A stretch of 64,000 nt of DNA from Mariniblastus fucicola (GTDB lineage: Bacteria; Planctomycetota; Planctomycetia; Pirellulales; Pirellulaceae). The stretch spans positions 4,402,001 to 4,466,000 of the forward strand of contig NZ_CP042912.1 in NCBI RefSeq assembly GCF_008087665.1, in the 5' to 3' direction. Positions 1-64,000 of the stretch are shown here, piece by piece. Both the position numbers and the translations under genes were made by a program. Position 1 is the stretch's first letter; each line of letters starts with the position of its first letter. The notes under the pieces are model-generated. The model was not told where the DNA came from. It saw only the letters and a program-made list of their open reading frames with translations, and made no database searches.

Positions 1-147
1 AATGTTCGTCAACATCATCACGATTCCGAAGACAATCAATCCAACAGCGGCACTTCTTCGCTGGTTCCCAGGTAGAACTTTGAAAAGGAAAACCGAAAAG
101 CAGAAGATGAGTCCAACAATCAGACTGCCGATAGCGCCTTTGAGCAT
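1..147 (-). CDS. Small membrane protein, C-terminus cut by window edge
   Basis: Reading the complement from an ATG at 145-147 gives 49 uninterrupted codons running off the left edge, starting MLKGAIGSLIVG. Two hydrophobic stretches (about residues 5-24 and 34-48) are separated by a short basic loop with NQRR, which is typical of a two-helix inner-membrane hairpin. There is no recognisable catalytic motif and I cannot assign a family. The gene is upstream of nothing else in the window on its strand; the following 220 bases up to the transposase relic hold no convincing gene. Confidence 0.5.
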   Translation of the reverse strand, partial: MLKGAIGSLIVGLIFCFSVFLFKVLPGNQRRSAAVGLIVFGIVMMLTNI

Positions 148-370
148 CTAAATTAACTCGCCAAATCAGAAAAAAAGACAACTCCAATCGAATGTCTTAT
201 TCTAACCGAAAGTGATTCAGCTCGCAGAGCAACGATTCTGGTGAAAGCCGGGACTAAGTAGTGCTGTCAGGGCAATCTTGTTTTACGTGGCCAAATTCCA
301 AGTCGTCGGGACTCACCTTCCTGTTTAGAGTCAATTTTGCGTCAATACTCGCCCAAGCAGCAAATAAAAG

Positions 371-787
371 GTGTCAGGTGAGAAAGACGTTCTAAGGTCC
401 GAAAGACGTTCTAAGGTCCGCGGTAACTTTGCCCGTCGCCGCGCGGTACCTTTGCCCGTCGCTGTCTCATCCGACGAAGACGAACACTTGCTGGCTGTGC
501 TGCGTCATGTTGAACGCAATCCACGTCTGGCGAACCTCGTTGAGAAAGCTGAAGACTGGAAGTACGGCAGCTTGTGGCGAGCACTGAACCTCGACGACGC
601 CGCACTAATATCCACATGGCCCATCCAGCGGCTTCGAACATGGAGAGCGATGGTCAATTACCCCCAGCATAGAAGTGAACTCAAGGCCATTCGAAAGTGC
701 GCGAAGAAAAGATGCCCCTACGGATCAGTTCGATTCGTGACTCGGTTTCGTCGCGGTTGCAACTCAAGCACACGCTTCCAGCGCTGA
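371..787 (+). pseudogene. Relic of REP-associated tyrosine transposase (RAYT, IS200-like)
   Basis: The middle of this frame matches the C-terminal part of RAYT/IS200-like transposases: HLLAVLRHVERNPRLANLVE, then WKYGSLWRAL, a WP..RLRTW segment, and a terminal PYGS. Everything N-terminal to HLLAVL, including the HUH catalytic motif, is missing and replaced by short tandem duplications. After PYGS the family-like sequence seems to continue in another frame (SSRLQLKHTL at about 750-780), so a frameshift is likely. The GTG at 371 is probably not a real start. I read it as a decayed fragment with no transposase activity. RAYT proteins are known partners of REP palindromes, which is relevant because palindromic repeats occur elsewhere in this window. 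Confidence 0.65.
382..462. repeat. Two adjacent short direct duplications
   Basis: A 19-bp unit, gaaagacgttctaaggtcc, is present twice back to back (382-400 and 401-419). It is followed by a 20-bp unit, gcggtaactttgcccgtcgc, present at 420-439 and again with one mismatch at 443-462. They replace the N-terminal part of the transposase relic and look like slippage or duplication scars. Confidence 0.7.
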
Positions 788-794
788 TGAACCA

Positions 795-1985
795 CTATTC
801 TTCGTTCACTCTCGGGTCGGGTCGTCGACTAATGTTGTGCTCGACGCTGGTGCCGCGGCGGATGGCGTCGTGGCCGAAACGATCCTTGAGCTGATCTTTC
901 ATCTCGTCCAATCGGTCGTGGCGAGAACGCTCTTCGTTGTCGAACAACATCTGCTGCTTGACGACGCTCGATGTCAAATTACTGACGCCCATCCCGACAA
1001 GTCGCACTCCATCGACAAGCTCGACGCGATCAAACAACTCGTTAACCGCCGATTCAAGTTCGTCCGACGATGAGGAAGGTTCACCGAGCGACAGCGAACG
1101 GGTGATCGTGCGAAAGTCGGCAAAGCGGACTTTGATCTGCACCGTTTTGCCGCGGATCTCGTGACGTCGCAATCGGCGACCGACTTGCTGCGTCAGTTCC
1201 ATCAACCAGGCTCGCAGCGATTCACGGTCCGTCAAGTCGCGCGAAAAAGTCGTCTCGTGAGAAACCGATTTGGCGATTCGATCGGGCACGACCGGACGAG
1301 TATCGAGGCCGCGGGAAAGTCGCCAAAAATGTTCGCTGTTGATGCCAAAAAACTGCGACATCGTTGTTCGGTCCAACCCACGAAGCTGTTCGATTGTTTT
1401 CACGTTCAGGCGGTGAAACTTCTTCAACGTCTGTTTGCCGACACCCCAAACACGCTCGATCGGCAACGGATCAAGAAAGCCCTGAATGTCGTCAGGCGGA
1501 ACAATGACCAGACCGTCGGGCTTGTCCAGATCGCTGGCAAGCTTGGCCAAAAACTTGTTCGGAGCAACGCCAGCGGAAGCGGTCAGGCCCAACTCGCTGA
1601 GGATCGCGTTTCTGATTTCTGTGGCGATTGTGGGCCCATCGCCAAAAAGTTTCTCGCAACCGGAAACATCGAGAAACGCTTCGTCCAGCGACAATGGCTC
1701 GACCAGGGAAGTGAAACGAAAGAAGATCTCGCGGATCTGTTTTGAGATTCTCGCGTAGTGCTCCATTCGCGTTTTCACGAACAGGACGTTGGGGCACAGT
1801 CGCAAGGCTTGCGACGACGGCATCGCGCTGAAGATCCCGTGCTTGCGAGCCTCGTAGCTGGCCGCCGAGATGACTCCACGGCCTTTTGGAGAACCGCCCA
1901 CGACGACAGGGAGTCCGCGAAGTTTCGGGTTGTCGCGAATTTCAACCGACGCGTAAAAGGCGTCCATGTCGATGTGCAAAATCAT
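795..1985 (-). CDS. dinB: DNA polymerase IV (Y-family translesion polymerase)
   Basis: Error-prone polymerase that copies past damaged template bases. With the ATG at 1985 the protein is 396 aa and begins MILHIDMDAFYASVE, the first metal-binding aspartate motif of the Y-family palm. The second catalytic motif is SLDEAFLDV, followed by GLTASAGVAPNKFLAKLAS, typical of DinB. The little-finger region follows and the C-terminus has a QQMLFDNEE segment resembling a beta-clamp-binding peptide (QxxLF). A longer frame from TTG 2018 would overlap the upstream HNH gene by 29 bases, so the ATG four bases after that gene's stop is preferred. It is co-oriented with and probably co-transcribed with the HNH gene. 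I saw no LexA-type operator. Confidence 0.93.
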   Translation of the reverse strand: MILHIDMDAFYASVEIRDNPKLRGLPVVVGGSPKGRGVISAASYEARKHGIFSAMPSSQALRLCPNVLFVKTRMEHYARISKQIREIFFRFTSLVEPLSLDEAFLDVSGCEKLFGDGPTIATEIRNAILSELGLTASAGVAPNKFLAKLASDLDKPDGLVIVPPDDIQGFLDPLPIERVWGVGKQTLKKFHRLNVKTIEQLRGLDRTTMSQFFGINSEHFWRLSRGLDTRPVVPDRIAKSVSHETTFSRDLTDRESLRAWLMELTQQVGRRLRRHEIRGKTVQIKVRFADFRTITRSLSLGEPSSSSDELESAVNELFDRVELVDGVRLVGMGVSNLTSSVVKQQMLFDNEERSRHDRLDEMKDQLKDRFGHDAIRRGTSVEHNISRRPDPRVNEE

Positions 1986-1989
1986 GCGT

Positions 1990-2274
1990 TCACTTTTGCT
2001 TGCTGGCCCACGTGGCAAACTTCGCGATCTGAGGGTGGGATTTTAGCAGATCCAGCGAATGGAAATGCCGCCCCAGCTCTTTCTCTTTCGGCACGAACTT
2101 GTGGACCGCGTTGTGACAGTCGCGACACAGCGGAATCGTCGTTTGCATTTGCTCGCGTGTAAAATTCTTTTGAAACCACTTGTTGCGATGACACATTCGC
2201 GGAATCAGATGATGCTCCGTCGTGCCTTTCTTGGGAAAGCGGCCGCAGAGAGCGCATTCCGGATTTGTATTCAA
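1990..2274 (-). CDS. Small HNH-type endonuclease
   Basis: A 94-residue protein with an HNH/zinc arrangement: CALCGR (first Cys pair), TEHHLIPR (catalytic His-rich element) and LCRDCHNAVH (second Cys pair plus terminal His). The rest is a short basic alpha-helical tail. The frame is open to TTG 2394, but TTG 2274 is preceded at 5 bases by AGGAG and places the start just before the Cys pair, so I chose it; both starts are non-ATG. The stop is four bases from the dinB ATG, suggesting one transcript. HNH domains cut DNA, but the target here is unknown; repair or mobile-element origin are both possible. Confidence 0.75.
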   Translation of the reverse strand: MNTNPECALCGRFPKKGTTEHHLIPRMCHRNKWFQKNFTREQMQTTIPLCRDCHNAVHKFVPKEKELGRHFHSLDLLKSHPQIAKFATWASKQK

Positions 2275-2451
2275 TGTTGCTCCTGTTAAGTGAAGTGAAG
2301 GATTTTGATCCGAGCCAGCGTCAACGTGAAGAATTGGTTTCGCAATCTCAGCCGTTTCGGCGCCAGTTTGGTTTGCCAGGTCGGCCTGACTCAATCGCGG
2401 CTCGCGCCAAAGCGGCTAACTTCAAAATCAAACTTTGGCTGGGCGCTAGGG

Positions 2452-2488
2452 CCAATAGACCACCTTCGTTTCGATCTATTGGTATAGT
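2452..2488. promoter_or_regulatory. Palindrome next to a possible -10 box in the HNH/transporter divergent region
   Basis: An inverted repeat, CCAATAGA (2452-2459) and TCTATTGG (2475-2482), ends one base before TATAGT (2483-2488), which is a plausible -10 for the downstream transporter gene at 2527. No good -35 is visible at the right spacing. The geometry would suit a repressor or metal-responsive operator, but that is inference. Confidence 0.3.
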
Positions 2489-2526
2489 ATGACGTCTCGA
2501 AACTTCCAAGGTTCAGAAACGAGTTC

Positions 2527-3882
2527 ATGAGCGACAATCCGTATCAACTTTCTGCGGATTCCGTGATGGAACCGCCAACCACTCTGTTGGGCTCCATCAA
2601 GCATCTTGGTCCGGGCCTGATCCTGTCGGCGTCGATCGTGGGTTCGGGAGAACTGATCGCGACGACGGTGATGGGAGCTCAAGCCGGATTCGTCACGCTG
2701 TGGGTGATCCTGGTGAGCTGCCTTGTGAAAGTCGCGATCCAACTCGAATTCGGTCGGCACACGATCGCGACCGGCGAAACCACGATGCAGGCGTTGAACA
2801 AGTTGCCAGGGCCACGGATCGGCCAAACGCATTGCTCGATCTGGATCTGGCTGGTGCTGATGATTTCCAAGAACCTCCAGGTCGGCGGCATCGTTGGCGG
2901 GGTCGCCCTGATCCTACAGATTTTCTTTCCGACCGTGCCTATCTGGGTTTTCCTGGTGGTACTCTCGATCTGCGTTTCGCTGCTGGTTTCCCTGGGATAC
3001 TACGTAGTTCTGGAGAAAGCTTCGATCGTGATGATCGCGTTGTTCACCGTGTTCACGTTGACGTCGCTGTTCATGTTGCAGTTCACTGACAACGCGGTCT
3101 CGATGAGCGACATCGCCAGCGGGTTCACGTTTCAGTTGCCGCAGGCTGCGTTGCTGGTGGCGGTGGGCGCGTTCGGAATCACGGGCGTCGGCGGCGACGA
3201 GATCATGGTCTACAACTATTGGCTGATCGAGAAAGGCTACGCTCGACACACCGGTCCGAACGATGGCTCGGAAGCCTGGGTTCGCCGAGCCAAAGGCTGG
3301 ATCCGGATCATGTATCTCGATGCCTTGCTTTCGATGGTGGTCTACACGGTCGTCACGATGGCGTTCTATCTGTTGGGAGCCGCCATTCTTCACTCGCGAG
3401 GGCTGGTTCCGGAAAGCGGCGAACTGGTCGAAACGCTGTCGCAAATTTACACCCAGACGCTCGGCGGCGGGGCTCGCGTTGCGTTTTTGGTTGGCGCGTT
3501 CGTCGTGCTGTTCTCAACGCTGTTCGCCGCCCTGGCTGCCTGGACGCGATTGTTCGGCGACGCGTTCGGCCAGATCGGAATTTACGATTTCCAGGACACG
3601 AATGACCGTCGCAAAGCCATCGCGGTGCTTGCCTGGACGTTCCCGGTGATTTGGAGCGTGCTGTATCTGTTTATGACGACGCCGGCGTTCATGGTAATCG
3701 TGGGCGGCGTGATCACGACGTTCATCCTGGTGCTGGTGGTCGTGGCGGCGATAGATTTTCGGTACCGCAGGACGATCGATGCGTTGAAGCCTTCGGTGTG
3801 GTTTGACATTGCACTTTGGGCCAGCATCGTTGCGATTCTTGCAGTCGCGATTCAGGCATTGTGCTCGCTGTTTTTCGGCTGA
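2527..3882 (+). CDS. Nramp-like divalent metal ion transporter family protein
   Basis: A 451-residue integral membrane protein with about 11 hydrophobic segments and the Nramp/SLC11 layout: a cytoplasmic N-terminus, HLGPGLILSASIVGSGELIATT in the first helix, and ITGVGGDEIMVYNYW in the position of helix 6. Classical Nramp proteins bind metal through DPGN in helix 1 and an M-P-H motif in helix 6. Here these are GSGE (residues 39-42) and GGDEIMVYN (222-230), so the substrate may not be Mn or Fe and the acidic residues offer different ligands. It is expressed divergently from the HNH-dinB pair with its own leader. Confidence is high for the family, low for the substrate. Confidence 0.82.
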   Translation: MSDNPYQLSADSVMEPPTTLLGSIKHLGPGLILSASIVGSGELIATTVMGAQAGFVTLWVILVSCLVKVAIQLEFGRHTIATGETTMQALNKLPGPRIGQTHCSIWIWLVLMISKNLQVGGIVGGVALILQIFFPTVPIWVFLVVLSICVSLLVSLGYYVVLEKASIVMIALFTVFTLTSLFMLQFTDNAVSMSDIASGFTFQLPQAALLVAVGAFGITGVGGDEIMVYNYWLIEKGYARHTGPNDGSEAWVRRAKGWIRIMYLDALLSMVVYTVVTMAFYLLGAAILHSRGLVPESGELVETLSQIYTQTLGGGARVAFLVGAFVVLFSTLFAALAAWTRLFGDAFGQIGIYDFQDTNDRRKAIAVLAWTFPVIWSVLYLFMTTPAFMVIVGGVITTFILVLVVVAAIDFRYRRTIDALKPSVWFDIALWASIVAILAVAIQALCSLFFG

Positions 3883-3967
3883 GATTGCAGCCAGTTGTCG
3901 AGTTGGCGTCAAGTCGAGACGCTGTTTGTACACGGTGCTGAGCAACGCAAATCCCAAACGCAGCGAC

Positions 3968-4006
3968 AAAAAAAACGGCCGCGGAAAGAAACCTCTTCCC
4001 GCGGCC
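3968..4006 (-). terminator. Rho-independent terminator
   Basis: On the minus strand GGCCGCGGGAAGA and TCTTTCCGCGGCC form a strong stem followed by G and eight T. It lies 63 bases past the stop of the minus-strand gene ending at 4069 and would terminate the guaB-secreted protein transcript. Confidence 0.85.
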
Positions 4007-4068
4007 ATACCAATCGCCCTCGTCACCTAAGTGAACTCTTGGGTGTTTCAGAATGATGTTCGACGCGA

Positions 4069-6144
4069 CTAGGGAATGAACCCCAGTCCAACGCTCGCCA
4101 AAGCCTGCCGGCGAATGCCTTCGCGACTGAACGGGATCGGGTCAAGCAACCAGGGAGCACAGTTTCCGGGTCGATAGAACCCGAGTGAATACTGACACTC
4201 GTTGGGAGGATTGATCGCCGAGTTGTACGGCAAGAAGATAATGCTGCGGAAGAAGTGGAACGTCGAATGAATCGGCTGCATGAAAGGCCCACGCGAATGT
4301 CCGTAGCGTTCCAGCTGAATGTTCTCAAAGAACAGCGGCTTGTGACACAGCGACGAGGCGTGCCACGTCACGGTCTGAGGAGTCCAGTTTCGCTGCAGCG
4401 AGCCGCGTTGTCCGATTGAGCAAACCGATGGTAACAGCCAGTTCTCTGCGATCGCTGCCCAGTCGGCTTCGCTAAGTTTCGCATACGGCAGCTTTTGCCC
4501 GGAATCCAGAACCACATAGCCGCGGCGAAGATCGACCATTGTGCCTGTCGCCAGGACGTTCCCTGACGCATCCGTCCACGATCGACTAATGCTTCCCATC
4601 TCGCTGCGTCGTGGACTGGCCGGCGGGCTCATGTCGAGCGAAATGTCGCGGATTGATTTGTCCAACAACAAACCTCGCAGCTCTTCACAGCCGCGGTCGT
4701 CGAAGACAGGTGGACCTTCATCGTCGTCATCTTCGTCGATTTCGAAGTCATCTTCGAGAGAATCGCTATCCGTATCGAGCGAACTTCGGGCACGTCGAGC
4801 TTCATCTGCTGCGGCCTCATCATCGAGGTCTAACAGCGATGGACGGGTGTCTTCAGAGGGTCGTTGCGGAAGCTCGTTGTCGCGATCCGCCCGTTCCTCG
4901 GCATCCAGTTCCGACTGCAACTGACGCAGACGTTCGGCATCCAGACTTTGCTGCTGTTGATCTTGCGGATTGTTGGCCGTTGGCCTGGCTGGCGAGCTCG
5001 TGTTACGGAAAACTGAAACCTGTCCCTGCCTCACAGTTCGAGCCGGATTTCCGTAGCTGACAGGTTGCGAATGAGAGGTGACTCTCGGCCGTTTCAAACC
5101 GGTACCGATTGCACTTTGCGTGGACGCAAGCTGTAGCTCTGGCATGTTCGCGACGTCAGCATCGACGAACGAAGGCACGACAACGCGATCGGCGTCGGAC
5201 TTTCGCGGACGATACTCAAGTTTGGGAGCAGGTGCCGGGCGATTTGAACGAGCGACCGGTGTCGTAGATGGTTCAGCCAAAATCGGCAGCTCAGGCTCGA
5301 CTTTCGTCGTATTTACTTCGACGGTGTGGTCCACCAGATCGATTTGCCGCTCAGCTTGCTGCGTCCTGGATTGTGTCGGAATCTGTTGAGCCACCACACG
5401 GCGGTTTTCGTTGGTCGGTTCCGGCCGAGTGAACGATTTCTTGATGGCTTGGGAGATGCGATCCTGCAATCCGATTCCGCGTCGTGGCGGCGCGGGCTGA
5501 GTTACACGTTGCTGCTGCACCACGCGTTGCGTTTGTCGAGCAGGCTGTTGACGGGCAGGTTGTTGGCGGGCAGGTTGTTGGCGGGCAGCGGATTGCTGTT
5601 GAACAGTAACTCGCGACGAAGCAGCCGGTTGCTGAAACCGTTGTGGCATCTGACCGCTGGCAACATTGCGCGGCGGATTGACGTAGTACGGTTGCTGAAC
5701 CGCGGGCGTCGTCTGTTGTGGCTGTTGATAGTTTTGGCGGCCAGCGTTCGGATAGGGATTCGAACGCGGAAACTGTTGCGGAACGGCTGGTTGACTCTGA
5801 GCCGTCATTGATCGCGAGCGTTGCAGCTGAAACAACGCCGCGTTGACTTGTGCGTCCTGCGCCGCGGTGACGGATTCGTTCTGACGCCGCATATACTGCG
5901 ACATGTTCGCGATCTCTCTAGCTCTGCCGACATCGACAGACTCGGCCGGTTGATCATCTTCGAGGACCGACCAGGCAGCCGGTTGGATGTGAACCGGCGG
6001 CATATAGCGTGCCGGTTCGTCGGGCTGTTGGCCGTGGGCTGCAGAGGAAAGCAACATCCCTGCACTGGTGAACAGAACCGCCGGCAACGATCGCAAAACG
6101 AATCGGCCGAAAAGTGACTTACGCGTAATCCCCGCCCGCACCAT
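4069..6144 (-). CDS. Secreted low-complexity protein with SHD1-like and planctomycete-specific C-terminal domain
   Basis: A 691-residue protein starting at the ATG that overlaps the last 26 bases of guaB. Residues 1-40 look like a signal peptide (basic start, then [18 protein letters not shown], cleavage near AAHG). The middle, about residues 60-480, is disordered, rich in Gln, Pro, Arg and Ser, with three tandem ARQQP units and later an Asp/Glu tract. Around residues 510-570 the sequence [20 protein letters not shown] resembles the SLA1 homology domain 1. The final 110 residues are Cys, Trp and Tyr rich ([20 protein letters not shown]), a conserved block I associate with planctomycete exported proteins of unknown function. 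The frame is open further upstream to 6300 but that part lies within guaB. Confidence 0.7.
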
Positions 6145-7594
6145 CGGTGCTGTAGTTGGGAGCTTCCTGTGTGATCGCAATGTCATGAGGGTGGCTTTCT
6201 CTAACGCTCGCTGGGGAGACCTGGATAAACCTGGCATCCGTGCGCAGCTCCTCGATGGTCTTCGTGCCGCAATAACCCATTCCGGCTCGGAGTCCACCAA
6301 CTAACTGGTAAACAAAATCGCTCAACGCCCCCTTGAACGGTACGCGACCTTCCACACCTTCGGGAACGAATTTTCCAGTTCCGGAAGCTGATTGTCGGTA
6401 GCGTTCACTCGATCCCTTGGCCATCGCACCGATCGAACCCATCCCGCGGTAAACTTTAAAGCTTCGACCGTGGTACAGGATCATGTCGCCAGGGCTCTCC
6501 GCCAGTCCGGCAAACAGTCCACCAATCATCACGCAGCTGGCTCCAGCGGCGATCGCTTTGGTGATGTCACCCGAGTAACGAATTCCCCCGTCGGCAATGA
6601 CAGGAATGTTGTGTTCGTCAGCCACTTTGGCTGCCTCGTGAACCGCTGAAATCTGAGGCACGCCGATTCCACTGACGACTCGTGTCGTACAAATTGAACC
6701 GGGACCGATGCCGACCTTGACCGCGTCAACGCCCGCATCGATCAATGCTTTGCAACCATCGGCCGTAGCCACGTTGCCTGCAATCACATCGATATCAAAC
6801 TTCAGCTTGATCTCTCGAACCGTCTCCATGACGTTTTTCGAGTGACCATGAGCACTATCAACGACCAGCACATCAACATCTTTTTCAATCAGCGCGGCGA
6901 CTCTTTCGAGATCGTGCACACCAACGGCAGCTCCGGCCCGCAGTCTTCCATGGGAATCCTTGCAGGCGTTGGGGAACCGACGCATCATGTCGATGTCCTT
7001 AATCGTTATAAGGCCCTTCAGTTTCCTTTCTTCGTCAATCAGAAGAAGCTTCTCCACCTTTTTTGCCGTTAAAATTTTCTCAGCTTCCTCAAGCGTCACA
7101 GTCCCCGTAGCTGTCACCAATGGTTCGGCGGTCATGACCTCAGACACGGCAATTTCCGTGGTTTCGAGAAAGCGAAGATCGCGGCGCGTCAGGATGCCTG
7201 TCAGCGTGCCATCCGCTAGCACGATCGGCACACCGGAAACATTGTGCTGCGCCATGATCTCTTTGGCGTGGCCAACGGTCGCGTTGGGAGGCAGCGTGAC
7301 GGGGTCTTCGATGATGCCGTTGGCCGACCGTTTGACCTTATAGACTTCTTCGGCCTGCATTTCGGCGGGCATATTCTTGTGAATGATGCCGATGCCGCCA
7401 ACTTTCGCCAATCCGATAGCCATCGCGGATTCGGTGACGGTATCCATGGGACTGGATAGAAACGGAATGTTGATTCCAATTCGCTTCGTCAGACGCGTCG
7501 AAACGTTGACGTCGGCGGGGACGATTTCGCTGTAACGGGGCTCGATGAGCACATCGTCGAAAGTAATGGCCTGGTAGCGAATTTTGTCTTGCAT
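6119..7594 (-). CDS. guaB: Inosine-5'-monophosphate dehydrogenase
   Basis: Converts IMP to XMP with NAD+, the committed step of GMP synthesis. With ATG 7594 (GGGG seven bases upstream) the protein is 491 aa, the usual length. It starts [17 protein letters not shown], carries two CBS domains at about residues 90-205, the NAD-site loop VDSAHGH, the catalytic loop [10 protein letters not shown] with Cys302, and the flap [16 protein letters not shown]. The open frame extends upstream to a TTG at 7711, but those residues have no family match. The next minus-strand gene begins inside its last codons, so the two are probably translationally coupled despite unrelated functions. Confidence 0.97.
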
Positions 7595-7813
7595 GAGTTG
7601 CCCCATTTGTTTGGCTAAATGAAGCACCAGATTATGGAACGATTGTGCCAAGTTGGCAACCGGCTCACGGGCGTAATTCAGACCAAATACATGCACCAAA
7701 CGCAAACGCAAGCGAGAGAGTCAACCAGAGGTGCGCGAACGAGAAAATTTCCCATCACAGCCGAACGGGCTCACTCGCTTCCGCGCCGTGCTTGTACTGA
7801 CAGTGCAATGGCC

Positions 7814-9022
7814 TTATCGCCGGGTCACATAGACCGTACAGCCATCAGGCGCCGACGCCTTGAATTGGTCAACATCCGATTCCGATATCAGCAGAGATGA
7901 AACCGACAGATGAAACTCCTTGAGATTCGCGGGGATCTCAAAATTCCTGAGCTCATCTTTTGTCATTATCAATGAAACGACCCTGGCTGATGTCAAGTTC
8001 GGCATTTCATGCAAGAACTCGATTCCGCAAAGTAAGTCGGAACCAAGCGACAGGCTCTTGAGATTCGTTAGCTTGGCAAGCTGTAGAGATTCATCATTTG
8101 AAATCTGAAAACCGCTGATTGTGAGCATTTTCAAATTGCGAACTGCTTTGCAACCGAAAAATTCCTCTGCTGGAAACTTATCTGCCAAACCAACCGTCGC
8201 AAAGTGCAAACCACCAAGTTTCAAGTCGTCGCTTTGAATCGTTATTTGCGCGAAGTTGGGCATGTTGACCAAAGACAATGTCTGAACATTTTCGCATCTG
8301 GCAATCCAATTCAAATCTGACAATGGAATCATCGGCGTGCTGTAGCTACCGATAGAGACCTGACTGGCACCCGTCTTACGGATCGTCGTCTCAAGCCGTT
8401 CTAAATCTGCACAGGCCCCTGGGCCGAAGTGTAACACTTCAATGTGGTCCAGTCGGTCGGCAACGCCAGCCAACACTTCCATTTGCGCATCAGTTTCAAT
8501 TTGCAAGCTGCGTATCTCGCCCTCCAACGGATACTTTGAAAAACCGCCAATCATCCTCGCCTTCCAATCGCTCAACGGCTTCTTGTCAACTTGATTGTAT
8601 TCAAACCGTGCCACATCACTTTCGAAATTGACCGTGTTATAGGCATCCGAAATCCGGGCACCGCTATCGATCAACAGTTTGCCCAACATTCTCTCTTGTT
8701 GTGCTTCATACACTGGCCGCATCGTGAGTCCCATGAATACTGCGAACATCGTGAACGCAACCAACGCCGACGTGAGACTGAATCGCTTACGAATCAAAAA
8801 GAAAGCTGCGACAAGCAATGGAAGGACAGCGACGAAGATCACGCCCATCTGCATCCAGATATTGACGGATGCCAACCACCCAAAATGAAGAATGAACCAG
8901 ATGAATCCAAGTTCAAAGATCAGCAGACTGATCAGGCATGCCAGCCGAAAAGTGCGATTGGCCCACCATTTGGCCAAGCCATTCTGCGAATGATCGTTCT
9001 CCGAAACGGTATTTGAATTCAT
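7814..9022 (-). CDS. Membrane-anchored leucine-rich-repeat-like protein
   Basis: A 402-residue protein. The N-terminal 20 residues are polar, followed by three hydrophobic helices (about residues 25-50, 55-78 and 84-103). The remaining 300 residues are soluble, with repeated LxxLxLxx(N/S)-type stretches such as LTNLKSLSLGSDL and LKMLTISGFQISNDESL, in the style of bacterial leucine-rich repeats. There is no enzymatic motif. It may bind a ligand on one side of the membrane. It is upstream of guaB by 219 bases that hold no convincing gene or terminator, and I see no functional link between them. Confidence 0.65.
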   Translation of the reverse strand: MNSNTVSENDHSQNGLAKWWANRTFRLACLISLLIFELGFIWFILHFGWLASVNIWMQMGVIFVAVLPLLVAAFFLIRKRFSLTSALVAFTMFAVFMGLTMRPVYEAQQERMLGKLLIDSGARISDAYNTVNFESDVARFEYNQVDKKPLSDWKARMIGGFSKYPLEGEIRSLQIETDAQMEVLAGVADRLDHIEVLHFGPGACADLERLETTIRKTGASQVSIGSYSTPMIPLSDLNWIARCENVQTLSLVNMPNFAQITIQSDDLKLGGLHFATVGLADKFPAEEFFGCKAVRNLKMLTISGFQISNDESLQLAKLTNLKSLSLGSDLLCGIEFLHEMPNLTSARVVSLIMTKDELRNFEIPANLKEFHLSVSSLLISESDVDQFKASAPDGCTVYVTRR

Positions 9023-9289
9023 GATTTACGTTTACCTTCATTCCTTTCCACGAATCCGCACCTCGCCGGAGTTCGCAAGACAATGTTCCAGCGAGAGACC
9101 TGCCTCGGACTCGAAGATTTTATCACTGTGTCGTCGCGATTGCACGCAACGCAAGCGATGAATCGCGATTTACTCGCGCGGAAAATTCATCTACCGTCGC
9201 ACGAGCTTCCAGCAGAAAGCGATGGTCGTTCGATCACTTTCGAGATCTTGTGTTTACAGACGCGACTCACTTTTCCGGGTACGGGCACG

Positions 9290-9901
9290 ATGCCAGACTT
9301 AGACTTCGATTTTCTCCGATCATTTTTCAGCCTCGGGGCATCTGCCGCAGCCCTCGCGTCTTCGATCTATCTATGGTTGTCGCGGTTCAAAAAGGAACAG
9401 CCCAATCTCTCTATCGAACAGGTTTCTCCTTTGCTGGCGGAGTTCGTGTGGCCGCGCAACTTCGCTGAGCTCTATCAAGCCATCGTTCCGAACGAATCCG
9501 AAGGACTGGTTTGTCTGTGGACCAACGTCGCGGTGATCAACAACAGCACCATGCCCAACGCGGTGCTGCAGATCGATGCGTGGGTTAAGCTGGCCAACGG
9601 GAAGTGGCAACCAACGATCGTGGACTTGTGTGAGGAAGCGAAACTTCCGATCAATGTCGAGCCACATTCAACGTCAAGATTGTCGTTGCAACTGGCAACG
9701 AAACTGCCTTACGATAGCACCCGATCAAGCAATCAAGATCGAGTCGACCAGGCGATGGTTCAGCTTGCCGAAAATCGCGACGTGAAGATTCGGATTCGCG
9801 GCGTCAAGCAAAAGGCGTTTCAGGCAATCGTTGTTCAACCGCGCAACCTTGCCGAAACGAAATTTGGTTTGTCTGCAGATGCGAGCAGAAGAGCCGCCTA
9901 G
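9290..9901 (+). CDS. Hypothetical protein with one N-terminal membrane helix
   Basis: A 203-residue protein from the ATG at 9290. It begins MPDLDFDFLRSF, then a hydrophobic helix (SLGASAAALASSIYLWLS), then a soluble beta-rich domain of about 165 residues containing LLAEFVWPRNFAELYQAI and WTNVAVINNSTMPNAVLQID. I do not recognise the family. An open frame extends upstream to 9083 but that part is compositionally unlike a protein N-terminus. The flanking stretch 9902-10095 shows no gene. Confidence 0.5.
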   Translation: MPDLDFDFLRSFFSLGASAAALASSIYLWLSRFKKEQPNLSIEQVSPLLAEFVWPRNFAELYQAIVPNESEGLVCLWTNVAVINNSTMPNAVLQIDAWVKLANGKWQPTIVDLCEEAKLPINVEPHSTSRLSLQLATKLPYDSTRSSNQDRVDQAMVQLAENRDVKIRIRGVKQKAFQAIVVQPRNLAETKFGLSADASRRAA

Positions 9902-10095
9902 GCTCGCCGCAGCCGAACTTGGCCGCGATTCGGTTATCGGCTTCTTGGCGTCGGACTCTGGCAATCTTGTCCACGATTGTCTCGCGTTTCGCGAATATGC
10001 ATTGGCAGCTGGATTCTGCATCCACGGGGAAACGGATGGCTCTGAAAGTTAGTTGCTGTAGAATTGTGGTGTCCTGATCACCATTTGGTACCGCA

Positions 10096-11685
10096 ATGAT
10101 AAAACTCACTCTTACTGTCTTTCTGGCTTTCGCTTTCGCCCAATCCAACCTCCTGTCGGCTGCAGATCAGCCTACGGACGAGCGACCGCCAAACATTGTC
10201 GTCATCATGGCGGACGATTTGGGCTACGGAGACGTCTCGTGCTACGGAGCCACTGAGCTTTCAACGCCGAACATTGATCGACTGGCGGCAGAAGGCTTGC
10301 GTTTCACTCGCGGCTACTGCAGTGCTTCGACGTGCACGCCGACTCGCTATTCGTTCCTGACTGGACGCTACGCGTTTCGCAAAAAGAACACCGGTATCGC
10401 GCCACCGAACGGGCCAGCGATCATTCAGCCCGGCGTCGAAACGGTTCCTTCGATCCTGAAAAAAGCTGGCTACACGACGGCTGTGATTGGCAAATGGCAT
10501 TTGGGACTGGGCGAAATCGGCAAAGGCCCTGACTGGAACGGGGACTTGAAACCAGGCCCGCTGGAGATTGGTTTTGACAGTTGTTTTTTGCTCCCGACAA
10601 CCAATGATCGCGTGCCGCAGGTTTACGTAGAAGACCACAACGTGTTGAACCTCGATCCAGCCGATCCGCTGTGGGTGGGGAACAGGAAACCAGCCGAAGA
10701 TCACCCGACGGGCAAGACACATCGCGACACCCTGAAGATGGATTGGTCGCACGGTCACAATTCGACGATCCACAACGGCATCAGTCGCATCGGTTTCTAC
10801 ACCGGAGGCCACGCGGCGCGTTTTCGCGACGAAGATCTGGCGGACAAGTGGGTCGAGAAAACGGACACGTTCCTGGCTGCCAACAAAGAGAAACCGTTCT
10901 TTCTGTTTTTCTCCTCCCACGATTTGCACGTTCCGCGAATTCCGCATGAACGATTTCAAGGCAAAACTTCGCTGGGCTTTCGCGGCGATTCCATCGTGCA
11001 GCTTGACTGGTGCGTCGGCGAAGTTATGAAGTCGCTTGAGAAGAACGGTCTGACGGAAAACACGCTGATCATTTTCTGCAGCGACAATGGCCCCGTTATG
11101 GATGACGGTTACAAAGATGGCGCGATCGAAAAAGTTGGCAAACACAAAGCCGGCGGACCTTACTCGGGCGGCAAGTACAGCATCTACGAAGGTGGTTGCA
11201 GGACTCCGTTCATTACTCATTGGCCTGGAAAAATTGCTCCGGGAGTCAGCGACAAAATGGTCTGCACGATCGATATCGCCAGCAGCCTCGCGGCGTTAAC
11301 GGGTCAGACGCTCGCCGACGACGCTTGCATCGACAGCTTTAATGTCCTCGACGCAATGTTGGGTGAACCGGAAGCGACCGGACGACAAAGTTTGATTCTG
11401 CAGGACAACGGCAATAAAGGAAACTGGTCCTATATCAAGCTTGATGGCGACAAAGCCTGGAAGCTGCATCGCTACGATCAGCAAAAGGCATTCAACGTGG
11501 TCGTCGAACGTAGACTCGCGACGACGAAGAAAGATCTGTTGGAGCTTTACGAGATCAATTCGGATCCGCAAGAACAACGCAAAATCGCGATCACCTCGGC
11601 TAACCCAATCCCGATGGAGTTGGCTGGCGAACTTCAGGCGGCAATCGATGACGGCGATACAGGGCAGGGCACGCGTCCGCGTTAG
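10096..11685 (+). CDS. Exported sulfatase (formylglycine-dependent)
   Basis: A 529-residue type I sulfatase that hydrolyses sulfate esters, likely of algal polysaccharides in a marine planctomycete (inference). Residues 1-22 form a signal peptide. The metal-binding MADDLGYGDVSCYG follows at about 38-51. The sulfatase signature is CTPTRYSFLTGRY, with Cys80 as the residue converted to formylglycine; Thr replaces the common Ser of CxPSR but CxPxR is kept. GKWHLG and the SDNGP metal motif complete the active site. A separate maturase would be needed; none is in the window. It is followed by phosphatase genes on the same strand after about 200 non-coding bases. Confidence 0.94.
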   Translation: MIKLTLTVFLAFAFAQSNLLSAADQPTDERPPNIVVIMADDLGYGDVSCYGATELSTPNIDRLAAEGLRFTRGYCSASTCTPTRYSFLTGRYAFRKKNTGIAPPNGPAIIQPGVETVPSILKKAGYTTAVIGKWHLGLGEIGKGPDWNGDLKPGPLEIGFDSCFLLPTTNDRVPQVYVEDHNVLNLDPADPLWVGNRKPAEDHPTGKTHRDTLKMDWSHGHNSTIHNGISRIGFYTGGHAARFRDEDLADKWVEKTDTFLAANKEKPFFLFFSSHDLHVPRIPHERFQGKTSLGFRGDSIVQLDWCVGEVMKSLEKNGLTENTLIIFCSDNGPVMDDGYKDGAIEKVGKHKAGGPYSGGKYSIYEGGCRTPFITHWPGKIAPGVSDKMVCTIDIASSLAALTGQTLADDACIDSFNVLDAMLGEPEATGRQSLILQDNGNKGNWSYIKLDGDKAWKLHRYDQQKAFNVVVERRLATTKKDLLELYEINSDPQEQRKIAITSANPIPMELAGELQAAIDDGDTGQGTRPR

Positions 11686-11888
11686 CCTTCAACATTCAGC
11701 TTTCCGGCCTTCGCCTCACATGAAGTTTTCTTGAATATGCCGCGACAAAACGGCGAAGTCGCCGCAAAACCACGGCATAGCGGCTCCAACGAGAATCGAA
11801 TGTGAGCTTGCGCGTTTTCGAGTGGATTGATTCCAAACGAAGTCAAAGTAAAACATGGCTTCGTTTCGCGGATCACCACACATCGAAA

Positions 11889-13688
11889 ATGACGTTTGGA
11901 ATTTTAATGAGGTTCGTTCTTGTAATCGGATTCTTCTGCGTTTTGTTGTCGCCGCTGTGCAAAGCGCAATCAACGCCAGGAGTCGTCGAACGTGGTCACG
12001 CTCACAATGACTATCGTCACGACAGGCCGTTTTGGGATGCCTACGATCACGGATTCTGTTCTATCGAAGTCGATATCTATCGTTCCAACGACAAGCTACT
12101 TGTCGCGCACGACGTTGCGGAACTTCTGCAGCATCCGGGAACGCTTCAGGAACTGTATCTTGACCCGTTGCGGGAAGTCGTCGGTAAAAATGGCGGTCGC
12201 GTCTATCCGAACGGACCCGAAACAATCACCTTGCTGATCGACATCAAGAATGACGGCCGCGACGTTTTCCCGTTGTTGAAAGAGACCCTGGCTCAATACA
12301 AAGACATGCTGTGTTGTGTCGAAAATGACGCCTATCAAAAACGAGCCGTTCAGGTTGTGATCTCAGGCGATCGCCCCAAGGAACTGATTGGAAACGATCC
12401 TGATCGGCTGATGTCCATTGACGGACGCATGTCTGACCTGGAGTCTGAATTATCTCCGGAACTCATGCCGCTGATCAGCGATCGCTGGAGCAGCCATTTC
12501 AAATGGCGAGGTGAAGGCGAGATGCCCGATTCGGAGCGACAGAAACTACAGGACTTCGTTGCGACAGCACACGCTTCGGGCCGCAAAGTTCGTCTTTGGG
12601 CGACGCCGGAGTCGACCGCGGTTTGGAGCGAACTTTTGGCGGCCGATGTCGACATGATCAACACCGATCAACTTGAGAACCTCAAAACTTTCCTCGCCAA
12701 CGCGGCGAACTCAACCGCCGAAACTGAAATTCCGGACACGGTGACTCGCATCGGCATGATCGGTTGCCATCGCCAGGACCGTCCTGCGCCGGCGTTCAAT
12801 CGCTACTACGAATCCTCTCCCGACGTGATGGTCTGGATGGGAGACAACGTGTATGCCGACACGAAAAACGACATCACCTTCATTGAAAAATGCTACCAGC
12901 GAATGGCGTCACAGGTTGCCTTTGAAAAACTCCGCGAGTCGATCCCGTTCGTTGTTACCTGGGATGACCATGACTATGGACTCAACAACGCAGGAAAGAA
13001 TTATCCGCTGAAGGACGAAAGCCGAAAGCTGTTCCGCAAGTTCTGGGAGATGGAAGAGTTCATCCCCGAAGATCGTGACGGCATTTATCACGCTCGCTAT
13101 TTCGGATCCGGCGAAACGCGCCTGCAAATGATCATGCTGGATACGAGATACAATCGCGACGACGAAGGCGATGCCAGCGATACGCTCGGCGAAAACCAGT
13201 GGACATGGCTTGAATCCGAGCTCAGGAAACCGGCGAAAATCAGGCTGATCGCATCGGGATACCAGGTTTTACTGGACCGGGATCAGAAATTTGAAACGTG
13301 GTCAAAGTTTCCGGCGGCGAAGAAACGGCTCTTCGACTTGATTCAAATGTGCGAAGCCGAAGGAGTCATCTTTCTCGCAGGCGATCAACACTACGGCGAA
13401 GTCAGCCGTCTGCCGAAAGCACTTGGTTACGACGCCGTTGAGTTCATGTTCGCTGGCATCAATCAGGAAGAGCAACATGTTTTCAATTCGCATCGCGTTT
13501 CGCCGGTCGCTCACGCGTTGAACTCCTATCCGTTGATCGACATTCAATGGCAGCCAAGCGAAATCGATCCGCCGCATGTGATGCTGCGTTGCTACGACGC
13601 CGACACGAACAAGCTGGCACTTTCCTATCGAGTCAACTTTAGCGAGCTGCAGCGGGTGCAGCAGCGGAAACCAGTTGGCAAAAAATAA
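11889..13688 (+). CDS. Fusion: PI-PLC/GDPD-like phosphodiesterase plus PhoD-like phosphatase
   Basis: A 599-residue exported protein from ATG 11889 (the frame is open to GTG 11802). Residues 1-26 are a signal peptide. Residues 30-270 are a PI-PLC-like TIM-barrel phosphodiesterase: HAHNDYRHDRPFWDAY at 37-52, SIEVDIY, LLVAHD and LLIDIKND. Residues 285-580 are an alkaline phosphatase D/metallophosphatase domain with MGDNVYAD (317-324), VVTWDDHDYG, LDTRYNRD and LAGDQHYGE. Two hydrolase modules in one chain could strip headgroups from lipids or diesters and then release phosphate (inference). The PhoX gene follows after 35 bases, so they probably share a transcript. I saw no clear Pho box. Confidence 0.88.
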   Translation: MTFGILMRFVLVIGFFCVLLSPLCKAQSTPGVVERGHAHNDYRHDRPFWDAYDHGFCSIEVDIYRSNDKLLVAHDVAELLQHPGTLQELYLDPLREVVGKNGGRVYPNGPETITLLIDIKNDGRDVFPLLKETLAQYKDMLCCVENDAYQKRAVQVVISGDRPKELIGNDPDRLMSIDGRMSDLESELSPELMPLISDRWSSHFKWRGEGEMPDSERQKLQDFVATAHASGRKVRLWATPESTAVWSELLAADVDMINTDQLENLKTFLANAANSTAETEIPDTVTRIGMIGCHRQDRPAPAFNRYYESSPDVMVWMGDNVYADTKNDITFIEKCYQRMASQVAFEKLRESIPFVVTWDDHDYGLNNAGKNYPLKDESRKLFRKFWEMEEFIPEDRDGIYHARYFGSGETRLQMIMLDTRYNRDDEGDASDTLGENQWTWLESELRKPAKIRLIASGYQVLLDRDQKFETWSKFPAAKKRLFDLIQMCEAEGVIFLAGDQHYGEVSRLPKALGYDAVEFMFAGINQEEQHVFNSHRVSPVAHALNSYPLIDIQWQPSEIDPPHVMLRCYDADTNKLALSYRVNFSELQRVQQRKPVGKK

Positions 13689-13723
13689 CTGCAAGAACAA
13701 TTCTGTACAAACAGGAACATGTC

Positions 13724-15121
13724 ATGAGATCACGTCGCGAGTTTTTGAGTGAGTCCTTCTCGTCGGTCACCGGGTTCGGTGTAGCGACTGCATTGACGTC
13801 GCTGGGCGGTCGACTCGCGCTCGGCGAAACAGCCAAACCTGGAACTGAGCTGATTCCCTGCAAAGACGATACGACAGGGATTCCGCTGATCCGACTTCCC
13901 GAAGGGTTTCGCTACGTGACGACCGGGTGGACGGGCGACCCGATGAGCGACGGTTTGAAAACGCCATCAGACCATGATGGTATGGGAGTTGTCTCAGAAG
14001 AGAACGGCATCGTGACGTTGGTTCGCAACCATGAAGTCAGCAAGGACGGCGACGCGTGGGCGGTGAAGAATGGCGAACCGTTTGATGCACGTGCGCTCGG
14101 TGGTTGCACAACGTTGAAGTTCGATTCGAAACAGGGCAAGTGGCTTGAGAGTTTCGCGTCGATCTCTGGTACCAGCCGAAACTGTGCCGGCGGCGTCACG
14201 CCCTGGGGCACTTGGCTAACGGCCGAAGAAACGGTCCTCGGCATCAACGATAAAGATCACTACAAGAAAAACGTCAAACGATCGTTTCAGAAAGATCACG
14301 GCTGGGTTTTCGAAGTCGATCCGGCGGGCGTCAAGAAACCTGTGCCACTGAAAGACATGGGTAGATTTGTGCACGAAGCCGTTGCGATCGATCGTAAAAC
14401 GGGGATTGTGTACGAGACCGAAGACCGCGGAACCTCCGGTTTTTACCGCTTTATTCCGAATGAAAATGGAAACCTGGCTGCGGGAGGCAAACTCCAGATC
14501 GCCGAAGTCGTCGGACAGGATGACTTGAGGGGCAGCGTGGAGAAACAAGCCACGTTTGATGTCCGCTGGCACACGATTCCCGATCCAACGGTGGCTCACA
14601 CGCCCGGCAAAGACAAACCGGACGAGCTTGGCGTATTCAGTCAGGGCAAGAAGCTTGGCGGAACAACGTTCTCTCGTTTAGAAGGTTGTTGGAGCGGAAA
14701 CGGAATGATCTACTTCGACGCAACGAGCGGCGGCATTGCCAAAGCCGGTCAGATTTGGCAGTACGATCCGCAGGCTGAAAAACTGACGATGCTATTCGAA
14801 AGCCCGGGCAAGGAAACGCTCAACATGCCTGACAATCTGTGCGTCAACCCGCACGGCGGTCTGGCACTTTGCGAAGACGGCGACTATGGAGACAGCAAGT
14901 ATCCTCAGCGGATCCATCTTCTTTCGCAGGATGGCAAGCTGACGCCGTTCGCGCTCAATGATATTGAGCTCGAAGGCCAAAAAGGATTCACCGGAGACTA
15001 TCGCGGCAAGGAATGGGCGGGCGTCACATTCAGTCCTGACGGACAATGGATGTTCGCGAATTTGCAGACTCCCGGGATCACACTGGCCATCACCGGGCCG
15101 TGGGAATCGGTCACGGGATAA
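13724..15121 (+). CDS. PhoX family protein (DUF839), Tat-exported
   Basis: A 465-residue protein. It begins with a twin-arginine motif, RSRREFLSESF, then a hydrophobic h-region and a LALGETA-type cleavage site, so it is exported folded. The body is a beta-propeller of the PhoX type: DHDGMGV, LVRNHEVS, NCAGGVTPWGTWLTAEE, and VHEAVAIDRKTGIVYETEDR. PhoX enzymes are Ca/Fe alkaline phosphatases that release phosphate from organophosphates; many DUF839 relatives are untested. Close spacing to the PhoD fusion supports a common role in phosphorus scavenging. It is convergent with the LuxR-type gene. Confidence 0.88.
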   Translation: MRSRREFLSESFSSVTGFGVATALTSLGGRLALGETAKPGTELIPCKDDTTGIPLIRLPEGFRYVTTGWTGDPMSDGLKTPSDHDGMGVVSEENGIVTLVRNHEVSKDGDAWAVKNGEPFDARALGGCTTLKFDSKQGKWLESFASISGTSRNCAGGVTPWGTWLTAEETVLGINDKDHYKKNVKRSFQKDHGWVFEVDPAGVKKPVPLKDMGRFVHEAVAIDRKTGIVYETEDRGTSGFYRFIPNENGNLAAGGKLQIAEVVGQDDLRGSVEKQATFDVRWHTIPDPTVAHTPGKDKPDELGVFSQGKKLGGTTFSRLEGCWSGNGMIYFDATSGGIAKAGQIWQYDPQAEKLTMLFESPGKETLNMPDNLCVNPHGGLALCEDGDYGDSKYPQRIHLLSQDGKLTPFALNDIELEGQKGFTGDYRGKEWAGVTFSPDGQWMFANLQTPGITLAITGPWESVTG

Positions 15122-15130
15122 TCGTTCAAC

Positions 15131-15165
15131 CATCGCAAAGTTGGTGACAAACTATTGCGATGTTT
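15131..15165. terminator. Probable bidirectional terminator hairpin
   Basis: CATCGCAAAGTT and AACTATTGCGATG form a long stem with one bulge, followed by TTTAG. It sits ten bases past the PhoX stop, between convergent genes. Confidence 0.6.
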
Positions 15166-15190
15166 AGTAGGCAGCGCAATATGCGTTGCC

Positions 15191-15229
15191 AGCAGGATGT
15201 GCGGAGCGTTAGCAGATGTGCGGAGCGTT
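15191..15229. repeat. Short tandem repeat, two units
   Basis: The unit agcag(g)atgtgcggagcgtt occurs twice head to tail (15191-15210 and 15211-15229), differing by a single base insertion. It lies between convergent genes. Confidence 0.7.
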
Positions 15230-15244
15230 CGAGCCCAGCCGAGT

Positions 15245-15631
15245 TCAGTTGCGGTCTTCAGTCGGCGACGGTTCGCCGAGACGTTCCGTATCCTGCTCGC
15301 CGGGCTCGTCGATTCGGTCTCGCATTTCAATAATGCGCAAAACGACGCCGACGCGATTTGAGACGTCAAGCTTTTCGTGGATATGTTCCATGTAGTGACG
15401 AACGGTTCGCGGTTTGATGCCAAGCTCTTCCGCAACCTGGTTTCTTGTCATGCCCTCAAACAGCCTTTGGCAGACTTGCCGTTCGCGATTGGTCAGTCGA
15501 AATTTTTCAGAGGTAATCGTCCACTGCTTCTGAGTCAGCATCTCACTGCCAGGCACCGAAAAATCTGCTATTGAATCTGCAACTAGTTTAAGATGCCCTG
15601 CGTGGCTTTTGCCCATCATGGAGTCGCTCAT
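15245..15631 (-). CDS. LuxR/GerE-type DNA-binding regulator without receiver domain
   Basis: A 128-residue protein. Residues 46-100 form a GerE helix-turn-helix: LTNRERQVCQRLFEGMTRNQ, then VAEELGIKPRTVRHYMEHIH and EKLDVSNRVGVV. The first 45 residues are not a response-regulator receiver and have no known sensor motif. The last 28 residues are acidic and polar. It probably acts as a stand-alone transcription factor; possible targets are the divergent XRE-type gene or the adjacent phosphatase genes, but no operator is visible. The start is an ATG at 15631, with in-frame ATGs five and six codons later as alternatives. Confidence 0.85.
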   Translation of the reverse strand: MSDSMMGKSHAGHLKLVADSIADFSVPGSEMLTQKQWTITSEKFRLTNRERQVCQRLFEGMTRNQVAEELGIKPRTVRHYMEHIHEKLDVSNRVGVVLRIIEMRDRIDEPGEQDTERLGEPSPTEDRN

Positions 15632-15808
15632 CGATGCCTCATATCCTGATATCGGTCAAAGAAATATTGGTTTCGTCCGTGAACGCATACAGCCATCGAA
15701 ACAAACCCTTTGATTCGAGTTCCTGGCCGTTGAAAGCGCTTTCTTAACAGGTTATTTTCTGCTCCAATTCAGAACAGGAACGGAACCGGCAATCTGAGGG
15801 CAATCCAC

Positions 15809-16486
15809 ATGCGACCGACGACTTCTCGCGGACTGAACGTAAATTCACACAAACTTAAAGAAGCAAGGAAATCGCTTGGATTGACTCAGGAGGAGTTGGC
15901 CCAAAAAGCGGAGCTGAGCGTGCGATACATTCGTAGTATCGAAGGCGGGCGTGCGTCCCCTTCGGGGCGAGTCCTCAACGAGATGGTTTCAGTATTTCAG
16001 CGGCTTGGCGAAGCCTGTGAGACCAAAGATTTTCTTGAACAGAAAACTGGCTCAAGGCTGCTCGAATACGCCAAGGATTTCATTTTCGGCCTCTACATTC
16101 ATGAAGTGGACGTCATCAAAAATTGCCGTCATTTCCTGGACGACGACGTCACCTTCCATTTCTCTGGCGAACCCGAAAAGATCCCTTTTGCTGGCAGCTA
16201 TCGCGGTATCGATCAGGTTCAAAATGCCCTGAACATTTTCTTTTCGATTCTTCAGCCTCCCGAAAACCACGATCCCAAGAATCATTACGAGTTCGTGCTC
16301 GCAGAGGACCAGGTCATCGTTTGGGGCGAAAGCTGGCTGCATCCGCACAACGCACCGATGACCGATCCGATCCCTGTGACGGTGTCGATGAAATTTGAGA
16401 ACGACTTACTGACCGTGTTCGATGACCGATTCGACACCGCTGCGGCAGCCGAAGTCATCAACAGCTTTCGAAATCCAACGAACTAG
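15809..16486 (+). CDS. XRE-family regulator fused to an NTF2/SnoaL-like domain
   Basis: A 225-residue protein. Residues 13-70 are a classic XRE helix-turn-helix: LKEARKSLGLTQEELAQKAE then LSVRYIRSIEGGRASPSGRV. Residues 85-220 look like a SnoaL/NTF2-like cone: YIHEVDVIKNCRHFLDDDVT, FAGSYRGIDQVQNALNIFF, and VIVWGESWL near the end. NTF2-like domains usually bind small hydrophobic ligands, so this may be a one-component sensor (inference). It is divergent from the LuxR-type regulator; the 177 bases between them should hold both promoters. Confidence 0.82.
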   Translation: MRPTTSRGLNVNSHKLKEARKSLGLTQEELAQKAELSVRYIRSIEGGRASPSGRVLNEMVSVFQRLGEACETKDFLEQKTGSRLLEYAKDFIFGLYIHEVDVIKNCRHFLDDDVTFHFSGEPEKIPFAGSYRGIDQVQNALNIFFSILQPPENHDPKNHYEFVLAEDQVIVWGESWLHPHNAPMTDPIPVTVSMKFENDLLTVFDDRFDTAAAAEVINSFRNPTN

Positions 16487-16515
16487 GCCTTCAATTTTGA
16501 AGGCGGAAGTTTTTC
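16487..16515 (+). terminator. Probable terminator after XRE-type regulator
   Basis: GCCTTC-aatttt-GAAGGC immediately follows the stop codon, with five T at 16511-16514 after a short spacer. The stem is short and its distance to the T run is a little long. Confidence 0.5.
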
Positions 16516-16530
16516 AATGCCTGCTCCAGG

Positions 16531-18012
16531 CTATTGCAGCAGATCGTCCACGATCACCGGCGTGTTGGCCGGCCCGATAAGGCGTGAGTTCAAGCCCTGG
16601 TAGGGAAAGCTGAGCTTGTAAGGGTTGAGCCCCATCGCGTGCAGCAACGTCGCCTGCAAGTCCTTGATGTCGACGGCTTTCTCGGCAACGCCGAAACCGA
16701 GGTCGTCGGATTTTCCATAAGTCATCCCGCCTTTGAATCCACCGCCGGCAACCCACATGCTGAAACAGTCTGGATGATGGTCGCGGCCAAGATAGTCATG
16801 CGTGCCGTTGCGGGCTTCGATCATTGGCGTCCGCCCAAACTCGCCACCCCAAATGACTAACGTGTCTTCGAGCATGCCGCGCTGTTTCAGATCAGACAGC
16901 AACGCAGCAATCGGCCTGTCGGATTCGGCACATTTCTTGACAAACTGCGTCTTCATGTCGTCGCTTTTCCCGGTGCCGTGGATGTCCCATCCCCAGTCAA
17001 ACAACTGCACGAATCGTACTCCCTGCTCGACCAATCGGCGGGCCAGCAAACAGTTGTTGGCAAAAGAACTGGCTCCCGGAACAGCGCCGTAGGACTCCAG
17101 CGTCTGCCTGGATTCCCGAGAGATGTCCATGACTTCCGGAACAGCGGTCTGCATCCGAAACGCAAGCTCATACTGCTCGATGCGCGTCTTCGTTTCGGGA
17201 TTTCGAAACTGTTGGAACGACAACTCGTTCAGCTGATTGAGCGCGTCCAGGCTTTTGCGGCGCAGATCCCGAGACATTCCTTCGGGGTTGCTGACGTAGA
17301 GAATCGGATCGCCGCCGTTGCGACACTGAACTCCCTGAAAAACGCCTGGCAGATAACCGTTGCCCCAGATACTTTTGCCGCTCGACGGAAGTTTGCCGCC
17401 AGAAACCATGACCATGAATCCGGGGAGGTTTTCGTTTTCGCTACCCAGCCCGTAGGTGGCCCAGGATCCAAACGATGCACCGCCGAACTGGGGCGAACCA
17501 GTGTGCAGCGCCAGTTGAGCCGGAGCGTGATTGAACTGGTCGGTTCGCATGGAATTGATGACACAAAGATCGTCAGCAAGTCCGCCGACCAGTGGCATTT
17601 TCTCGCCCATCATGCGTCCACATTTGCCAAACTTTTTGAACCCAAACACGGGCCCCATCAGTTTTGGTTTGCCTTTAATAAAAGCAAACTCTTTGCCTTC
17701 GATCAGTTCGTCCGGGCACTCTTTGAGGTGATGCTTTTCCAGCTCCGGTTTGTAGTCCAGCAATTCCTGCTGCGGTGGCGAACCGGCCATGTGCAAGTAG
17801 ATCACATGCTTGGCTGGTTTGCGATAGTCCGACAGAAATCCAGCCGACGAATCCGTCTTGCTCTCGCTCGATCCCGCACTTGCAGTTCCGGCCAGCAACT
17901 GCGAAAGCGCGGCCGCGCCCAGTCCGACGCCGCAGTTATTGAGGAAGTGACGCCGAGTGCGCATTTTCAGGTGAGCGTTGGCAAATTCCTGTTCGGGTGT
18001 CAGGTTCTTCAT
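16531..18012 (-). CDS. DUF1501 family protein, Tat-exported
   Basis: A 493-residue protein of the alkaline-phosphatase-superfamily-like DUF1501 group that is hugely expanded in planctomycetes. The N-terminus has a twin-arginine signal, RTRRHFLNNCGVGLGAAALS, preceded by a 17-residue extension. Typical internal blocks are GSPPQQELLDYKPELEK, FGSWATYGLG, FVQLFDWGWDIHG, WGGEFGRTP and GRDHHPDCFSMW; the His- and Asp-rich ones could bind metal. The biochemical role is unknown. It is 84 bases downstream of the DUF1549/DUF1553 gene, its usual partner, and almost surely co-transcribed. Confidence 0.93.
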   Translation of the reverse strand: MKNLTPEQEFANAHLKMRTRRHFLNNCGVGLGAAALSQLLAGTASAGSSESKTDSSAGFLSDYRKPAKHVIYLHMAGSPPQQELLDYKPELEKHHLKECPDELIEGKEFAFIKGKPKLMGPVFGFKKFGKCGRMMGEKMPLVGGLADDLCVINSMRTDQFNHAPAQLALHTGSPQFGGASFGSWATYGLGSENENLPGFMVMVSGGKLPSSGKSIWGNGYLPGVFQGVQCRNGGDPILYVSNPEGMSRDLRRKSLDALNQLNELSFQQFRNPETKTRIEQYELAFRMQTAVPEVMDISRESRQTLESYGAVPGASSFANNCLLARRLVEQGVRFVQLFDWGWDIHGTGKSDDMKTQFVKKCAESDRPIAALLSDLKQRGMLEDTLVIWGGEFGRTPMIEARNGTHDYLGRDHHPDCFSMWVAGGGFKGGMTYGKSDDLGFGVAEKAVDIKDLQATLLHAMGLNPYKLSFPYQGLNSRLIGPANTPVIVDDLLQ

Positions 18013-18096
18013 GGTTGTCTCGACAGTTTAAATACTTGATCGATGTGTTTCGACGTTGCGTGAACGGTGGTTCGTCAAACTTGAAATGTTGGGGCA

Positions 18097-21018
18097 CTAG
18101 TTATTCAAAAAGTCGTCCAGGTTCAAAATTACATTCGCCACAACGGTCAAGGAGGCTCGCTGCAACAACGCTTCGGACTTGAGATCCGTCTCTCCCATCA
18201 TCTTCGCCGCCGCAGACGGATCGGCTTCGAATCGCGCCAACGCTGACTGATACAGCTCGCTCAAAACTTCGACTTGCCAGGGTTTTGCGTCGCGATACAA
18301 CGCCAATTCCAAACCGTGAGCAATCCTGGATTCAACATCATTCGACGGCGACTCGTTCACCATCCGATCTGCCAACGCCCGAGCCATCTCGACGAACATA
18401 ATGTCGTTGAGCGTCATGAACGACTGCAGTGGCGTGTTCGTTCGCAGCCGTCGCATGCTGCACACATCGCGCGTCGACATGTCGAACGTCTCCAACAGTG
18501 GATGTGGCTGTGAACGTTTGATGTACGTGTACAGCGTGCGCCGATAGCGATCTTCGCCCTGGCTATCGACCCACGTCATGCCGCCCGTAAACGCGTTGAC
18601 GATCCGCTTGATCGGGCTAGGCGGATAGACCGGCGGGCCGTACTTCTTCTGTGACAACAAACCTGAAACGGCCAAGGACTGATCACGAATAACTTCTGCC
18701 GTCATTCGGATTCGAGGGCCTCGCGACCAGAGCAAATTTCGCGGATCGATTTCATGAGCTTTCGAGTCCACCGATGGCGACTGTTGATAGGTTGCAGAAG
18801 TGACGATCTTTTTCAGCAACTGCTTCACGTCCCAGCCGCTGGCTTGAAAATCAACCGCTAGGGAATCGAGCAGTTCAGGATGAGTCGGCGGAATGCCCTG
18901 CGTGCCGAAGTCTTCTTCCGTTTCGACGATCCCGATCCCGAACAGACGACTCCAGTATCGATTCACCGCCACGCGAGCCGTCAGCGGATTTTCAGAGTCG
19001 AAGATCCAGCCCGCCATGCCCAGGCGATTCATCGGAAGTGTGTCCGGCATCGCGTGAAGCTGACTGAGCACTCCGGCCGAGACCTTTTCCTGTTTACTGG
19101 CAAAGTTGCCTCGGCCCATCACGTGCGTTTGTCGTCGTTTGGCCTGCGGAAGGTCGCGAAGCACCGGCACGCGAAGAGGCGTTTTGATCTGCTTCTTCAG
19201 CGAAGCAATTTCCGTGAATAACGGATCGAGCGTTTTGTCGCGGTACCGTTTGGCGGGCGAATCGACCGAAGTCGTAGCCACTCGCATTCGCCCCACGTTC
19301 AGCCGCGACCATTCGCCATCGTGCAAAACGTACAGCGTTACCTCAGTTTCCGGACCCGAATTCAACGGTTCTTTCAGCGTAAAAATTGCCTCGCGACGCA
19401 CGCGATATTCGTCTTTGGGATGATTGACCGCCCAACCTTGATCGAATTTCTTGCCGTCGACTTTCGATTTGATCGTCGACAAGATGTGACGATTCGGTTG
19501 CGAAAAATCTGCCGCAGCATCTGAGAACTCCAGTAGTCGCTCGCTACCGTTTTCGTGAACTCCCAGCCGAAATTGCGTAACGATGAAAGCGCCCGAAGGA
19601 GCCCGACCGACTTTGCCGTCGTACTTTTTGTCAGGAATGACTTCGATGCGAAGTCCGCGGACCGTTTCGCCGGAAGGAATCGTGAACGTAAACCGGTACT
19701 CGTCGTAGTTCGGAAGTTTTCCAGTCGCCAGGATCGATTCGTCATCGAGCACTTCGAACTTCGTGCCGTCTCGCGATTCCGTTTTGTCCGGACGACGAAC
19801 CGTCCACAGCGGAGGACGCTTTGCGGCCTGCTTTTCCAGGTCGGATATTTTTTGCTCCAGTTTCGCGTTCTGTTCAGCATATTGCCGCGGAAGATACTCA
19901 AGCTTGGGACGATCGTCACGCTTGTCAGCGTCAACGGTCTGATTGAAAAAGTCCAACAGCTGGTAGTATTCTGTTTGGCTGATCGGATCGTACTTGTGCG
20001 AGTGACATTCGGCGCAACGAACTGTTAATCCCATGAACGCGTTGAGCGTCGTGCTGAGTCGATCTTTGACGGCGATGGTGCGAAACTCTTCGTCGTTCGT
20101 CCCGCCTTCGTTATTGTTGAGCGTGTTGCGGTGAAAGGCGGTGGCCAATTGCTGCTGTGCTGTAGACTCGGGCAACAAATCACCGGCCAGCATTTCAGTG
20201 ACCAGTTGATCGTAAGGCCTGTTTTCCGCGATGGCATCGATCAACCAGTCTCGCCACGGCCAGATCTCGCGATACTCATCGCCGGAGTAACCCACGGTGT
20301 CGGCGTAGCGAGCCAGATCCAGCCACATCGAAGTCCAGTGCTCTCCGTAGGCTTCGGAATCCAAAAGCAGATCAACGACGTTGGCGTAGTTTTCCTCGGT
20401 CGCTTCGAGCAGAAAAGCATCAATCGCCGCGACCGTCGCCTCATCGTGAACCGACGGCGGCAAACCGGTCAGATCCAACGACAACCGTCGCATCAACGCA
20501 TTCGGTTTGGCGGGCGGATTCTGCGTAAGCCCGGCCTTCTGAACTTCGGATAAAATAAAGTTATCGATTTCGTTGTGAACACGTCCAGCGGTGACTTCCG
20601 GAGGCTCATGTTGCTTGGGAGCAACGAAGGCCCAATGTGTTTCGTACCCGCCGCCTTGTTCGATCCAACGTCTGAGTAAATCGATCTCTTCTTTGGTCAA
20701 CCCGTCGCCGTGCTCCATCGGCGGCATGCGAGAGTCCTCGTCGTCTGTTTCGACGCGTGCGATCAGTTCGCTTTCATCCGGTTCGCCGGGCACAATCGAA
20801 TCCATTTCGGTCGCGCCTTCGAAAGTATCAAGCCGCAAGTCCGCGTGGCGGTCGCCTTCGTCAGGTCCGTGACAGGAGATGCATTTCGACGACAGGATGG
20901 GACGGATGTCGTCGTTGAAGCTAATCTGATCCGACTGCTGTTGCGAAAAACAATGCGAAACGAAACAGACGGTCAGCACCAAACTGCCCAGCAAGTTGGC
21001 GAATTGAGATTTGATCAT
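18097..21018 (-). CDS. Planctomycete cytochrome-like protein with DUF1549 and DUF1553 (PSCyt1-PSCyt2-PSD1)
   Basis: A 973-residue exported protein from ATG 21018. Residues 1-26 form a signal peptide ending near CFSQQQ. The PSCyt1 region carries one c-type heme motif, KCISCHG, at about residues 44-50, then SRMPPM, a likely methionine ligand. DUF1549/PSCyt2 follows (WTSMWLDLARYADTVGYSGD, WRDWLIDAIAENRPYDQLV), with a second CAECHSHKYDP CxxCH. The C-terminal third is DUF1553/PSD1 (AVNRYWSRLFGIGIVETEED, RTLYTYIKRSQPHPLLETFD). The role is untested; redox-linked processing of glycans has been proposed for related loci. The start codon at 21105 in the same frame lacks a better leader. Confidence 0.93.
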   Translation of the reverse strand: MIKSQFANLLGSLVLTVCFVSHCFSQQQSDQISFNDDIRPILSSKCISCHGPDEGDRHADLRLDTFEGATEMDSIVPGEPDESELIARVETDDEDSRMPPMEHGDGLTKEEIDLLRRWIEQGGGYETHWAFVAPKQHEPPEVTAGRVHNEIDNFILSEVQKAGLTQNPPAKPNALMRRLSLDLTGLPPSVHDEATVAAIDAFLLEATEENYANVVDLLLDSEAYGEHWTSMWLDLARYADTVGYSGDEYREIWPWRDWLIDAIAENRPYDQLVTEMLAGDLLPESTAQQQLATAFHRNTLNNNEGGTNDEEFRTIAVKDRLSTTLNAFMGLTVRCAECHSHKYDPISQTEYYQLLDFFNQTVDADKRDDRPKLEYLPRQYAEQNAKLEQKISDLEKQAAKRPPLWTVRRPDKTESRDGTKFEVLDDESILATGKLPNYDEYRFTFTIPSGETVRGLRIEVIPDKKYDGKVGRAPSGAFIVTQFRLGVHENGSERLLEFSDAAADFSQPNRHILSTIKSKVDGKKFDQGWAVNHPKDEYRVRREAIFTLKEPLNSGPETEVTLYVLHDGEWSRLNVGRMRVATTSVDSPAKRYRDKTLDPLFTEIASLKKQIKTPLRVPVLRDLPQAKRRQTHVMGRGNFASKQEKVSAGVLSQLHAMPDTLPMNRLGMAGWIFDSENPLTARVAVNRYWSRLFGIGIVETEEDFGTQGIPPTHPELLDSLAVDFQASGWDVKQLLKKIVTSATYQQSPSVDSKAHEIDPRNLLWSRGPRIRMTAEVIRDQSLAVSGLLSQKKYGPPVYPPSPIKRIVNAFTGGMTWVDSQGEDRYRRTLYTYIKRSQPHPLLETFDMSTRDVCSMRRLRTNTPLQSFMTLNDIMFVEMARALADRMVNESPSNDVESRIAHGLELALYRDAKPWQVEVLSELYQSALARFEADPSAAAKMMGETDLKSEALLQRASLTVVANVILNLDDFLNN

Positions 21019-21274
21019 CGTTGATGTTCTAAAGTCCATTGATGTCTCAGAGTATCGGTTGCCCTGGGTGCATGGTAAAACCAAAGCGGCAAGTTGCAGA
21101 TCCAATTATAGCCGCGGTGCGTTTTTCAGGTCGATTGCAAGTTTTCTGGTGAAGAAGCTGACATTGCAGAAGCCAAAACCGGCACGACGCAGGCTGCTGG
21201 GAGCAATTGAATGCCAAGTCGAAACCGCTTCGGCACGCTGTCGTGACTCCAAACACTATTTATCTACTCGCAAC

Positions 21275-22477
21275 ATGAAACCAGTTTCTGTTTCCGTTCT
21301 GACCGACGCCATTCGTCACACGCTCAACCAGAAGTTTGGACGTGTGTTCGTAGCTGCAGAGATTTCCGGAATCACGCGTCCACAATCCGGCCACATCTAC
21401 CTGACTTTAAAAGACGAGTTTGCCCAGATCAGCGGCGTGGTTTGGCGGACGACCGCGGAGCAGTTGAAGTTTGATCTTGAGGACGGTCAGAAAGTTGTCT
21501 GCGGCGGCTACGTTGATCTCTATCCGCAGCGTGGCACGTATCAGCTGATCATTCAGCAAGTGCAACCTGTCGGCATCGGTGAGCTGGAGCTGGCGTTTCG
21601 ACAGCTGCATGCGAAGCTGAAGAACGAAGGACTGTTCTCTCCCGAGCACAAGAAAACGCTGCCTCGTTATCCGCGCCGCGTCGCGTTGGTCACCAGTCCG
21701 ACGGGAGCCGCGATTCGCGATTTCCTTCAGGTGCTGCATCGACGTTGGAAGAATATCGAAGTTACCGTGCTGCCGGTGAAAGTTCAGGGCCCCGGTTCGG
21801 CGAACCAGATCGCGGCGGCGATTCGCTCAATTTCCAGGATGGCCGAGTCACCGGATGTCGTTGTCGTCACGCGCGGCGGCGGAAGCAAAGAAGACCTCTG
21901 GAGCTTCAACGAGGAATCAGTTTGCCGCGCCGTGTTTGATTGCCCGGTTCCGGTGATCAGCGCCGTTGGCCACGAAGTCGATGTCGCCCTCTCGGATCTG
22001 GTGGCTGACGTGCGAGCGCTGACGCCTTCGGAAGCCGCCGAACGTCTGGTGCCCGATCAGGCCGAATTCCTGAAACAGCTGGACAACGTACGCACTCGAA
22101 TGACGCGGGCGCTTCGTGATCGGCTGGAGTCGGCAACGACAGAGCTGGAACAAATCGCCGCCCGTCCCGTATTCTCGCGGCCGATGGTATTGGTCGAGCG
22201 AAATGCTCAACTGGTCGATGAACTACAACGCCGCATGAACCTCGCGATGAAACGCCAAACCGAGATCGCGTCGAGCGAAGTTGGCTCTCTGGCAGGACGG
22301 CTCGATTCCATCAACCCGCTCGCAGTTCTGTCCCGCGGCTACAGCCTGACGTCGAAAGTCGATGGCGAGAGTCGAACCCTTGTCGGTGATTCCGGCATGC
22401 TGACCGAAGGAGACGAAATCGAAACTCGGCTCGCTCAGGGAACCGTAACCAGCAAAGTAGTCAAGACAAACCGGTAG
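21275..22477 (+). CDS. xseA: Exodeoxyribonuclease VII large subunit
   Basis: Catalytic subunit of the single-strand-specific exonuclease VII. From ATG 21275 it has 400 residues, somewhat shorter than the 450 or so of well-studied homologues, mainly in the C-terminal coiled coil. The N-terminal OB-fold spans residues 1-100 (FGRVFVAAEISGITRPQSGH). The catalytic domain contains ALVTSPTGAAIRDFLQ, VVVTRGGGSKEDLWSFNEE and ISAVGHEVDVALSDLVADVR. The small subunit xseB is not adjacent. The frame is open upstream into the divergent region with the DUF1549/1553 gene, but that part has no family match. Confidence 0.95.
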   Translation: MKPVSVSVLTDAIRHTLNQKFGRVFVAAEISGITRPQSGHIYLTLKDEFAQISGVVWRTTAEQLKFDLEDGQKVVCGGYVDLYPQRGTYQLIIQQVQPVGIGELELAFRQLHAKLKNEGLFSPEHKKTLPRYPRRVALVTSPTGAAIRDFLQVLHRRWKNIEVTVLPVKVQGPGSANQIAAAIRSISRMAESPDVVVVTRGGGSKEDLWSFNEESVCRAVFDCPVPVISAVGHEVDVALSDLVADVRALTPSEAAERLVPDQAEFLKQLDNVRTRMTRALRDRLESATTELEQIAARPVFSRPMVLVERNAQLVDELQRRMNLAMKRQTEIASSEVGSLAGRLDSINPLAVLSRGYSLTSKVDGESRTLVGDSGMLTEGDEIETRLAQGTVTSKVVKTNR

Positions 22478-22808
22478 ATCACGATGACTTGCAGATTCGA
22501 TTTTCAATTTGACGATCGCTCGACCAGATTGCTTTCACGAGGAGAGACTATAAATATCCTAAGATGCTATTTCTCTTTATTGCCGGTAATGGCCAGTTTA
22601 TATGGGACGCAGCCGCCCAAAAATTAGTGAAACCAGACTCTCGCAGACAGGCTGCCCGCACAGCGGGAGCATCGCTCCCCACAAGACCACTCTAGGTCCG
22701 CTGCTTGCGCACAGGGGCGGCAAAGTTGACAACGGTGCGGGTGTCTTTAAGAATGCTTGATCAATTTTCACCACCACTGTCGCCCGACACGGGCTCAGGA
22801 GACCAACC
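22478..22808 (+). promoter_or_regulatory. ilvC upstream region with candidate promoter and competing hairpins
   Basis: A 331-base gap without a supportable gene. TTGACA at 22726-22731 is followed 16 bases later by TAAGAA, a plausible but imperfect sigma-70 pair about 55 bases before ilvC. Upstream, CCCGC-aca-GCGGG (22655-22667) and GGGAGC-atc-GCTCCC (22665-22679) overlap by three bases, so only one could form at a time, but they lie upstream of that promoter. I saw no branched-chain-codon leader peptide. Confidence 0.35.
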
Positions 22809-23819
22809 ATGCCAACCATGTATTTCGAAAAAGACGTTAATTCCCAGGCCCTCGACGGCAAATGTGTCGCCGTGATCGGCTACGGCAGCCAGGGACGCGG
22901 CCAGTCGCTCAACCTTCGCGACAGTGGAATTAATGTGATTCTCGGGCTACGTGAAGGCGGCAAAAGTTGGGACGCCGCAAAACAGGATGGCTGGGAACCA
23001 AAAACAATCGAAGACGCTGCCAAGGAAGCTGACATCATCTGCATGTTGACGCCGGACCTTTCGCAGCCGGGCACCTACAAGGAATCAATCGAGCCGAACC
23101 TGAAAGACGGCGCGACGATCCTGTTTTCGCACGGCTTTAACATTCGCTACGAAAGCATCGTCGTTCCTGAACAGTACAACGTCATCATGGTGGCTCCAAA
23201 GGGCCCTGGTGGTTTGGTGCGAACTCAGTACGAAGAAGGCGCTGGAGTTCCTGCCTTGATCGCGATCCATCAGGACGCGACGGGCACAGCAAAAGAGCTT
23301 GGTCTGGCCTACGCCTGGGGCGTTGGAGCAGCTCGAGCCGGAGTCATCGAAACGACTTTCGCAGAAGAAACAGAAACGGATCTCTTCGGTGAGCAAGCGG
23401 TTCTTTGCGGCGGACTTAGCGAGCTGATCGTTGCGGGCTGGGAGACGCTGGTCGAAGCAGGCTACCAACCGGAAGTCGCTTACTTTGAGTGTCTGCACGA
23501 AGTGAAACTGATCGTCGATTTGATTTTCGAAGGTGGCATCGAGCGAATGCTTGAATTTGTCAGCGACACGGCGGCCTGGGGCGATTTCGTGGCTGGCAAA
23601 CGAGTGATTGGTGCGGAATCACGTGCGGCGATGAAAGAGCTGCTGGCTGAAATTCAGGACGGTCGATTTGCAAAGCGTTGGATGGAAGAAGAAGCCAACG
23701 GCTATCCGGAATTCAAGAAGCAATACGAAGCCGACTGTTCCCACAAGATTGAAGTCTGCGGTAAGGAATTGCGGAAGCATTTCTCATGGCTGGAGCAGGA
23801 AGAAGAAGTCGCCAGCTAA
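22809..23819 (+). CDS. ilvC: Ketol-acid reductoisomerase
   Basis: Second common enzyme of valine and isoleucine synthesis; it isomerises and reduces acetolactate or acetohydroxybutyrate with Mg and NADPH. It has 336 residues, a class I (short) enzyme. The Rossmann motif is AVIGYGSQGRGQSLNLRDSG at about 21-40, followed by the cofactor loop LREGGKSWDAA. The knotted C-terminal domain has the Mg ligands in TDLFGEQAVLCGGLSEL (about 191-207) and in the downstream FECLHEVKLIVDLIFEGG. The start ATG is preceded by AGGAG. ilvA, the entry to isoleucine synthesis, lies 400 bases downstream on the same strand. Confidence 0.97.
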   Translation: MPTMYFEKDVNSQALDGKCVAVIGYGSQGRGQSLNLRDSGINVILGLREGGKSWDAAKQDGWEPKTIEDAAKEADIICMLTPDLSQPGTYKESIEPNLKDGATILFSHGFNIRYESIVVPEQYNVIMVAPKGPGGLVRTQYEEGAGVPALIAIHQDATGTAKELGLAYAWGVGAARAGVIETTFAEETETDLFGEQAVLCGGLSELIVAGWETLVEAGYQPEVAYFECLHEVKLIVDLIFEGGIERMLEFVSDTAAWGDFVAGKRVIGAESRAAMKELLAEIQDGRFAKRWMEEEANGYPEFKKQYEADCSHKIEVCGKELRKHFSWLEQEEEVAS

Positions 23820-23874
23820 CGTTGGCGCGGTGTGGCACAGGCTTTCACAGAAGGTTGTCGGTCAGCCGCATGAA

Positions 23875-23900
23875 GGTGGCATAGGCTTCCAGCCTGTGAT
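23875..23900. repeat. Dispersed palindromic repeat, variant A
   Basis: ggtggcataggcttccagcc followed by tgtgat. The same string recurs at 31158 and 48219, and inverted at 33060 and 48254. Confidence 0.85.
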
Positions 23901-23987
23901 TGCATTATTGGTTTGCTCTCGTCATTGCATCGATTTGTTATTGCTCTGGCGATTGCATACCGAACCCGGCCGACACTCATCCTGTCC

Positions 23988-24011
23988 GTAGTGGCGGCTT
24001 CCAGCCGCCTC
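23988..24011. repeat. Dispersed palindromic repeat, variant B
   Basis: gtagtggcggcttccagccg followed by cct. The core GGCGGCTTCCAGCCGCC is palindromic apart from its centre. It recurs at about 31195. Confidence 0.8.
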
Positions 24012-24105
24012 TTTGCCGAAACCGATAGTCGCGACTCCGCCGCCACGCGGTTCTATACCCCAACCCAAGCGACATTTTCGGAAGTTTGGCCAAACCACTG
24101 GCATT

Positions 24106-24165
24106 GCGACGGCTGGAAGCCGTCACTACAACCGAATTTCGACGGTTGGAAGCCGTCACCACGAC
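24106..24165. repeat. Two dispersed palindromic repeat copies, variant C
   Basis: gacggctggaagccgtcact at about 24108-24127 and gacggttggaagccgtcacc at 24141-24160. The arms GACGGCT and AGCCGTC pair. A related copy with one change lies at 31227. Confidence 0.8.
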
Positions 24166-24224
24166 GAACTCCGAACAACTGCAAAAAGCTCTCGCTTAAC
24201 CAATCCTCAGGCTCGTGGTTCACC

Positions 24225-25778
24225 ATGAACACCAACGCCACCAACCAGGAACTCTGTGCACTCTCTGACAAAGAGCTCCTGACACGTCTGTCATTCGAGA
24301 CCCGAGCGGCCAGCCGGATCTACGAAGTCGAAGGACAAACGCGCTGCGATTCAGTCGTGCTCGACAGCGGATGCGAGCTGCTGCTCAAGCGGGAAGACCT
24401 TTCGAAAGTCCACAGCTACAAGTGGCGTGGCTCGTACAACAAGATCGCGTCGCTGGTCGAGAAGGGTTTCGGCGGCGACCTTGTTTGTGCTTCCGCCGGC
24501 AATCACGCACAAGGCGTTGCACTGACAGCAGCCAGGCTGAAGTTCAAAGCCACGATCTTCATGCCGCTCTCGACGCCATTGGTGAAACAACAAGCCGTCC
24601 GCAGACTTGGCGGGCCCTTCGTGGAGATCCGACTTTGCGGCGATTCTTTTGACCAAGCCTCCGCAGAGGCTTATCGCTTCGCGGAGGCAAACGGCGCTGA
24701 AATGATCGCGCCCTACGATGACATCAAAGTCGTCGCCGGACAGTCGATGATCGGTGTCGAACTAAGCAACGCGTTGCGCCGAACGCCGACCCATGCCTTT
24801 TTGGAAATTGGTGGCGGCGGAATGGCAGCAGGCGTGGCTTCTGTTTTGCGAAAGAAGTTTCCAGCGATCAAAATCATTGGTGTCGAAGCCGCGGGTCAAA
24901 ATAGCATGGGCATCTCGGTTACCGCGGGCTCGCGCCAGACGCTGGAAGAACTCGATCGCTTCTGCGACGGAACCGCAGTGGCGACGCCGGGCGAGCTTCC
25001 GTTTCGGCTGTGCAGCCTGCTGCTGGACGAGTTCATGACGGCGTCGAACGACGAAGTTTGCCAGGCGATTCAGTTCCTCTGGCAGAAGAACCGAATCATG
25101 GTCGAGCCATCAGCGGCACTCGGCGTCGCGGCAGCCCAGAAGTACGGACTGACAGACGATGACTATGCACTCACCGTGCTTTCCGGTTCCAACGTCGACT
25201 TCATGGCGTTGCCCAAAATCGCCAAACGCGGTCAGCTCGATCGTCCCGAAGAACGCTTCTTCTGCTTTGAGATCGGCGAGCAACCAGGAGCTCTGATCGG
25301 ATTGTTGGATCAGTTCTTCTCCAACATGAACATCATCGATTTCCAATACGGAAAAGTCGCCAACGAAGTAGCTCGCCCGGTGATCGGCGTCGAAGTTCCT
25401 GCTTCCGATGCCAAGGAGTTGGAAGTCTTCTTTCAACGCGACGACTTGCCGCCGCACGAAGAAGTCACCGGTCAGGCGGCGACCGAATTTCGCGTGATCC
25501 CGTTCAGGCCGGACACGCTGAATCACCCGTTCTTTGCCGTTGTTACTTTCTCGAACCGACCGGGAGCGCTTCGCGAGTTCATGCGAGGCGCGAGCAAACA
25601 CGCGAATGTTTGCTACATGAACTACACCGACTCGGGTCAGACTGAAGGCCAGGCGTTGATGGGTTTTGAGTTCGATGACGAATCGAAGAAAACCGACTTT
25701 CAACAATGGCTGACCACCGACGACATTCGCCATGAGCCGATTGACATCGAGCAGGTACTGCACTCCGCGATTGAGTAG
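24225..25778 (+). CDS. ilvA: Threonine ammonia-lyase, biosynthetic type
   Basis: Deaminates threonine to 2-oxobutyrate, the first step of isoleucine synthesis. From ATG 24225 it has 517 residues, the length of the biosynthetic class. The PLP lysine lies in LSKVHSYKWRGSYNKIASL (about residues 55-73). The PLP phosphate-binding glycine loop is FLEIGGGGMAAGVAS, preceded by CASAGNHAQGVALTA. The C-terminal 190 residues contain two ACT-like regulatory domains (CFEIGEQPGALIGLLDQF and FFAVVTFSNRPGALREFM), so allosteric feedback by isoleucine is expected. The open frame further upstream runs through palindromic repeats and is not coding. Confidence 0.95.
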   Translation: MNTNATNQELCALSDKELLTRLSFETRAASRIYEVEGQTRCDSVVLDSGCELLLKREDLSKVHSYKWRGSYNKIASLVEKGFGGDLVCASAGNHAQGVALTAARLKFKATIFMPLSTPLVKQQAVRRLGGPFVEIRLCGDSFDQASAEAYRFAEANGAEMIAPYDDIKVVAGQSMIGVELSNALRRTPTHAFLEIGGGGMAAGVASVLRKKFPAIKIIGVEAAGQNSMGISVTAGSRQTLEELDRFCDGTAVATPGELPFRLCSLLLDEFMTASNDEVCQAIQFLWQKNRIMVEPSAALGVAAAQKYGLTDDDYALTVLSGSNVDFMALPKIAKRGQLDRPEERFFCFEIGEQPGALIGLLDQFFSNMNIIDFQYGKVANEVARPVIGVEVPASDAKELEVFFQRDDLPPHEEVTGQAATEFRVIPFRPDTLNHPFFAVVTFSNRPGALREFMRGASKHANVCYMNYTDSGQTEGQALMGFEFDDESKKTDFQQWLTTDDIRHEPIDIEQVLHSAIE

Positions 25779-25791
25779 CTGCGAAGAGGAA

Positions 25792-25813
25792 ATTGGCGAA
25801 AGCTGTCGCCAAT
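25792..25813. terminator. Hairpin between convergent genes
   Basis: ATTGGCGA-aagctg-TCGCCAAT is a perfect 8-bp stem. On the minus strand it is followed by a T-rich run (TTTCCTCTT), so it could end the small minus-strand gene and ilvA from both sides. Confidence 0.45.
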
Positions 25814-25835
25814 CGCCGCTGGAACATCGCCATTT

Positions 25836-26063
25836 TCATCCGGCCATGTTGGGCATTCTGCGCTGCGTTTCCGAGAGCAACAGATTACAAATTGCCGCTG
25901 GCTCCGCCGCGTGCGACGATGCTTCACGTTCGGCTCGCACCCACATCACCAACCCTTCATTCTCGAACCAGTGACCATGCTTTCCGCAACTGGAACACCG
26001 ACACGAGTGAGACGTTAGCCATTTGACCTGATAGTGCCGACATCGCGAAACATTGGGGCTCAT
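25836..26063 (-). CDS. Small Cys-rich (zinc-ribbon-like) protein
   Basis: A 75-residue frame in an otherwise empty 480-base gap. The ATG at 26063 is preceded six bases away by GGAG, an excellent ribosome binding site. The N-terminal half has cysteines spaced as in a small zinc site: RCRHYQVKW, then [20 protein letters not shown], with nearby histidines. The C-terminal half is polar. I do not recognise the family; metal binding is inferred only from the cysteines. A hairpin that could terminate it lies 23 bases beyond its stop. The rest of this gap, 26064-26261, shows no gene. Confidence 0.45.
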
Positions 26064-26261
26064 CGTTTTCTCCGGGAAGATTGCTCGAACTCAAAAGATT
26101 GTTCGGGGCCACTCCGACACATCTGGTCCACAGTGGAAGAAATCTGCAATTCACTGCTTAAACTTCGCCATTTTGGCCTCCCCGATCCCTGTAGAATGAA
26201 ATCTTTGACTACCTTCGATCCGCCCATTGAAACGAGCCGCGCCCTGTCGCCTGAGTCCACC

Positions 26262-27950
26262 ATGAAATCAATTGCGCTGCCAATACTTTCGATACTTTGC
26301 CTTGTCACGCTGACTTTGCCTGCCGTCGCCCAGGACGATTCGGGATTCGTCGACATGTTTGCCGCAGGAGATTTCTCTGCCTGGCGGGTCGGCCGGAAAG
26401 GCGAGGGCTGGTCAATCAAGGACGGCGTCATCCGACTCGATACGCCCAAATCGGGCTCGCTGATGTCGCGAAAGAAATACAAACACTTTGAGCTGCGATT
26501 CGAATGGAAAATCTCCGAAGGCGGCAATAGCGGCGTCATCTATCGGGCTCAGAAAGGACGCGGCCTCGAGTACCAGGTGCTCGACGACCAAAAACATCAA
26601 CGCGGCAAGAATCCAATCTGGTCCGCCGCTGCGATTTACGATCTGGCCGAAGCGAGAACGGACAAGCCCACGCAACCGGTCGGTCAATGGAACAGCGCAC
26701 GAATCGTTGCGGACGGAAACAACATCGAACACTGGCTCAACGGTGAAAAAGTCGCCAGCGTTTCGACCGCTGGGGATGCGTGGCTGGAGAGCTATCGAAA
26801 CAGCAAGTTCGTGGACTACGGCTTGAACAATTTTGCCAATGCCGCCAGCCCGATTTCTTTTCAGGACCACGGCGCTGTCGTCTCCTACCGCAATGTTCGC
26901 ATCAAAGAGATCGCTCGGGACGAAACGGCCAGCACCCATCCGGACTTTCCAATGATGTTCGGCCGCGTCGAGAAGAAGTCGTTCTTCATTGATGACGACT
27001 GGTACATTTGGGGCGCGAGCATGGTTCGCGACGCGGACGGAATTTGCCATCTATTTTACAGCCGCTGGCCGCGAGAACTGAAGCACAAAGCCTGGGTCAC
27101 GCACTCGGAAATTGCTCACGCCATCTCCGACAATCCGCTGGGGCCTTACAAGCACGTCGATGTCGCACTTCCGGTTCGCGGCAAGCAGTTCTGGGACGGA
27201 ATGTGCACACACAACCCGACCGTCCACGAGTTCGATGGCAAGTTCTACCTTTACTACATGGGCAACACGGGCGATCAGGAACCGACCGAGAAACTGAACT
27301 TTCAACATCGCAACAACCAGCGGATCGGCGTCGCGGTTGCCGACCACCCCAACGGTCCGTGGAAGCGTTTTGACAAACCGCTGATCGACATTTCGGCTGA
27401 CAAGGACGCACCTGATGCATTGATGACCAGCAATCCTTCGATCCTGCGTCGGTCGGACGGCAAGTACGTGTTGATTTACAAAGCGGTTGGCAAGAAGCGA
27501 AAAGGAGTCTTCGGCGGCCCGGTCGTTCACATCGCGGCGACTTCCGATTCGCCGACGGGTCCATTCGAAAAGCATCTTAATCCGCTATTCCTGATTGAAG
27601 GTAGCGACTTTCCGGCAGAAGATCCTTACATCTGGTCACAGGGAGAAGATTGCTGGGCGATCGTTGACGACCACTACGGCTCGTTTGCGAAAACGGGCGA
27701 GAACTGCCTGGTTCTTTTCCACTCCAAAGACGGACTCGATTGGGAACTTGCTGACAACCCAATGGTACTGAATCGCAATGTCCCTTGGGCGGACGGCAAA
27801 CCGGAAAAGATGCATCGCCTTGAGCGTCCGCAGCTATTCTTTGAAAACGGAGTCCCCGCCGTTTTGTTCTGTGCGGGCGAACGAACCAAAGCCCAGGAAC
27901 ACTCTTTCAATGTTCACATCCCAATCAACTGGAAATCCGGGAAACGTTAA
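26262..27950 (+). CDS. Exported DUF1080 domain fused to a GH43-like beta-propeller
   Basis: A 562-residue protein from ATG 26262 with a signal peptide ([20 protein letters not shown]). Residues 28-215 match DUF1080, the concanavalin-like 3-keto-disaccharide hydrolase fold: [32 protein letters not shown] and GLEYQVLDD. Residues 225-560 resemble five-bladed propellers of glycoside hydrolase family 43: [59 protein letters not shown] and [20 protein letters not shown]. Both modules bind or cut carbohydrate, so the protein is probably a secreted glycan hydrolase; the linkage cannot be told from sequence. A GNAT gene follows after two bases. Confidence 0.87.
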
Positions 27951-27952
27951 CT

Positions 27953-28513
27953 TTGAATTCCTTCACACTGCAAACGCAGCGACTTGGTCTGCGGAACTGG
28001 ATGGAGAGCGACATCGCCCCCTTCGCGGCAATGTGCGCTGACGCCAACGTGATGCGTTACTTCCCGGAATTGCTTTCGCAACAGAAAGCCATCGAGCAAA
28101 TTCGCGGTTTCCAGCGGCACTTCGCAGAAAACGGCTTCACTTATTTTGCCGTCGAAGAATTGACTTCCGCCGAGTTTCTGGGTTTCGTCGGGCTGAAGCA
28201 TCAGAGTTTCGACAGCCCGTACACGCCCGCCATCGACATCGGCTGGCGACTGAAAAAGGAGGCTTGGGGTCGCGGTTTCGCCACCGAAGCAGCCAAAGCC
28301 TGTCTGGATTTCGCCTTCGAAGATTTACAGCTCGATTCTGTTCTTTCGATTTGCCCCACCATCAATCTCGCGTCAGAGGCCGTGATGAAAAGGATCGGTA
28401 TGGAGAAAGCTGGGACGTTCCAACACCCGGCGATCGCCGCAGACTCACCGCTCAATCCGTGTGTGGCGTATCTCGCCTCCACCCCCAGAGTCACCGACGG
28501 CCAAGCCGCTTGA
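27953..28513 (+). CDS. GNAT acetyltransferase, RimJ/RimL-like
   Basis: A 186-residue N-acetyltransferase. It begins LQTQRLGLRNWMESDIAPFA, the usual start of RimJ-type proteins, and carries the acetyl-CoA motif WRLKKEAWGRGFATEAAKA at about residues 97-115, then SEAVMKRIGMEKAGTF. The start is a TTG two bases after the preceding stop; no nearby ATG keeps the N-terminal strand, so translational coupling to the upstream glycan hydrolase is likely. The substrate cannot be inferred; such enzymes acetylate ribosomal proteins, amino acids or small molecules. Confidence 0.85.
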   Translation: MNSFTLQTQRLGLRNWMESDIAPFAAMCADANVMRYFPELLSQQKAIEQIRGFQRHFAENGFTYFAVEELTSAEFLGFVGLKHQSFDSPYTPAIDIGWRLKKEAWGRGFATEAAKACLDFAFEDLQLDSVLSICPTINLASEAVMKRIGMEKAGTFQHPAIAADSPLNPCVAYLASTPRVTDGQAA

Positions 28514-28995
28514 CGCTTGGCATTTTTCGACAGAAGCGGCATCCTTGCCGGGAAAGCCGACGGGATTCGCAATCCAACAGGCGGACGACTGTCATGCCAT
28601 CCCCGGAAATTTCGATCTTCGCCTCGCCAACGACCTCGTGCCAAGTTGTCACTCGGTGAAATCGAGCCGAAAGCCGGCAAACTCTGCCACTTGGCAAAAC
28701 TGCGGGGAAACGCGTAGCCCCAAACCCGGAAGTTTACGGGCCTGAGCTATCTCACGAGCTAACTTCTCGCCGCCAAGGTCTTTGGCACGGTGGTTGCTTT
28801 CTTGGGGGCATCGCTTCATCCGCGTGGCAGGCTGTCAGTCTGTCGGTGAGTGCCGTTGCCGTGAAAGGCCGGCTTGCCAGGATGCAGGACGAAGTGGACC
28901 GAGCGTTGATTCGGCTGTGAAAGCCCGATTGACGCCTGAAAAAACGACAAAACACAACTCATAGATCACACCAACCCAATTTCTGGAGGAAACCG
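28514..28995 (+). other. groEL upstream region
   Basis: A 482-base gap without a convincing gene. It contains the sigma-54-like site at 28782-28799 and about 190 bases of leader before groEL. I looked for the CIRCE inverted repeat (TTAGCACTC / GAGTGCTAA) used by HrcA and found none. Confidence 0.5.
28782..28799 (+). promoter_or_regulatory. Sigma-54 (RpoN) type -24/-12 promoter
   Basis: TTGGCACGGTGGTTGCTT matches the consensus TGGCAC-N5-TTGCW exactly, with GG (28784-28785) and GC (28796-28797) separated by the required ten bases. It points at groEL, whose GTG start is at 28996. Transcription would start near 28809. The fit is from sequence only. Confidence 0.65.
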
Positions 28996-30708
28996 GTGGC
29001 AAAACAAATGGTATTCGACGACGAAGCTCGCAAGCCGCTTTTGGAGGGTGTCTCCAAGCTGGCTCGAGCCGTTCGCAGCACACTCGGCCCACGCGGTCGC
29101 AACGCCATCCTCGACAAAGGCTGGGGCAGCCCGAAAATCACCAAGGACGGCGTGACCGTCGCTGAGGATATCGAGCTTGATGATCCCTACGAAAACCTTG
29201 GTGTTCAGCTTGTCAAGGAAGCCGCCAGCAAGACCAACGATGTCGCCGGCGACGGAACAACAACAGCGACGGTACTTTCGGAAGCCATCTTCCGCGAAGG
29301 CATCAAGATGATCGCTGCCGGTTTCGATCCAATGGCTCTGTCACGTGGCATCCAGAAAGCCGCCGGAGTCATCTGCGAAGAGCTTGAGCGAATTGCTCAG
29401 CCGATCGACGCCAAGAGCAAGAAGGAAATCAAGCAAGTCGCCACGATCGCGGGTAACAACGATCCAACCATCGGCGACGTTCTTGCAGAAGCCTTTTTGA
29501 AGGTCGGCAAAGACGGCGTGATCACGGTTGAAGAAGGCCGCGGCAACGAAACTTATGTTGATGTCGTTGAAGGCATGCAGTTCGATCGCGGTTTCCTTTC
29601 GCCACACTTCGTGACGGATCAGGACAACATGGTCGTTGAGCTGGACAATCCTTACGTTTTGATCTTCGAAGAAAAGATCAGCTCGAACAAGGCGATGATT
29701 CCGCTGCTCGAAGCCGTCAGCAAGGCCAAGAAGCCGCTGTTGATTATTGCGGAAGACGTCGAAGGCGAAGCACTTGCGACGTTGGTCGTGAACAAGATGC
29801 GAGGCATCCTGCAAGTTTGTGCTGTTAAGGCTCCAGGCTACGGCGATCGCCGTAAAGCCATCATGGGTGACCTTGGCGTTCTCACTGGCGGCCAGGTGAT
29901 CTTCAAAGATCTCGGCATCGACCTTGAAGGCGTTCAGCTTTCTGACCTTGGTAAGGTCAAGAAAGTCCGCATCACCAGCGACGAAACTGTTTTCGTTGGC
30001 GGCGGCGGAAAGAAAGACGCCATCGCGGAACGCGTTGCCCAGATTCGTCAGGAAATCGAAGGCACAGACAGCGATTACGATCGCGAGAAGTTGCAGGAAC
30101 GTTTGGCGAAGCTTGCCGGCGGTGTTGCTCAGATCAATGTCGGTGCGATCACCGAGACTGAGATGAAAGAGCGTAAGGATTTGCTGGAAGATGCCAAATC
30201 GGCAACGGCTGCTGCACTTGCAGAAGGTATCGTTCCTGGCGGCGGAATCGCACTCCTGCGTGCGGAGAAGGCTCTCAAGAAAGTCGGCGAACTGATCGGC
30301 GACGAAGAGGCTGGCGTTCGCATCATCCAGAAGATTCTCGAATACCCACTGCGTTACATCGCAGAAAACGCTGGTTACGACGGCGGCGTTGTCGTCAATC
30401 GCGTTCGTGGCATGAAGAAGAACGAAGGCTTCAACGCAGACAAAGGCGATTACTGCGATCTCGTTGCAGCGGGTGTTATTGACCCTGCGAAAGTCGTCAA
30501 GACGGCTCTGCAAAACGCAGCCAGCGTCGCGGCTCTGCTGCTGACGACTGAGTCTTTGGTGACTGAAATCCCTGCTCCTCCGGAAGAAGACGCTGGCGAC
30601 CATCATCATGACCACGGAATGGGTGGCATGGGCGGAATGGGCGGCGGCATGCCGGGCATGGGTGGAATGGGCGGCATGGGTGGCATGGGAATGCCGGGCA
30701 TGATGTAG
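28996..30708 (+). CDS. groEL: Chaperonin GroEL, copy 1 (with GGM tail)
   Basis: 60-kDa chaperonin subunit of 570 residues that folds client proteins in an ATP-driven ring with GroES. The start is GTG preceded by GGAGG at six bases, giving [13 protein letters not shown]. The ATP-binding blocks are [36 protein letters not shown], then GVIPGGG-type [14 protein letters not shown]. The C-terminus is an expanded flexible tail: a HHHDHG cluster then repeated GGM units with Pro. The tail is longer than the usual single GGM stretch. groES follows rather than precedes it, and a second groEL copy lies beyond. Confidence 0.97.
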
Positions 30709-30728
30709 TCCGCAATTTAAAAGTTGAC

Positions 30729-30764
30729 AGGGAACAGGGTTCAGCATTTGAAGCCCTGTACCCT
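30729..30764 (+). terminator. Imperfect hairpin between groEL copy 1 and groES
   Basis: AGGGAACAGGGTTCA and TTGAAGCCCTGTACCCT pair over almost their whole length with two irregularities. No long T run follows (only ctcttt about ten bases later), so it may be a processing, attenuation or weak termination signal between the two genes. Confidence 0.45.
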
Positions 30765-30856
30765 GAAAACTGTACTCTTTGAACTCGAACAATCAGCCGC
30801 TCTCAAATCCACGGCGGCACAAACACTCATAAATCAAACAAACAAGGAACCTCCAA

Positions 30857-31153
30857 ATGGCCAAGCCAAAAATCAAACCTCTGGATGATCGCGTCGTCGT
30901 TGAGCCAATGACTGCTGAAGAAACCACTGCTGGCGGAATCGTGCTCCCGGATTCGGCTCAGGAAAAGCCGCAGCGTGGAACCATCGTTGCCGTCGGTCCT
31001 GGCCGTCTGCTCGACAGCGGTGAGCGTGGCGATCTTTCGGTTTCAGTCGGCGACGAAATCATTTTCGGCAAGTACGGCGGAAACGAAATCGAAGTCGATG
31101 GCAACGAGTACAAGATTCTTCGCGAGTCCGACATTCTTGCGAAAGTTGTCTAA
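30857..31153 (+). CDS. groES: Co-chaperonin GroES
   Basis: 98-residue lid protein of the chaperonin. It starts [20 protein letters not shown], with the mobile loop [20 protein letters not shown] at about residues 23-42, then the roof loop and [19 protein letters not shown]. The ribosome binding site is AAGGA upstream of the ATG. It sits between two groEL genes, so either could be its partner. A cluster of palindromic repeats separates it from the second copy. Confidence 0.97.
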
Positions 31154-31157
31154 GCAG

Positions 31158-31256
31158 GGTGGCATAGGCTTCCAGCCTGTGATCATGCAACGTGGTGGCG
31201 GCTTCCAGCCGCCGCAATTCAGGATGCGACGGCTAGAAGCCGTCACTACGACTACC
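31158..31256. repeat. Cluster of three dispersed palindromic repeats
   Basis: Variant A at 31158-31183 (ggtggcataggcttccagcc), variant B at about 31192-31213 (ggtggcggcttccagccgcc) and variant C at 31226-31246 (gacggctagaagccgtcact). Order and orientation resemble those between ilvC and ilvA (A, B, C), which suggests the three variants move or duplicate as a block. Confidence 0.85.
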
Positions 31257-31285
31257 AAATCAAAACTCACTACAAGGAAACTCAA

Positions 31286-32902
31286 ATGGCTAAGCAACTG
31301 CTTTTCGACGACCACGCTCGTCAGCGCATGCTTCGCGGCATCGACAAACTGGCTGACGCTGTCGCCGTCACGATGGGCCCGACCGGTCGCAACGTGATCA
31401 TCAACAAATCTTTCGGTGGACCCACAGTCACCAAAGACGGCGTTACCGTTGCCAAAGAGATCGAACTTGAAGATCGCTTCGAAAACATGGGCGCCAAGCT
31501 CGTCGTCGAAGTTGCTCAGAAAACTTCTGATCTTGCTGGTGACGGAACGACCACCGCTACCGTTTTGGCTCGCGCTATTTACAAAGAAGGCCTTCGCAAC
31601 ATCGTCGCGGGTTCCAACCCGACCGCAATTCGCCGCGGAATCGACGTTGCCGTAGCTGCTGCGGTTGAGAAACTGCAGGAAATGGCCAAGAAGGTTTCCA
31701 AGAAGGAAGAAGTCGCCAACGTCGGTGCGATCAGTGCCAACAACGACAACGAAATCGGTGAACTTCTGGCGGAAGCTCTCGAGCGCGTCGGTCAGGACGG
31801 AGTCATCACGGTTGAAGAAGGCAAAACTGCCGACACAACTGTTGAGTACGTCGACGGTATGCAGTTCGACAAGGGCTACATCTCGCCTTACTTCATCACC
31901 GACAGCACGAACATGACGTGCGAGTACGAAGACGCGAAAGTTCTTATCTTCGAAAAGAAGATCAGCAACATCGCTTCGATGGTTCCGATCCTTGAGAAGG
32001 TTGGCCAGTCGGGTGCTCCTCTGTTGATCATCGCCGAAGACGTTGACGCTGAAGCACTGACTCTGCTGGTTGTAAACCGATTGCGTGGAACGCTGAACGT
32101 TTGTGCCGTGAAAGCTCCTGGTTTCGGCGATCGCCGCAAAGCCATGCTCAGCGACATCGCGGTTCTGACTGGCGGAACTCTGATCAGCGAAGACCTCGGC
32201 ATCCAGCTCGAAAACGTTGAATTGAACCAGCTTGGTACGGCCAAGAAACTGGTTGTCGACAAATCGAGCACAACGATCGTCGAAGGTTCTGGCTCTCGCA
32301 AAGACATCGATGCTCGCGTCGATCAACTTGCTCGTCAAATCGACGCAACGGACAGCGATTACGATCGCGAAAAGCTGATGGAACGTAAAGCCAAACTTGC
32401 TGGTGGCGTTGCCGTGATCAGCGTTGGTGCTGAAACCGAAGCCGACATGAAGCAAAAGAAGGCTCGCGTTGAAGACGCACTTCACGCGACTCGTGCGGCG
32501 ATCGAAGAAGGCATCCTTCCTGGTGGTGGCGTTGCATTGCTGCGTGCCAAGGAAGCCGTTGTTGCGGCTCGCAAAGGTGCCAAAGGCGACGAGAAAATCG
32601 GCGTCGATATTGTTGCTGCCGCTTTGGATGCTCCAATTCGTCAGATCGCCAACAACGGCGGCATCGACGGTTCAGTGGTTGCCGACATCGTTTCTGGCAA
32701 GCCAACCAACCAGGGCTACAACGCTTACACGGCCGAGTACACCGACATGTACAAAGCTGGCGTTATCGATCCTGTGAAAGTTGTCCGCACGGCTTTGGCC
32801 AACGCAGCGAGCATCTCTGGTTTGCTGCTGACCACTGACGCGATGGTTTCGACCTTCGACGAAGAGGACAAAGGTCGCAAGATCGAAGGCGCTGTTAGCT
32901 AG
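31286..32902 (+). CDS. groEL: Chaperonin GroEL, copy 2 (no GGM tail)
   Basis: 538-residue paralogue of the upstream chaperonin. It begins [20 protein letters not shown] and keeps [36 protein letters not shown] and [14 protein letters not shown]. Its C-terminus ends [13 protein letters not shown], with no GGM tail, and the apical domain has a different signature ([20 protein letters not shown]) from copy 1 ([20 protein letters not shown]). These differences point to different client ranges or conditions (inference). An AAGGA ribosome binding site precedes the ATG. dnaJ follows on the same strand. Confidence 0.97.
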
Positions 32903-33059
32903 TCAAATTTGATTTCACTCATCGCTGCGGTTGGGGTATCCGGCCGCAGTGGTGATTGTCGGCGCTCTGGCTTTAGCCGGATTGCATTCCAACGACTGAG
33001 ATCGAGACGACTTTTATTTACAATCGAGTCACTCAATACCATCGGCCAACAGTCTGATC

Positions 33060-33081
33060 TCAGGCTGGAAGCCTATGCAAC
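33060..33081. repeat. Dispersed palindromic repeat, variant A, inverted
   Basis: caggctggaagcctatgcaa directly upstream of dnaJ, in opposite orientation to the copies at 23875 and 31158, ending eight bases before the ATG, so it overlaps the place of a ribosome binding site. Confidence 0.75.
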
Positions 33082-33088
33082 TTCTCTC

Positions 33089-34219
33089 ATGGCCAAACGT
33101 TGCTACTACGAAGTACTTTCCGTCGCTCGCGATGAGTCGGATCGCGGTATTTCGAAGGCCTACCGCAAGCTGGCTGTGAAATACCATCCGGACAGCAACC
33201 CGGGCGATGACGAAGCCAGCGCGAAGTTCAAAGAGGCCGCTGAAGCCTACGAAGTGCTTGGCGATTCCGAGAAACGGGCTCGCTACGATCGTCACGGCCA
33301 CGCTGGCGTTGAAGGCGGAGCCGGTTTCGGATCGGCGGAAGACATCTTCGCTGCTTTCGGAGACCTCTTCGGAGGCGGTGGCGGCGGTGGAGGAATGTTT
33401 GGCGACCTGTTCGGTGGCCGACGCGGTGGACCGCGACGCGGCAACGACGTTCAAGTCGACGTAACGCTTTCGCTCGAAGAAGCATTCTCGGGCGTCAACA
33501 AAACGATTCAATTCAATCGTCGCAACCAGTGTGGAACTTGCGACGGAACCGGTAGCAGCCCAGGATCGGCTCCAGAACATTGTCAACAATGCGGCGGTCG
33601 CGGCCAGGTGCTGCAACAGGCTGGCATCCTCCGCGTTCAGACGACTTGTCCGGTTTGCCGCGGTGCTGGAAAGATCATTGTCGATCCATGCGGCGACTGT
33701 CGCGGAGCAGGGCAGGTGGCTTCTCCGGTTGAGCTCGATGTGGCGATTCCGGCTGGTGTCGACGACGGGATGCGAGTCCGATTGACGGGTGAAGGTGAAG
33801 CCAGTGCTTCCGGTGGTCCGGCGGGTGACTGTTATTGCTTTGTCAACATTCGCAAGCACAAGCTGTTCCATCGCGATGGCCAAAACCTGATTCTGCAGTT
33901 GCCGATTTCATACACCCAAGCCGCATTAGGGGCGTCGATCGAAGTTCCGACTCTCGATGGCCGCGACGAACTGGAAATCAAACGCGGGACACAATCCGGC
34001 GACGTGTTCAAGCTTGCTGGTCGTGGCATGCCCAGCCCGCAAGGTCGCGGAACGGGTGATTTGCTGATTCAAACTTTTATCGAAACACCGAAGAAGATCT
34101 CGAAGGAACAGGAAGGCTTGCTACGGCAACTTGCTGAACTCGAGCACACGGAAGTTCTACCAGAGAGGAAGAATTTCCTGCAACGATTGACTGAATATTT
34201 TGCGACAGAGGAAGTTTAG
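33089..34219 (+). CDS. dnaJ: Chaperone DnaJ (full type I)
   Basis: Hsp40 co-chaperone of 376 residues that delivers clients to DnaK. From ATG 33089 it has the J domain ([20 protein letters not shown], with the HPD motif in KYHPDSNPG), a Gly/Phe-rich linker ([20 protein letters not shown]), four zinc-finger CxxCxGxG repeats ([32 protein letters not shown]) and a C-terminal client-binding domain. The last 30 residues are polar. The frame is open upstream through a palindromic repeat, which is not coding. grpE follows; dnaK is not in the window. Confidence 0.96.
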
Positions 34220-34234
34220 CGGACGGTAGTGATC

Positions 34235-34828
34235 ATGACTGACGAAAACGAACCAACAGAAAATCCAGAGCTCGAACTTCCGACGGAAGATCAGGTGAAC
34301 CAGTTCGGCAACGACAACGCGGGCGATGAAGGCGTGGCTTTCGCGGTCGACGGCGCGGACGCTGGAGCCGACGTCATCCAGAAGCTTCAGGATCAGCTCA
34401 AAGACGCCGAAAAACGCGTCCTGATGGCTCAAGCAGATTTGGAAAACTTCCGCCGCCGCGTACGTCGCGAATCGGAAGACCGGATCAAGTACGCTTCCAG
34501 TGGTCTGATGACGGACTTGCTGGAATCGGTCGACAACCTGCATCGCGCTGTCGAAGCCTACGAAGCCGATCCCAACGGTGACGGTTTGCGAGATGGTGTG
34601 AACCTCGTTGCGTCACAGATCATGGAGTCGCTTTCCAAGCACGGATGTCAGCCGATCGAGGCTGCCGGTCAGGCGTTTGATCCGAACTGCCACCAGGCGT
34701 TACAAATGCAGCCCAGCCCGGAACATCCGGCCAACACGGTCATCCAGGATTTGCGAACCGGATTCAAACTTTACGATCGAGTCCTTCGGCCCAGCCAGGT
34801 TTTCGTATCGACCGGCGAACCTGCCTAG
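34235..34828 (+). CDS. grpE: Nucleotide exchange factor GrpE
   Basis: Exchange factor of the DnaK cycle, 197 residues from ATG 34235 (a GTG two codons earlier, at 34229, is an alternative). The first 45 residues are acidic and disordered. The long dimerising helix follows (IQKLQDQLKDAEKRVLMAQA, DLENFRRRVRRESEDRIKYA), then the beta domain with FDPNCHQALQMQPSPEHPAN, VIQDLRTGFKLYDRVLRPSQ. These are canonical GrpE signatures. It starts 15 bases after dnaJ and is surely co-transcribed with it; the order dnaJ-grpE without dnaK is unusual. Confidence 0.95.
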   Translation: MTDENEPTENPELELPTEDQVNQFGNDNAGDEGVAFAVDGADAGADVIQKLQDQLKDAEKRVLMAQADLENFRRRVRRESEDRIKYASSGLMTDLLESVDNLHRAVEAYEADPNGDGLRDGVNLVASQIMESLSKHGCQPIEAAGQAFDPNCHQALQMQPSPEHPANTVIQDLRTGFKLYDRVLRPSQVFVSTGEPA

Positions 34829-34901
34829 AAACAGGTTGCGGATTTCAAGCCGCAGCAATCGCCTTTCAATTCACCACCAACTACCAACAGAAAGTACCAT
34901 C

Positions 34902-35183
34902 ATGGCCACCGCATCTGCACGTCACATCCTTGTCGAAACTGAAGAAGCCTGCATCGACCTCAAAGAACAGATCGAAGCCGGTCAGGATTTCGCCGCGATC
35001 GCCGCAGAATTCTCTGCTTGCCCTTCCGGAAAGTCCGGCGGAGCACTCGGCTCGTTCTCTCAAGGCCAAATGGTTCCCGAGTTCGACGCCGTTGTATTCA
35101 CCGAAGAATTGAACAAGGTTCATGGCCCGGTCAAAACCCAGTTCGGCTATCACCTGATCGAGATCACCGAACGCGACGCTTAA
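34902..35183 (+). CDS. ppiC: Parvulin-type peptidyl-prolyl cis-trans isomerase
   Basis: A single-domain parvulin of 93 residues, the size of Escherichia coli PpiC, that speeds proline isomerisation in folding. It starts ATASARHILVETEEACIDLK and contains the parvulin blocks DFAAIAAEFSACPSGKSGGA, LGSFSQGQMVPEFDAVVF and GPVKTQFGYHLIEITERD, with the active-site His in ARHI and GYH. There is no signal peptide, so it is cytoplasmic. It lies between grpE and fmdB, consistent with a folding operon. The start ATG is within a clear leader after grpE. Confidence 0.94.
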   Translation: MATASARHILVETEEACIDLKEQIEAGQDFAAIAAEFSACPSGKSGGALGSFSQGQMVPEFDAVVFTEELNKVHGPVKTQFGYHLIEITERDA

Positions 35184-35199
35184 TTCCTGGAGTTCATCT

Positions 35200-35517
35200 A
35201 TGCCGACATACGATTACGAATGCGATGCTTGCGGTCATACGTGGGAGATGTTCCAACGCATCACCGAAGATGCGATCAAGCAGTGCCCCGAGTGTAAAAA
35301 GAAGAAGGCTCGCCGCCTTTTTGGCACCGGTAGTGCTGTAATGTTCAAGGGTTCGGGTTTCTACGAGACCGACTATCGCAGCGACTCGTACAAAAAAGGC
35401 GAGAAGGCTGCGAAGGACGCGAAGGCGCCGAAGCCGGATTCTAGTTCTGGCGGCGAGAAAAAATCAGGACAATCAGGTAGTTCATCTTCCTCGTCCTCTT
35501 CAGGGAAAAAATCATAG
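35200..35517 (+). CDS. FmdB-family zinc-ribbon protein
   Basis: A 105-residue protein with the FmdB-type putative regulatory zinc ribbon: MPTYDYECDACGHTWEMFQ and then QCPECKKKKARRLFGTG, giving two Cys pairs (CxxC, CxxC). After residue 50, GSGFYETDYRSDSYKKGEK is also family-typical. The last 40 residues are low-complexity Lys, Ser and Gly, ending in a run of eight serines. The family's role is unknown beyond possible transcription or RNA binding. It is 16 bases from ppiC and closes the folding block, with a terminator after it. Confidence 0.88.
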   Translation: MPTYDYECDACGHTWEMFQRITEDAIKQCPECKKKKARRLFGTGSAVMFKGSGFYETDYRSDSYKKGEKAAKDAKAPKPDSSSGGEKKSGQSGSSSSSSSSGKKS

Positions 35518-35545
35518 AGTCCATTTGAAACTGATTTCGTGAGCT

Positions 35546-35577
35546 TGCAGTTCCGCCGCGGAAACTGCATTTCTTCT
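35546..35577 (+). terminator. Rho-independent terminator of the folding block
   Basis: TGCAGTTCCGC and GCGGAAACTGCA form a stem with one bulged base, followed by TTTCTTCT. It lies 29 bases after the fmdB stop. Confidence 0.7.
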
Positions 35578-35797
35578 GGCGAAAGTTAGTACGACGAACA
35601 CGAGTTTGTAGCTGCCTCTATTTCAATGGATGGTATTTTGCTTGACTTATGGACGTTAGGGCGGGATTCCTGATCCCCAGAGCCGCTTTTTCGGGATGTG
35701 AGAAAACTATTATTGTTTTCGCTCCGGAGTAGGACCACAATGAGATTGTGTCGAGCTTAGCTTGCCACTTAATGACTTTTCATCCAAAGGAGTTCCA

Positions 35798-37810
35798 ATG
35801 ACTGGACTTACTAGATTTGACAAGTCTTGTCTCTCTACTTCCAAAAGAAAGACTTCCAACTCAACTTCCACCTACCAACAGTTGGAAAAACGCAACCTCC
35901 TGGCAACGTTTGTGGTAAACACCTCAGACGACATCGTTGCCGATGACGGCCTGGTTTCTCTCCGAGAGGCCATAACCGCCGCCAACACGAATGCATCATT
36001 CAGTGACGTGGCGGCTGGTGACGAGACGGGCGACCGAATCGTATTCGGGCCTGGAACTCGTCTCAATACGATGTTTCTGCTCGACGGAGGGTTTCAAATC
36101 ACGGATGACCTTGTCATCCGAGGTTATGAAGATGGCGATGGCTTTAACACCGGCATCGAGACCAATCTTGATCGCATTTTCAACATTGATACGACCGAGC
36201 AGGTTTACTTCCGTGATCTGCGACTCGAGTTCGGCAGGGCTGATCAGGGAGCTTTGATTAAAGTCAATGCTGGTGGCAACGTCACTATCAAGAGCTCGTA
36301 CCTTGGCAATGGATTCGCAGAACAGGGCGGGGCGGTTTATGCAACCGACTCACGGCTCTTTTTTGACGATACAACATTCTGGCACAACAACGCCTCTGAC
36401 GAAGGCGGCGGAATCTGGGCGGACGGTGGCGACGTTAGCATCGTCGGAGACTCCAGATTCGAAAAAAGCGGTGCCAATGAAGGCGGTGGAGTTTTTGTCA
36501 CCAACGGAACACGACTTTTCGCAGCAGGCACGACATTCGAGAACAACTACTCTCTTGAAGGTGGCAGTGCCATTTGGGCAGCAAACGAAACAGATGTCTT
36601 TGTGAAAGACAGTGTGTTCCGATCCAACGGCGCCGACCCTGATAGTTCCGGCACTGACGAAGCTGAATTTCTGGAAGGAGGTGCGATTCGGACTTCTGGA
36701 GATTCCATACGCGTCGCCCAGTCAACTTTCTCTGGAAATGAAGCACGCCGAGGTGGGGCTGTCTTTTCGACTGCAACGAGTTCAACCTTTGTTGATTCTG
36801 TTTTTGAGCAGAACGATGCCACGTTCACTGGAGGAGCAGGCTGGTTCTCCACTGGTGAGGTTCGCTTTAACGGTGGGCGTATCGTTGACAACTCTGCTGA
36901 AGCGCGGGGAGGTGGAATCGAATTCGCGACTGGCGTCACTCAAGAATTGATTGGCATTGTTCGAGATATCGAGATCGCGTCGAATAGCGCCGTCGCGGGT
37001 GGAGGAATTTCAGCAACGGGGACAGACCTTAGAGTCGTGAACGCCACTGTCGCGGACAATATCGCTCGCACTGCCACAGTTAATGCCGCAACATCAAGAG
37101 GCGGCGGAATCAGCGTCGTATACAGCGACCTGTACGCTCTCGACACGCTTTTTGAAAACAATAGTGCTGAGGGCACTGTCGGAAGTGGAGGTGCAATCGC
37201 CACGTTCGGCTCAACCTCTTTCATTGACGGGTCCACATTCGAGTCCAACGCCGCCGGTACCGGAGGAGGCATTGCGCTTCGCTCTGGTGACGACGTAACG
37301 CTCAAGCAGACCTCCTTTGCCAGCAACATGGCAACAGGTGGCGGTGGAGCGGTTTTCGTTGGCGGCAACAACACGCTCAGAAGCTTCAACTCCACGTTTG
37401 ATTCCAATACGTCCGACGGCAGCGGCGGAGCAATTTATGTTGTCGCGACCGGACGTTTCGTATCCCGCGGCACATCATTCGGAGCGAACGTTGCGGCAGG
37501 CGAGGGCGGAGCGATTCTTAATTACGGCACCGCAAACATCGCTGGCAGTACATTTAACGGAAACCGTGCAACACGCGGCGGTGCCATCAAGGTGGGCGGA
37601 ACCTCCGGGTTGCTTTCCATCGTCGACACGACCCGATTTAGCTCAAATATCGCGAATGCAAACGGATCTGCGATTTCATCGACATCATCCAGCATCACAC
37701 TTATCAACGATGCAGAATTCAATGGCAACGTTGTTGATGATGGTTTTGGCGATTTGCTGTTCGTTGGTGATGTCACATTCCACCGAGTCACCAATTCGGA
37801 TGTTGGCTAA
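35798..37810 (+). CDS. Surface right-handed beta-helix protein with LEPR-XLL-type N-terminus
   Basis: A 670-residue protein from ATG 35798 (GGAG seven bases upstream). Near residue 30 the sequence YQQLEKRNLLATFVV is a variant of the planctomycete LEPR-XLL motif (LEKRNLLA). Next comes SLREAITAANTNA, the start of the beta-helix families with CSLREAI motifs, and then about 20 turns with repeated GG(A/G)I, NxA and SxFxxN elements, such as GGAVYATDSRLFF and GGGIWADGGDVSI. This is the Pmp-like/pectin-lyase solenoid type. There is no catalytic site visible and no classical signal peptide; export probably uses the LEPR-XLL context. Adhesion or a matrix role is likely (inference). Confidence 0.82.
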   Translation: MTGLTRFDKSCLSTSKRKTSNSTSTYQQLEKRNLLATFVVNTSDDIVADDGLVSLREAITAANTNASFSDVAAGDETGDRIVFGPGTRLNTMFLLDGGFQITDDLVIRGYEDGDGFNTGIETNLDRIFNIDTTEQVYFRDLRLEFGRADQGALIKVNAGGNVTIKSSYLGNGFAEQGGAVYATDSRLFFDDTTFWHNNASDEGGGIWADGGDVSIVGDSRFEKSGANEGGGVFVTNGTRLFAAGTTFENNYSLEGGSAIWAANETDVFVKDSVFRSNGADPDSSGTDEAEFLEGGAIRTSGDSIRVAQSTFSGNEARRGGAVFSTATSSTFVDSVFEQNDATFTGGAGWFSTGEVRFNGGRIVDNSAEARGGGIEFATGVTQELIGIVRDIEIASNSAVAGGGISATGTDLRVVNATVADNIARTATVNAATSRGGGISVVYSDLYALDTLFENNSAEGTVGSGGAIATFGSTSFIDGSTFESNAAGTGGGIALRSGDDVTLKQTSFASNMATGGGGAVFVGGNNTLRSFNSTFDSNTSDGSGGAIYVVATGRFVSRGTSFGANVAAGEGGAILNYGTANIAGSTFNGNRATRGGAIKVGGTSGLLSIVDTTRFSSNIANANGSAISSTSSSITLINDAEFNGNVVDDGFGDLLFVGDVTFHRVTNSDVG

Positions 37811-37840
37811 TCATTTAAGAGACTCCAATTCAGTCTTCAA

Positions 37841-37872
37841 GATGGCGGACTTTTCCAAGTCCGCCATTTTTG
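37841..37872 (+). terminator. Rho-independent terminator
   Basis: ATGGCGGACTT-ttcc-AAGTCCGCCAT, a perfect 11-bp stem, followed by TTTTTG. It lies 31 bases after the beta-helix gene. Confidence 0.9.
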
Positions 37873-37911
37873 TAGAATTAGCCCTCAGCATCTCTCTCCC
37901 ACCAAGAATCC

Positions 37912-38304
37912 ATGGCCAAGTACAACGAACTCAACGATCAAGAAACCTACGTCATCGAGCACAAGGGCACCGAGCGACCGGGCTCGGGCGAGTTCAACAA
38001 CCACGACGAATCCGGCACCTACATCTGCCGACGATGCAATGCAGCGCTCTATGAGTCGTCGTCCAAGTTCCATTCTGGCTGCGGTTGGCCCAGCTTTGAC
38101 GACGAAATCGCTGGCGCCGTTCGACGCGAAACCGATGCGGATGGACGCCGTACCGAGATTCTTTGCGAAAACTGCGGAGGCCACCTGGGCCACGTTTTTG
38201 TCGGCGAACAACTAACCGAAAAGAACACGCGTCACTGTGTGAATTCGATCTCGATGAAATTCGTTCCCGCCGGCGAGCCACTCCCCGAAGTCGCCAGCGA
38301 GTAG
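37912..38304 (+). CDS. msrB: Peptide-methionine (R)-S-oxide reductase
   Basis: Repairs oxidised methionine (R-sulfoxide) in proteins using thioredoxin. It has 130 residues, typical for a stand-alone MsrB. The zinc site is CRRCN and [12 protein letters not shown], the substrate face is [12 protein letters not shown], and the catalytic cysteine is in [11 protein letters not shown] near residue 110. No signal peptide, so it acts in the cytoplasm. It follows the terminator of the beta-helix gene and is convergent with the sialidase gene, whose stop is only one base away. Confidence 0.96.
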
Positions 38305-38305
38305 C

Positions 38306-39406
38306 TCACTCGTCGATGTTTACGGCAACAAACGAAATCGTTTTGTAGTTGTCTTTCTCGAACAGGATTCCGACACGACCGTCGGCCAATTTCGTCAGGC
38401 AACAATAGGCGAATCCGTCAGCGTAAACTTCCTTCGACCAAGGCCACGTCTTTCCTTCGTCGGTGCTCAGTCGAAGCACGCCGCCGCTACGTGATTTCTG
38501 GTTCGCCGGATTGCAGAACAGAATGCGACTCTCGCCATCCTCTGGCCATGAGTAACGAAGAATCGACGCCTGACAAGTCGGCTCAACGAGAGTCGGATCA
38601 TCCTGAAGCTTCGACCAGGTCACACCACCGTCGCTACTGATGGCGACCTTTCGATGTTTGGTGTTGCCCTTTCCCTGCGAGCGAGCATTGAGCATTACGG
38701 TTCCGTCGGACAATTCAACAAGTTGCACTTCGTTCGCGTGGCCTTTGCCGTCTTCTTCTGGCACTTCGCCCATTTTCCACGACTCACCATCGTCGTCGGA
38801 GTACGCTGCGTAAACTCGCCAATCACCAAACGGACCCTGATTGAACGGGATCAGGATTCGGCCTTTGTGATCGCCGCGGCGAAGCACGATTCCAATTCCC
38901 GGACCGCTGGAAACACTGGTCACACGTTCGGCTCGTTTCGTCTGTCGGGTCACATCAACGGGCTTCGACCAGGTGACACCGTCGTCGTCGCTGAACTGGG
39001 TAAACGTCGCGTAGGCATCTTCGCCGAAACCCGGTTTGGCTTTGTGCTCCCCAAGTTTACTTTGTTGGAACATCAACAGGATTCGACCAGAATCGAGAAC
39101 GACCACCAGCGGATTGTTGAGAGAGAGCTTGCCGGCTTCGTGCACGACCTGAACGTCGCTCCAAGTCGCGCCGCCGTCTTTGGAACGCTTCAAAATGATG
39201 TCGTTTTCCGAATGGTCGCCGCCCTGACGGCCCTCGGCAAATGCCAACAGAGTCCCGGCCTCCGTCGTGACCAAAGAAGGAATTCGAATCGCCGGATAGC
39301 CGTCGGTATGAGGGACAAAGACGTCGACGATGCTCGAATCGCCATCCTGGGCAAACAGGCAGAACGGGTTGAGAAACAGCAGAGCCAAAATCAGAAACAG
39401 TTTCAT
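38306..39406 (-). CDS. Exported sialidase (BNR/Asp-box, GH33-like)
   Basis: A 366-residue six-bladed propeller. Residues 1-20 are a signal peptide (LFLILALLFLNPFCLFAQ). The arginine-containing RIP motif is YPAIRIPSLV near residues 38-47. Five Asp-box repeats follow: SKDGGATW, SDDDGVTW, SDDDGESW, SSDGGVTW and STDEGKTW. Asp and Glu residues expected at the active site are in GRQGGDHSEND and GHANEVQLVEL. Exo-alpha-sialidases cleave terminal sialic or related acids; the actual substrate in a planctomycete may be another ulosonic acid or algal glycan. Confidence 0.88.
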   Translation of the reverse strand: MKLFLILALLFLNPFCLFAQDGDSSIVDVFVPHTDGYPAIRIPSLVTTEAGTLLAFAEGRQGGDHSENDIILKRSKDGGATWSDVQVVHEAGKLSLNNPLVVVLDSGRILLMFQQSKLGEHKAKPGFGEDAYATFTQFSDDDGVTWSKPVDVTRQTKRAERVTSVSSGPGIGIVLRRGDHKGRILIPFNQGPFGDWRVYAAYSDDDGESWKMGEVPEEDGKGHANEVQLVELSDGTVMLNARSQGKGNTKHRKVAISSDGGVTWSKLQDDPTLVEPTCQASILRYSWPEDGESRILFCNPANQKSRSGGVLRLSTDEGKTWPWSKEVYADGFAYCCLTKLADGRVGILFEKDNYKTISFVAVNIDE

Positions 39407-39428
39407 CGTTGATCAATCCTGTGCGCAT

Positions 39429-39458
39429 TAAAAAAGCCGCCGAGCAACCTCGACGGCT
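39429..39458 (-). terminator. Rho-independent terminator
   Basis: On the minus strand AGCCGTCGAG and CTCGGCGGCT pair with a GTTG loop, followed by five or six T. It ends the gene at 39484-40815. Confidence 0.9.
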
Positions 39459-39483
39459 CTAGTTTATCCGGTTTCGCAAACGA

Positions 39484-40815
39484 TTACTCGCCGCGAAGCT
39501 TCAAACTGACCTGAGTCAACTTTTCGCGAACTTCGGTCAAGCTTGTAACGCCGAAGTTTTTGCACTCCAGCAGATCGTCCGGTGATTTGCGGATCAATTC
39601 GCCGATCGTCGCCAAACCCAAACGCGTCATGCACTTGCGGGCACGAACCGAAAGGTTCAGATCAGAAATCGGACGGTCCAGCAACGCCTGCTCATCGGCA
39701 GACAAATGACTGGTGTCCATCGGCTCGTCTTCGGTTTCTTTCTGGTTGGCGAATTGGCCAATCATCAGCCCTTTGTTGGCCATCATCTCGCGAATCTCAA
39801 CCAGCGACGTCTCGCCAAAGTTCTTGGAGTTGAGCAACTCCGATTCGCTGACTTTCGTCAAATCGCCAAGCATCAAAATGCCCATCTTTTGCAGGCAGTT
39901 TCGGCTGCGAACCGAAAGCTCGAATTGAGCAATTGGAATGCTCATCACGCCGGCAATCTGCTGACGCATCTTCTCACGGTCGTGATCGTATTGCTCATCC
40001 ATCGACGCAACCGAATCGCGACGATAGAGAATCGCACGGTCGTGAGTTGGGAAGGATTCAAGGATCCGATCGTAGCAGCGAGCGGCTCGTTCGTACTGTT
40101 CGTGATCTTCGTACAGCAAACCAAGATTCAGCAGCGTTCCGACGTTGGTCGGGAACACAGCCGCTGCTCGCTGGTACAGTTCGATGGCTTTCTCGTCGTT
40201 ACCACGGCGGTCGTTTTCGAGAGCCAAACCGAACAGAGCACCACCGTGCTGTTCGTCGATTTCGACGGCTCGTTCGTACAACCGGCAGACTTCTTCCGGA
40301 TTGGTACATGTCGCCGCGATCGATGCACCACGCTGATACAGGTACTCAGCCGTCTGTTCGGTGGGGCCAAAAATGTTGTCCACGATCGACATGGCGCCTT
40401 CGAGATCGCCAGCATGACGCTTACATTCGGCGATCGCCAACAGGCAAGTATCATTGTCGTAGCCCGCAGTTTTCGCGGCTTCGTAGCATTCAATCGCGCG
40501 ATCGTATCCGCCAAGCCCGAAATGGGACTTGCCTTGATAGAACTGAGCCAATGCTCCACCGTCCGCGTTTTCCAACGTCGTGATCGCGTCGGAGTAGCGA
40601 CCAAGCATGTACTGACAAACTCCCAGGCGAACCGAGCTCGCAGGAGTCCGCGACATCTGGCCTTCAAGTTCCTGGGTGACTTCCTTGAGTTGCGGGAACT
40701 GAGAGAAGTCGTTGCAGATTCGCTCGGCAACGAACTTGATTTCGGAAGGTCCAAAAGAACTGTTGGACAGCAGGATATCTTTAAGTTGAGGCTGAACTTC
40801 AGGCATCTGAGCCAT
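39484..40815 (-). CDS. TPR protein with two RNA-polymerase alpha C-terminal-like domains
   Basis: A 443-residue soluble protein from ATG 40815. Residues about 60-280 hold a TPR array (ALAQFYQGKSHFGLGGYDRA, NLGLLYEDHEQYERAARCYD). Residues 290-440 contain two copies of the alpha-CTD helix-hairpin-helix fold: FELSVRSRNCLQKMGILMLG then LLNSKNFGETSLVEIREMM, and LNLSVRARKCMTRLGLATIG then LLECKNFGVTSLTEVREKL. In RNA polymerase alpha this domain binds UP-element DNA and activators. Here the real alpha subunit N-terminal domain is absent, so the protein is not the polymerase subunit. It might tether TPR partners to DNA or compete with alpha (inference). Confidence 0.88.
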   Translation of the reverse strand: MAQMPEVQPQLKDILLSNSSFGPSEIKFVAERICNDFSQFPQLKEVTQELEGQMSRTPASSVRLGVCQYMLGRYSDAITTLENADGGALAQFYQGKSHFGLGGYDRAIECYEAAKTAGYDNDTCLLAIAECKRHAGDLEGAMSIVDNIFGPTEQTAEYLYQRGASIAATCTNPEEVCRLYERAVEIDEQHGGALFGLALENDRRGNDEKAIELYQRAAAVFPTNVGTLLNLGLLYEDHEQYERAARCYDRILESFPTHDRAILYRRDSVASMDEQYDHDREKMRQQIAGVMSIPIAQFELSVRSRNCLQKMGILMLGDLTKVSESELLNSKNFGETSLVEIREMMANKGLMIGQFANQKETEDEPMDTSHLSADEQALLDRPISDLNLSVRARKCMTRLGLATIGELIRKSPDDLLECKNFGVTSLTEVREKLTQVSLKLRGE

Positions 40816-40971
40816 GAAAGAATCTCCGGTGTTCGGTTGGTGTTGCTGTCTCGCTGACGACGAGACTACTCGGGTCACGATACGCAAAATCTCGCATCGG
40901 TACGTTGGGCACGGCTGCGCAGCTCTAGCGCCCAGAAGAATCCCCTATTTTGCCATCTTTTGCAGAATTGT

Positions 40972-41979
40972 TCAACCGCCAGTTTTCAGCAATTCTTCGG
41001 GTTCAGACCCGTTGAATGTGACGATCTCGGCCAGAATCGGCCGGTGATCGGAAAGCAGTGAATCGACGACGCGATAGGATTGGAATTCGAGGGATTCGGA
41101 CACAAGAATCCAGTCAATAATCATTTCGGGCGAATCGGACCTGAAAGTCAATTCTGCTTCCCCCGGAGGATTATTCGGTATATTTCGCGTCAGATGCCCG
41201 TTTTCGGTGAGGGTCATAATTGTGTTGGCCCCTTCGGACGTCGTCGCTGATCGGGGAAGGCCCGGTGGCGTCGAATTCATGTCGCCCATCACGATGCAGG
41301 CCTGCGGCAGATCGGCGATCAGCTCGGAGACTTGCCCAGCTGATCGCTCCCTGATTTCCTCGCTGCGGTGCGAAAGATGCAAACCGACGATTCGATAGAT
41401 GCTTGCTCCGAACGCTACCTCGCAATGCGCGCCCCGCTTCTTACCAGCCAGCAACGTTTCAACCTTGGAGTACGACGGCAAGTCGATGACTTGGGGATTT
41501 GATATCGGGTAGCGAGAGAGGATTGCGTTTCCAAATCGCCAAGTCCACAGCAGTACGCGGAAGTCCAGGTTGCGTTCTTCCACGCGATATCGATAGCCAG
41601 CTTTCTCAGCAAGATACTCCGCCAGATTGACGCGGTTGCTCCAACTGGCGTAAAAGTCGACTTCGTTCAGCACGACAACGTCGGCGTCGAGTTCAACCAA
41701 CAAGTCCGCGATCTCATCCAGCCGTGCCATGCGAGTTTGGGCATCGCCTCCCTCCCAGTTTGATTCGGCAAGGCCGCGACCGTGAGCGATGTTGTAGCAG
41801 GCGACTCGCAGCTTTGAACTCGGCTCAACCGCCACGGCAACACCCGGCTCGTCCATTTCAAATACCAGAACTCTGTTTGCCCGGCTGTTAATTCGGCTCC
41901 ACAGATACGGCAGCAGCACGATCGCCAACAGCAGCAAAACGGCCAGGAACAGTTTTCGTTTTTTGAGAACGTTCTTCAT
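40972..41979 (-). CDS. Membrane-anchored endonuclease/exonuclease/phosphatase-family hydrolase
   Basis: A 335-residue protein. Residues 8-26 form an uncleaved anchor (LFLAVLLLLAIVLLPYLW), so the catalytic domain is likely extracytoplasmic. The EEP superfamily motifs are all present: RVACYNIAHGRG, VVVLNEVDF (metal-binding Glu), VMGDMNSTPP, IIDWILVS, and SDHRPILAEI (catalytic His). Members cleave phosphodiesters of nucleic acids, phospholipids or inositol phosphates; this one cannot be assigned further. It is flanked by unrelated genes, without overlap. Confidence 0.87.
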   Translation of the reverse strand: MKNVLKKRKLFLAVLLLLAIVLLPYLWSRINSRANRVLVFEMDEPGVAVAVEPSSKLRVACYNIAHGRGLAESNWEGGDAQTRMARLDEIADLLVELDADVVVLNEVDFYASWSNRVNLAEYLAEKAGYRYRVEERNLDFRVLLWTWRFGNAILSRYPISNPQVIDLPSYSKVETLLAGKKRGAHCEVAFGASIYRIVGLHLSHRSEEIRERSAGQVSELIADLPQACIVMGDMNSTPPGLPRSATTSEGANTIMTLTENGHLTRNIPNNPPGEAELTFRSDSPEMIIDWILVSESLEFQSYRVVDSLLSDHRPILAEIVTFNGSEPEELLKTGG

Positions 41980-42037
41980 GGCAATCGATGAACCAGTAAT
42001 GTTAAGCCGCGAGCGCGGTCACGGCATGCCCAATTTT

Positions 42038-42109
42038 CGTTTAACGGTAAGCCGAAGGCGACTGCGTTACTCCATTCGACCGCAGTCGCCTTCGGCTTGC
42101 CGTTAAACG
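42038..42109. repeat. Long inverted repeat between two minus-strand genes
   Basis: Two 29-base arms, starting CGTTTAACGGTAAGCCGAAG at 42038 and ending CTTGCCGTTAAACG at 42109, match as inverted repeats with one mismatch around a 14-base loop (42067-42080). The arms contain the smaller palindromic word AAGCCGAAGGCGACTGCG. It could act as a terminator without T run, or be a miniature mobile element. Confidence 0.85.
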
Positions 42110-42167
42110 ATTTGAGGCTCACGTCGTCCGAACGCGTCGTCCGAACGAGTCCACAGCCCGAAACCGG

Positions 42168-43361
42168 CTAACTTACGGCGTTGAGCGCTTCCACGGCTTG
42201 CTGTACTTCATCTTCGGTCGTGCAAACATGCGGAGCAAATCGAATGTAGCCGTCGCGCGGCGTGACAATAATCTTCTTCTTCTCCAACACTGCACAGATT
42301 TCCGGAGCTGAATGCTTTTTCGGAATCAGCGACAGAATCCCGGACCGATGCTGCGGCACGTGCAAAACAGGCTGATACAGATCTCCATCGAGACCCTCAA
42401 TCGCGATGTCCTGCAACGCGAAATTGTGATCGCGAACTTCCTCCATCGATTGCTTTCCAAACAGATCCTTGGCAATCGACGAAAGCCCGTCCAGCAGCGA
42501 ATAGGAAACCGTCGAGTACTGAAACTTCTGCCCGTTGGTGTGCGGGTTCCAGGTGTGATCGAGATATTGCGTATCCTGCTTCATATGATCGGCGCCGGTC
42601 ATTGTAATGGCGATCTTTTCCCGAAAGTCTGGTCGCGTGTACATCACGCCTGTGCCAACCGGACCGAGCATCCACTTCCAACCGGCCGAGGCAACTGCTG
42701 CCGCGTTCCACTGTTCAGGATAGACCGGCAGGCAACCGAAACTTTGAGCCGCGTCGACAACCAGATCGATGCCACGGTCTTTACAGAACTCACCAAGCTG
42801 AACCAGGTCCGCAGCGAAACCGCTGGTGAACTGAACGTGACTGATGGCGATAACGCGTGTTCGATCGGTCACGTGCGAAACCAGATCGTCAAAGGACCAG
42901 CCGCGAGCAAACGAATCCGGAATCGGAGCCGCTTTCGGATGATCGATTTGCGGAACGTCGCAATCCGCAAGCTGAATCAACTCCACATCGTGCTTCTTCG
43001 TCTGCAAAACCCAGGGGTAGTGATTGGCCGGGTATTCGTTGACATAGCTGATGATCTGATCGCCGGACTTCCAGGGATATCCGTTGGCGATCATACAGAT
43101 GGCCTCCGAAGTATTCGTGGTCATTGTGATGTTGTCGGCATCGGTTTTCATCATCGCCGCAAAGTTGCGATAAAAATTATTCGCGATGTGCTGCTCGCCT
43201 GAATACTCGAACAGCATCTGTCGACCCGCGAGAACCTGGCGGTCGATGCAGTGCTTGGCGACCTCCGCTGCTGGCTGATAAAGGTGCGAAACGCTGCAAT
43301 GCGCCAGAAAGTTGTACTCATTCTTAATAGGGAACGCGGATGGTGATTTATCTATATTCAT
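42168..43361 (-). CDS. PLP-dependent class V aminotransferase family protein
   Basis: A 397-residue fold-type I enzyme from ATG 43361. Key parts: NEYNFLAHCSVSHLYQPAAE at the N-terminus, TTNTSEAICMIANG (phosphate-site loop), VVDAAQSFGCLP with the PLP aspartate, and SAGWKWMLGPVGTGVMY with the lysine that holds PLP. The class V group includes kynureninases, isopenicillin N epimerases, cysteine desulfurases and selenocysteine lyases; the subfamily cannot be fixed by eye. A longer frame from 43544 overlaps the divergent TPR gene start and is unlikely. The 181 bases upstream form a divergent promoter region. Confidence 0.82.
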   Translation of the reverse strand: MNIDKSPSAFPIKNEYNFLAHCSVSHLYQPAAEVAKHCIDRQVLAGRQMLFEYSGEQHIANNFYRNFAAMMKTDADNITMTTNTSEAICMIANGYPWKSGDQIISYVNEYPANHYPWVLQTKKHDVELIQLADCDVPQIDHPKAAPIPDSFARGWSFDDLVSHVTDRTRVIAISHVQFTSGFAADLVQLGEFCKDRGIDLVVDAAQSFGCLPVYPEQWNAAAVASAGWKWMLGPVGTGVMYTRPDFREKIAITMTGADHMKQDTQYLDHTWNPHTNGQKFQYSTVSYSLLDGLSSIAKDLFGKQSMEEVRDHNFALQDIAIEGLDGDLYQPVLHVPQHRSGILSLIPKKHSAPEICAVLEKKKIIVTPRDGYIRFAPHVCTTEDEVQQAVEALNAVS

Positions 43362-43542
43362 TCGATTCGTGTTTTTTTGCGTGCTGTCGGCAGGCCTCGG
43401 GTGTTCATCTGTTGTGCTGAACGTTGCTCCAACGGTGAAGCAACCATCATTCAGCGGGGGCTCGAAATCAATTCGCCGGATTAAAGTTCGCGAATCGATG
43501 TCGGGATGACACAGGGACTGACGGGCGTAATACAATTTGAGC

Positions 43543-46110
43543 ATGAAAGTTTACCCTGGAACATCGTTGCTGACGGGACGCATCCTTTCGATTGCTTTGC
43601 TTTTTTGCTTCAACACGTTTTCCATTGGCCAGGAACTGTCTGAAAGCAAACAGCTTTTCAGGCAAGGCAAATTCGAGACGGTCATTGAACTTGCGAACCA
43701 ATCTGACGAGTCCAATTCTTCTCGCAAGCAGGATTGGATTGTGCTCAAGAGCAGGGCTCAGCTGGCGACTGGAAAGTACGCCGACGCGAAGCTTACTGTC
43801 GAAGAAGGCCTGAAAGCGCTTCGCAACAACGTGCGAATCCGAGAGGTCGCGGCGGAAGTTTATCGCTTCAACCAGGACGAAGCGCGAGCTCGGGAACTGC
43901 AGACGGAAATTGGCGAACTATGGCAGCGCAGCAGCTGGCGATATCGCAACGTGGAAGACCTGATGGCGGTCGGGCGTTTTCTGATCTCCGATGGCGTCGA
44001 CCCGAAGACGATTCTGGATCAGTTGTACAAACCGGCGAGCGAGAAGTATCCGCAAAGTCCAGAAGTCGAACTGGCGATCGCGGAATTGGCACTGAGCAAA
44101 AATGACTATCAGTTGGCGGCCAAACATTTTCGAAACGCGATCAAGCTGGATGATTCCGATCCGGAATCGCATCTTGGTCTGGCGATGGCCTTTCGCCCCA
44201 GCGACGACACGATCGCATCGGCTTCGCTGAATCGGGTGCTGGAAATCAACCCGGACCACGTTGGGGCTCATTTGATTTTGATCGAGCAACATATCTCTGC
44301 CGAATCTTACGACGATGCGGAAAAGGCGATCGATAAAGTCCTGGCGGTGAATCCGCATCAGCCCGAAGCGTGGGCGTATAAGGCCGTGTTGGCTCATCTG
44401 TCCAGCAAACACGATGAAGAAGGCCGATGCCGCAGCGAAGCCTTAAAATACTGGAGGTCCAATCCGGAAGTCGATCATCTGATTGGTTTGCAGCTTTCGA
44501 AGAAATATCGTTTCACCGAAAGCGTCGAATATCAACGGCGTGCGTTGGTGATGGACGAGAACTACATTCCGGCCAAAATTCAGCTGGCCCATGATCTGTT
44601 GCGGCTTGGCCAGGAACTGGAAGGTTGGAAGCTTGCGGAAGAAGTTTTCGACGCGGATCAGTACAACGTCGTGGCCAACAATCTGGTTGCCCTTCGCGAT
44701 AACCTTGGCAAGTTCGCAACGCTCGAAGAAGACGGCTTTGTCGTGCGGATGGCTCAAAACGAAGCCGACATTTATGGTCAACAGGTTCTGGAGCTGTTGG
44801 TTGACGCGGAGAAAAAGCTGGCGGCCAAGTACGATGTCAAAATTCAGAAACCGGTTTTCATCGAGATCTTTCCGCGACAGCAGGACTTTGCGATTCGCAC
44901 GTTCAGCATGCCAGGCGGTGTTGGATTCCTGGGCGTCTGTTTCGGCCGAGTGATCACGATGAACAGCCCGGCGGCTCAGGGTTCAACGCTGACGAATTGG
45001 AAAAGCGTCCTGTGGCATGAGTTCTGTCATGTCGTGACGCTGCAGAAAACCAAAAACAAAATGCCGCGTTGGCTCAGCGAAGGCATCTCGGTTTACGAAG
45101 AACAACTCGCAGACGAAAGCTGGGGCGATCGCATGTCGCCCGAATATCGCGAGATGATTTTGGGCAAAGATCTGACTCCGGTCAGTCAACTTAGCAGCGC
45201 GTTTTTGAAAGCCAAATCGGCGATGCATCTTCAGTTTGCATATTTTGAATCATCGCTGGTGGTACGCTTTATCGTCGAGAAGTTCGGCGAAGAATCGCTT
45301 GTCGGCGTGCTTGATTCGATCGGCAAGGGCGTCCCGATCAACGATGCAATTTCGCGGCACGTCGGACCAATTGACTTGTTGGACAAACGCTTTGAAGAGT
45401 TCGTGACGGCCGCGGCAAAGGAATACGGTGAGAAGTTCGATTGGGAAAAGCCAGAGAAACCTTTTTCTGATGTCGCGTCGTGGAAGGCCTGGGTGGATGA
45501 TCATGAAAACAGCTTCTACGGACTGATTGGGCTGGCGGCGGCTCAACTGAAAGAATCACAGCCGGACGCTGCTTTGCAGACGGTGAAAACTTTCGAAGCC
45601 TTGCTGCCAGAAAATGCTCAGGAATCGGCGGTGGAAACGATCAAGGCGGGCGCGTATCACGAGCTACAGCAAGTCGAGAACGAAACCTTGGCGTTGGAGT
45701 CGGTTTTAACTCTTGATGCCAGCGAGATGGATGCTTGCATGCGGTTGCTGCAAATTCACACCGATGCCGATGACCTTGAAAATGTGAAACGGATGGCCCG
45801 ACTGCTGCAAGCGATCAACCCTTTGCTCAAGTCGTCGCATCGTTCACTGGCGATGGTGGCAGAGAAGGAAAACGATGACGAACTCGCGATTGAGTCGCTT
45901 TCAGCGCTCTCGACGATGGATCCGCTCGATCGAGCCGACACACATTATCGCCTGGCGATGGCCCAGTTTCGCCAGCAGGATTCTGCGGCGGCGAAGCGAA
46001 ATGTTTTGCTGGCGCTGGAGGCCGCACCGAGGTTTCGCGACGCGCACAAGCTGCTGTTGGAGATCGTGAAACGAAAGCCAGTTGATTTGAAGGAAGAGGA
46101 CTCGCAATGA
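43543..46110 (+). CDS. TPR-rich protein with gluzincin-like (HExxH) peptidase region
   Basis: An 855-residue exported protein, first gene of the long operon. From ATG 43543 the N-terminus is a signal peptide (ILSIALLFCFNTFSIGQ). TPR-like helices occupy residues 30-380 and again 690-840. Between them, at 410-600, is a peptidase MA-like region with VLWHEFCHVVTLQK, giving HExxH (His492, Glu493, His496), and the downstream third ligand in PRWLSEGISVYEEQ (Glu513). This arrangement suits a zinc metallopeptidase in the periplasm or on the surface. Its stop overlaps the start of the DUF4159 gene by four bases (ATGA), indicating translational coupling. Confidence 0.85.
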   Translation: MKVYPGTSLLTGRILSIALLFCFNTFSIGQELSESKQLFRQGKFETVIELANQSDESNSSRKQDWIVLKSRAQLATGKYADAKLTVEEGLKALRNNVRIREVAAEVYRFNQDEARARELQTEIGELWQRSSWRYRNVEDLMAVGRFLISDGVDPKTILDQLYKPASEKYPQSPEVELAIAELALSKNDYQLAAKHFRNAIKLDDSDPESHLGLAMAFRPSDDTIASASLNRVLEINPDHVGAHLILIEQHISAESYDDAEKAIDKVLAVNPHQPEAWAYKAVLAHLSSKHDEEGRCRSEALKYWRSNPEVDHLIGLQLSKKYRFTESVEYQRRALVMDENYIPAKIQLAHDLLRLGQELEGWKLAEEVFDADQYNVVANNLVALRDNLGKFATLEEDGFVVRMAQNEADIYGQQVLELLVDAEKKLAAKYDVKIQKPVFIEIFPRQQDFAIRTFSMPGGVGFLGVCFGRVITMNSPAAQGSTLTNWKSVLWHEFCHVVTLQKTKNKMPRWLSEGISVYEEQLADESWGDRMSPEYREMILGKDLTPVSQLSSAFLKAKSAMHLQFAYFESSLVVRFIVEKFGEESLVGVLDSIGKGVPINDAISRHVGPIDLLDKRFEEFVTAAAKEYGEKFDWEKPEKPFSDVASWKAWVDDHENSFYGLIGLAAAQLKESQPDAALQTVKTFEALLPENAQESAVETIKAGAYHELQQVENETLALESVLTLDASEMDACMRLLQIHTDADDLENVKRMARLLQAINPLLKSSHRSLAMVAEKENDDELAIESLSALSTMDPLDRADTHYRLAMAQFRQQDSAAAKRNVLLALEAAPRFRDAHKLLLEIVKRKPVDLKEEDSQ

Positions 46111-47078
46111 GATGGAATTCTGTTTTCGCAATTTTGTTGTTCGCGTTGTGCTTTGGTTTCGCTGCCCTGGCATTCCAAATGCAATCTGATCCCAGCCAAC
46201 CTGGGCGATCCGGAATCAGCGAAAAAACTGCGACGGCATCTTCGCTCACGTACGAAGCCAGCACCACAAACGACACAGCGGATTCAGCTGACGATCAGCT
46301 TGCCGCCAAGCCGTCCCCCCAGGACTTTCAGCGCGGTTCACGACGCTGGGGCGGGCGCCGACGAAGAGACCCCAACGACCGCGGTGGCGTTCCGCTTTGG
46401 AAAAATGAAGCCGCCGATCCTGGCGACGTGTTCACTTTCGTTCGAATTCAATACAACTCCTATCGAGGCCGCTACCGGTGGAACACGGACTATCCGGACG
46501 CTGACTTGAACCTCTCCTACCGACTGCAACAACTGACTTCGATCAAGACCGATCCAAACGGAAAGATTCTGCGGCTTACTGATGAAGACCTGTTCAAGTA
46601 TCCGTTCATCTACATTATCGAGCCCGGCGGCATGGCGTTGTCGGAAGACGAAGTCGTTGCCCTGCGCAGCTACCTCGAGCGCGGCGGCTTTTTGATGGTG
46701 GACGATTTTTGGGGGGAAGCTGAGTGGGATAATTTCGCTGGCGAACTCAAACGCGTTTTCCCCAACCGGCCAATCGAAGACATTCCGCTGGAACACGAAA
46801 TCTTCAACATCGTCTACAAGCTGAAAAAGAAACCGCTCATCCCCAGCGTGCATGCTTACCAAAGTGGAAACTGGACGGAGCGTTGGGACGCTCAGGAGCC
46901 GCACTACCGTTGCGTCAAAGACGACAGCGGACGACTGATGACGGTCATTTGCCACAACACGGACCTTGGCGATGGCTGGGAGCAGGAAGGAACGGACTCG
47001 GGTTATTTCGAAGCTTACTCGGAACCCTACGCGTATCCTTTGGGAATCAATATCGTGACGTATGCGATGACGCACTAG
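46107..47078 (+). CDS. DUF4159 family protein, exported
   Basis: A 323-residue protein that overlaps the preceding stop. It has an N-terminal hydrophobic segment (VFAILLFALCFGFAALAF), then 80 disordered polar residues ending in GRRRRDPNDRGG, and a conserved C-terminal domain from about 105: FTFVRIQYNSYRGRYRW, FKYPFIYIIEPGGMALSEDE, FLMVDDFWGEAEWDNFAGEL and YRCVKDDSGRLMTVICHNTD. DUF4159 has a glutamine-amidotransferase-like flavodoxin fold without known catalysis and is typical of MoxR-DUF58 loci. The gene is 99 bases before moxR in the same direction. Confidence 0.87.
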   Translation: MRWNSVFAILLFALCFGFAALAFQMQSDPSQPGRSGISEKTATASSLTYEASTTNDTADSADDQLAAKPSPQDFQRGSRRWGGRRRRDPNDRGGVPLWKNEAADPGDVFTFVRIQYNSYRGRYRWNTDYPDADLNLSYRLQQLTSIKTDPNGKILRLTDEDLFKYPFIYIIEPGGMALSEDEVVALRSYLERGGFLMVDDFWGEAEWDNFAGELKRVFPNRPIEDIPLEHEIFNIVYKLKKKPLIPSVHAYQSGNWTERWDAQEPHYRCVKDDSGRLMTVICHNTDLGDGWEQEGTDSGYFEAYSEPYAYPLGINIVTYAMTH

Positions 47079-47177
47079 TTGCATCGCAGGTGGCAGAAAC
47101 TTCCAGAACGATTCGGTGTGATTCACCGGTCGGAAGCTCATGCCGCCCAAAAACTAAACACTCATCACGGAGACGCT

Positions 47178-48185
47178 GTGACAAACTCTGAAACCTTTGA
47201 AGCTGACCGGCAAGCCGTCGAACTGATTCGCGAAGGCCGCGACAGGATTCATGCGGAACTCGACAAAGTCATCGTGGGGCAAAAGGAAGTCATCAATCAG
47301 CTGCTGATCAGCCTCTTCGCTGGCGGCAACTGCTTGCTGACCGGAGCCCCTGGCCTGGCGAAAACGTTGCTGGTCCGTAGCATCGCCGAGATCTTTGACC
47401 TTCAGTTCAACCGTATCCAGTTCACGCCTGACTTGATGCCGGCGGACATTACCGGAACCGAGATCCTCGAAGACACCCTCGAAGGCCGCAAGCTGCAGTT
47501 CGTGCACGGTCCGATCTTTGCCAACGTCATTTTGGCCGACGAGATCAACCGTACTCCTCCCAAAACGCAGGCCGCGTTGCTGGAAGCGATGCAGGAACAT
47601 CAAGTCACCGCTGCGGGGAAACGATACAAACTTCCCGAACCGTTCTTTGTTCTTGCGACGCAGAATCCAATCGAGATGGAAGGCACCTATCCGCTGCCGG
47701 AAGCTCAGCTGGACCGTTTCATGTTCAACGTGCATATGGACTATTTGCCGATCGCGGACGAAGTCGAAGTCGTGCAGCGCACCACGTCGTCTGGCGGAGA
47801 AAAAATCGGCAAGCTGTTTACCGCCGAAGACGTGCTCAAATTCCACAGCACCGTTCGAAAGGTTCCTGTGGCCAAGGAACTGGTTCAGTACGCGGTCGAG
47901 TTGGTTGACGCCAGTCGTCCGAACCGCGAGTCCACACCTGGATTCGTGAACGATTGGGTGAACTGGGGAGCAGGGATTCGCGGTGCTCAAAATCTGGTGC
48001 TGGGCGCGAAAGCCAGAGCCCTGTTTGAAGGCCGATCACACGTGAACCTGGACGATATCCAATCGCTGGTTCTGCCAACGCTTCGTCATCGCATTTTGCC
48101 GGGATATCGTGCTCAGGCAGAGAACATCTCGGTGGAGATGATCATCGACCGGATCGTGGAAAGCGTCAGCCGACCTAATGTTTAA
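47178..48185 (+). CDS. MoxR-family AAA+ ATPase
   Basis: A 335-residue cytoplasmic ATPase. The GTG at 47178 follows GGAG at five bases and is chosen over the longer TTG frame at 47079. It contains the Walker A motif LLTGAPGLAKTLLVRSI, the MoxR-typical FTPDLMPADITGTEILED, Walker B VILADEINRTPPKTQAALLE, the sensor region FFVLATQNPIEMEGTYPLPE and the C-terminal lid RPNRESTPGFVNDWVNWGAG. MoxR proteins act as chaperones that load partners onto vWA proteins. DUF58 and BatA-like vWA genes follow, the common arrangement. Confidence 0.95.
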   Translation: MTNSETFEADRQAVELIREGRDRIHAELDKVIVGQKEVINQLLISLFAGGNCLLTGAPGLAKTLLVRSIAEIFDLQFNRIQFTPDLMPADITGTEILEDTLEGRKLQFVHGPIFANVILADEINRTPPKTQAALLEAMQEHQVTAAGKRYKLPEPFFVLATQNPIEMEGTYPLPEAQLDRFMFNVHMDYLPIADEVEVVQRTTSSGGEKIGKLFTAEDVLKFHSTVRKVPVAKELVQYAVELVDASRPNRESTPGFVNDWVNWGAGIRGAQNLVLGAKARALFEGRSHVNLDDIQSLVLPTLRHRILPGYRAQAENISVEMIIDRIVESVSRPNV

Positions 48186-48218
48186 GTCAACTTTAGCCCA
48201 ATGAGGATAAGAGTTTCG

Positions 48219-48277
48219 GGTGGCATAGGCTTCCAGCCTGTGATCTGTATGTCCACAGGCTGGAAGCCTATGCCACC
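48219..48277. repeat. Perfect 24-bp inverted repeat made of two variant A copies inside the operon
   Basis: Left arm ggtggcataggcttccagcc(tgtg) at 48219-48242 and right arm (cacaggctggaagcc...) at 48254-48277 are exact reverse complements around an 11-base loop. It lies between the MoxR stop and the DUF58 start, so the transcript would carry a strong hairpin there. Confidence 0.9.
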
Positions 48278-48301
48278 TTACATGCAAAATTCGAACGTCA
48301 C

Positions 48302-49309
48302 ATGAGCAACTCAATCACGAATCCGAAACCGCAATCGAGCAGCGCCAGTTCAAAGGCCGGCTCGCCGCGCGATTCGTACGTTGACACCGCGGCGATTATG
48401 AAGCTGAAGAATCTTGAGCTCCGCGCCCGTTTGATCGTGGAAGGTTTTATGTCAGGCCTTCATCGCAGCCCCTACCACGGTTTCTCGGTGGAGTTCACTG
48501 ACTATCGCGAGTACTCGCCTGGCGATGACCTGCGACATCTCGACTGGAAGTTACTCGCTCGACGAGACCGAAAGTACATCAAGCGGTTCGAAGATGAAAC
48601 GAATTTGCGATGTCATTTGCTGGTCGACCTGAGCCGTTCGATGAGCTTCGGCTCCGGCGACGTTGAGAAATCCGAGTACGCAAAAACCTTGGCGGCATCG
48701 CTGGCGTACTTTCTTTTTCGACAACGCGACGCCGTGGGACTGGTTACTTTCGACGAAGCCATCGATGAGGTTTTGCCCGCACGATTTCGACCGGGACATC
48801 TGCGACATCTGCTCGGGGCTCTTGAACGATCGACAGGCGGAAGCAGCACCGACATTGGACGCCCGCTGGAACAGGTCGCCGCGACGATTCAGAAACGCGG
48901 GCTGATCGTGCTGGTGTCTGACTTTCTCGTTCCAATCGAATCAATCAGGAAGCCGTTGAGTTATTTGCGAGCGATCGGCCACGACATTGTCTTGCTGCGG
49001 GTACTCGATCCGGCAGAAGTGGAATTCTCGTTTAGCCAGGCGTCGATGTTTGTGGATTTGGAAACCGGTCGCGAGATTTATGTCGACCCCGGAGCGGTGG
49101 CCAAGGACTACCAAAAACGGTTCAACGATCATCGCTCGGAACTGAAAACGTTTTGCGACGGGAACGGAATTGATTTCTTCGAAGCACTGACTTCCGATCC
49201 GGTGCAAACTTCGTTGTTCAACTTCCTTCAAGCCCGTGCCCAACAGGCGCAACGCGGTCAACTGACTGCTGCGAATCCAAATCAACGTGGCGGAGGAGGC
49301 TCACAATGA
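48302..49309 (+). CDS. DUF58 vWA-like protein
   Basis: A 335-residue soluble protein. It has the DUF58 signature GFSVEFTDYREYSPGDDLRH with LDWKLLARRDRKYIKRFEDE, then a vWA-type fold: LLVDLSRSMSFGSG at about residues 104-117, with DxSxS providing the metal-ion site, and TGGSSTDIG later. The C-terminus is Gln and Gly rich. DUF58 proteins pair with MoxR ATPases in almost all bacteria that have them, the pair sometimes being linked to stress or cell-envelope functions. Its stop overlaps the next start (ATGA). Confidence 0.94.
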   Translation: MSNSITNPKPQSSSASSKAGSPRDSYVDTAAIMKLKNLELRARLIVEGFMSGLHRSPYHGFSVEFTDYREYSPGDDLRHLDWKLLARRDRKYIKRFEDETNLRCHLLVDLSRSMSFGSGDVEKSEYAKTLAASLAYFLFRQRDAVGLVTFDEAIDEVLPARFRPGHLRHLLGALERSTGGSSTDIGRPLEQVAATIQKRGLIVLVSDFLVPIESIRKPLSYLRAIGHDIVLLRVLDPAEVEFSFSQASMFVDLETGREIYVDPGAVAKDYQKRFNDHRSELKTFCDGNGIDFFEALTSDPVQTSLFNFLQARAQQAQRGQLTAANPNQRGGGGSQ

Positions 49310-51414
49310 GTGCACTCGCCTGGCTGTTTGGACTTGGGTTTCTCGCTCTCGCCGGACCACTGCTGTTCCACTTGATTCGCCGCACGCCAAAAGGCGAAAT
49401 TCCGTTTAGCTCGCTGATGTTTCTGCGTGCCACGCCGCCTACGTTGACGCGTCGCAGTCGCCTGGACAACCTGTTGCTGTTGGCGCTGCGGATGGCTGCC
49501 GTTGCGTTGATCGCCGCGGCATTTATGCGTCCGTTTTTCAACAACAATGTGAAGCTGGATTTCGCCGACGTGCCCGGCCGGAAAACTGCGGTCCTGATTG
49601 ACACCAGTGCCAGCATGAAACGTGCGGACTTGTGGGCTCAGGCAACGAAGAAGCTAAAATCCGTTGTCGACGAAGCCGAAGCCAACGACGAGATCGCGGT
49701 TTTCACTTTCGATTCAAAGCTGGAAAAACGAGTCGGCTATTTGAAAAAGTCTGACGCTGCGAATTTGTTGCAGCAGTTTGAATCGCTGCAAATTCAACCC
49801 GGCTGGAACCAGTCGAAACTCGGCGACGCTCTCGTTGGCATCGCCAATCGATTGCTCGAAAGCCAATCGACTCCGGACGACGAGGATGAAAGCAGTGAGG
49901 TGAGTCTGTCGGATTCCAAGCTGCAAGTCGTGGTGATTTCAGATATGCAAACCGGTTCTTCGACGTCGGCGTTGCAGAGTTTTCGCTGGCCCGAACAGAT
50001 TAAAGTTCGATTCGATCCCGTCGCAACTGACCTCGGCACCAATGCGACACTGGAGTTGCTGCCAGTTGATGAAAACGACCCGGAGCAGATCCGCGAAAAC
50101 GTGTTGGTGCGAAATTCGAAAGGTTCGACTTCGGACCAGTTTTCTGTTTCGTGGGAGAACAGTTCATTGCCGGCGACTCCGTTTCTCGTTCCGGCCGGTT
50201 CCAGCAAGATCCTGCGCGTTGCCAGAGACGCGAATTCGCTTTCGTCCGACAAGCTGATGCTGACCGGCGACGATGCGGAGTACGACAATCAGTTTTTCGC
50301 GATTCCACCGCTCAGCCAGACGGTTAACATTCGCTACGTCGGCGATGAATCGGAAAACGATCCCGAAGGAATGCTGTTCTACTTCAAACGTTCGCTGATC
50401 GAGACGCCGGCGGTGTCTTACGAAGTCGCCCAGCAACGGACGACATCCGAGTCAAACGAACCGGGCATGGATCCGGAATTCATCGTCATCTCCCGAGCAG
50501 TGTCGACAGAAGAAACCGAATCGATCGACAAACTTTTGAAACGTGGCGTAACTTTATTTGTTGTCCTGTCGGACCCTGCCATGCTCGATTCAACCCGGAC
50601 GTGGACCGGCGTCGCATCGATGGAAGAAGCCAGCGAACCTGACAAAGACGATTACGCAATGTTGGGCAGCATTGACTTCTCCCATCCGGTGTTCGCACCG
50701 TTTTCGGGACCACGATTCAATGATTTCACGGAGATTCGATTCTGGGATTTCATTCGTCCGAACTTGGCAGACAACGTGCAAGTGCTGGCTCGTTTTGATA
50801 ACGACACGCCGGCGTTGTGGCATCAAATGGCCCACGACAAAAGCGATATCTACGTGCTGGGAACCGGATGGCAGCCAGAGAAAAGCCAACTGGCTCTTTC
50901 AAGCAAGTTTCTGCCGTTGATGATGCGTATGATTGAACTGGCGACGAAGACTGAACCGGTTGCGGCCAACAACATTGTCGGCGATTCGATCAAGCCACCG
51001 CTGGGCTACGACCGTTTGGTTTGGCCTGATGGCAAAGTTGAGTTTTTGGAAGGTTCGTCGACGCAAACACTGAACTTGCCGGGTGTCTATGCGTTCAACA
51101 GTTCGTCCGATTCGACGCTTGCCGACGTGCGGGTCGCGGTGAATGTGGATCCTGCGGAAAGCCAGATTAACACGATGCCCGTTGATCAAATTTCTGCTCT
51201 GGGCGTCGAAGTTGGCACACACGACACCTCGCAGGAAGAAGTCGAACGCCAGCGTCAGTTGCGAGACGTTGAACTTGAGAATCGACAGAAACTATGGAAG
51301 TGGTTGGTGCTCGGAGCCATCGGGCTGATCATCGCCGAATCGTGGTTGGCTGGAAGAACGGATCGAACCAGCCGCAATTTTGAATCTGCGGAACAAGGAA
51401 CAGCGAATGAGTAA
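49306..51414 (+). CDS. BatA-like membrane vWA protein
   Basis: A 702-residue membrane protein. The N-terminal 75 residues match the BatA N-terminal domain: LAWLFGLGFLALAGPLLFHL, RRTPKGEIPFSSLMFLRATP, a second helix at LLLALRMAAVALIAAAFM. A vWA domain begins near residue 94 with KTAVLIDTSASMKRADLW, keeping the DxSxS metal site. The middle has beta-sandwich stretches, and a final helix at about 672-690 (WLVLGAIGLIIAESWL) anchors the C-terminus. It is coupled to DUF58 upstream and to the coiled-coil gene downstream by overlaps. Confidence 0.92.
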   Translation: MSALAWLFGLGFLALAGPLLFHLIRRTPKGEIPFSSLMFLRATPPTLTRRSRLDNLLLLALRMAAVALIAAAFMRPFFNNNVKLDFADVPGRKTAVLIDTSASMKRADLWAQATKKLKSVVDEAEANDEIAVFTFDSKLEKRVGYLKKSDAANLLQQFESLQIQPGWNQSKLGDALVGIANRLLESQSTPDDEDESSEVSLSDSKLQVVVISDMQTGSSTSALQSFRWPEQIKVRFDPVATDLGTNATLELLPVDENDPEQIRENVLVRNSKGSTSDQFSVSWENSSLPATPFLVPAGSSKILRVARDANSLSSDKLMLTGDDAEYDNQFFAIPPLSQTVNIRYVGDESENDPEGMLFYFKRSLIETPAVSYEVAQQRTTSESNEPGMDPEFIVISRAVSTEETESIDKLLKRGVTLFVVLSDPAMLDSTRTWTGVASMEEASEPDKDDYAMLGSIDFSHPVFAPFSGPRFNDFTEIRFWDFIRPNLADNVQVLARFDNDTPALWHQMAHDKSDIYVLGTGWQPEKSQLALSSKFLPLMMRMIELATKTEPVAANNIVGDSIKPPLGYDRLVWPDGKVEFLEGSSTQTLNLPGVYAFNSSSDSTLADVRVAVNVDPAESQINTMPVDQISALGVEVGTHDTSQEEVERQRQLRDVELENRQKLWKWLVLGAIGLIIAESWLAGRTDRTSRNFESAEQGTANE

Positions 51415-54400
51415 CGCCCAACCGCCCATCAAAATCGATTTGCTGAATCAAATCCGACCGGTGCTTCGCCGCGAACGTTGTCGACGCGTGGTCATGTCGT
51501 TGGCGTTCACCTGGATTCTGGTCGCGCTCGTTGGGTTGATTGTTTTCGCGTTCAATCGATCGGCACAGTCGGCGCTCGACCCGTTTCTTCCCTCTGCGTG
51601 GATTTGGATTGCGGGCCTCGGCGGAGTCGGAACGCTTGTCGCGATTCTGTTTTCGCTTTTTTCGATGCCCAACGCGGAATCGATGGCACACCGAATCGAA
51701 GAAGGATTTCCGGAGCTCGATTCTGTTTTGCTGACGGCTATCGAGCAGCAACCCGACCAGGAAGAAGGTCTGAGTTTTTTCCAGTATGACGTCATTCAAA
51801 AGGCGATCCATCACAGCTTCCAGGAAAAGTGGGCCTCCGTGGTTCCCGGCTGGAAAATCTTCTCATCGAGTTTCGGAGCGATCACTGGACTCGTCGGAAT
51901 CGTCGCAGCGGGTTTGATGTTGTTCCTGATGCCGCCGCCAGAATTCGACAGCTCGATTCATATGTTCAGCGACATCGAGAAACCGGTTGAGCTGGATCTT
52001 TCATGCAGTGTTCAGCCGGGGAACACGGAGATCGAACGCGGCACGAATTTGCTGGTACTGGCCGAGTTCGCAAACGATTCGCCGCCGGAAGCCGAATTGC
52101 ATTTCACAAAGCAAGCCGGAGGTGACAGCGAGGAACGAGTCGTTTCGATGACCCGAAGTTTGGACGATCCGGTTTTCGCGACACGCATCATGCAGGTCGA
52201 TCAACCGTTGACGTATCGCGTTGAATTTGCAGATGAGACTTCGCAGGAGTACACCGTCAGCGTGTTTGATTTTCCACGCATGCTGCGAACGGATGTCGAA
52301 CTGAGCTATCCCAAGTACACCAACCTCCCGAACAAGGTTCTGCAGGACACACGTCGGTTCTCAGCGGTCGTCGGCACCGATGCGAAACTGCGTTTCAATC
52401 TGAACAAGGAAGTGACTTCCGCGACGCTGCGTCCCGAAGGCGAAGGCGGCGAATCGTTGCAGCTTTCGCAAAATGGAGAGAATCCGCTTCTGTGGGAAAC
52501 GGATCTGGTGATTGAACGATCAGCCAAATATCGGCTGCACTTGCTCGACGCCCAGCAGCGTGAGAACAAGTCGCCGCCTCGGCTGACGATCAAGGCGTTG
52601 GAGAATCAACCGCCGGAGTTGAAATTGCTCGAACCGGCTCGTGACCTGGCGGTTTCCGCGCTCGAAGAGGTCTCCATGAGTGCTTCTGTGTGGGACGATT
52701 TCGGCATCGCGAAAACGGGATTGGCCTGGTCAATCGGAGGTGGTGACATTCGCGAACTGGAACTTGCCAACAATCAGAGCGGCAAGCAAAAACACGTCGT
52801 GGATCATCTGCTGGAACTGGAATCGCTCAACGCCGAACCGGATCAACTGGTCGCGTGGCACTTTTGGGCGGAAGACATCGGGCCCGATGGCGAATCGCGC
52901 CGCACCGAGAGCGACATGTTCTTCGCGGAAGTTCGACGTTTTGAAGAGATCTTTTTCCAGGCTCAAGGACAGCAAGGTCAACAGCAGCAGCAACAACAAC
53001 AGCAAGGCCAGCAGGGTCCGAGTGCGGAACAGGCGATGGAGTTGGCGGAACTGCAAAAGGAAATCATCAACGCGGTCTGGCGAGTCATTCGTCGCGAGAA
53101 AGGTCCGTCGCTTTCGGATGCGTTTGATTCAGACGTCGAACTACTGGCCGAATCGCAACGCTCGGCGATCACGCAGGTCGATGAACTGGCCGAAGAGCTG
53201 AACGATGAACTGGCCAAATCACTGGTCGACGAATTGAAGTCTTTCATGAACGATTCCGTCGACAAACTCCAATCGGCTCGGCAGGAACCTGCGGCCGCGC
53301 CGCTGACCAAAGCCATCCGCAGCCAACAGTCGGCCTGGCAAACGCTGCTGAAGATGCGTGCTCGCGAAGTTCAGGTGCAACAGTCGCAGCAGCAACAACA
53401 GCAAAGTTCGTCTTCGAGTAGTTCGCAGGCATCGCGCCAACGACAGCTTCAGCAAATGGAACTGACCGAACAGGAAGACCGCTACGAACAGGAACGACTG
53501 GCCCAGGAAGAAAGCGAACAGGCTCAGGAGCAACGCGAGAACCGCCAGATCCTTAGCCGGCTGAAGGAACTTGCCCAGCGACAAAACGATTTGAACAAGC
53601 GAGTCAAAGAATTGCAGTCGGCTCTCGAAGAAGCTGAAACAGAACAGGAGAAAGAGGAGCTGGAGAAACAACTGAAGCGGCTTGAAGAGGAACAGCAACA
53701 GGTGCTTCGTGATACCGATGAGCTTCAGGAGCGGATGGAGGATTCACAGAGCCAGCAATCGCAGACCGAGCAAATGGAGCAACTGCAACAGGCTCGCGAA
53801 AATGTGCAGCGATCGTCTGAGGCGCTGCAGGAAGGCGACCTTTCCAAAGCCGCGACGGAGGGAACGCGGGCCGAGCGCGAATTGAAAGACCTTCGTGATG
53901 AGTTTCAGGAAAAGACCGCTGGTCAGTTCAACGACCAGATGCGGCAGATGCGAAATCAGGCTCAGGATTTGGAAAACGAACAGAAGGAACTTGCCCAACA
54001 GGTCAAGGACGAAGAGCAGAATTCGCAGGAAGGCAATCGACTCGACGGCGAAGACAAACGTCAACAACTGGTGGACGGAATCAAGAAAGGACAGCAGGAA
54101 GTCGAACAGCTTCGGGAGGAAATTAAACAGACGATCGAGGAGGCTGACGAACTTGAACCGTTGCTTGCCGACGAACTTTACGAAACGTATCGCGAAACCG
54201 AACAGTCACGACCGGATCGGGCGCTACAGTATTCCGCCGATGCGGTGGAACGAGGTTTCGATGACGATGCCAAAATTGTTCATGATGTCGCGATGAAGGG
54301 GATCGAAGAACTGCGAGAGGGAATCGATCGAGCGGCGGAACGTGTGCTTGGCGACGAGACGGAAGCTTTGAAAGCGGCTCGCGATACGATCAAAAACCTG

Positions 54401-55246
54401 TCCCGTGAACTGGATGATGAGATTGAGCGAAATGATCCGCGGGCTGAATCGGAGTCGGCGGAGCAGGGCAGTGAACGTGGCCAAGGCCAGGGCGATCGGA
54501 ACCAACCTGACGGTGAGGATTCAGAAGCAAATCAACGCCGTGGCGAGCGTGGCGAAGGAGATAGCGAAGGCCAACAGCCTGGTGAGCAGCAGCGTGGCGA
54601 AGCGCAACCCGGCCAACCTTCTCAAGGAGAGCAGAACTCCGATAACCCGGGACAAGGATCGGGGCAGAGCGAATCCGGCGGCGAGGAAAATGAAAACGGC
54701 GAGAGGCCTGAAAACGGAAACGAAGAAAATCCGGAAGGTCAGGAAGGTGCTGAACCTCAAAACGGTCGAGGCCAGGGCCAACCTGGCGGCGGATCTCCCG
54801 ATGGCAACCGACAGGCTGCGAATCGCGGCGGCAATCGACTCGACAGCGAACCCAATGAAGGAAACCGGTTGGGTGGAATCGCAGGTCCAACGGATGCCCG
54901 CAACTTTGCTCCGATCACCGGCGACGACTTTCGCGAGTGGTCGGATCGACTTCGCGACGTTGAGGAGATGATTGCCGATCCGGATTTGAGAGCTGACGCG
55001 GCCCGGATTCGGGATCAAGCCAAAGCTATTCGCAAAGATCTGCAACGTCACTCGCCCGAGCCTGATTGGGAAAAAATCAAGATGGAATTGGCAGAGCCGC
55101 TGGCTGAGTTGCAGAGCCGCGTGACTCAGGAGATTCTGCGACGCGATCCGAAAAACGCACTCGTTCCGCTCAACCGCGAACCTGTCCCGACTCGCTACGA
55201 AAGTGCCGTCCGCAAGTATTACGAAACGTTGGGGACCGGTCAGTGA
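51407..55246 (+). CDS. Giant coiled-coil membrane protein (DUF4175-like)
   Basis: A 1279-residue protein from ATG 51407, overlapping the vWA stop. Three hydrophobic helices near residues 28-50, 63-87 and 151-176 form the membrane part. Extracytoplasmic Ig-like strands follow (LSYPKYTNLPNKVLQDTRRF). A pure Gln run at about residues 525-535, then 400 residues of Gln/Glu-rich coiled coil (ELAQRQNDLNKRVKELQSAL, KQLKRLEEEQQQVLRDTDEL), an unstructured Gly, Gln, Asn and Glu region at about 1015-1150 and a final acidic helical domain. The layout resembles DUF4175 proteins of other bacteria, which also sit in BatA loci. It probably forms a periplasmic scaffold (inference). Confidence 0.72.
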   Translation: MSNAQPPIKIDLLNQIRPVLRRERCRRVVMSLAFTWILVALVGLIVFAFNRSAQSALDPFLPSAWIWIAGLGGVGTLVAILFSLFSMPNAESMAHRIEEGFPELDSVLLTAIEQQPDQEEGLSFFQYDVIQKAIHHSFQEKWASVVPGWKIFSSSFGAITGLVGIVAAGLMLFLMPPPEFDSSIHMFSDIEKPVELDLSCSVQPGNTEIERGTNLLVLAEFANDSPPEAELHFTKQAGGDSEERVVSMTRSLDDPVFATRIMQVDQPLTYRVEFADETSQEYTVSVFDFPRMLRTDVELSYPKYTNLPNKVLQDTRRFSAVVGTDAKLRFNLNKEVTSATLRPEGEGGESLQLSQNGENPLLWETDLVIERSAKYRLHLLDAQQRENKSPPRLTIKALENQPPELKLLEPARDLAVSALEEVSMSASVWDDFGIAKTGLAWSIGGGDIRELELANNQSGKQKHVVDHLLELESLNAEPDQLVAWHFWAEDIGPDGESRRTESDMFFAEVRRFEEIFFQAQGQQGQQQQQQQQQGQQGPSAEQAMELAELQKEIINAVWRVIRREKGPSLSDAFDSDVELLAESQRSAITQVDELAEELNDELAKSLVDELKSFMNDSVDKLQSARQEPAAAPLTKAIRSQQSAWQTLLKMRAREVQVQQSQQQQQQSSSSSSSQASRQRQLQQMELTEQEDRYEQERLAQEESEQAQEQRENRQILSRLKELAQRQNDLNKRVKELQSALEEAETEQEKEELEKQLKRLEEEQQQVLRDTDELQERMEDSQSQQSQTEQMEQLQQARENVQRSSEALQEGDLSKAATEGTRAERELKDLRDEFQEKTAGQFNDQMRQMRNQAQDLENEQKELAQQVKDEEQNSQEGNRLDGEDKRQQLVDGIKKGQQEVEQLREEIKQTIEEADELEPLLADELYETYRETEQSRPDRALQYSADAVERGFDDDAKIVHDVAMKGIEELREGIDRAAERVLGDETEALKAARDTIKNLSRELDDEIERNDPRAESESAEQGSERGQGQGDRNQPDGEDSEANQRRGERGEGDSEGQQPGEQQRGEAQPGQPSQGEQNSDNPGQGSGQSESGGEENENGERPENGNEENPEGQEGAEPQNGRGQGQPGGGSPDGNRQAANRGGNRLDSEPNEGNRLGGIAGPTDARNFAPITGDDFREWSDRLRDVEEMIADPDLRADAARIRDQAKAIRKDLQRHSPEPDWEKIKMELAEPLAELQSRVTQEILRRDPKNALVPLNREPVPTRYESAVRKYYETLGTGQ

Positions 55247-57597
55247 CAGATTCTTTGTTGGCGTTGATGCCAGATACCTGGAACGCGATGCATTGGTGGC
55301 TGCCGGCGTTGATTGCCGCGATGCTGGCCATCCCGGTCGTGTTCTGGTCGAATTTTTCAAAGCAGATTGGCACAGGGCGAGGCTTCTTTCTGTCGTCTTT
55401 GAAGGCGATCGCGATCGGCCTGTTGGTGCTGTGCCTGTTGGAACCGATGAGCCAGTTTGAACAGGCGAAACCGGGAGCGAACTCGCTGATCGTGATGGCG
55501 GATGCCAGTCAAAGCCTGGACGTGAAGGATTCGGGACGTTCCGATTCCAGAGCCAAAGAGCTTTCGCGATTGCTGGACCAGGACGCGACGTGGCTGAATC
55601 AGCTGGAGCGGAATTTCGAACTTCGCCGGTACACGTTTGATGAACGATCGACCAACGTCGTCGACTTTCAGGACTATGCGGCGAACGGCCGAGCCAGCGA
55701 GATTTTGAATTCGATGTCGACCGTGGGACGCCGTGTCGCTGGCAAACCGACGGCGGGAATCATTTTGTTGACTGATGGAAATGAGTCGACCGATCCTGAT
55801 CTGGCGGACTTTGACTGGTCGCAACTCCCTCCGGTTTATCCAGTCGTGATCGGAGACAGCCAACCGCTTCGTGACCTGTCGATCACCAACGTCACGACTT
55901 CGCAAACCAATTTCGAATCGGCACCGGTCACGATAAAGGTCGAACTGGTGGCCCAAAAATTCTCCGGAAAAACGGTCACGGTACAGCTGGCAGGAGAGGA
56001 CGACATAGTCATCGAGTCTCAGGAAGTGCGGCGACTGGAAGACGGAAAATCGTTCGCCGTTCGCTTCAAACTCAAACCTGAAAACCGCGGCGTGAACGTG
56101 TTTGAGGTTCGGGCTTTCGAAAAAGGCACTTCCGCCGACGACGAAAACGGCGAAGCAACTTTGGTCAACAATCGACGTCTGGTCATTGTGGACCGCGGCA
56201 AAGGCCCGTTTCGCGTGCTGTACATTGCCGGGCGCCCCAACTGGGAGTACAAGTTCATGCGTCGCGCGTTGGCGGACGACAGTGAGCTGGATCTGGTTGG
56301 GTTGCTGCGAGTGGCGAACAAGGAACCGAAGTTTACGTTTCGCAGTCGCGATGGCGAAACGACCAATCCGCTGTTTCGCGGTTTCGGCAATCAGGAAGAC
56401 GACACGGCGGAGCAGTACGATGAGGCCGTGATGATTCGGCTGGATACTCGTGACGAAGTTGAACTTCGCGACGGTTTCCCCAAGGACGCTGCAGGCATGT
56501 TCGAATACGACGCGATCATCATCGACGATCTGGAAGCCTCCTTTTTTACGCAGGATCAGAAAACGTTGCTCTCGCAGTTCGTGTCCTTGCGTGGCGGCGG
56601 GCTGATGATGCTTGGCGGTGTCGCGACCTTCGCTCGCGGTGGCTACGACCGGACTCCGATCGGCGAATCGCTGCCGGTCTATCTGGATCAACGTTCGCCA
56701 ACGCCAGAGAACATCGACTATCGGCTGGACTTGACGCGTGAAGGCTGGGTCCAGCCATGGATTCGCATCGAACCGACACGGGAGGACGAATTGAAACGGC
56801 TGGAAACCATGCCGCCGTTTCAAACGCTTAGCCGTTCGCGATCGATCAAACCGGGAGCCACGATTCTGGCCAGCGCCACCGGTTCGGACGACGAAACGCA
56901 TCCGGCGCTGGTCGTGCAGCGTTTTGGAAACGGCCGCACGGCTGCGATGCTGATCGGTGATCTTTGGCGTTGGAAGCTGCAGTCCGAGAACGAGAACGAA
57001 GACCTGAACAAGGCCTGGCGTCAGACGTTGCGGTGGCTGGTTTCGGAGACTCCGCGTCGCGTCGAGGTACTGGCCGAACCCGATTTGTCTCAGTCACAAT
57101 TGACCAGGATTCGCGTCGACATTCGAGATGAAGAATTCAAACCGCAGCTCAACGCGGAACTGGAACTGAAGGTTATCACGCCGTCGCAAAAGGAAATTGC
57201 GATTGCCTCACAGCAGGATTCGCGAAAAGTCGGCAGCTATGTGGCTGAGTTTTCGTCGCGAGAACCGGGAGCTTATCGCGTCGTCGCGTCGGCAAAGTCT
57301 CCGGAAGGCGAGTTGATCGAAATGCGAGAAACCGGTTGGGTTTCCGATCCGGCGGTTGCCGAGTTTGAGTCTCTTCAGCCGAATCGTGATTTCCTGCGAC
57401 AGATTGCAAATGAAACCGGCGGCGAACTGGTTGAGGTCGCGGATCTGGAGTCATTCGCAAGTGATTTTGACGCCAGGAAAGTTCCTGTTTCGGAAACGAA
57501 GTCCGTTCCATGGTGGCATCGCTGGTCAATTTTCGCGGCGGCGATCGGGTTGCTGTTGGCTGAATGGGGCGCAAGACGAATGTGGGGGCTGGCGTGA
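55243..57597 (+). CDS. Membrane protein with vWA and glutamine-amidotransferase-like regions
   Basis: 784 residues, GTG start overlapping the previous stop (GTGA). Two N-terminal helices (WWLPALIAAMLAIPVVFW and SLKAIAIGLLVLCLLEPM), then a vWA-like segment with LIVMADASQSLDVK, where the metal site is degenerate, and GIILLTDGNESTDPDLAD. From about 310, FRVLYIAGRPNWEYKFMRRA, YDAIIIDDLEASFFTQDQKT and LRGGGLMMLGGVATFARGGY match class I glutamine-amidotransferase-like folds found in BatA-type proteins, without a catalytic Cys. One C-terminal helix (IFAAAIGLLLAEWGARRM). Probably a structural or regulatory partner of the other vWA proteins. Confidence 0.82.
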   Translation: MTDSLLALMPDTWNAMHWWLPALIAAMLAIPVVFWSNFSKQIGTGRGFFLSSLKAIAIGLLVLCLLEPMSQFEQAKPGANSLIVMADASQSLDVKDSGRSDSRAKELSRLLDQDATWLNQLERNFELRRYTFDERSTNVVDFQDYAANGRASEILNSMSTVGRRVAGKPTAGIILLTDGNESTDPDLADFDWSQLPPVYPVVIGDSQPLRDLSITNVTTSQTNFESAPVTIKVELVAQKFSGKTVTVQLAGEDDIVIESQEVRRLEDGKSFAVRFKLKPENRGVNVFEVRAFEKGTSADDENGEATLVNNRRLVIVDRGKGPFRVLYIAGRPNWEYKFMRRALADDSELDLVGLLRVANKEPKFTFRSRDGETTNPLFRGFGNQEDDTAEQYDEAVMIRLDTRDEVELRDGFPKDAAGMFEYDAIIIDDLEASFFTQDQKTLLSQFVSLRGGGLMMLGGVATFARGGYDRTPIGESLPVYLDQRSPTPENIDYRLDLTREGWVQPWIRIEPTREDELKRLETMPPFQTLSRSRSIKPGATILASATGSDDETHPALVVQRFGNGRTAAMLIGDLWRWKLQSENENEDLNKAWRQTLRWLVSETPRRVEVLAEPDLSQSQLTRIRVDIRDEEFKPQLNAELELKVITPSQKEIAIASQQDSRKVGSYVAEFSSREPGAYRVVASAKSPEGELIEMRETGWVSDPAVAEFESLQPNRDFLRQIANETGGELVEVADLESFASDFDARKVPVSETKSVPWWHRWSIFAAAIGLLLAEWGARRMWGLA

Positions 57598-58691
57598 TGG
57601 AACGAGTGTTTGGAACTGAGTTGGCGAAACACATCAAGAACGCATTGCGTCCCCGTTTGCGTTCTGTGCCTGTACGGTTGTCGAATTTCCGTCTCCGAAA
57701 CAAATTGAACATCGCGTTGATGATGCCAGGCGTCGTCCTGTCTCTCAGCCTGCTGTCTGCCGGATCGTTGCTCGCACAGAGCAAACAAAAGGAAGCTGAC
57801 GATTCTGACCAGGCAGTGATCCTTGTCGTCGGCGCCGAAGGAAACGACGAATACAAACAGCAGTTTGCTGCATGGGCGGAAGCCTGGGAGCGAGCGGCCG
57901 CCGATACCAGCTTGACCGTGATCGGGTTGAACGACGCAAGGAGTGCGTCGAAATCACAATTGCAAACGGCGATCGAAGAATCAGCCGGCGACGAAAATCT
58001 ACAGGAAGTTTGGCTGGTGATGATCGGCCATGGAACTTTTGACGGGAAGCGAGCCAAATTCAACTTGCACGGCCCCGACATCCAGGCGGATGAACTCAAG
58101 CGCTGGCTGGCTCCGCTGAAACAGCGATTGGTGATCCTGAACTGTACCTCCAGCAGCAGCCCCTTCATCAATTCGCTAAGTGGTCAAAATCGAATTATCG
58201 TCACGGCGACTCGCGACGGATACGAATACAACTTCGCCCGTTTTGGGCAATTCCTCGCGGCGTCGATTGATGATCCTGCGATTGATCTGGACAAAGATGG
58301 ACAGACATCGGTGTTGGAAGCGTTTTGCGCGGCCAGTCGCGGAGTCGACGATTTCTACCAACAGGAAAATCGACTCGTGACCGAACACGCGTTGCTTGAC
58401 GACAACGGAGACTCGAAAGGAACGCCCGCGACCTGGTTCGATGGAGTTCGTGCGACTCGCCGCCCCAAAGAAGGAATGCCAGACGGCTTGCTCGCCAATC
58501 AGGTTTTTTTGAATCGCCGCGGTGAAGAAAATTCGCTAACCTCGGAAGATCGTAAAACGCGTGACCGGTTGGAGCTGGAACTGGAGCAAATTCGTTTGCA
58601 AAAGGAAACGATGGACGAGTCCGAGTACCTGTTGAAAATCGAACCGGTGCTGATCAAGTTGGCTGAGTTGTATGCGAAGAAAGGCGAGTAG
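57597..58691 (+). CDS. Caspase/legumain-fold (C13-like) protein with EF-hand-like loop
   Basis: 364 residues, last gene of the operon, ATG overlapping the previous stop by one base (TGATG). Residues 37-60 form a signal peptide or anchor after an unusually long basic N-terminus. The domain from 70 contains QEVWLVMIGHGTFDGKRAKF with candidate His145, then VILNCTSSSSPFINSLSG with candidate Cys183, and IIVTATRDGYEYNFARFGQF. This His and Cys arrangement fits the caspase/C13 hemoglobinase fold. Directly after, DLDKDGQTSVLE (about residues 230-241) matches the 12-residue EF-hand calcium loop pattern. The last 60 residues are charged and helical. Proteolytic activity is inferred, not shown. Confidence 0.78.
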   Translation: MERVFGTELAKHIKNALRPRLRSVPVRLSNFRLRNKLNIALMMPGVVLSLSLLSAGSLLAQSKQKEADDSDQAVILVVGAEGNDEYKQQFAAWAEAWERAAADTSLTVIGLNDARSASKSQLQTAIEESAGDENLQEVWLVMIGHGTFDGKRAKFNLHGPDIQADELKRWLAPLKQRLVILNCTSSSSPFINSLSGQNRIIVTATRDGYEYNFARFGQFLAASIDDPAIDLDKDGQTSVLEAFCAASRGVDDFYQQENRLVTEHALLDDNGDSKGTPATWFDGVRATRRPKEGMPDGLLANQVFLNRRGEENSLTSEDRKTRDRLELELEQIRLQKETMDESEYLLKIEPVLIKLAELYAKKGE

Positions 58692-58763
58692 TTTTCTGTC
58701 GCGGATTCCCCAAATAAAAATCGCCGATTGCGAAATGTGATACTTCGAAGATACCATGACTTA

Positions 58764-59246
58764 ATGAATAAAATCGCGATACTTGTTGACGTCCAAAACA
58801 TCTATTACACGACACGGCAGGCGTTCAGCCGCAAGTTCAACTATCGTGCGTTCTGGTCCACCGTTACGGAAGGCCGTGAAGTGATTGCCGCATACGCTTA
58901 CGCGATTGAGAGCCGTGACGGCGGAAAACAGTTCGGCTTTCAACAAATCCTCCGCGACATTGGTTTCGAAGTGAAACTCAAGCCCTACATTCAGCGTAGC
59001 GACGGAAGTGCGAAAGGCGATTGGGACGTTGGGATCACGTTGGACATGGTCGAATTGGCGGAGCAAGTCGACACCGTTGTACTTGCATCGGGCGACGGCG
59101 ACTTTGATCTGGCATTGCAGCGAATCAGACAGCGTTTCGACGTGACGGCCGAAGTCTATGGCGTCGAACAGTTGACGGCGGGAACTCTGATTCGATCGGC
59201 GACCCGGTACGTGCCAATTGAAGATGATTTGTTGATGCCGCAATAG
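58764..59246 (+). CDS. NYN-domain protein (PIN-like nuclease)
   Basis: 160 residues from ATG 58764. The NYN (LabA/DUF88-like) acidic motifs are visible: KIAILVDVQNIYYTTRQAF at the N-terminus, GSAKGDWDVGITLDMVELA in the middle, and TVVLASGDGDFDLALQRIRQ. These aspartates bind metal in the PIN-like RNase fold. Likely a cytoplasmic RNA-processing or quality-control nuclease; some relatives act on RNA. It lies 72 bases after the operon and may be co-transcribed by read-through. It is convergent with the sulfotransferase gene. Confidence 0.9.
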   Translation: MNKIAILVDVQNIYYTTRQAFSRKFNYRAFWSTVTEGREVIAAYAYAIESRDGGKQFGFQQILRDIGFEVKLKPYIQRSDGSAKGDWDVGITLDMVELAEQVDTVVLASGDGDFDLALQRIRQRFDVTAEVYGVEQLTAGTLIRSATRYVPIEDDLLMPQ

Positions 59247-59277
59247 TCAGCTTACGACTGCCTTTCAAATGACTTTA

Positions 59278-60159
59278 TCAAACCATGGCCCGGGCTGAAG
59301 TTGCTGGAATCGAAAGGTCCCAATAGTCTACCGGCTTCCCGGCATACTCAAGAAACTGTGCTGACTCTTCCGCGAGTCTTCCCAACACAAAACGCTTCGT
59401 TTGCGATGGCCACTGAATCTTTTTCGCAAACGGCTTTCGAAGCAAGTCATTGTCTTCCAACAACAACCGTCGATTCTCCGGGATCAAACTCCAGGCTTTC
59501 GACGCTATTCTCGACGTTCGAATCCGCCGCATCAGCACAGTGTCGTAGCGTTTCTGACTGCCTGGATTTAACTGCCGTTTGGGATTTTCGATTTGAACTT
59601 CGGGATCCGCGCCAAGAAACTTAAAGCACTTCCGCAATTCGAACTGTTGGTTCGCAAGGAGATCTTCAAAGAACAGGATATGAATCTGCTGGTCATCGAA
59701 TCGTTTTCGGTATGCTTCGAGTCTTGACCAATAACTTGTGTCGTCAAGTATGTTTGGGAAAGCGCGAAGCGTCTGCTCCAGATCATGAGGCACATGAACT
59801 CCGTACTTGTGCCCACTATGATGATGCTCACGATAGCTCGATTCGATTCGGGTGAAAGGATTCCTCGCGATGAAGATAAATTTGGCATCCGGATAGAACT
59901 CGGCCATTTTGCTCACAGCAAAATCTTCAAAGTTTTTCGCCGTGTAAAAGGTGCTTCCTTCCCCGCCAATACGTCCGGCCGCTTTCGAAAAAAGATCGGC
60001 ATACCATTCCCAACCTCGGTGATACGCCATGGAGAAAAAATTCGGTTCCTTGATCTCAGGAATATAGATTTCAGGATGGTCTCCCAGCAACGAACAAAGC
60101 GTTGTCGTGCCGCATTTACTGAACCCGGGGACGAAAAACTGAACGTTTGGCTTAAACAT
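59278..60159 (-). CDS. PAPS-dependent sulfotransferase
   Basis: 293 residues from ATG 60159, which is preceded by AGGAAG. It has the sulfotransferase 5'-phosphosulfate loop, FFVPGFSKCGTTTLCSLLGD, near the N-terminus, and the 3'-phosphate-binding motif AKFIFIARNPFTRIESSYRE. Conserved KEPNFFSM and SYWSRLEAYRKRF segments match the family of bacterial carbohydrate sulfotransferases. It transfers sulfate from PAPS, likely to a sugar or lipid in the neighbouring glycan pathway. It is divergent from the methyltransferase gene, with 200 bases between the starts and no resolvable promoter. Confidence 0.88.
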   Translation of the reverse strand: MFKPNVQFFVPGFSKCGTTTLCSLLGDHPEIYIPEIKEPNFFSMAYHRGWEWYADLFSKAAGRIGGEGSTFYTAKNFEDFAVSKMAEFYPDAKFIFIARNPFTRIESSYREHHHSGHKYGVHVPHDLEQTLRAFPNILDDTSYWSRLEAYRKRFDDQQIHILFFEDLLANQQFELRKCFKFLGADPEVQIENPKRQLNPGSQKRYDTVLMRRIRTSRIASKAWSLIPENRRLLLEDNDLLRKPFAKKIQWPSQTKRFVLGRLAEESAQFLEYAGKPVDYWDLSIPATSARAMV

Positions 60160-60359
60160 GTTTCTTCCTATTGTCACCATTTCTAGATCTAACTTTCGAC
60201 AACACTCAATGGTATCGATTAGTCGATTCAATTCGATCACTTCAAGTTTGCGGAAAACGTAGACCATTCTAACGAGGCAAGATTTTCGAATTGTTTTAGT
60301 TACAACGATTTGTTACCGATACCAATCATCAGTTGGCAACAAAATGGAGAATTCAAGAA

Positions 60360-61178
60360 ATGCGTACTGCTCTTAAGAATCTTGCGAAAAAAACGTTGAA
60401 TAAAAACGCGACCACAAACTGTTCGCGTCCTTCAGCCAACATGGTGCAACTGAAAGACTCCCGGATGGCCGGGATCTTCCTGCACGAGACCGGTCAGATG
60501 TACGACGGCTTTGCCATAACGTCCGATGACGTTGTTGTGGACATTGGCTGCGGGGACGGATGCATTTCAGTCTTTGCCGCGAACCAAAAAGCAAAAGTTA
60601 TCGCAACTGATATTTGCCCGAACAGCGTCGAGCAAACTCGAGCCAAGTTGAAGAAGTCACCGGCCCGCGAATACGAAGTTCACGTGAGTGACTCGACGCC
60701 GCTTCCGCTGGAAGACAACATCGCCACAAAAATCATTTGCCGTGAAGTTCTGGAACACGTTGACGACCCGGCCGCGGTCATGAGTGAACTGTTTCGAATC
60801 GGCAAGCCGGGTGCTTCCTATTTGATCACTGTCCCGGACCCATTGGGCGAGTCCATCCAGAAAAAGATTGCTCCGAAGGCTTACTGGGAAAAGCCAAATC
60901 ATGTACGAATTTTCGAACGCGAAGAATTCTCTCAACTGTTGGAAACCAGCGGACTCGAAATTGAAAAACGGGACTCGCACGGTTTCTATTGGTCGATGTG
61001 GTGGATTCTTTTCTGGGCCGCAGGACAGGAACTGGGCGAACCGGAACAACCGATTCTCAGCCACTGGACGTCCATTTGGAATGAACTGATGGACAAACCG
61101 GAAAGTCATCACATCAAAGAAGCGTTGGATGACTTCATGCCCAAAAGTCAAATTCTGATTGCCAGAAAAGCCGCATAG
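60360..61178 (+). CDS. Class I SAM-dependent methyltransferase
   Basis: 272 residues from ATG 60360, with GGAG upstream. The SAM-binding motif I is DVVVDIGCGDGCISVFAANQ near residue 58, then motif post-I AKVIATDICPNSVEQ, and the acidic-motif region KIICREVLEHVDDPAAVMSE. The C-terminal half (WSMWWILFWAAGQELGEPEQ) is specific to the substrate and not recognised. The fold fits a Rossmann O-, N- or C-methyltransferase. The next gene, a glycosyltransferase, starts 221 bases later; that gap holds no gene. Confidence 0.88.
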   Translation: MRTALKNLAKKTLNKNATTNCSRPSANMVQLKDSRMAGIFLHETGQMYDGFAITSDDVVVDIGCGDGCISVFAANQKAKVIATDICPNSVEQTRAKLKKSPAREYEVHVSDSTPLPLEDNIATKIICREVLEHVDDPAAVMSELFRIGKPGASYLITVPDPLGESIQKKIAPKAYWEKPNHVRIFEREEFSQLLETSGLEIEKRDSHGFYWSMWWILFWAAGQELGEPEQPILSHWTSIWNELMDKPESHHIKEALDDFMPKSQILIARKAA

Positions 61179-61399
61179 TTTTTCGAATTGCGACGTTGCA
61201 ACGCTTCTGTCGAAAAGCGAGAGACCAGTTTGTTCGCTTGCAGATCACAGACGCATGGACTGACTGGTTCGAGCCATTTGTCTGGCGGCTATTATTTAGT
61301 CGTCGTATCAGCAGATCGCTCTGCGTACCGATACGTAAAAGAATGTCGCGGCTTTCACCGCATCTCAAAACTTGAACTCAAGATTTTTCAGAAAACAGC

Positions 61400-62905
61400 A
61401 TGGACGCTCGTGAGGAAAATGGTTTCGCTGTGATTCGAAGTGAGCCTCGAAAGGTCATTCTCTTAAGCTCTTACGGCACGGGAGCACAAAACGGAAAGAA
61501 CTTGGGCTCACCGGGTTACTCGCATGACATCGTGATGCAGCTTTATGCTCCGCTGTTGAAATCATGGGGAGACGTCATCTCGATTGCGGACCCGTGGAAC
61601 AATCTTGAGTCAGCTATTGTTGATGCTCGAGAACGTGGCCTCGACCCGATCCATCTGTCAGTAATTCCCTGCCAGGACGCATACCTGTCCGTGAATGCTC
61701 CAAACGTTTTAATGCCGGCATGGGAATTTCCGGATATCCCCGATCACGACTTTGGTCTTAATCCTCAGAACGATTGGACGAAAGTGGCGAGCAAGTGTGA
61801 CGCCCTGATCGTAAGTGGCCCATTTACGTCCAACGCATTTCGGAAATCGGGCGTGAAAGTTCCAATTCATCATGTGCAGGTTCCGACACCGGAGTCCTAT
61901 TTTGAATTGAAACCGTGGCGGAATGATCAAACGCGATCAATCAAGTGCACTGGGTATAGCTTCCAACACGACGAGAAAGAAGCGGATAAAATCCCACTTC
62001 CGATTGCAGCGCCGCACAGAAAACCCAAATCCGGACTAAAGAAAGTTGGCCGGAAGGTAGAAAAAGCGATTCGCGACAGAGTCCGGGCAACGGTCAATGA
62101 CGAACTCTATCGCAAGATATCCAATCGATTCAAGAAGTCCAAAAAGATCAACATCTTGCCGGCAAGATTTGAAGTGGACCAGCTCGACCTGAGTGGCGTT
62201 GTATACACCAGCATTTTCAACCCCAACGACGGCAGAAAAAATTGGCAAGACCTGATCACTTCCTTCCTGGTGGCTCTTGGCGAAAGGGACGACGCGACAC
62301 TGGTTGTAAAGCTGGTGACGCGAGACAGCGTTGCCGTCGCAAAGTTTCTGCGATTTTATCGGGGCAGGGACATCGACCAGCGTTGTCGCGTGATCGTAAC
62401 TTCGGAGTATCTCACGGACCAGCAGCTCGTTGATTTGACGGAAGCATCGACCTATTACATTCAGACGACCAAGGCTGAAGGCAACTGTCTTCCACTGATG
62501 AATTTTCTGGCCGCTGGCAGACCCGGCATCTCTCCGTGCCATTCAGCGATTTCGGATTACTTTGACGATGAGATCGGATTTGTTGCAGACTCAAACCCCG
62601 AGCCCGCTGCATGGCCACACGATCCACATTTACGAACGCGTTCAACCTGGGGGCGGCTGGTTTGGACTTCGATGGTCGATCAGATTCGCAAGAGCTACCA
62701 AATCGCGAAAGATTCCCCGGAAACATACAACGAAATCAGTCAACGCTCTCGCGAGCGACTAAGAAGTTGGGCCAGTCCCGACTGCGTTCAAGGGAGACTC
62801 ATTGAAGCATTGGACGACGTCTACGAATCTCGCTCCCATGCAGATCCCGTTCACGAAAACGTTAGGCCGGCAGAGGTGAAACGACCTACTCGAAAAGCTG
62901 CATGA
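61400..62905 (+). CDS. Glycosyltransferase (GT-B, GT4-like)
   Basis: 501 residues. The N-terminal half has KVILLSSYGTGAQNGKNLGS, a glycine-rich start, and the donor-side half has VVYTSIFNPNDGRKNWQDLI followed by ATLVVKLVTRDS, VIVTSEYLTDQQLVDLTEAS and YYIQTTKAEGNCLPLMNFLA, the GT4 E-x7-E-like region. A basic insert of about 50 residues (KSGLKKVGRKVEKAIRDRVR) lies between the two halves. No signal peptide, so it acts in the cytoplasm or at the membrane face. Probably adds a sugar in a surface glycan, with sulfotransferase and ABC exporter nearby. Confidence 0.8.
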   Translation: MDAREENGFAVIRSEPRKVILLSSYGTGAQNGKNLGSPGYSHDIVMQLYAPLLKSWGDVISIADPWNNLESAIVDARERGLDPIHLSVIPCQDAYLSVNAPNVLMPAWEFPDIPDHDFGLNPQNDWTKVASKCDALIVSGPFTSNAFRKSGVKVPIHHVQVPTPESYFELKPWRNDQTRSIKCTGYSFQHDEKEADKIPLPIAAPHRKPKSGLKKVGRKVEKAIRDRVRATVNDELYRKISNRFKKSKKINILPARFEVDQLDLSGVVYTSIFNPNDGRKNWQDLITSFLVALGERDDATLVVKLVTRDSVAVAKFLRFYRGRDIDQRCRVIVTSEYLTDQQLVDLTEASTYYIQTTKAEGNCLPLMNFLAAGRPGISPCHSAISDYFDDEIGFVADSNPEPAAWPHDPHLRTRSTWGRLVWTSMVDQIRKSYQIAKDSPETYNEISQRSRERLRSWASPDCVQGRLIEALDDVYESRSHADPVHENVRPAEVKRPTRKAA

Positions 62906-62983
62906 ATCGAAATGTTCTGGTTCATACACCCGAACGACTACCTCGCCACGCTTTCAACTCGTAAGAATGTTCAGTAACTGACG

Positions 62984-64000
62984 ATGATAAATTTCCTCAG
63001 AGTTATCAAACTTTCGTTGGTCAACAAGTGGAAGATTACCGCGTTGTTGGTCAATTCGTTGATCATCGGCCTGCTGTGGGGCTGTAGCATTTCCGCCGTC
63101 TACCCTTTCGTCGAAGTTGTTTTCTCAGGGAACACGATTGAGACGTGGCTGGTTTCGGAGATCGAAAAAACGGACGAGAAGATTGCTGAGCTTCAAATTA
63201 CGTGCTCAGACCTAAAGTTGAAAGTTGGCGATTCTGGCAATTCGACTCAGCTTCGTAACGAACTCGACACCCATTCGCGAAGACTGATTGCCGAAGAGAA
63301 AGCGAACCAACTGTATCGCACCGTCATGCCGTGGATCGAAGGGCGAGTCCCCCAGACACCGTTTGGGACGTTGGTTTTCGTGATGAGCACGCTGATCATG
63401 ATCACGATTATAAAGGGCGTTTGCCTCGTTCTCAATTCAGTGCTAGTCGCTCAAATTGCACAACGCACTGCGCTGGTCATGCGGCGACAATTCTACTCGT
63501 CTGCCGTCAAGATGGATCAGTTGACGATCGACCAGAAAGGCACATCAGCAATGCAGACGATGTTGATTTACAACCTCAACCTCGTCACCGCGGGTTTGAT
63601 CAGCCTGTACGGAAAAGGTACGCGTGAGCCTTTGAAAATGCTGGTCTGTCTGGTGTTGGCGGCCTGCATTTCGTGGAAATTGCTGCTCCTCACGATGGTC
63701 GTCGCGCCGATCGCTGGCTTTGTAATCAACCGCATTTCCCAACACATGCGAACGGCCGCCCAAAGAGAACTTGGGGGAATCGCGGGCGTCCTGCAATCGA
63801 CAATGGAGTCCTTGAGTGCTCTGCGAACGGTTCGCATTTTCAATCGGGAACGCACCGAGAAAGCCCGCTTCAATCGCTTTTCGAAAACGCTTTACAACCT
63901 CGGCGTCAAGCAAGCGTTCTTTGATTCGCTGCTCCGACCTACAACAGAATTGGCAGGCATGGTCTGCGTTGCGATTGCCTTGCTGGCCGGCGGATATCTG
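62984..64000 (+). CDS. ABC exporter, membrane domain (C-terminus cut by window edge)
   Basis: 339 codons from ATG 62984, running off the right edge. The start reads MINFLRVIKLSLVNKWKITA. Six transmembrane-helix regions of an MsbA/type IV exporter are partly visible: LLVNSLIIGLLWGCSISAVY, LVFVMSTLIMITIIKGVCLV, AAQREL and KMLVCLVLAACISWKLLLL. Between helices 1 and 2, about residues 50-105, is a charged coiled-coil insertion (EKTDEKIAELQITCSDLKLK), not present in the standard exporter. The ATP-binding domain would lie beyond the window. With the sulfotransferase, methyltransferase and glycosyltransferase it likely exports a lipid-linked glycan. Confidence 0.78.
   Translation, partial: MINFLRVIKLSLVNKWKITALLVNSLIIGLLWGCSISAVYPFVEVVFSGNTIETWLVSEIEKTDEKIAELQITCSDLKLKVGDSGNSTQLRNELDTHSRRLIAEEKANQLYRTVMPWIEGRVPQTPFGTLVFVMSTLIMITIIKGVCLVLNSVLVAQIAQRTALVMRRQFYSSAVKMDQLTIDQKGTSAMQTMLIYNLNLVTAGLISLYGKGTREPLKMLVCLVLAACISWKLLLLTMVVAPIAGFVINRISQHMRTAAQRELGGIAGVLQSTMESLSALRTVRIFNRERTEKARFNRFSKTLYNLGVKQAFFDSLLRPTTELAGMVCVAIALLAGGYL

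Follow-up and report, generated by a model that had tools for sequence, protein, structure and literature searches.

What does a MoxR/vWA module do when it is framed by two protease-like proteins, and do those proteins belong to it? MoxR/vWA modules are widespread, and their clients are mostly unknown. A locus of this kind lies in a window of 64,000 nt of Mariniblastus fucicola DNA (NZ_CP042912.1, positions 4,402,001-4,466,000, forward strand), within which all positions below are counted.

An eight-gene operon

Checking the open reading frames of the window, we found eight genes, A-H, all on the + strand, that occupy 43543-58691. A reading made from the sequence only, before any comparison (hereafter, the sequence-only reading), had described eight genes in one direction with overlapping ends at 46107, 49306, 51407, 55243 and 57597, and all five overlaps were confirmed: A/B at 46107-46110, D/E at 49306-49309, E/F at 51407-51414, F/G at 55243-55246 and, at the G/H junction, a single base at 57597. 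Two junctions are uncoupled. B is followed by 99 bp ahead of the likely GTG start of the MoxR gene at 47178, and C and D are separated by 116 bp containing a strong REP-like palindrome in this genome (48218-48278; a 25-pair stem whose outermost pair is G-U). The palindrome is a repeat found genome-wide and lies outside the conserved content of the operon. The operon is confirmed, and comparison with other genomes (below) shows a strongly conserved gene order.

Proteins encoded by A-H

Gene A (43543-46110) encodes a TPR protein that carries a Peptidase_MA_2 (gluzincin) domain (Pfam E 1e-14, 55.3 bits against a cut-off of 32.4). In all 20 aligned sequences, H492, E493 and H496 of the HExxH motif, E513, E519, E520 and the SEGIS block are invariant; HExxH followed by a downstream Glu as candidate ligand is the arrangement of a peptidase MA/gluzincin. 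A is the one peptidase of the operon that appears intact. The protein is probably exported, with one N-terminal hydrophobic segment in 17/20 sequences, two in 1/20 and none in 2/20. Gene B (46107-47078) encodes a DUF4159 protein (Pfam E 3.3e-52), exported or anchored, whose N-terminal hydrophobic segment is present in 20/20 orthologues.

The product of gene C (47178-48185; GGAG upstream of the likely GTG start) is a MoxR-type AAA+ ATPase (AAA_3/MoxR in Pfam, E 1.1e-62, 210 bits) that also matches bpMoxR, at a score far below that for AAA_3 (45.3 bits, cut-off 27). Its Walker A (GAPGLAKT) and Walker B (LADEINR) blocks, as expected of a MoxR AAA+ protein, are conserved in 20/20 sequences, none of which has a hydrophobic segment before position 30, and the protein is probably cytosolic; the closest solved sequence is 2r44 (E 2.8e-82). 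Gene D (48302-49309) encodes a DUF58 (vWA-type) protein (Pfam E 9.4e-50, 169.2 bits against 23.4), probably also cytosolic, with the MIDAS motif DxSxS in 21/21. Gene E (49306-51414) encodes a membrane protein with the BatA N-terminal double-TM domain followed by a vWA domain, as in Bat operons (Pfam BatA 47.7 bits against 25.9, plus VWA_2; two_anch 61.2 against 23.05); it has two N-terminal hydrophobic segments and one C-terminal, and its MIDAS is conserved in 21/21. BatD was absent from the family matches of A-I at E<=1 in one scan and E<=0.1 in another.

Gene F (51407-55246) encodes a coiled-coil-like protein of 1279 aa with three hydrophobic segments and a partial DUF4175 match that scores 19.5 bits, under the Pfam cut-off of 27.3. 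E98, P102, L104 and L108 are invariant in a loop at about residues 85-155, which we infer to be cytosolic; the loop motif occurred in 0 of 11 F-paralogue frames. The membrane protein encoded by gene G (55243-57597) combines a vWA-like MIDAS, conserved in 33/34 sequences, with a GATase1_like domain (Pfam, 42.6 bits against 27) in which no column has Cys in more than 3/34, so that the nucleophile of class I glutamine amidotransferases is not conserved.

Gene H (57597-58691) encodes a clan-CD (C13/caspase-like) protein, probably exported, with an N-terminal hydrophobic segment in 28/34 sequences and an EF-hand-like loop; its acidic loops, which look calcium-binding, are invariant. H of the window matches no Pfam family and no C13 profile, and sequence comparison with solved structures gave nothing useful. 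Links to C13 come from its relatives: 14 of 63 members match the C13 profile weakly (best E 0.011), the divergent relative L161 scores above the C13 cut-off (28.1 bits against 22.8) and has an E of 4.9e-27 against the H profile, and L232, a C13 protein of the phylum, aligns weakly to H (E 0.093). His145, as expected for the catalytic histidine of clan CD, is invariant in 81/81 aligned sequences; a divergent relative, L165, is without it. The nucleophile position varies between alignments. Column 183 has Cys in 58/81 sequences and has lost it in 23/81, with seven changes of state on the G+H tree; columns 184-185 never have Cys, and column 186 has it in 2/81. Since Cys183 is lost in 23/81 and the next two columns never hold Cys, H is probably a pseudopeptidase, and an active Cys peptidase is disfavoured. 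Thus, of the two protease-like ends seen in the sequence-only reading, A keeps HExxH...SEGIS in 20/20, whereas protease activity of H is not borne out. Its other suggestion, a location in the envelope, fits the hydrophobicity pattern of the orthologues, and its idea that the unit may control proteolysis or the assembly of a complex around F is compatible with the findings.

Conservation of the operon

For gene-order comparison we fetched 37 loci, 19 of which carry A. The order A-H is identical in all 19, with some genes split into two frames in L048 and L064, and also in the verrucomicrobial locus L157. Carriers include Singulisphaera sp. GP187 and Aquisphaera insulae JC669 (L139 and L140, respectively). 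Among the loci compared, gene content is fixed and no variable effector slot was seen.

The 25 of 60 related genomes with strong orthologues of G are also those with strong orthologues of H. A (E up to 1e-60) is found in 23 of these 25 and in none of the other 35, which lack the unit; the unit is therefore dispensable. Across a sample of 147 genomes of the phylum, strong G and H are in the same 10 genomes and strong A in 9 of these; A-like proteins scoring 208-236 bits are present in seven other genomes without strong G or H. A was also found in all 32 H-bearing genomes tried, which were picked from 80 loci, one instance being a contig-edge fragment. H-like proteins occur at 13 further loci, nine inside divergent MoxR modules and four alone.

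Mapped on an rpoB tree built from 59 genomes, the presence of H requires about 15 changes, nine of them forced; over nine independent pairs, A accompanies H in 8.3 on average and goes against it in 0 (median p 0.008). The G+H tree requires only two changes each for the two phyla. Since A and H usually lie close together and can be lost in a single deletion, their co-occurrence in intact operons is weaker evidence than in broken ones. All nine broken operons examined retain both A and H; in G033 and G081, each a single contig, the two genes are far apart and still present. A-H is one unit, probably an old one, of members of Planctomycetota and Verrucomicrobiota, with near all-or-none co-occurrence. 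The sequence-only reading had held that the terminal genes frame the module, a view that gene-order comparison could have overturned; the comparison gave the opposite result, and A and H are conserved with it.

No wider unit emerged from the flanks examined. Clustering 442 open frames downstream of H, we found the largest cluster in at most 9/80 loci, at scattered places, and among 95 frames upstream of A, where many flanks are short, no cluster in more than 4/19 loci, on which grounds we rejected a larger operon. Of the 37 loci, only L047, the nearest relative, shares the NYN gene that follows H. The defence scan returned NYN matches for the neighbouring gene I.

A possible mechanism and its alternatives

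We tentatively propose, with slightly less than even confidence, that A-H encodes a trans-envelope MoxR/vWA chaperone machine in which a cytosolic ATPase is coupled to periplasmic domains and the metallopeptidase A. We infer this mechanism from the gene content, order, co-occurrence, hydrophobicity pattern and motif conservation that we observed. By analogy with NorQ/NorD, which act on a membrane target of their own, the MoxR ring (C) and the cytosolic vWA adaptor (D) would engage loops that the membrane proteins E, F and G expose to the cytosol. ATP-driven remodelling would be relayed through the membrane to domains on its periplasmic side, namely vWA, DUF4175-like, GATase-like and DUF4159. 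H, as a calcium-loop pseudopeptidase, may be a peptide-binding or gating subunit; together with the periplasmic domains, it would hold client proteins of the envelope during their assembly or quality control, with A trimming or removing clients. The H-like proteins in divergent MoxR modules speak for this explanation. Counting against it, a Leptospira mutant lacking all bat genes is reported to have no growth, morphology or oxidative-stress phenotype (PMC3557215). So do the absence of the unit from 35 of 60 relatives, the A-like proteins in genomes without strong G or H, the H-like proteins that stand alone, the F loop motif missing from the paralogue frames and the shifting nucleophile position of H. 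A more specific version, which we consider unlikely, is a machine for degradation or quality control in the planctomycete-verrucomicrobial lineage, with motor and protease on opposite sides of the inner membrane: a cytosolic AAA+ ring would, via membrane vWA proteins, drive a periplasmic metallopeptidase that lacks local ATP, and a calcium-sensing pseudo-caspase would serve as substrate receptor or gate.

That A and H are unrelated hitchhikers beside a standard MoxR module deserves almost no credence. Adjacent genes can vanish together by one deletion, and the C/D gap of the window contains a repeat, but hitchhiking is ruled out by the order shared between two phyla, the presence of A in every H-bearing genome tried, the rpoB-tree pairs and the broken operons, including the two in which A and H are far apart. 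Rather less unlikely than any other alternative is a module for envelope integrity like that of Rhizobium cmdA-D (RL3499-RL3502), with A mostly a TPR scaffold, H a structural subunit and proteolysis not the main output. The Rhizobium operon is reported to affect morphology and envelope or membrane integrity (PMC5700661, PMC3893208); H and G lack conserved Cys nucleophiles; and L044-L046 are ordinary modules of MoxR, DUF58, BatA and GATase-like genes, L044 and L046 with DUF4159 and F as well, that have no H and no A above 33 bits. A scaffold, however, would not need the invariant HExxH and SEGIS of A, and the retention of A and H in the broken operons also argues against this reading.

Decidedly unlikely, in our view, is a maturation chaperone comparable to the methanol-dehydrogenase mox genes or NorQD, which would supply enzymes of the periplasm or membrane with a metal that may be calcium. 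MoxR/vWA couples are known in metal-cofactor insertion, according to PMC9976466, PMC7159879 and PMC3893208, and the acidic loops of H look calcium-binding; yet no gene recurs beside the operon beyond the low counts given above, and the conserved metallopeptidase would be left unexplained. A conflict (immunity) system, either of the MoxR-vWA ternary type with often inactive caspase-like domains or a cluster protecting against rival bacteria, is highly improbable. It would suit the patchy presence of the unit across relatives. PMC7159879 describes MoxR-vWA systems that carry caspase-like domains; of the domains at the effector position, about 70% are inactive. PMC8926400 counts the Pseudomonas cluster PA4317-23, which encodes a MoxR ATPase and a vWA protein, as one of the pathways that defend against antagonism. 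Against it, PADLOC defence models gave weak partial matches to C alone (best E 6.8e-5), no VMAP, iSTAND, FtsH or propeller partner was found in the Pfam and PADLOC scans, gene content is fixed with no variable effector slot seen, and the G+H tree needs so few changes for the two phyla.

A-H is a MoxR/vWA module of fixed composition in members of two phyla; it has been gained or lost repeatedly, survives in part in broken operons and includes a peptidase that appears intact, which makes the targets of BatA/DUF58/DUF4159 modules directly testable.

Comparison with known systems

In agreement with the sequence-only reading, we found no characterised function for the combination in the open-licence literature searched, where no title or abstract describes the eight-gene set. 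The Rhizobium leguminosarum operon RL3499-RL3502 (cmdA-D) has four genes, including DUF58, DUF4159 and GATase-like genes. It is not known to have a TPR metallopeptidase or a caspase-like gene. It is likewise a MoxR operon, and its effect on envelope and morphology is reported by citing papers (PMC5700661, PMC3893208).

The Bat operon of Bacteroides and spirochaetes, as outlined in PMC5700661, shares with A-H a BatA-type vWA membrane protein, DUF58, MoxR and a TPR protein; in A-H no BatD family was found, and there are instead DUF4159, DUF4175-like, GATase-like, metallopeptidase and clan-CD proteins. FtsZ-like/vWA operons were set aside, since MoxR is absent from the available portion of PMC2875224. 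Acinetobacter AdvA, a cell division protein, is, like F, a membrane protein with a DUF4175 region (PMC7481262), but the match of F is partial and below the cut-off, and a division role for F is unsupported. H and the Peptidase C13/caspase-like proteins of clan CD have the invariant histidine in common, whereas H of the window lacks a Pfam match and a conserved Cys nucleophile. The MoxR-vWA ternary conflict systems (Kaur et al. 2020, PMC7159879) pair MoxR and vWA proteins with often inactive caspase-like domains, as A-H appears to do; in contrast, none of the third components VMAP, iSTAND, FtsH and beta-propeller was found in A-H, and its caspase-like protein is separate and probably exported. 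NorQ/NorD of Paracoccus denitrificans, as described in PMC9976466, are a MoxR AAA+ protein and a vWA protein with a MIDAS that together act on a membrane protein, as we propose for C and D. NorQD is a pair of proteins that inserts iron into one enzyme, whereas in A-H DUF58 would replace NorD and six further proteins would be added.

Organization and conservation of the operon

The window (4402001-4466000) sits within a single 6.57 Mb contig, and eight genes, all on one strand, occupy positions 43543-58691. We refer to these as A to H. Pfam assigns TPR and Peptidase_MA_2 domains to A, DUF4159 to B, MoxR AAA_3 to C, DUF58 to D, BatA and vWA to E, and GATase1_like to G; the 1279-residue F is DUF4175-like at a score under the cut-off, and H has no Pfam family. 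The sequence-only reading had placed overlapping gene ends at 46107, 49306, 51407, 55243 and 57597, and we confirmed all five overlaps. The B/C and C/D junctions are open, with 99 bp before the likely start of C and 116 bp between C and D. The genome (G000) has 12 DUF58 loci and one H. Immediately 3' of H lies an NYN-domain (LabA-like) gene (58764-59246), which among the 37 loci fetched for comparison occurs otherwise only in L047, the nearest relative. A TPR protein encoded on the reverse strand at 39484-40887 has, on a by-eye reading, two apparent RpoA C-terminal-domain-like stretches.

One full REP-like palindrome (48218-48278; 25-pair stem, -54 kcal/mol, z -10) interrupts the operon between C and D. 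Its arm has 121 copies in the genome at ≤2 mismatches (control 0) and five matches in the window at ≤3 mismatches (0 expected), with further arms at 23877, 31160 and 33059; the exact arm occurs in none of the 230 loci compared. With a C/D anchor distance of 236, the window lies above all 19 other loci (80-231, median 113), so the repeat has the appearance of an insertion peculiar to this genome.

Gene order was A-B-C-D-E-F-G-H in all 19 A-holding loci among the 37, including L048 and L064, where some genes occupy two frames each. Three loci (L044-L046) are ordinary paralogous modules, and the remaining loci without A either run off a contig edge or are divided. Among 60 relatives, strong matches to H (≥247 bits) and to G (≥578 bits) were found in exactly the same 25 genomes. 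A matched at E ≤1e-60 (all ≥612 bits) in 23 of these 25 and in none of the 35 others; the loci of the two exceptions, G016 and G050, are cut by contig ends before A. In a sample of 147 genomes from the phylum, which shares G000 and G052 with the 60 relatives, the same 10 had strong matches to both H (≥239 bits) and G (≥459 bits), and nine of them also to A (≥613 bits); the locus of the tenth, G178, is on a 5,965-base contig starting inside F. Beyond these 10, the sample has A-like proteins of 208-236 bits in seven genomes and H-like proteins of ≤72 bits in seven. A TAA was reported inside the stretch matched to A in G102 and G121 (L039 and L040; one genus), where the locus comparison shows a single open frame; the TAA is possibly at the match end.

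Co-inheritance of A and H

A and H usually lie close together, so that a single deletion can remove both; hence, broken operons carry most weight. We scored such operons for A and H, and both genes were kept in 9 of 9 examined. G033 has A-B at one site and F-G-H at another, and A is likewise separate from F-G-H in G058 and from G-H in G081, G180, G217 and G221. In G040, A-B-C, G and H each lie on a different contig; G220 and G235 keep A-B-C-D-E together, with H on another contig. When presence is mapped on a quick rpoB tree covering 59 of the 60 genomes, H requires 15 changes, of which 9 fall on well-supported branches, and A requires 14. Of nine independent pairs on this tree, A followed H in 8.3 on average and opposed it in none (median p 0.008, range 0.004-0.016). 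A Phycisphaerales record, CP070678 (G226), has an operon seemingly broken inside E (L158 7913-8740, L115 2498-4036), one piece running from A into E and a separate one from within E to H, through rearrangement or an assembly fault.

Scanning with H alignment A1 identified at least 563 relatives in named genomes, the best 80 of which carry titles of Planctomycetota or Verrucomicrobiota groups, except L085 (titled only 'bacterium'). Among these best 80, 74 loci have >1.5 kb upstream of H: G adjoins H by a strict rule in 69, lies upstream on the same strand beyond the distance rule in L099, L120 and L139, and is absent from the locus in L125 and L145. D-E-F-G-H is complete in 36 of the 48 with >9 kb upstream, as counted from a pattern list in which five 'DCEFGH' patterns arise from the sorting of frames that are open where the locus begins. 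All 32 H-bearing genomes tried from the best 80 have A at E ≤1e-40, one as a contig-edge fragment. The complete A-H order occurs in L157, from G205 (also the genome of L074), whose record is titled Verrucomicrobiia; of 145 genomes of its phylum, two (G205 is one of them) have strong H, at 312 and 258 bits, and two have weak H. A quick FastTree tree of G and H (71 rows), with groups taken from record titles, needs two changes for Planctomycetota and two for Verrucomicrobiota. The operon is also present in L071, L110 and L128, titled Candidatus Kuenenia or Akkermansia muciniphila, which that tree places alongside other planctomycetal or verrucomicrobial sequences; these bin titles may be wrong.

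Conserved residues and predicted topology

His145, Ser187, Asp230, Asp232, Ser238, Glu241, Asp269 and Asp272 of H are invariant in 81 of 81 sequences. At column 183, 58 sequences have Cys and the other 23 have Thr, Ser, Ala, Asn or Met (4 of the 34 H sequences in the first set lack Cys183); column 184 is occupied by Ala, Thr, Ser or Gly, column 185 by Ser in 77 and Ala in 4, and column 186 by Cys in 2. Since no Cys is conserved across the 81 at either candidate nucleophile column, 183 or 185, H is probably a pseudopeptidase, although it could possibly use a Ser nucleophile, or be active where Cys183 is kept. Alignments with other proteins place the Cys differently: that of L161, which scores above the Pfam C13 cut-off and has an E-value of 4.9e-27 against the H profile, aligns gap-free to Ser185; that of L166 is suggested at 185 by MAFFT and placed at 183 by profile alignment; and that of L232 aligns to column 183 in a weak match (E 0.093). 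PMC7159879 describes caspase domains in MoxR-vWA conflict systems, many of them inactive.

H-like clan-CD proteins also occur at varying positions of other MoxR-DUF58-BatA modules. We compared 13 further stretches around weak H-like matches, and nine had the gene inside another MoxR module: C-C-D-E-F-G-(B)-H, with two successive MoxR genes, in L159-L162 and, from a contig edge within C, L163; C-D-E-F-G-H-B in L165, whose protein is without the histidine; and H ahead of C, with some partners missing, in L167, L168 and L171. The gene is alone in the other four (L164, L166, L169, L170).

Besides C, only A has an intact enzyme motif, with HExxH, SEGIS and E519/E520 in 20 of 20 sequences. The MIDAS is kept in D (21/21), E (21/21) and G (33/34), and at any one column of the GATase-like region of G, Cys occurs in at most 3 of 34 sequences. 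One hydrophobic segment precedes the conserved part of A (17/20), B (20/20) and H (28/34), and none precedes that of C (20/20) or D (21/21). E has two such segments in the 21 untruncated of 23 sequences, and 20 of these 21 have another at the C terminus; G has two in 32 of 34, and 18 of the 34 have another at the C terminus; F has three in 21 of 26 untruncated sequences. Based on the positive-inside rule, C and D are predicted to be cytosolic, E, F and G to cross the inner membrane and expose large regions to the periplasm, and A, B and H to be exported. Glu98 of F, in a loop taken as cytosolic, is conserved in 25 of 25; its motif pattern is found in 0 of 11 F-paralogue frames.

Comparison with known systems

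NorQ/NorD, as described in PMC9976466, combines a MoxR ring with a vWA adaptor whose MIDAS engages an acidic surface of the membrane target for ATP-driven remodelling. With this as a template, we propose that C and D would act on E-F-G in a similar manner, and that E-F-G would transmit the movement to periplasmic domains. The content, order, co-inheritance and motifs of the operon are observed; the localisation, contacts, force transfer, clients and calcium binding in this scheme are inferred. We found no description in the open-licence literature of the fixed eight-gene order with added A and H in two phyla, and this joining of A and H to a MoxR/DUF58/BatA core appears to be new on that basis. 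The core itself is of the MoxR/DUF58/BatA kind. The Rhizobium operon RL3499-RL3502 (cmdA-D), according to two citing papers (PMC5700661, PMC3893208), affects envelope integrity and morphology.
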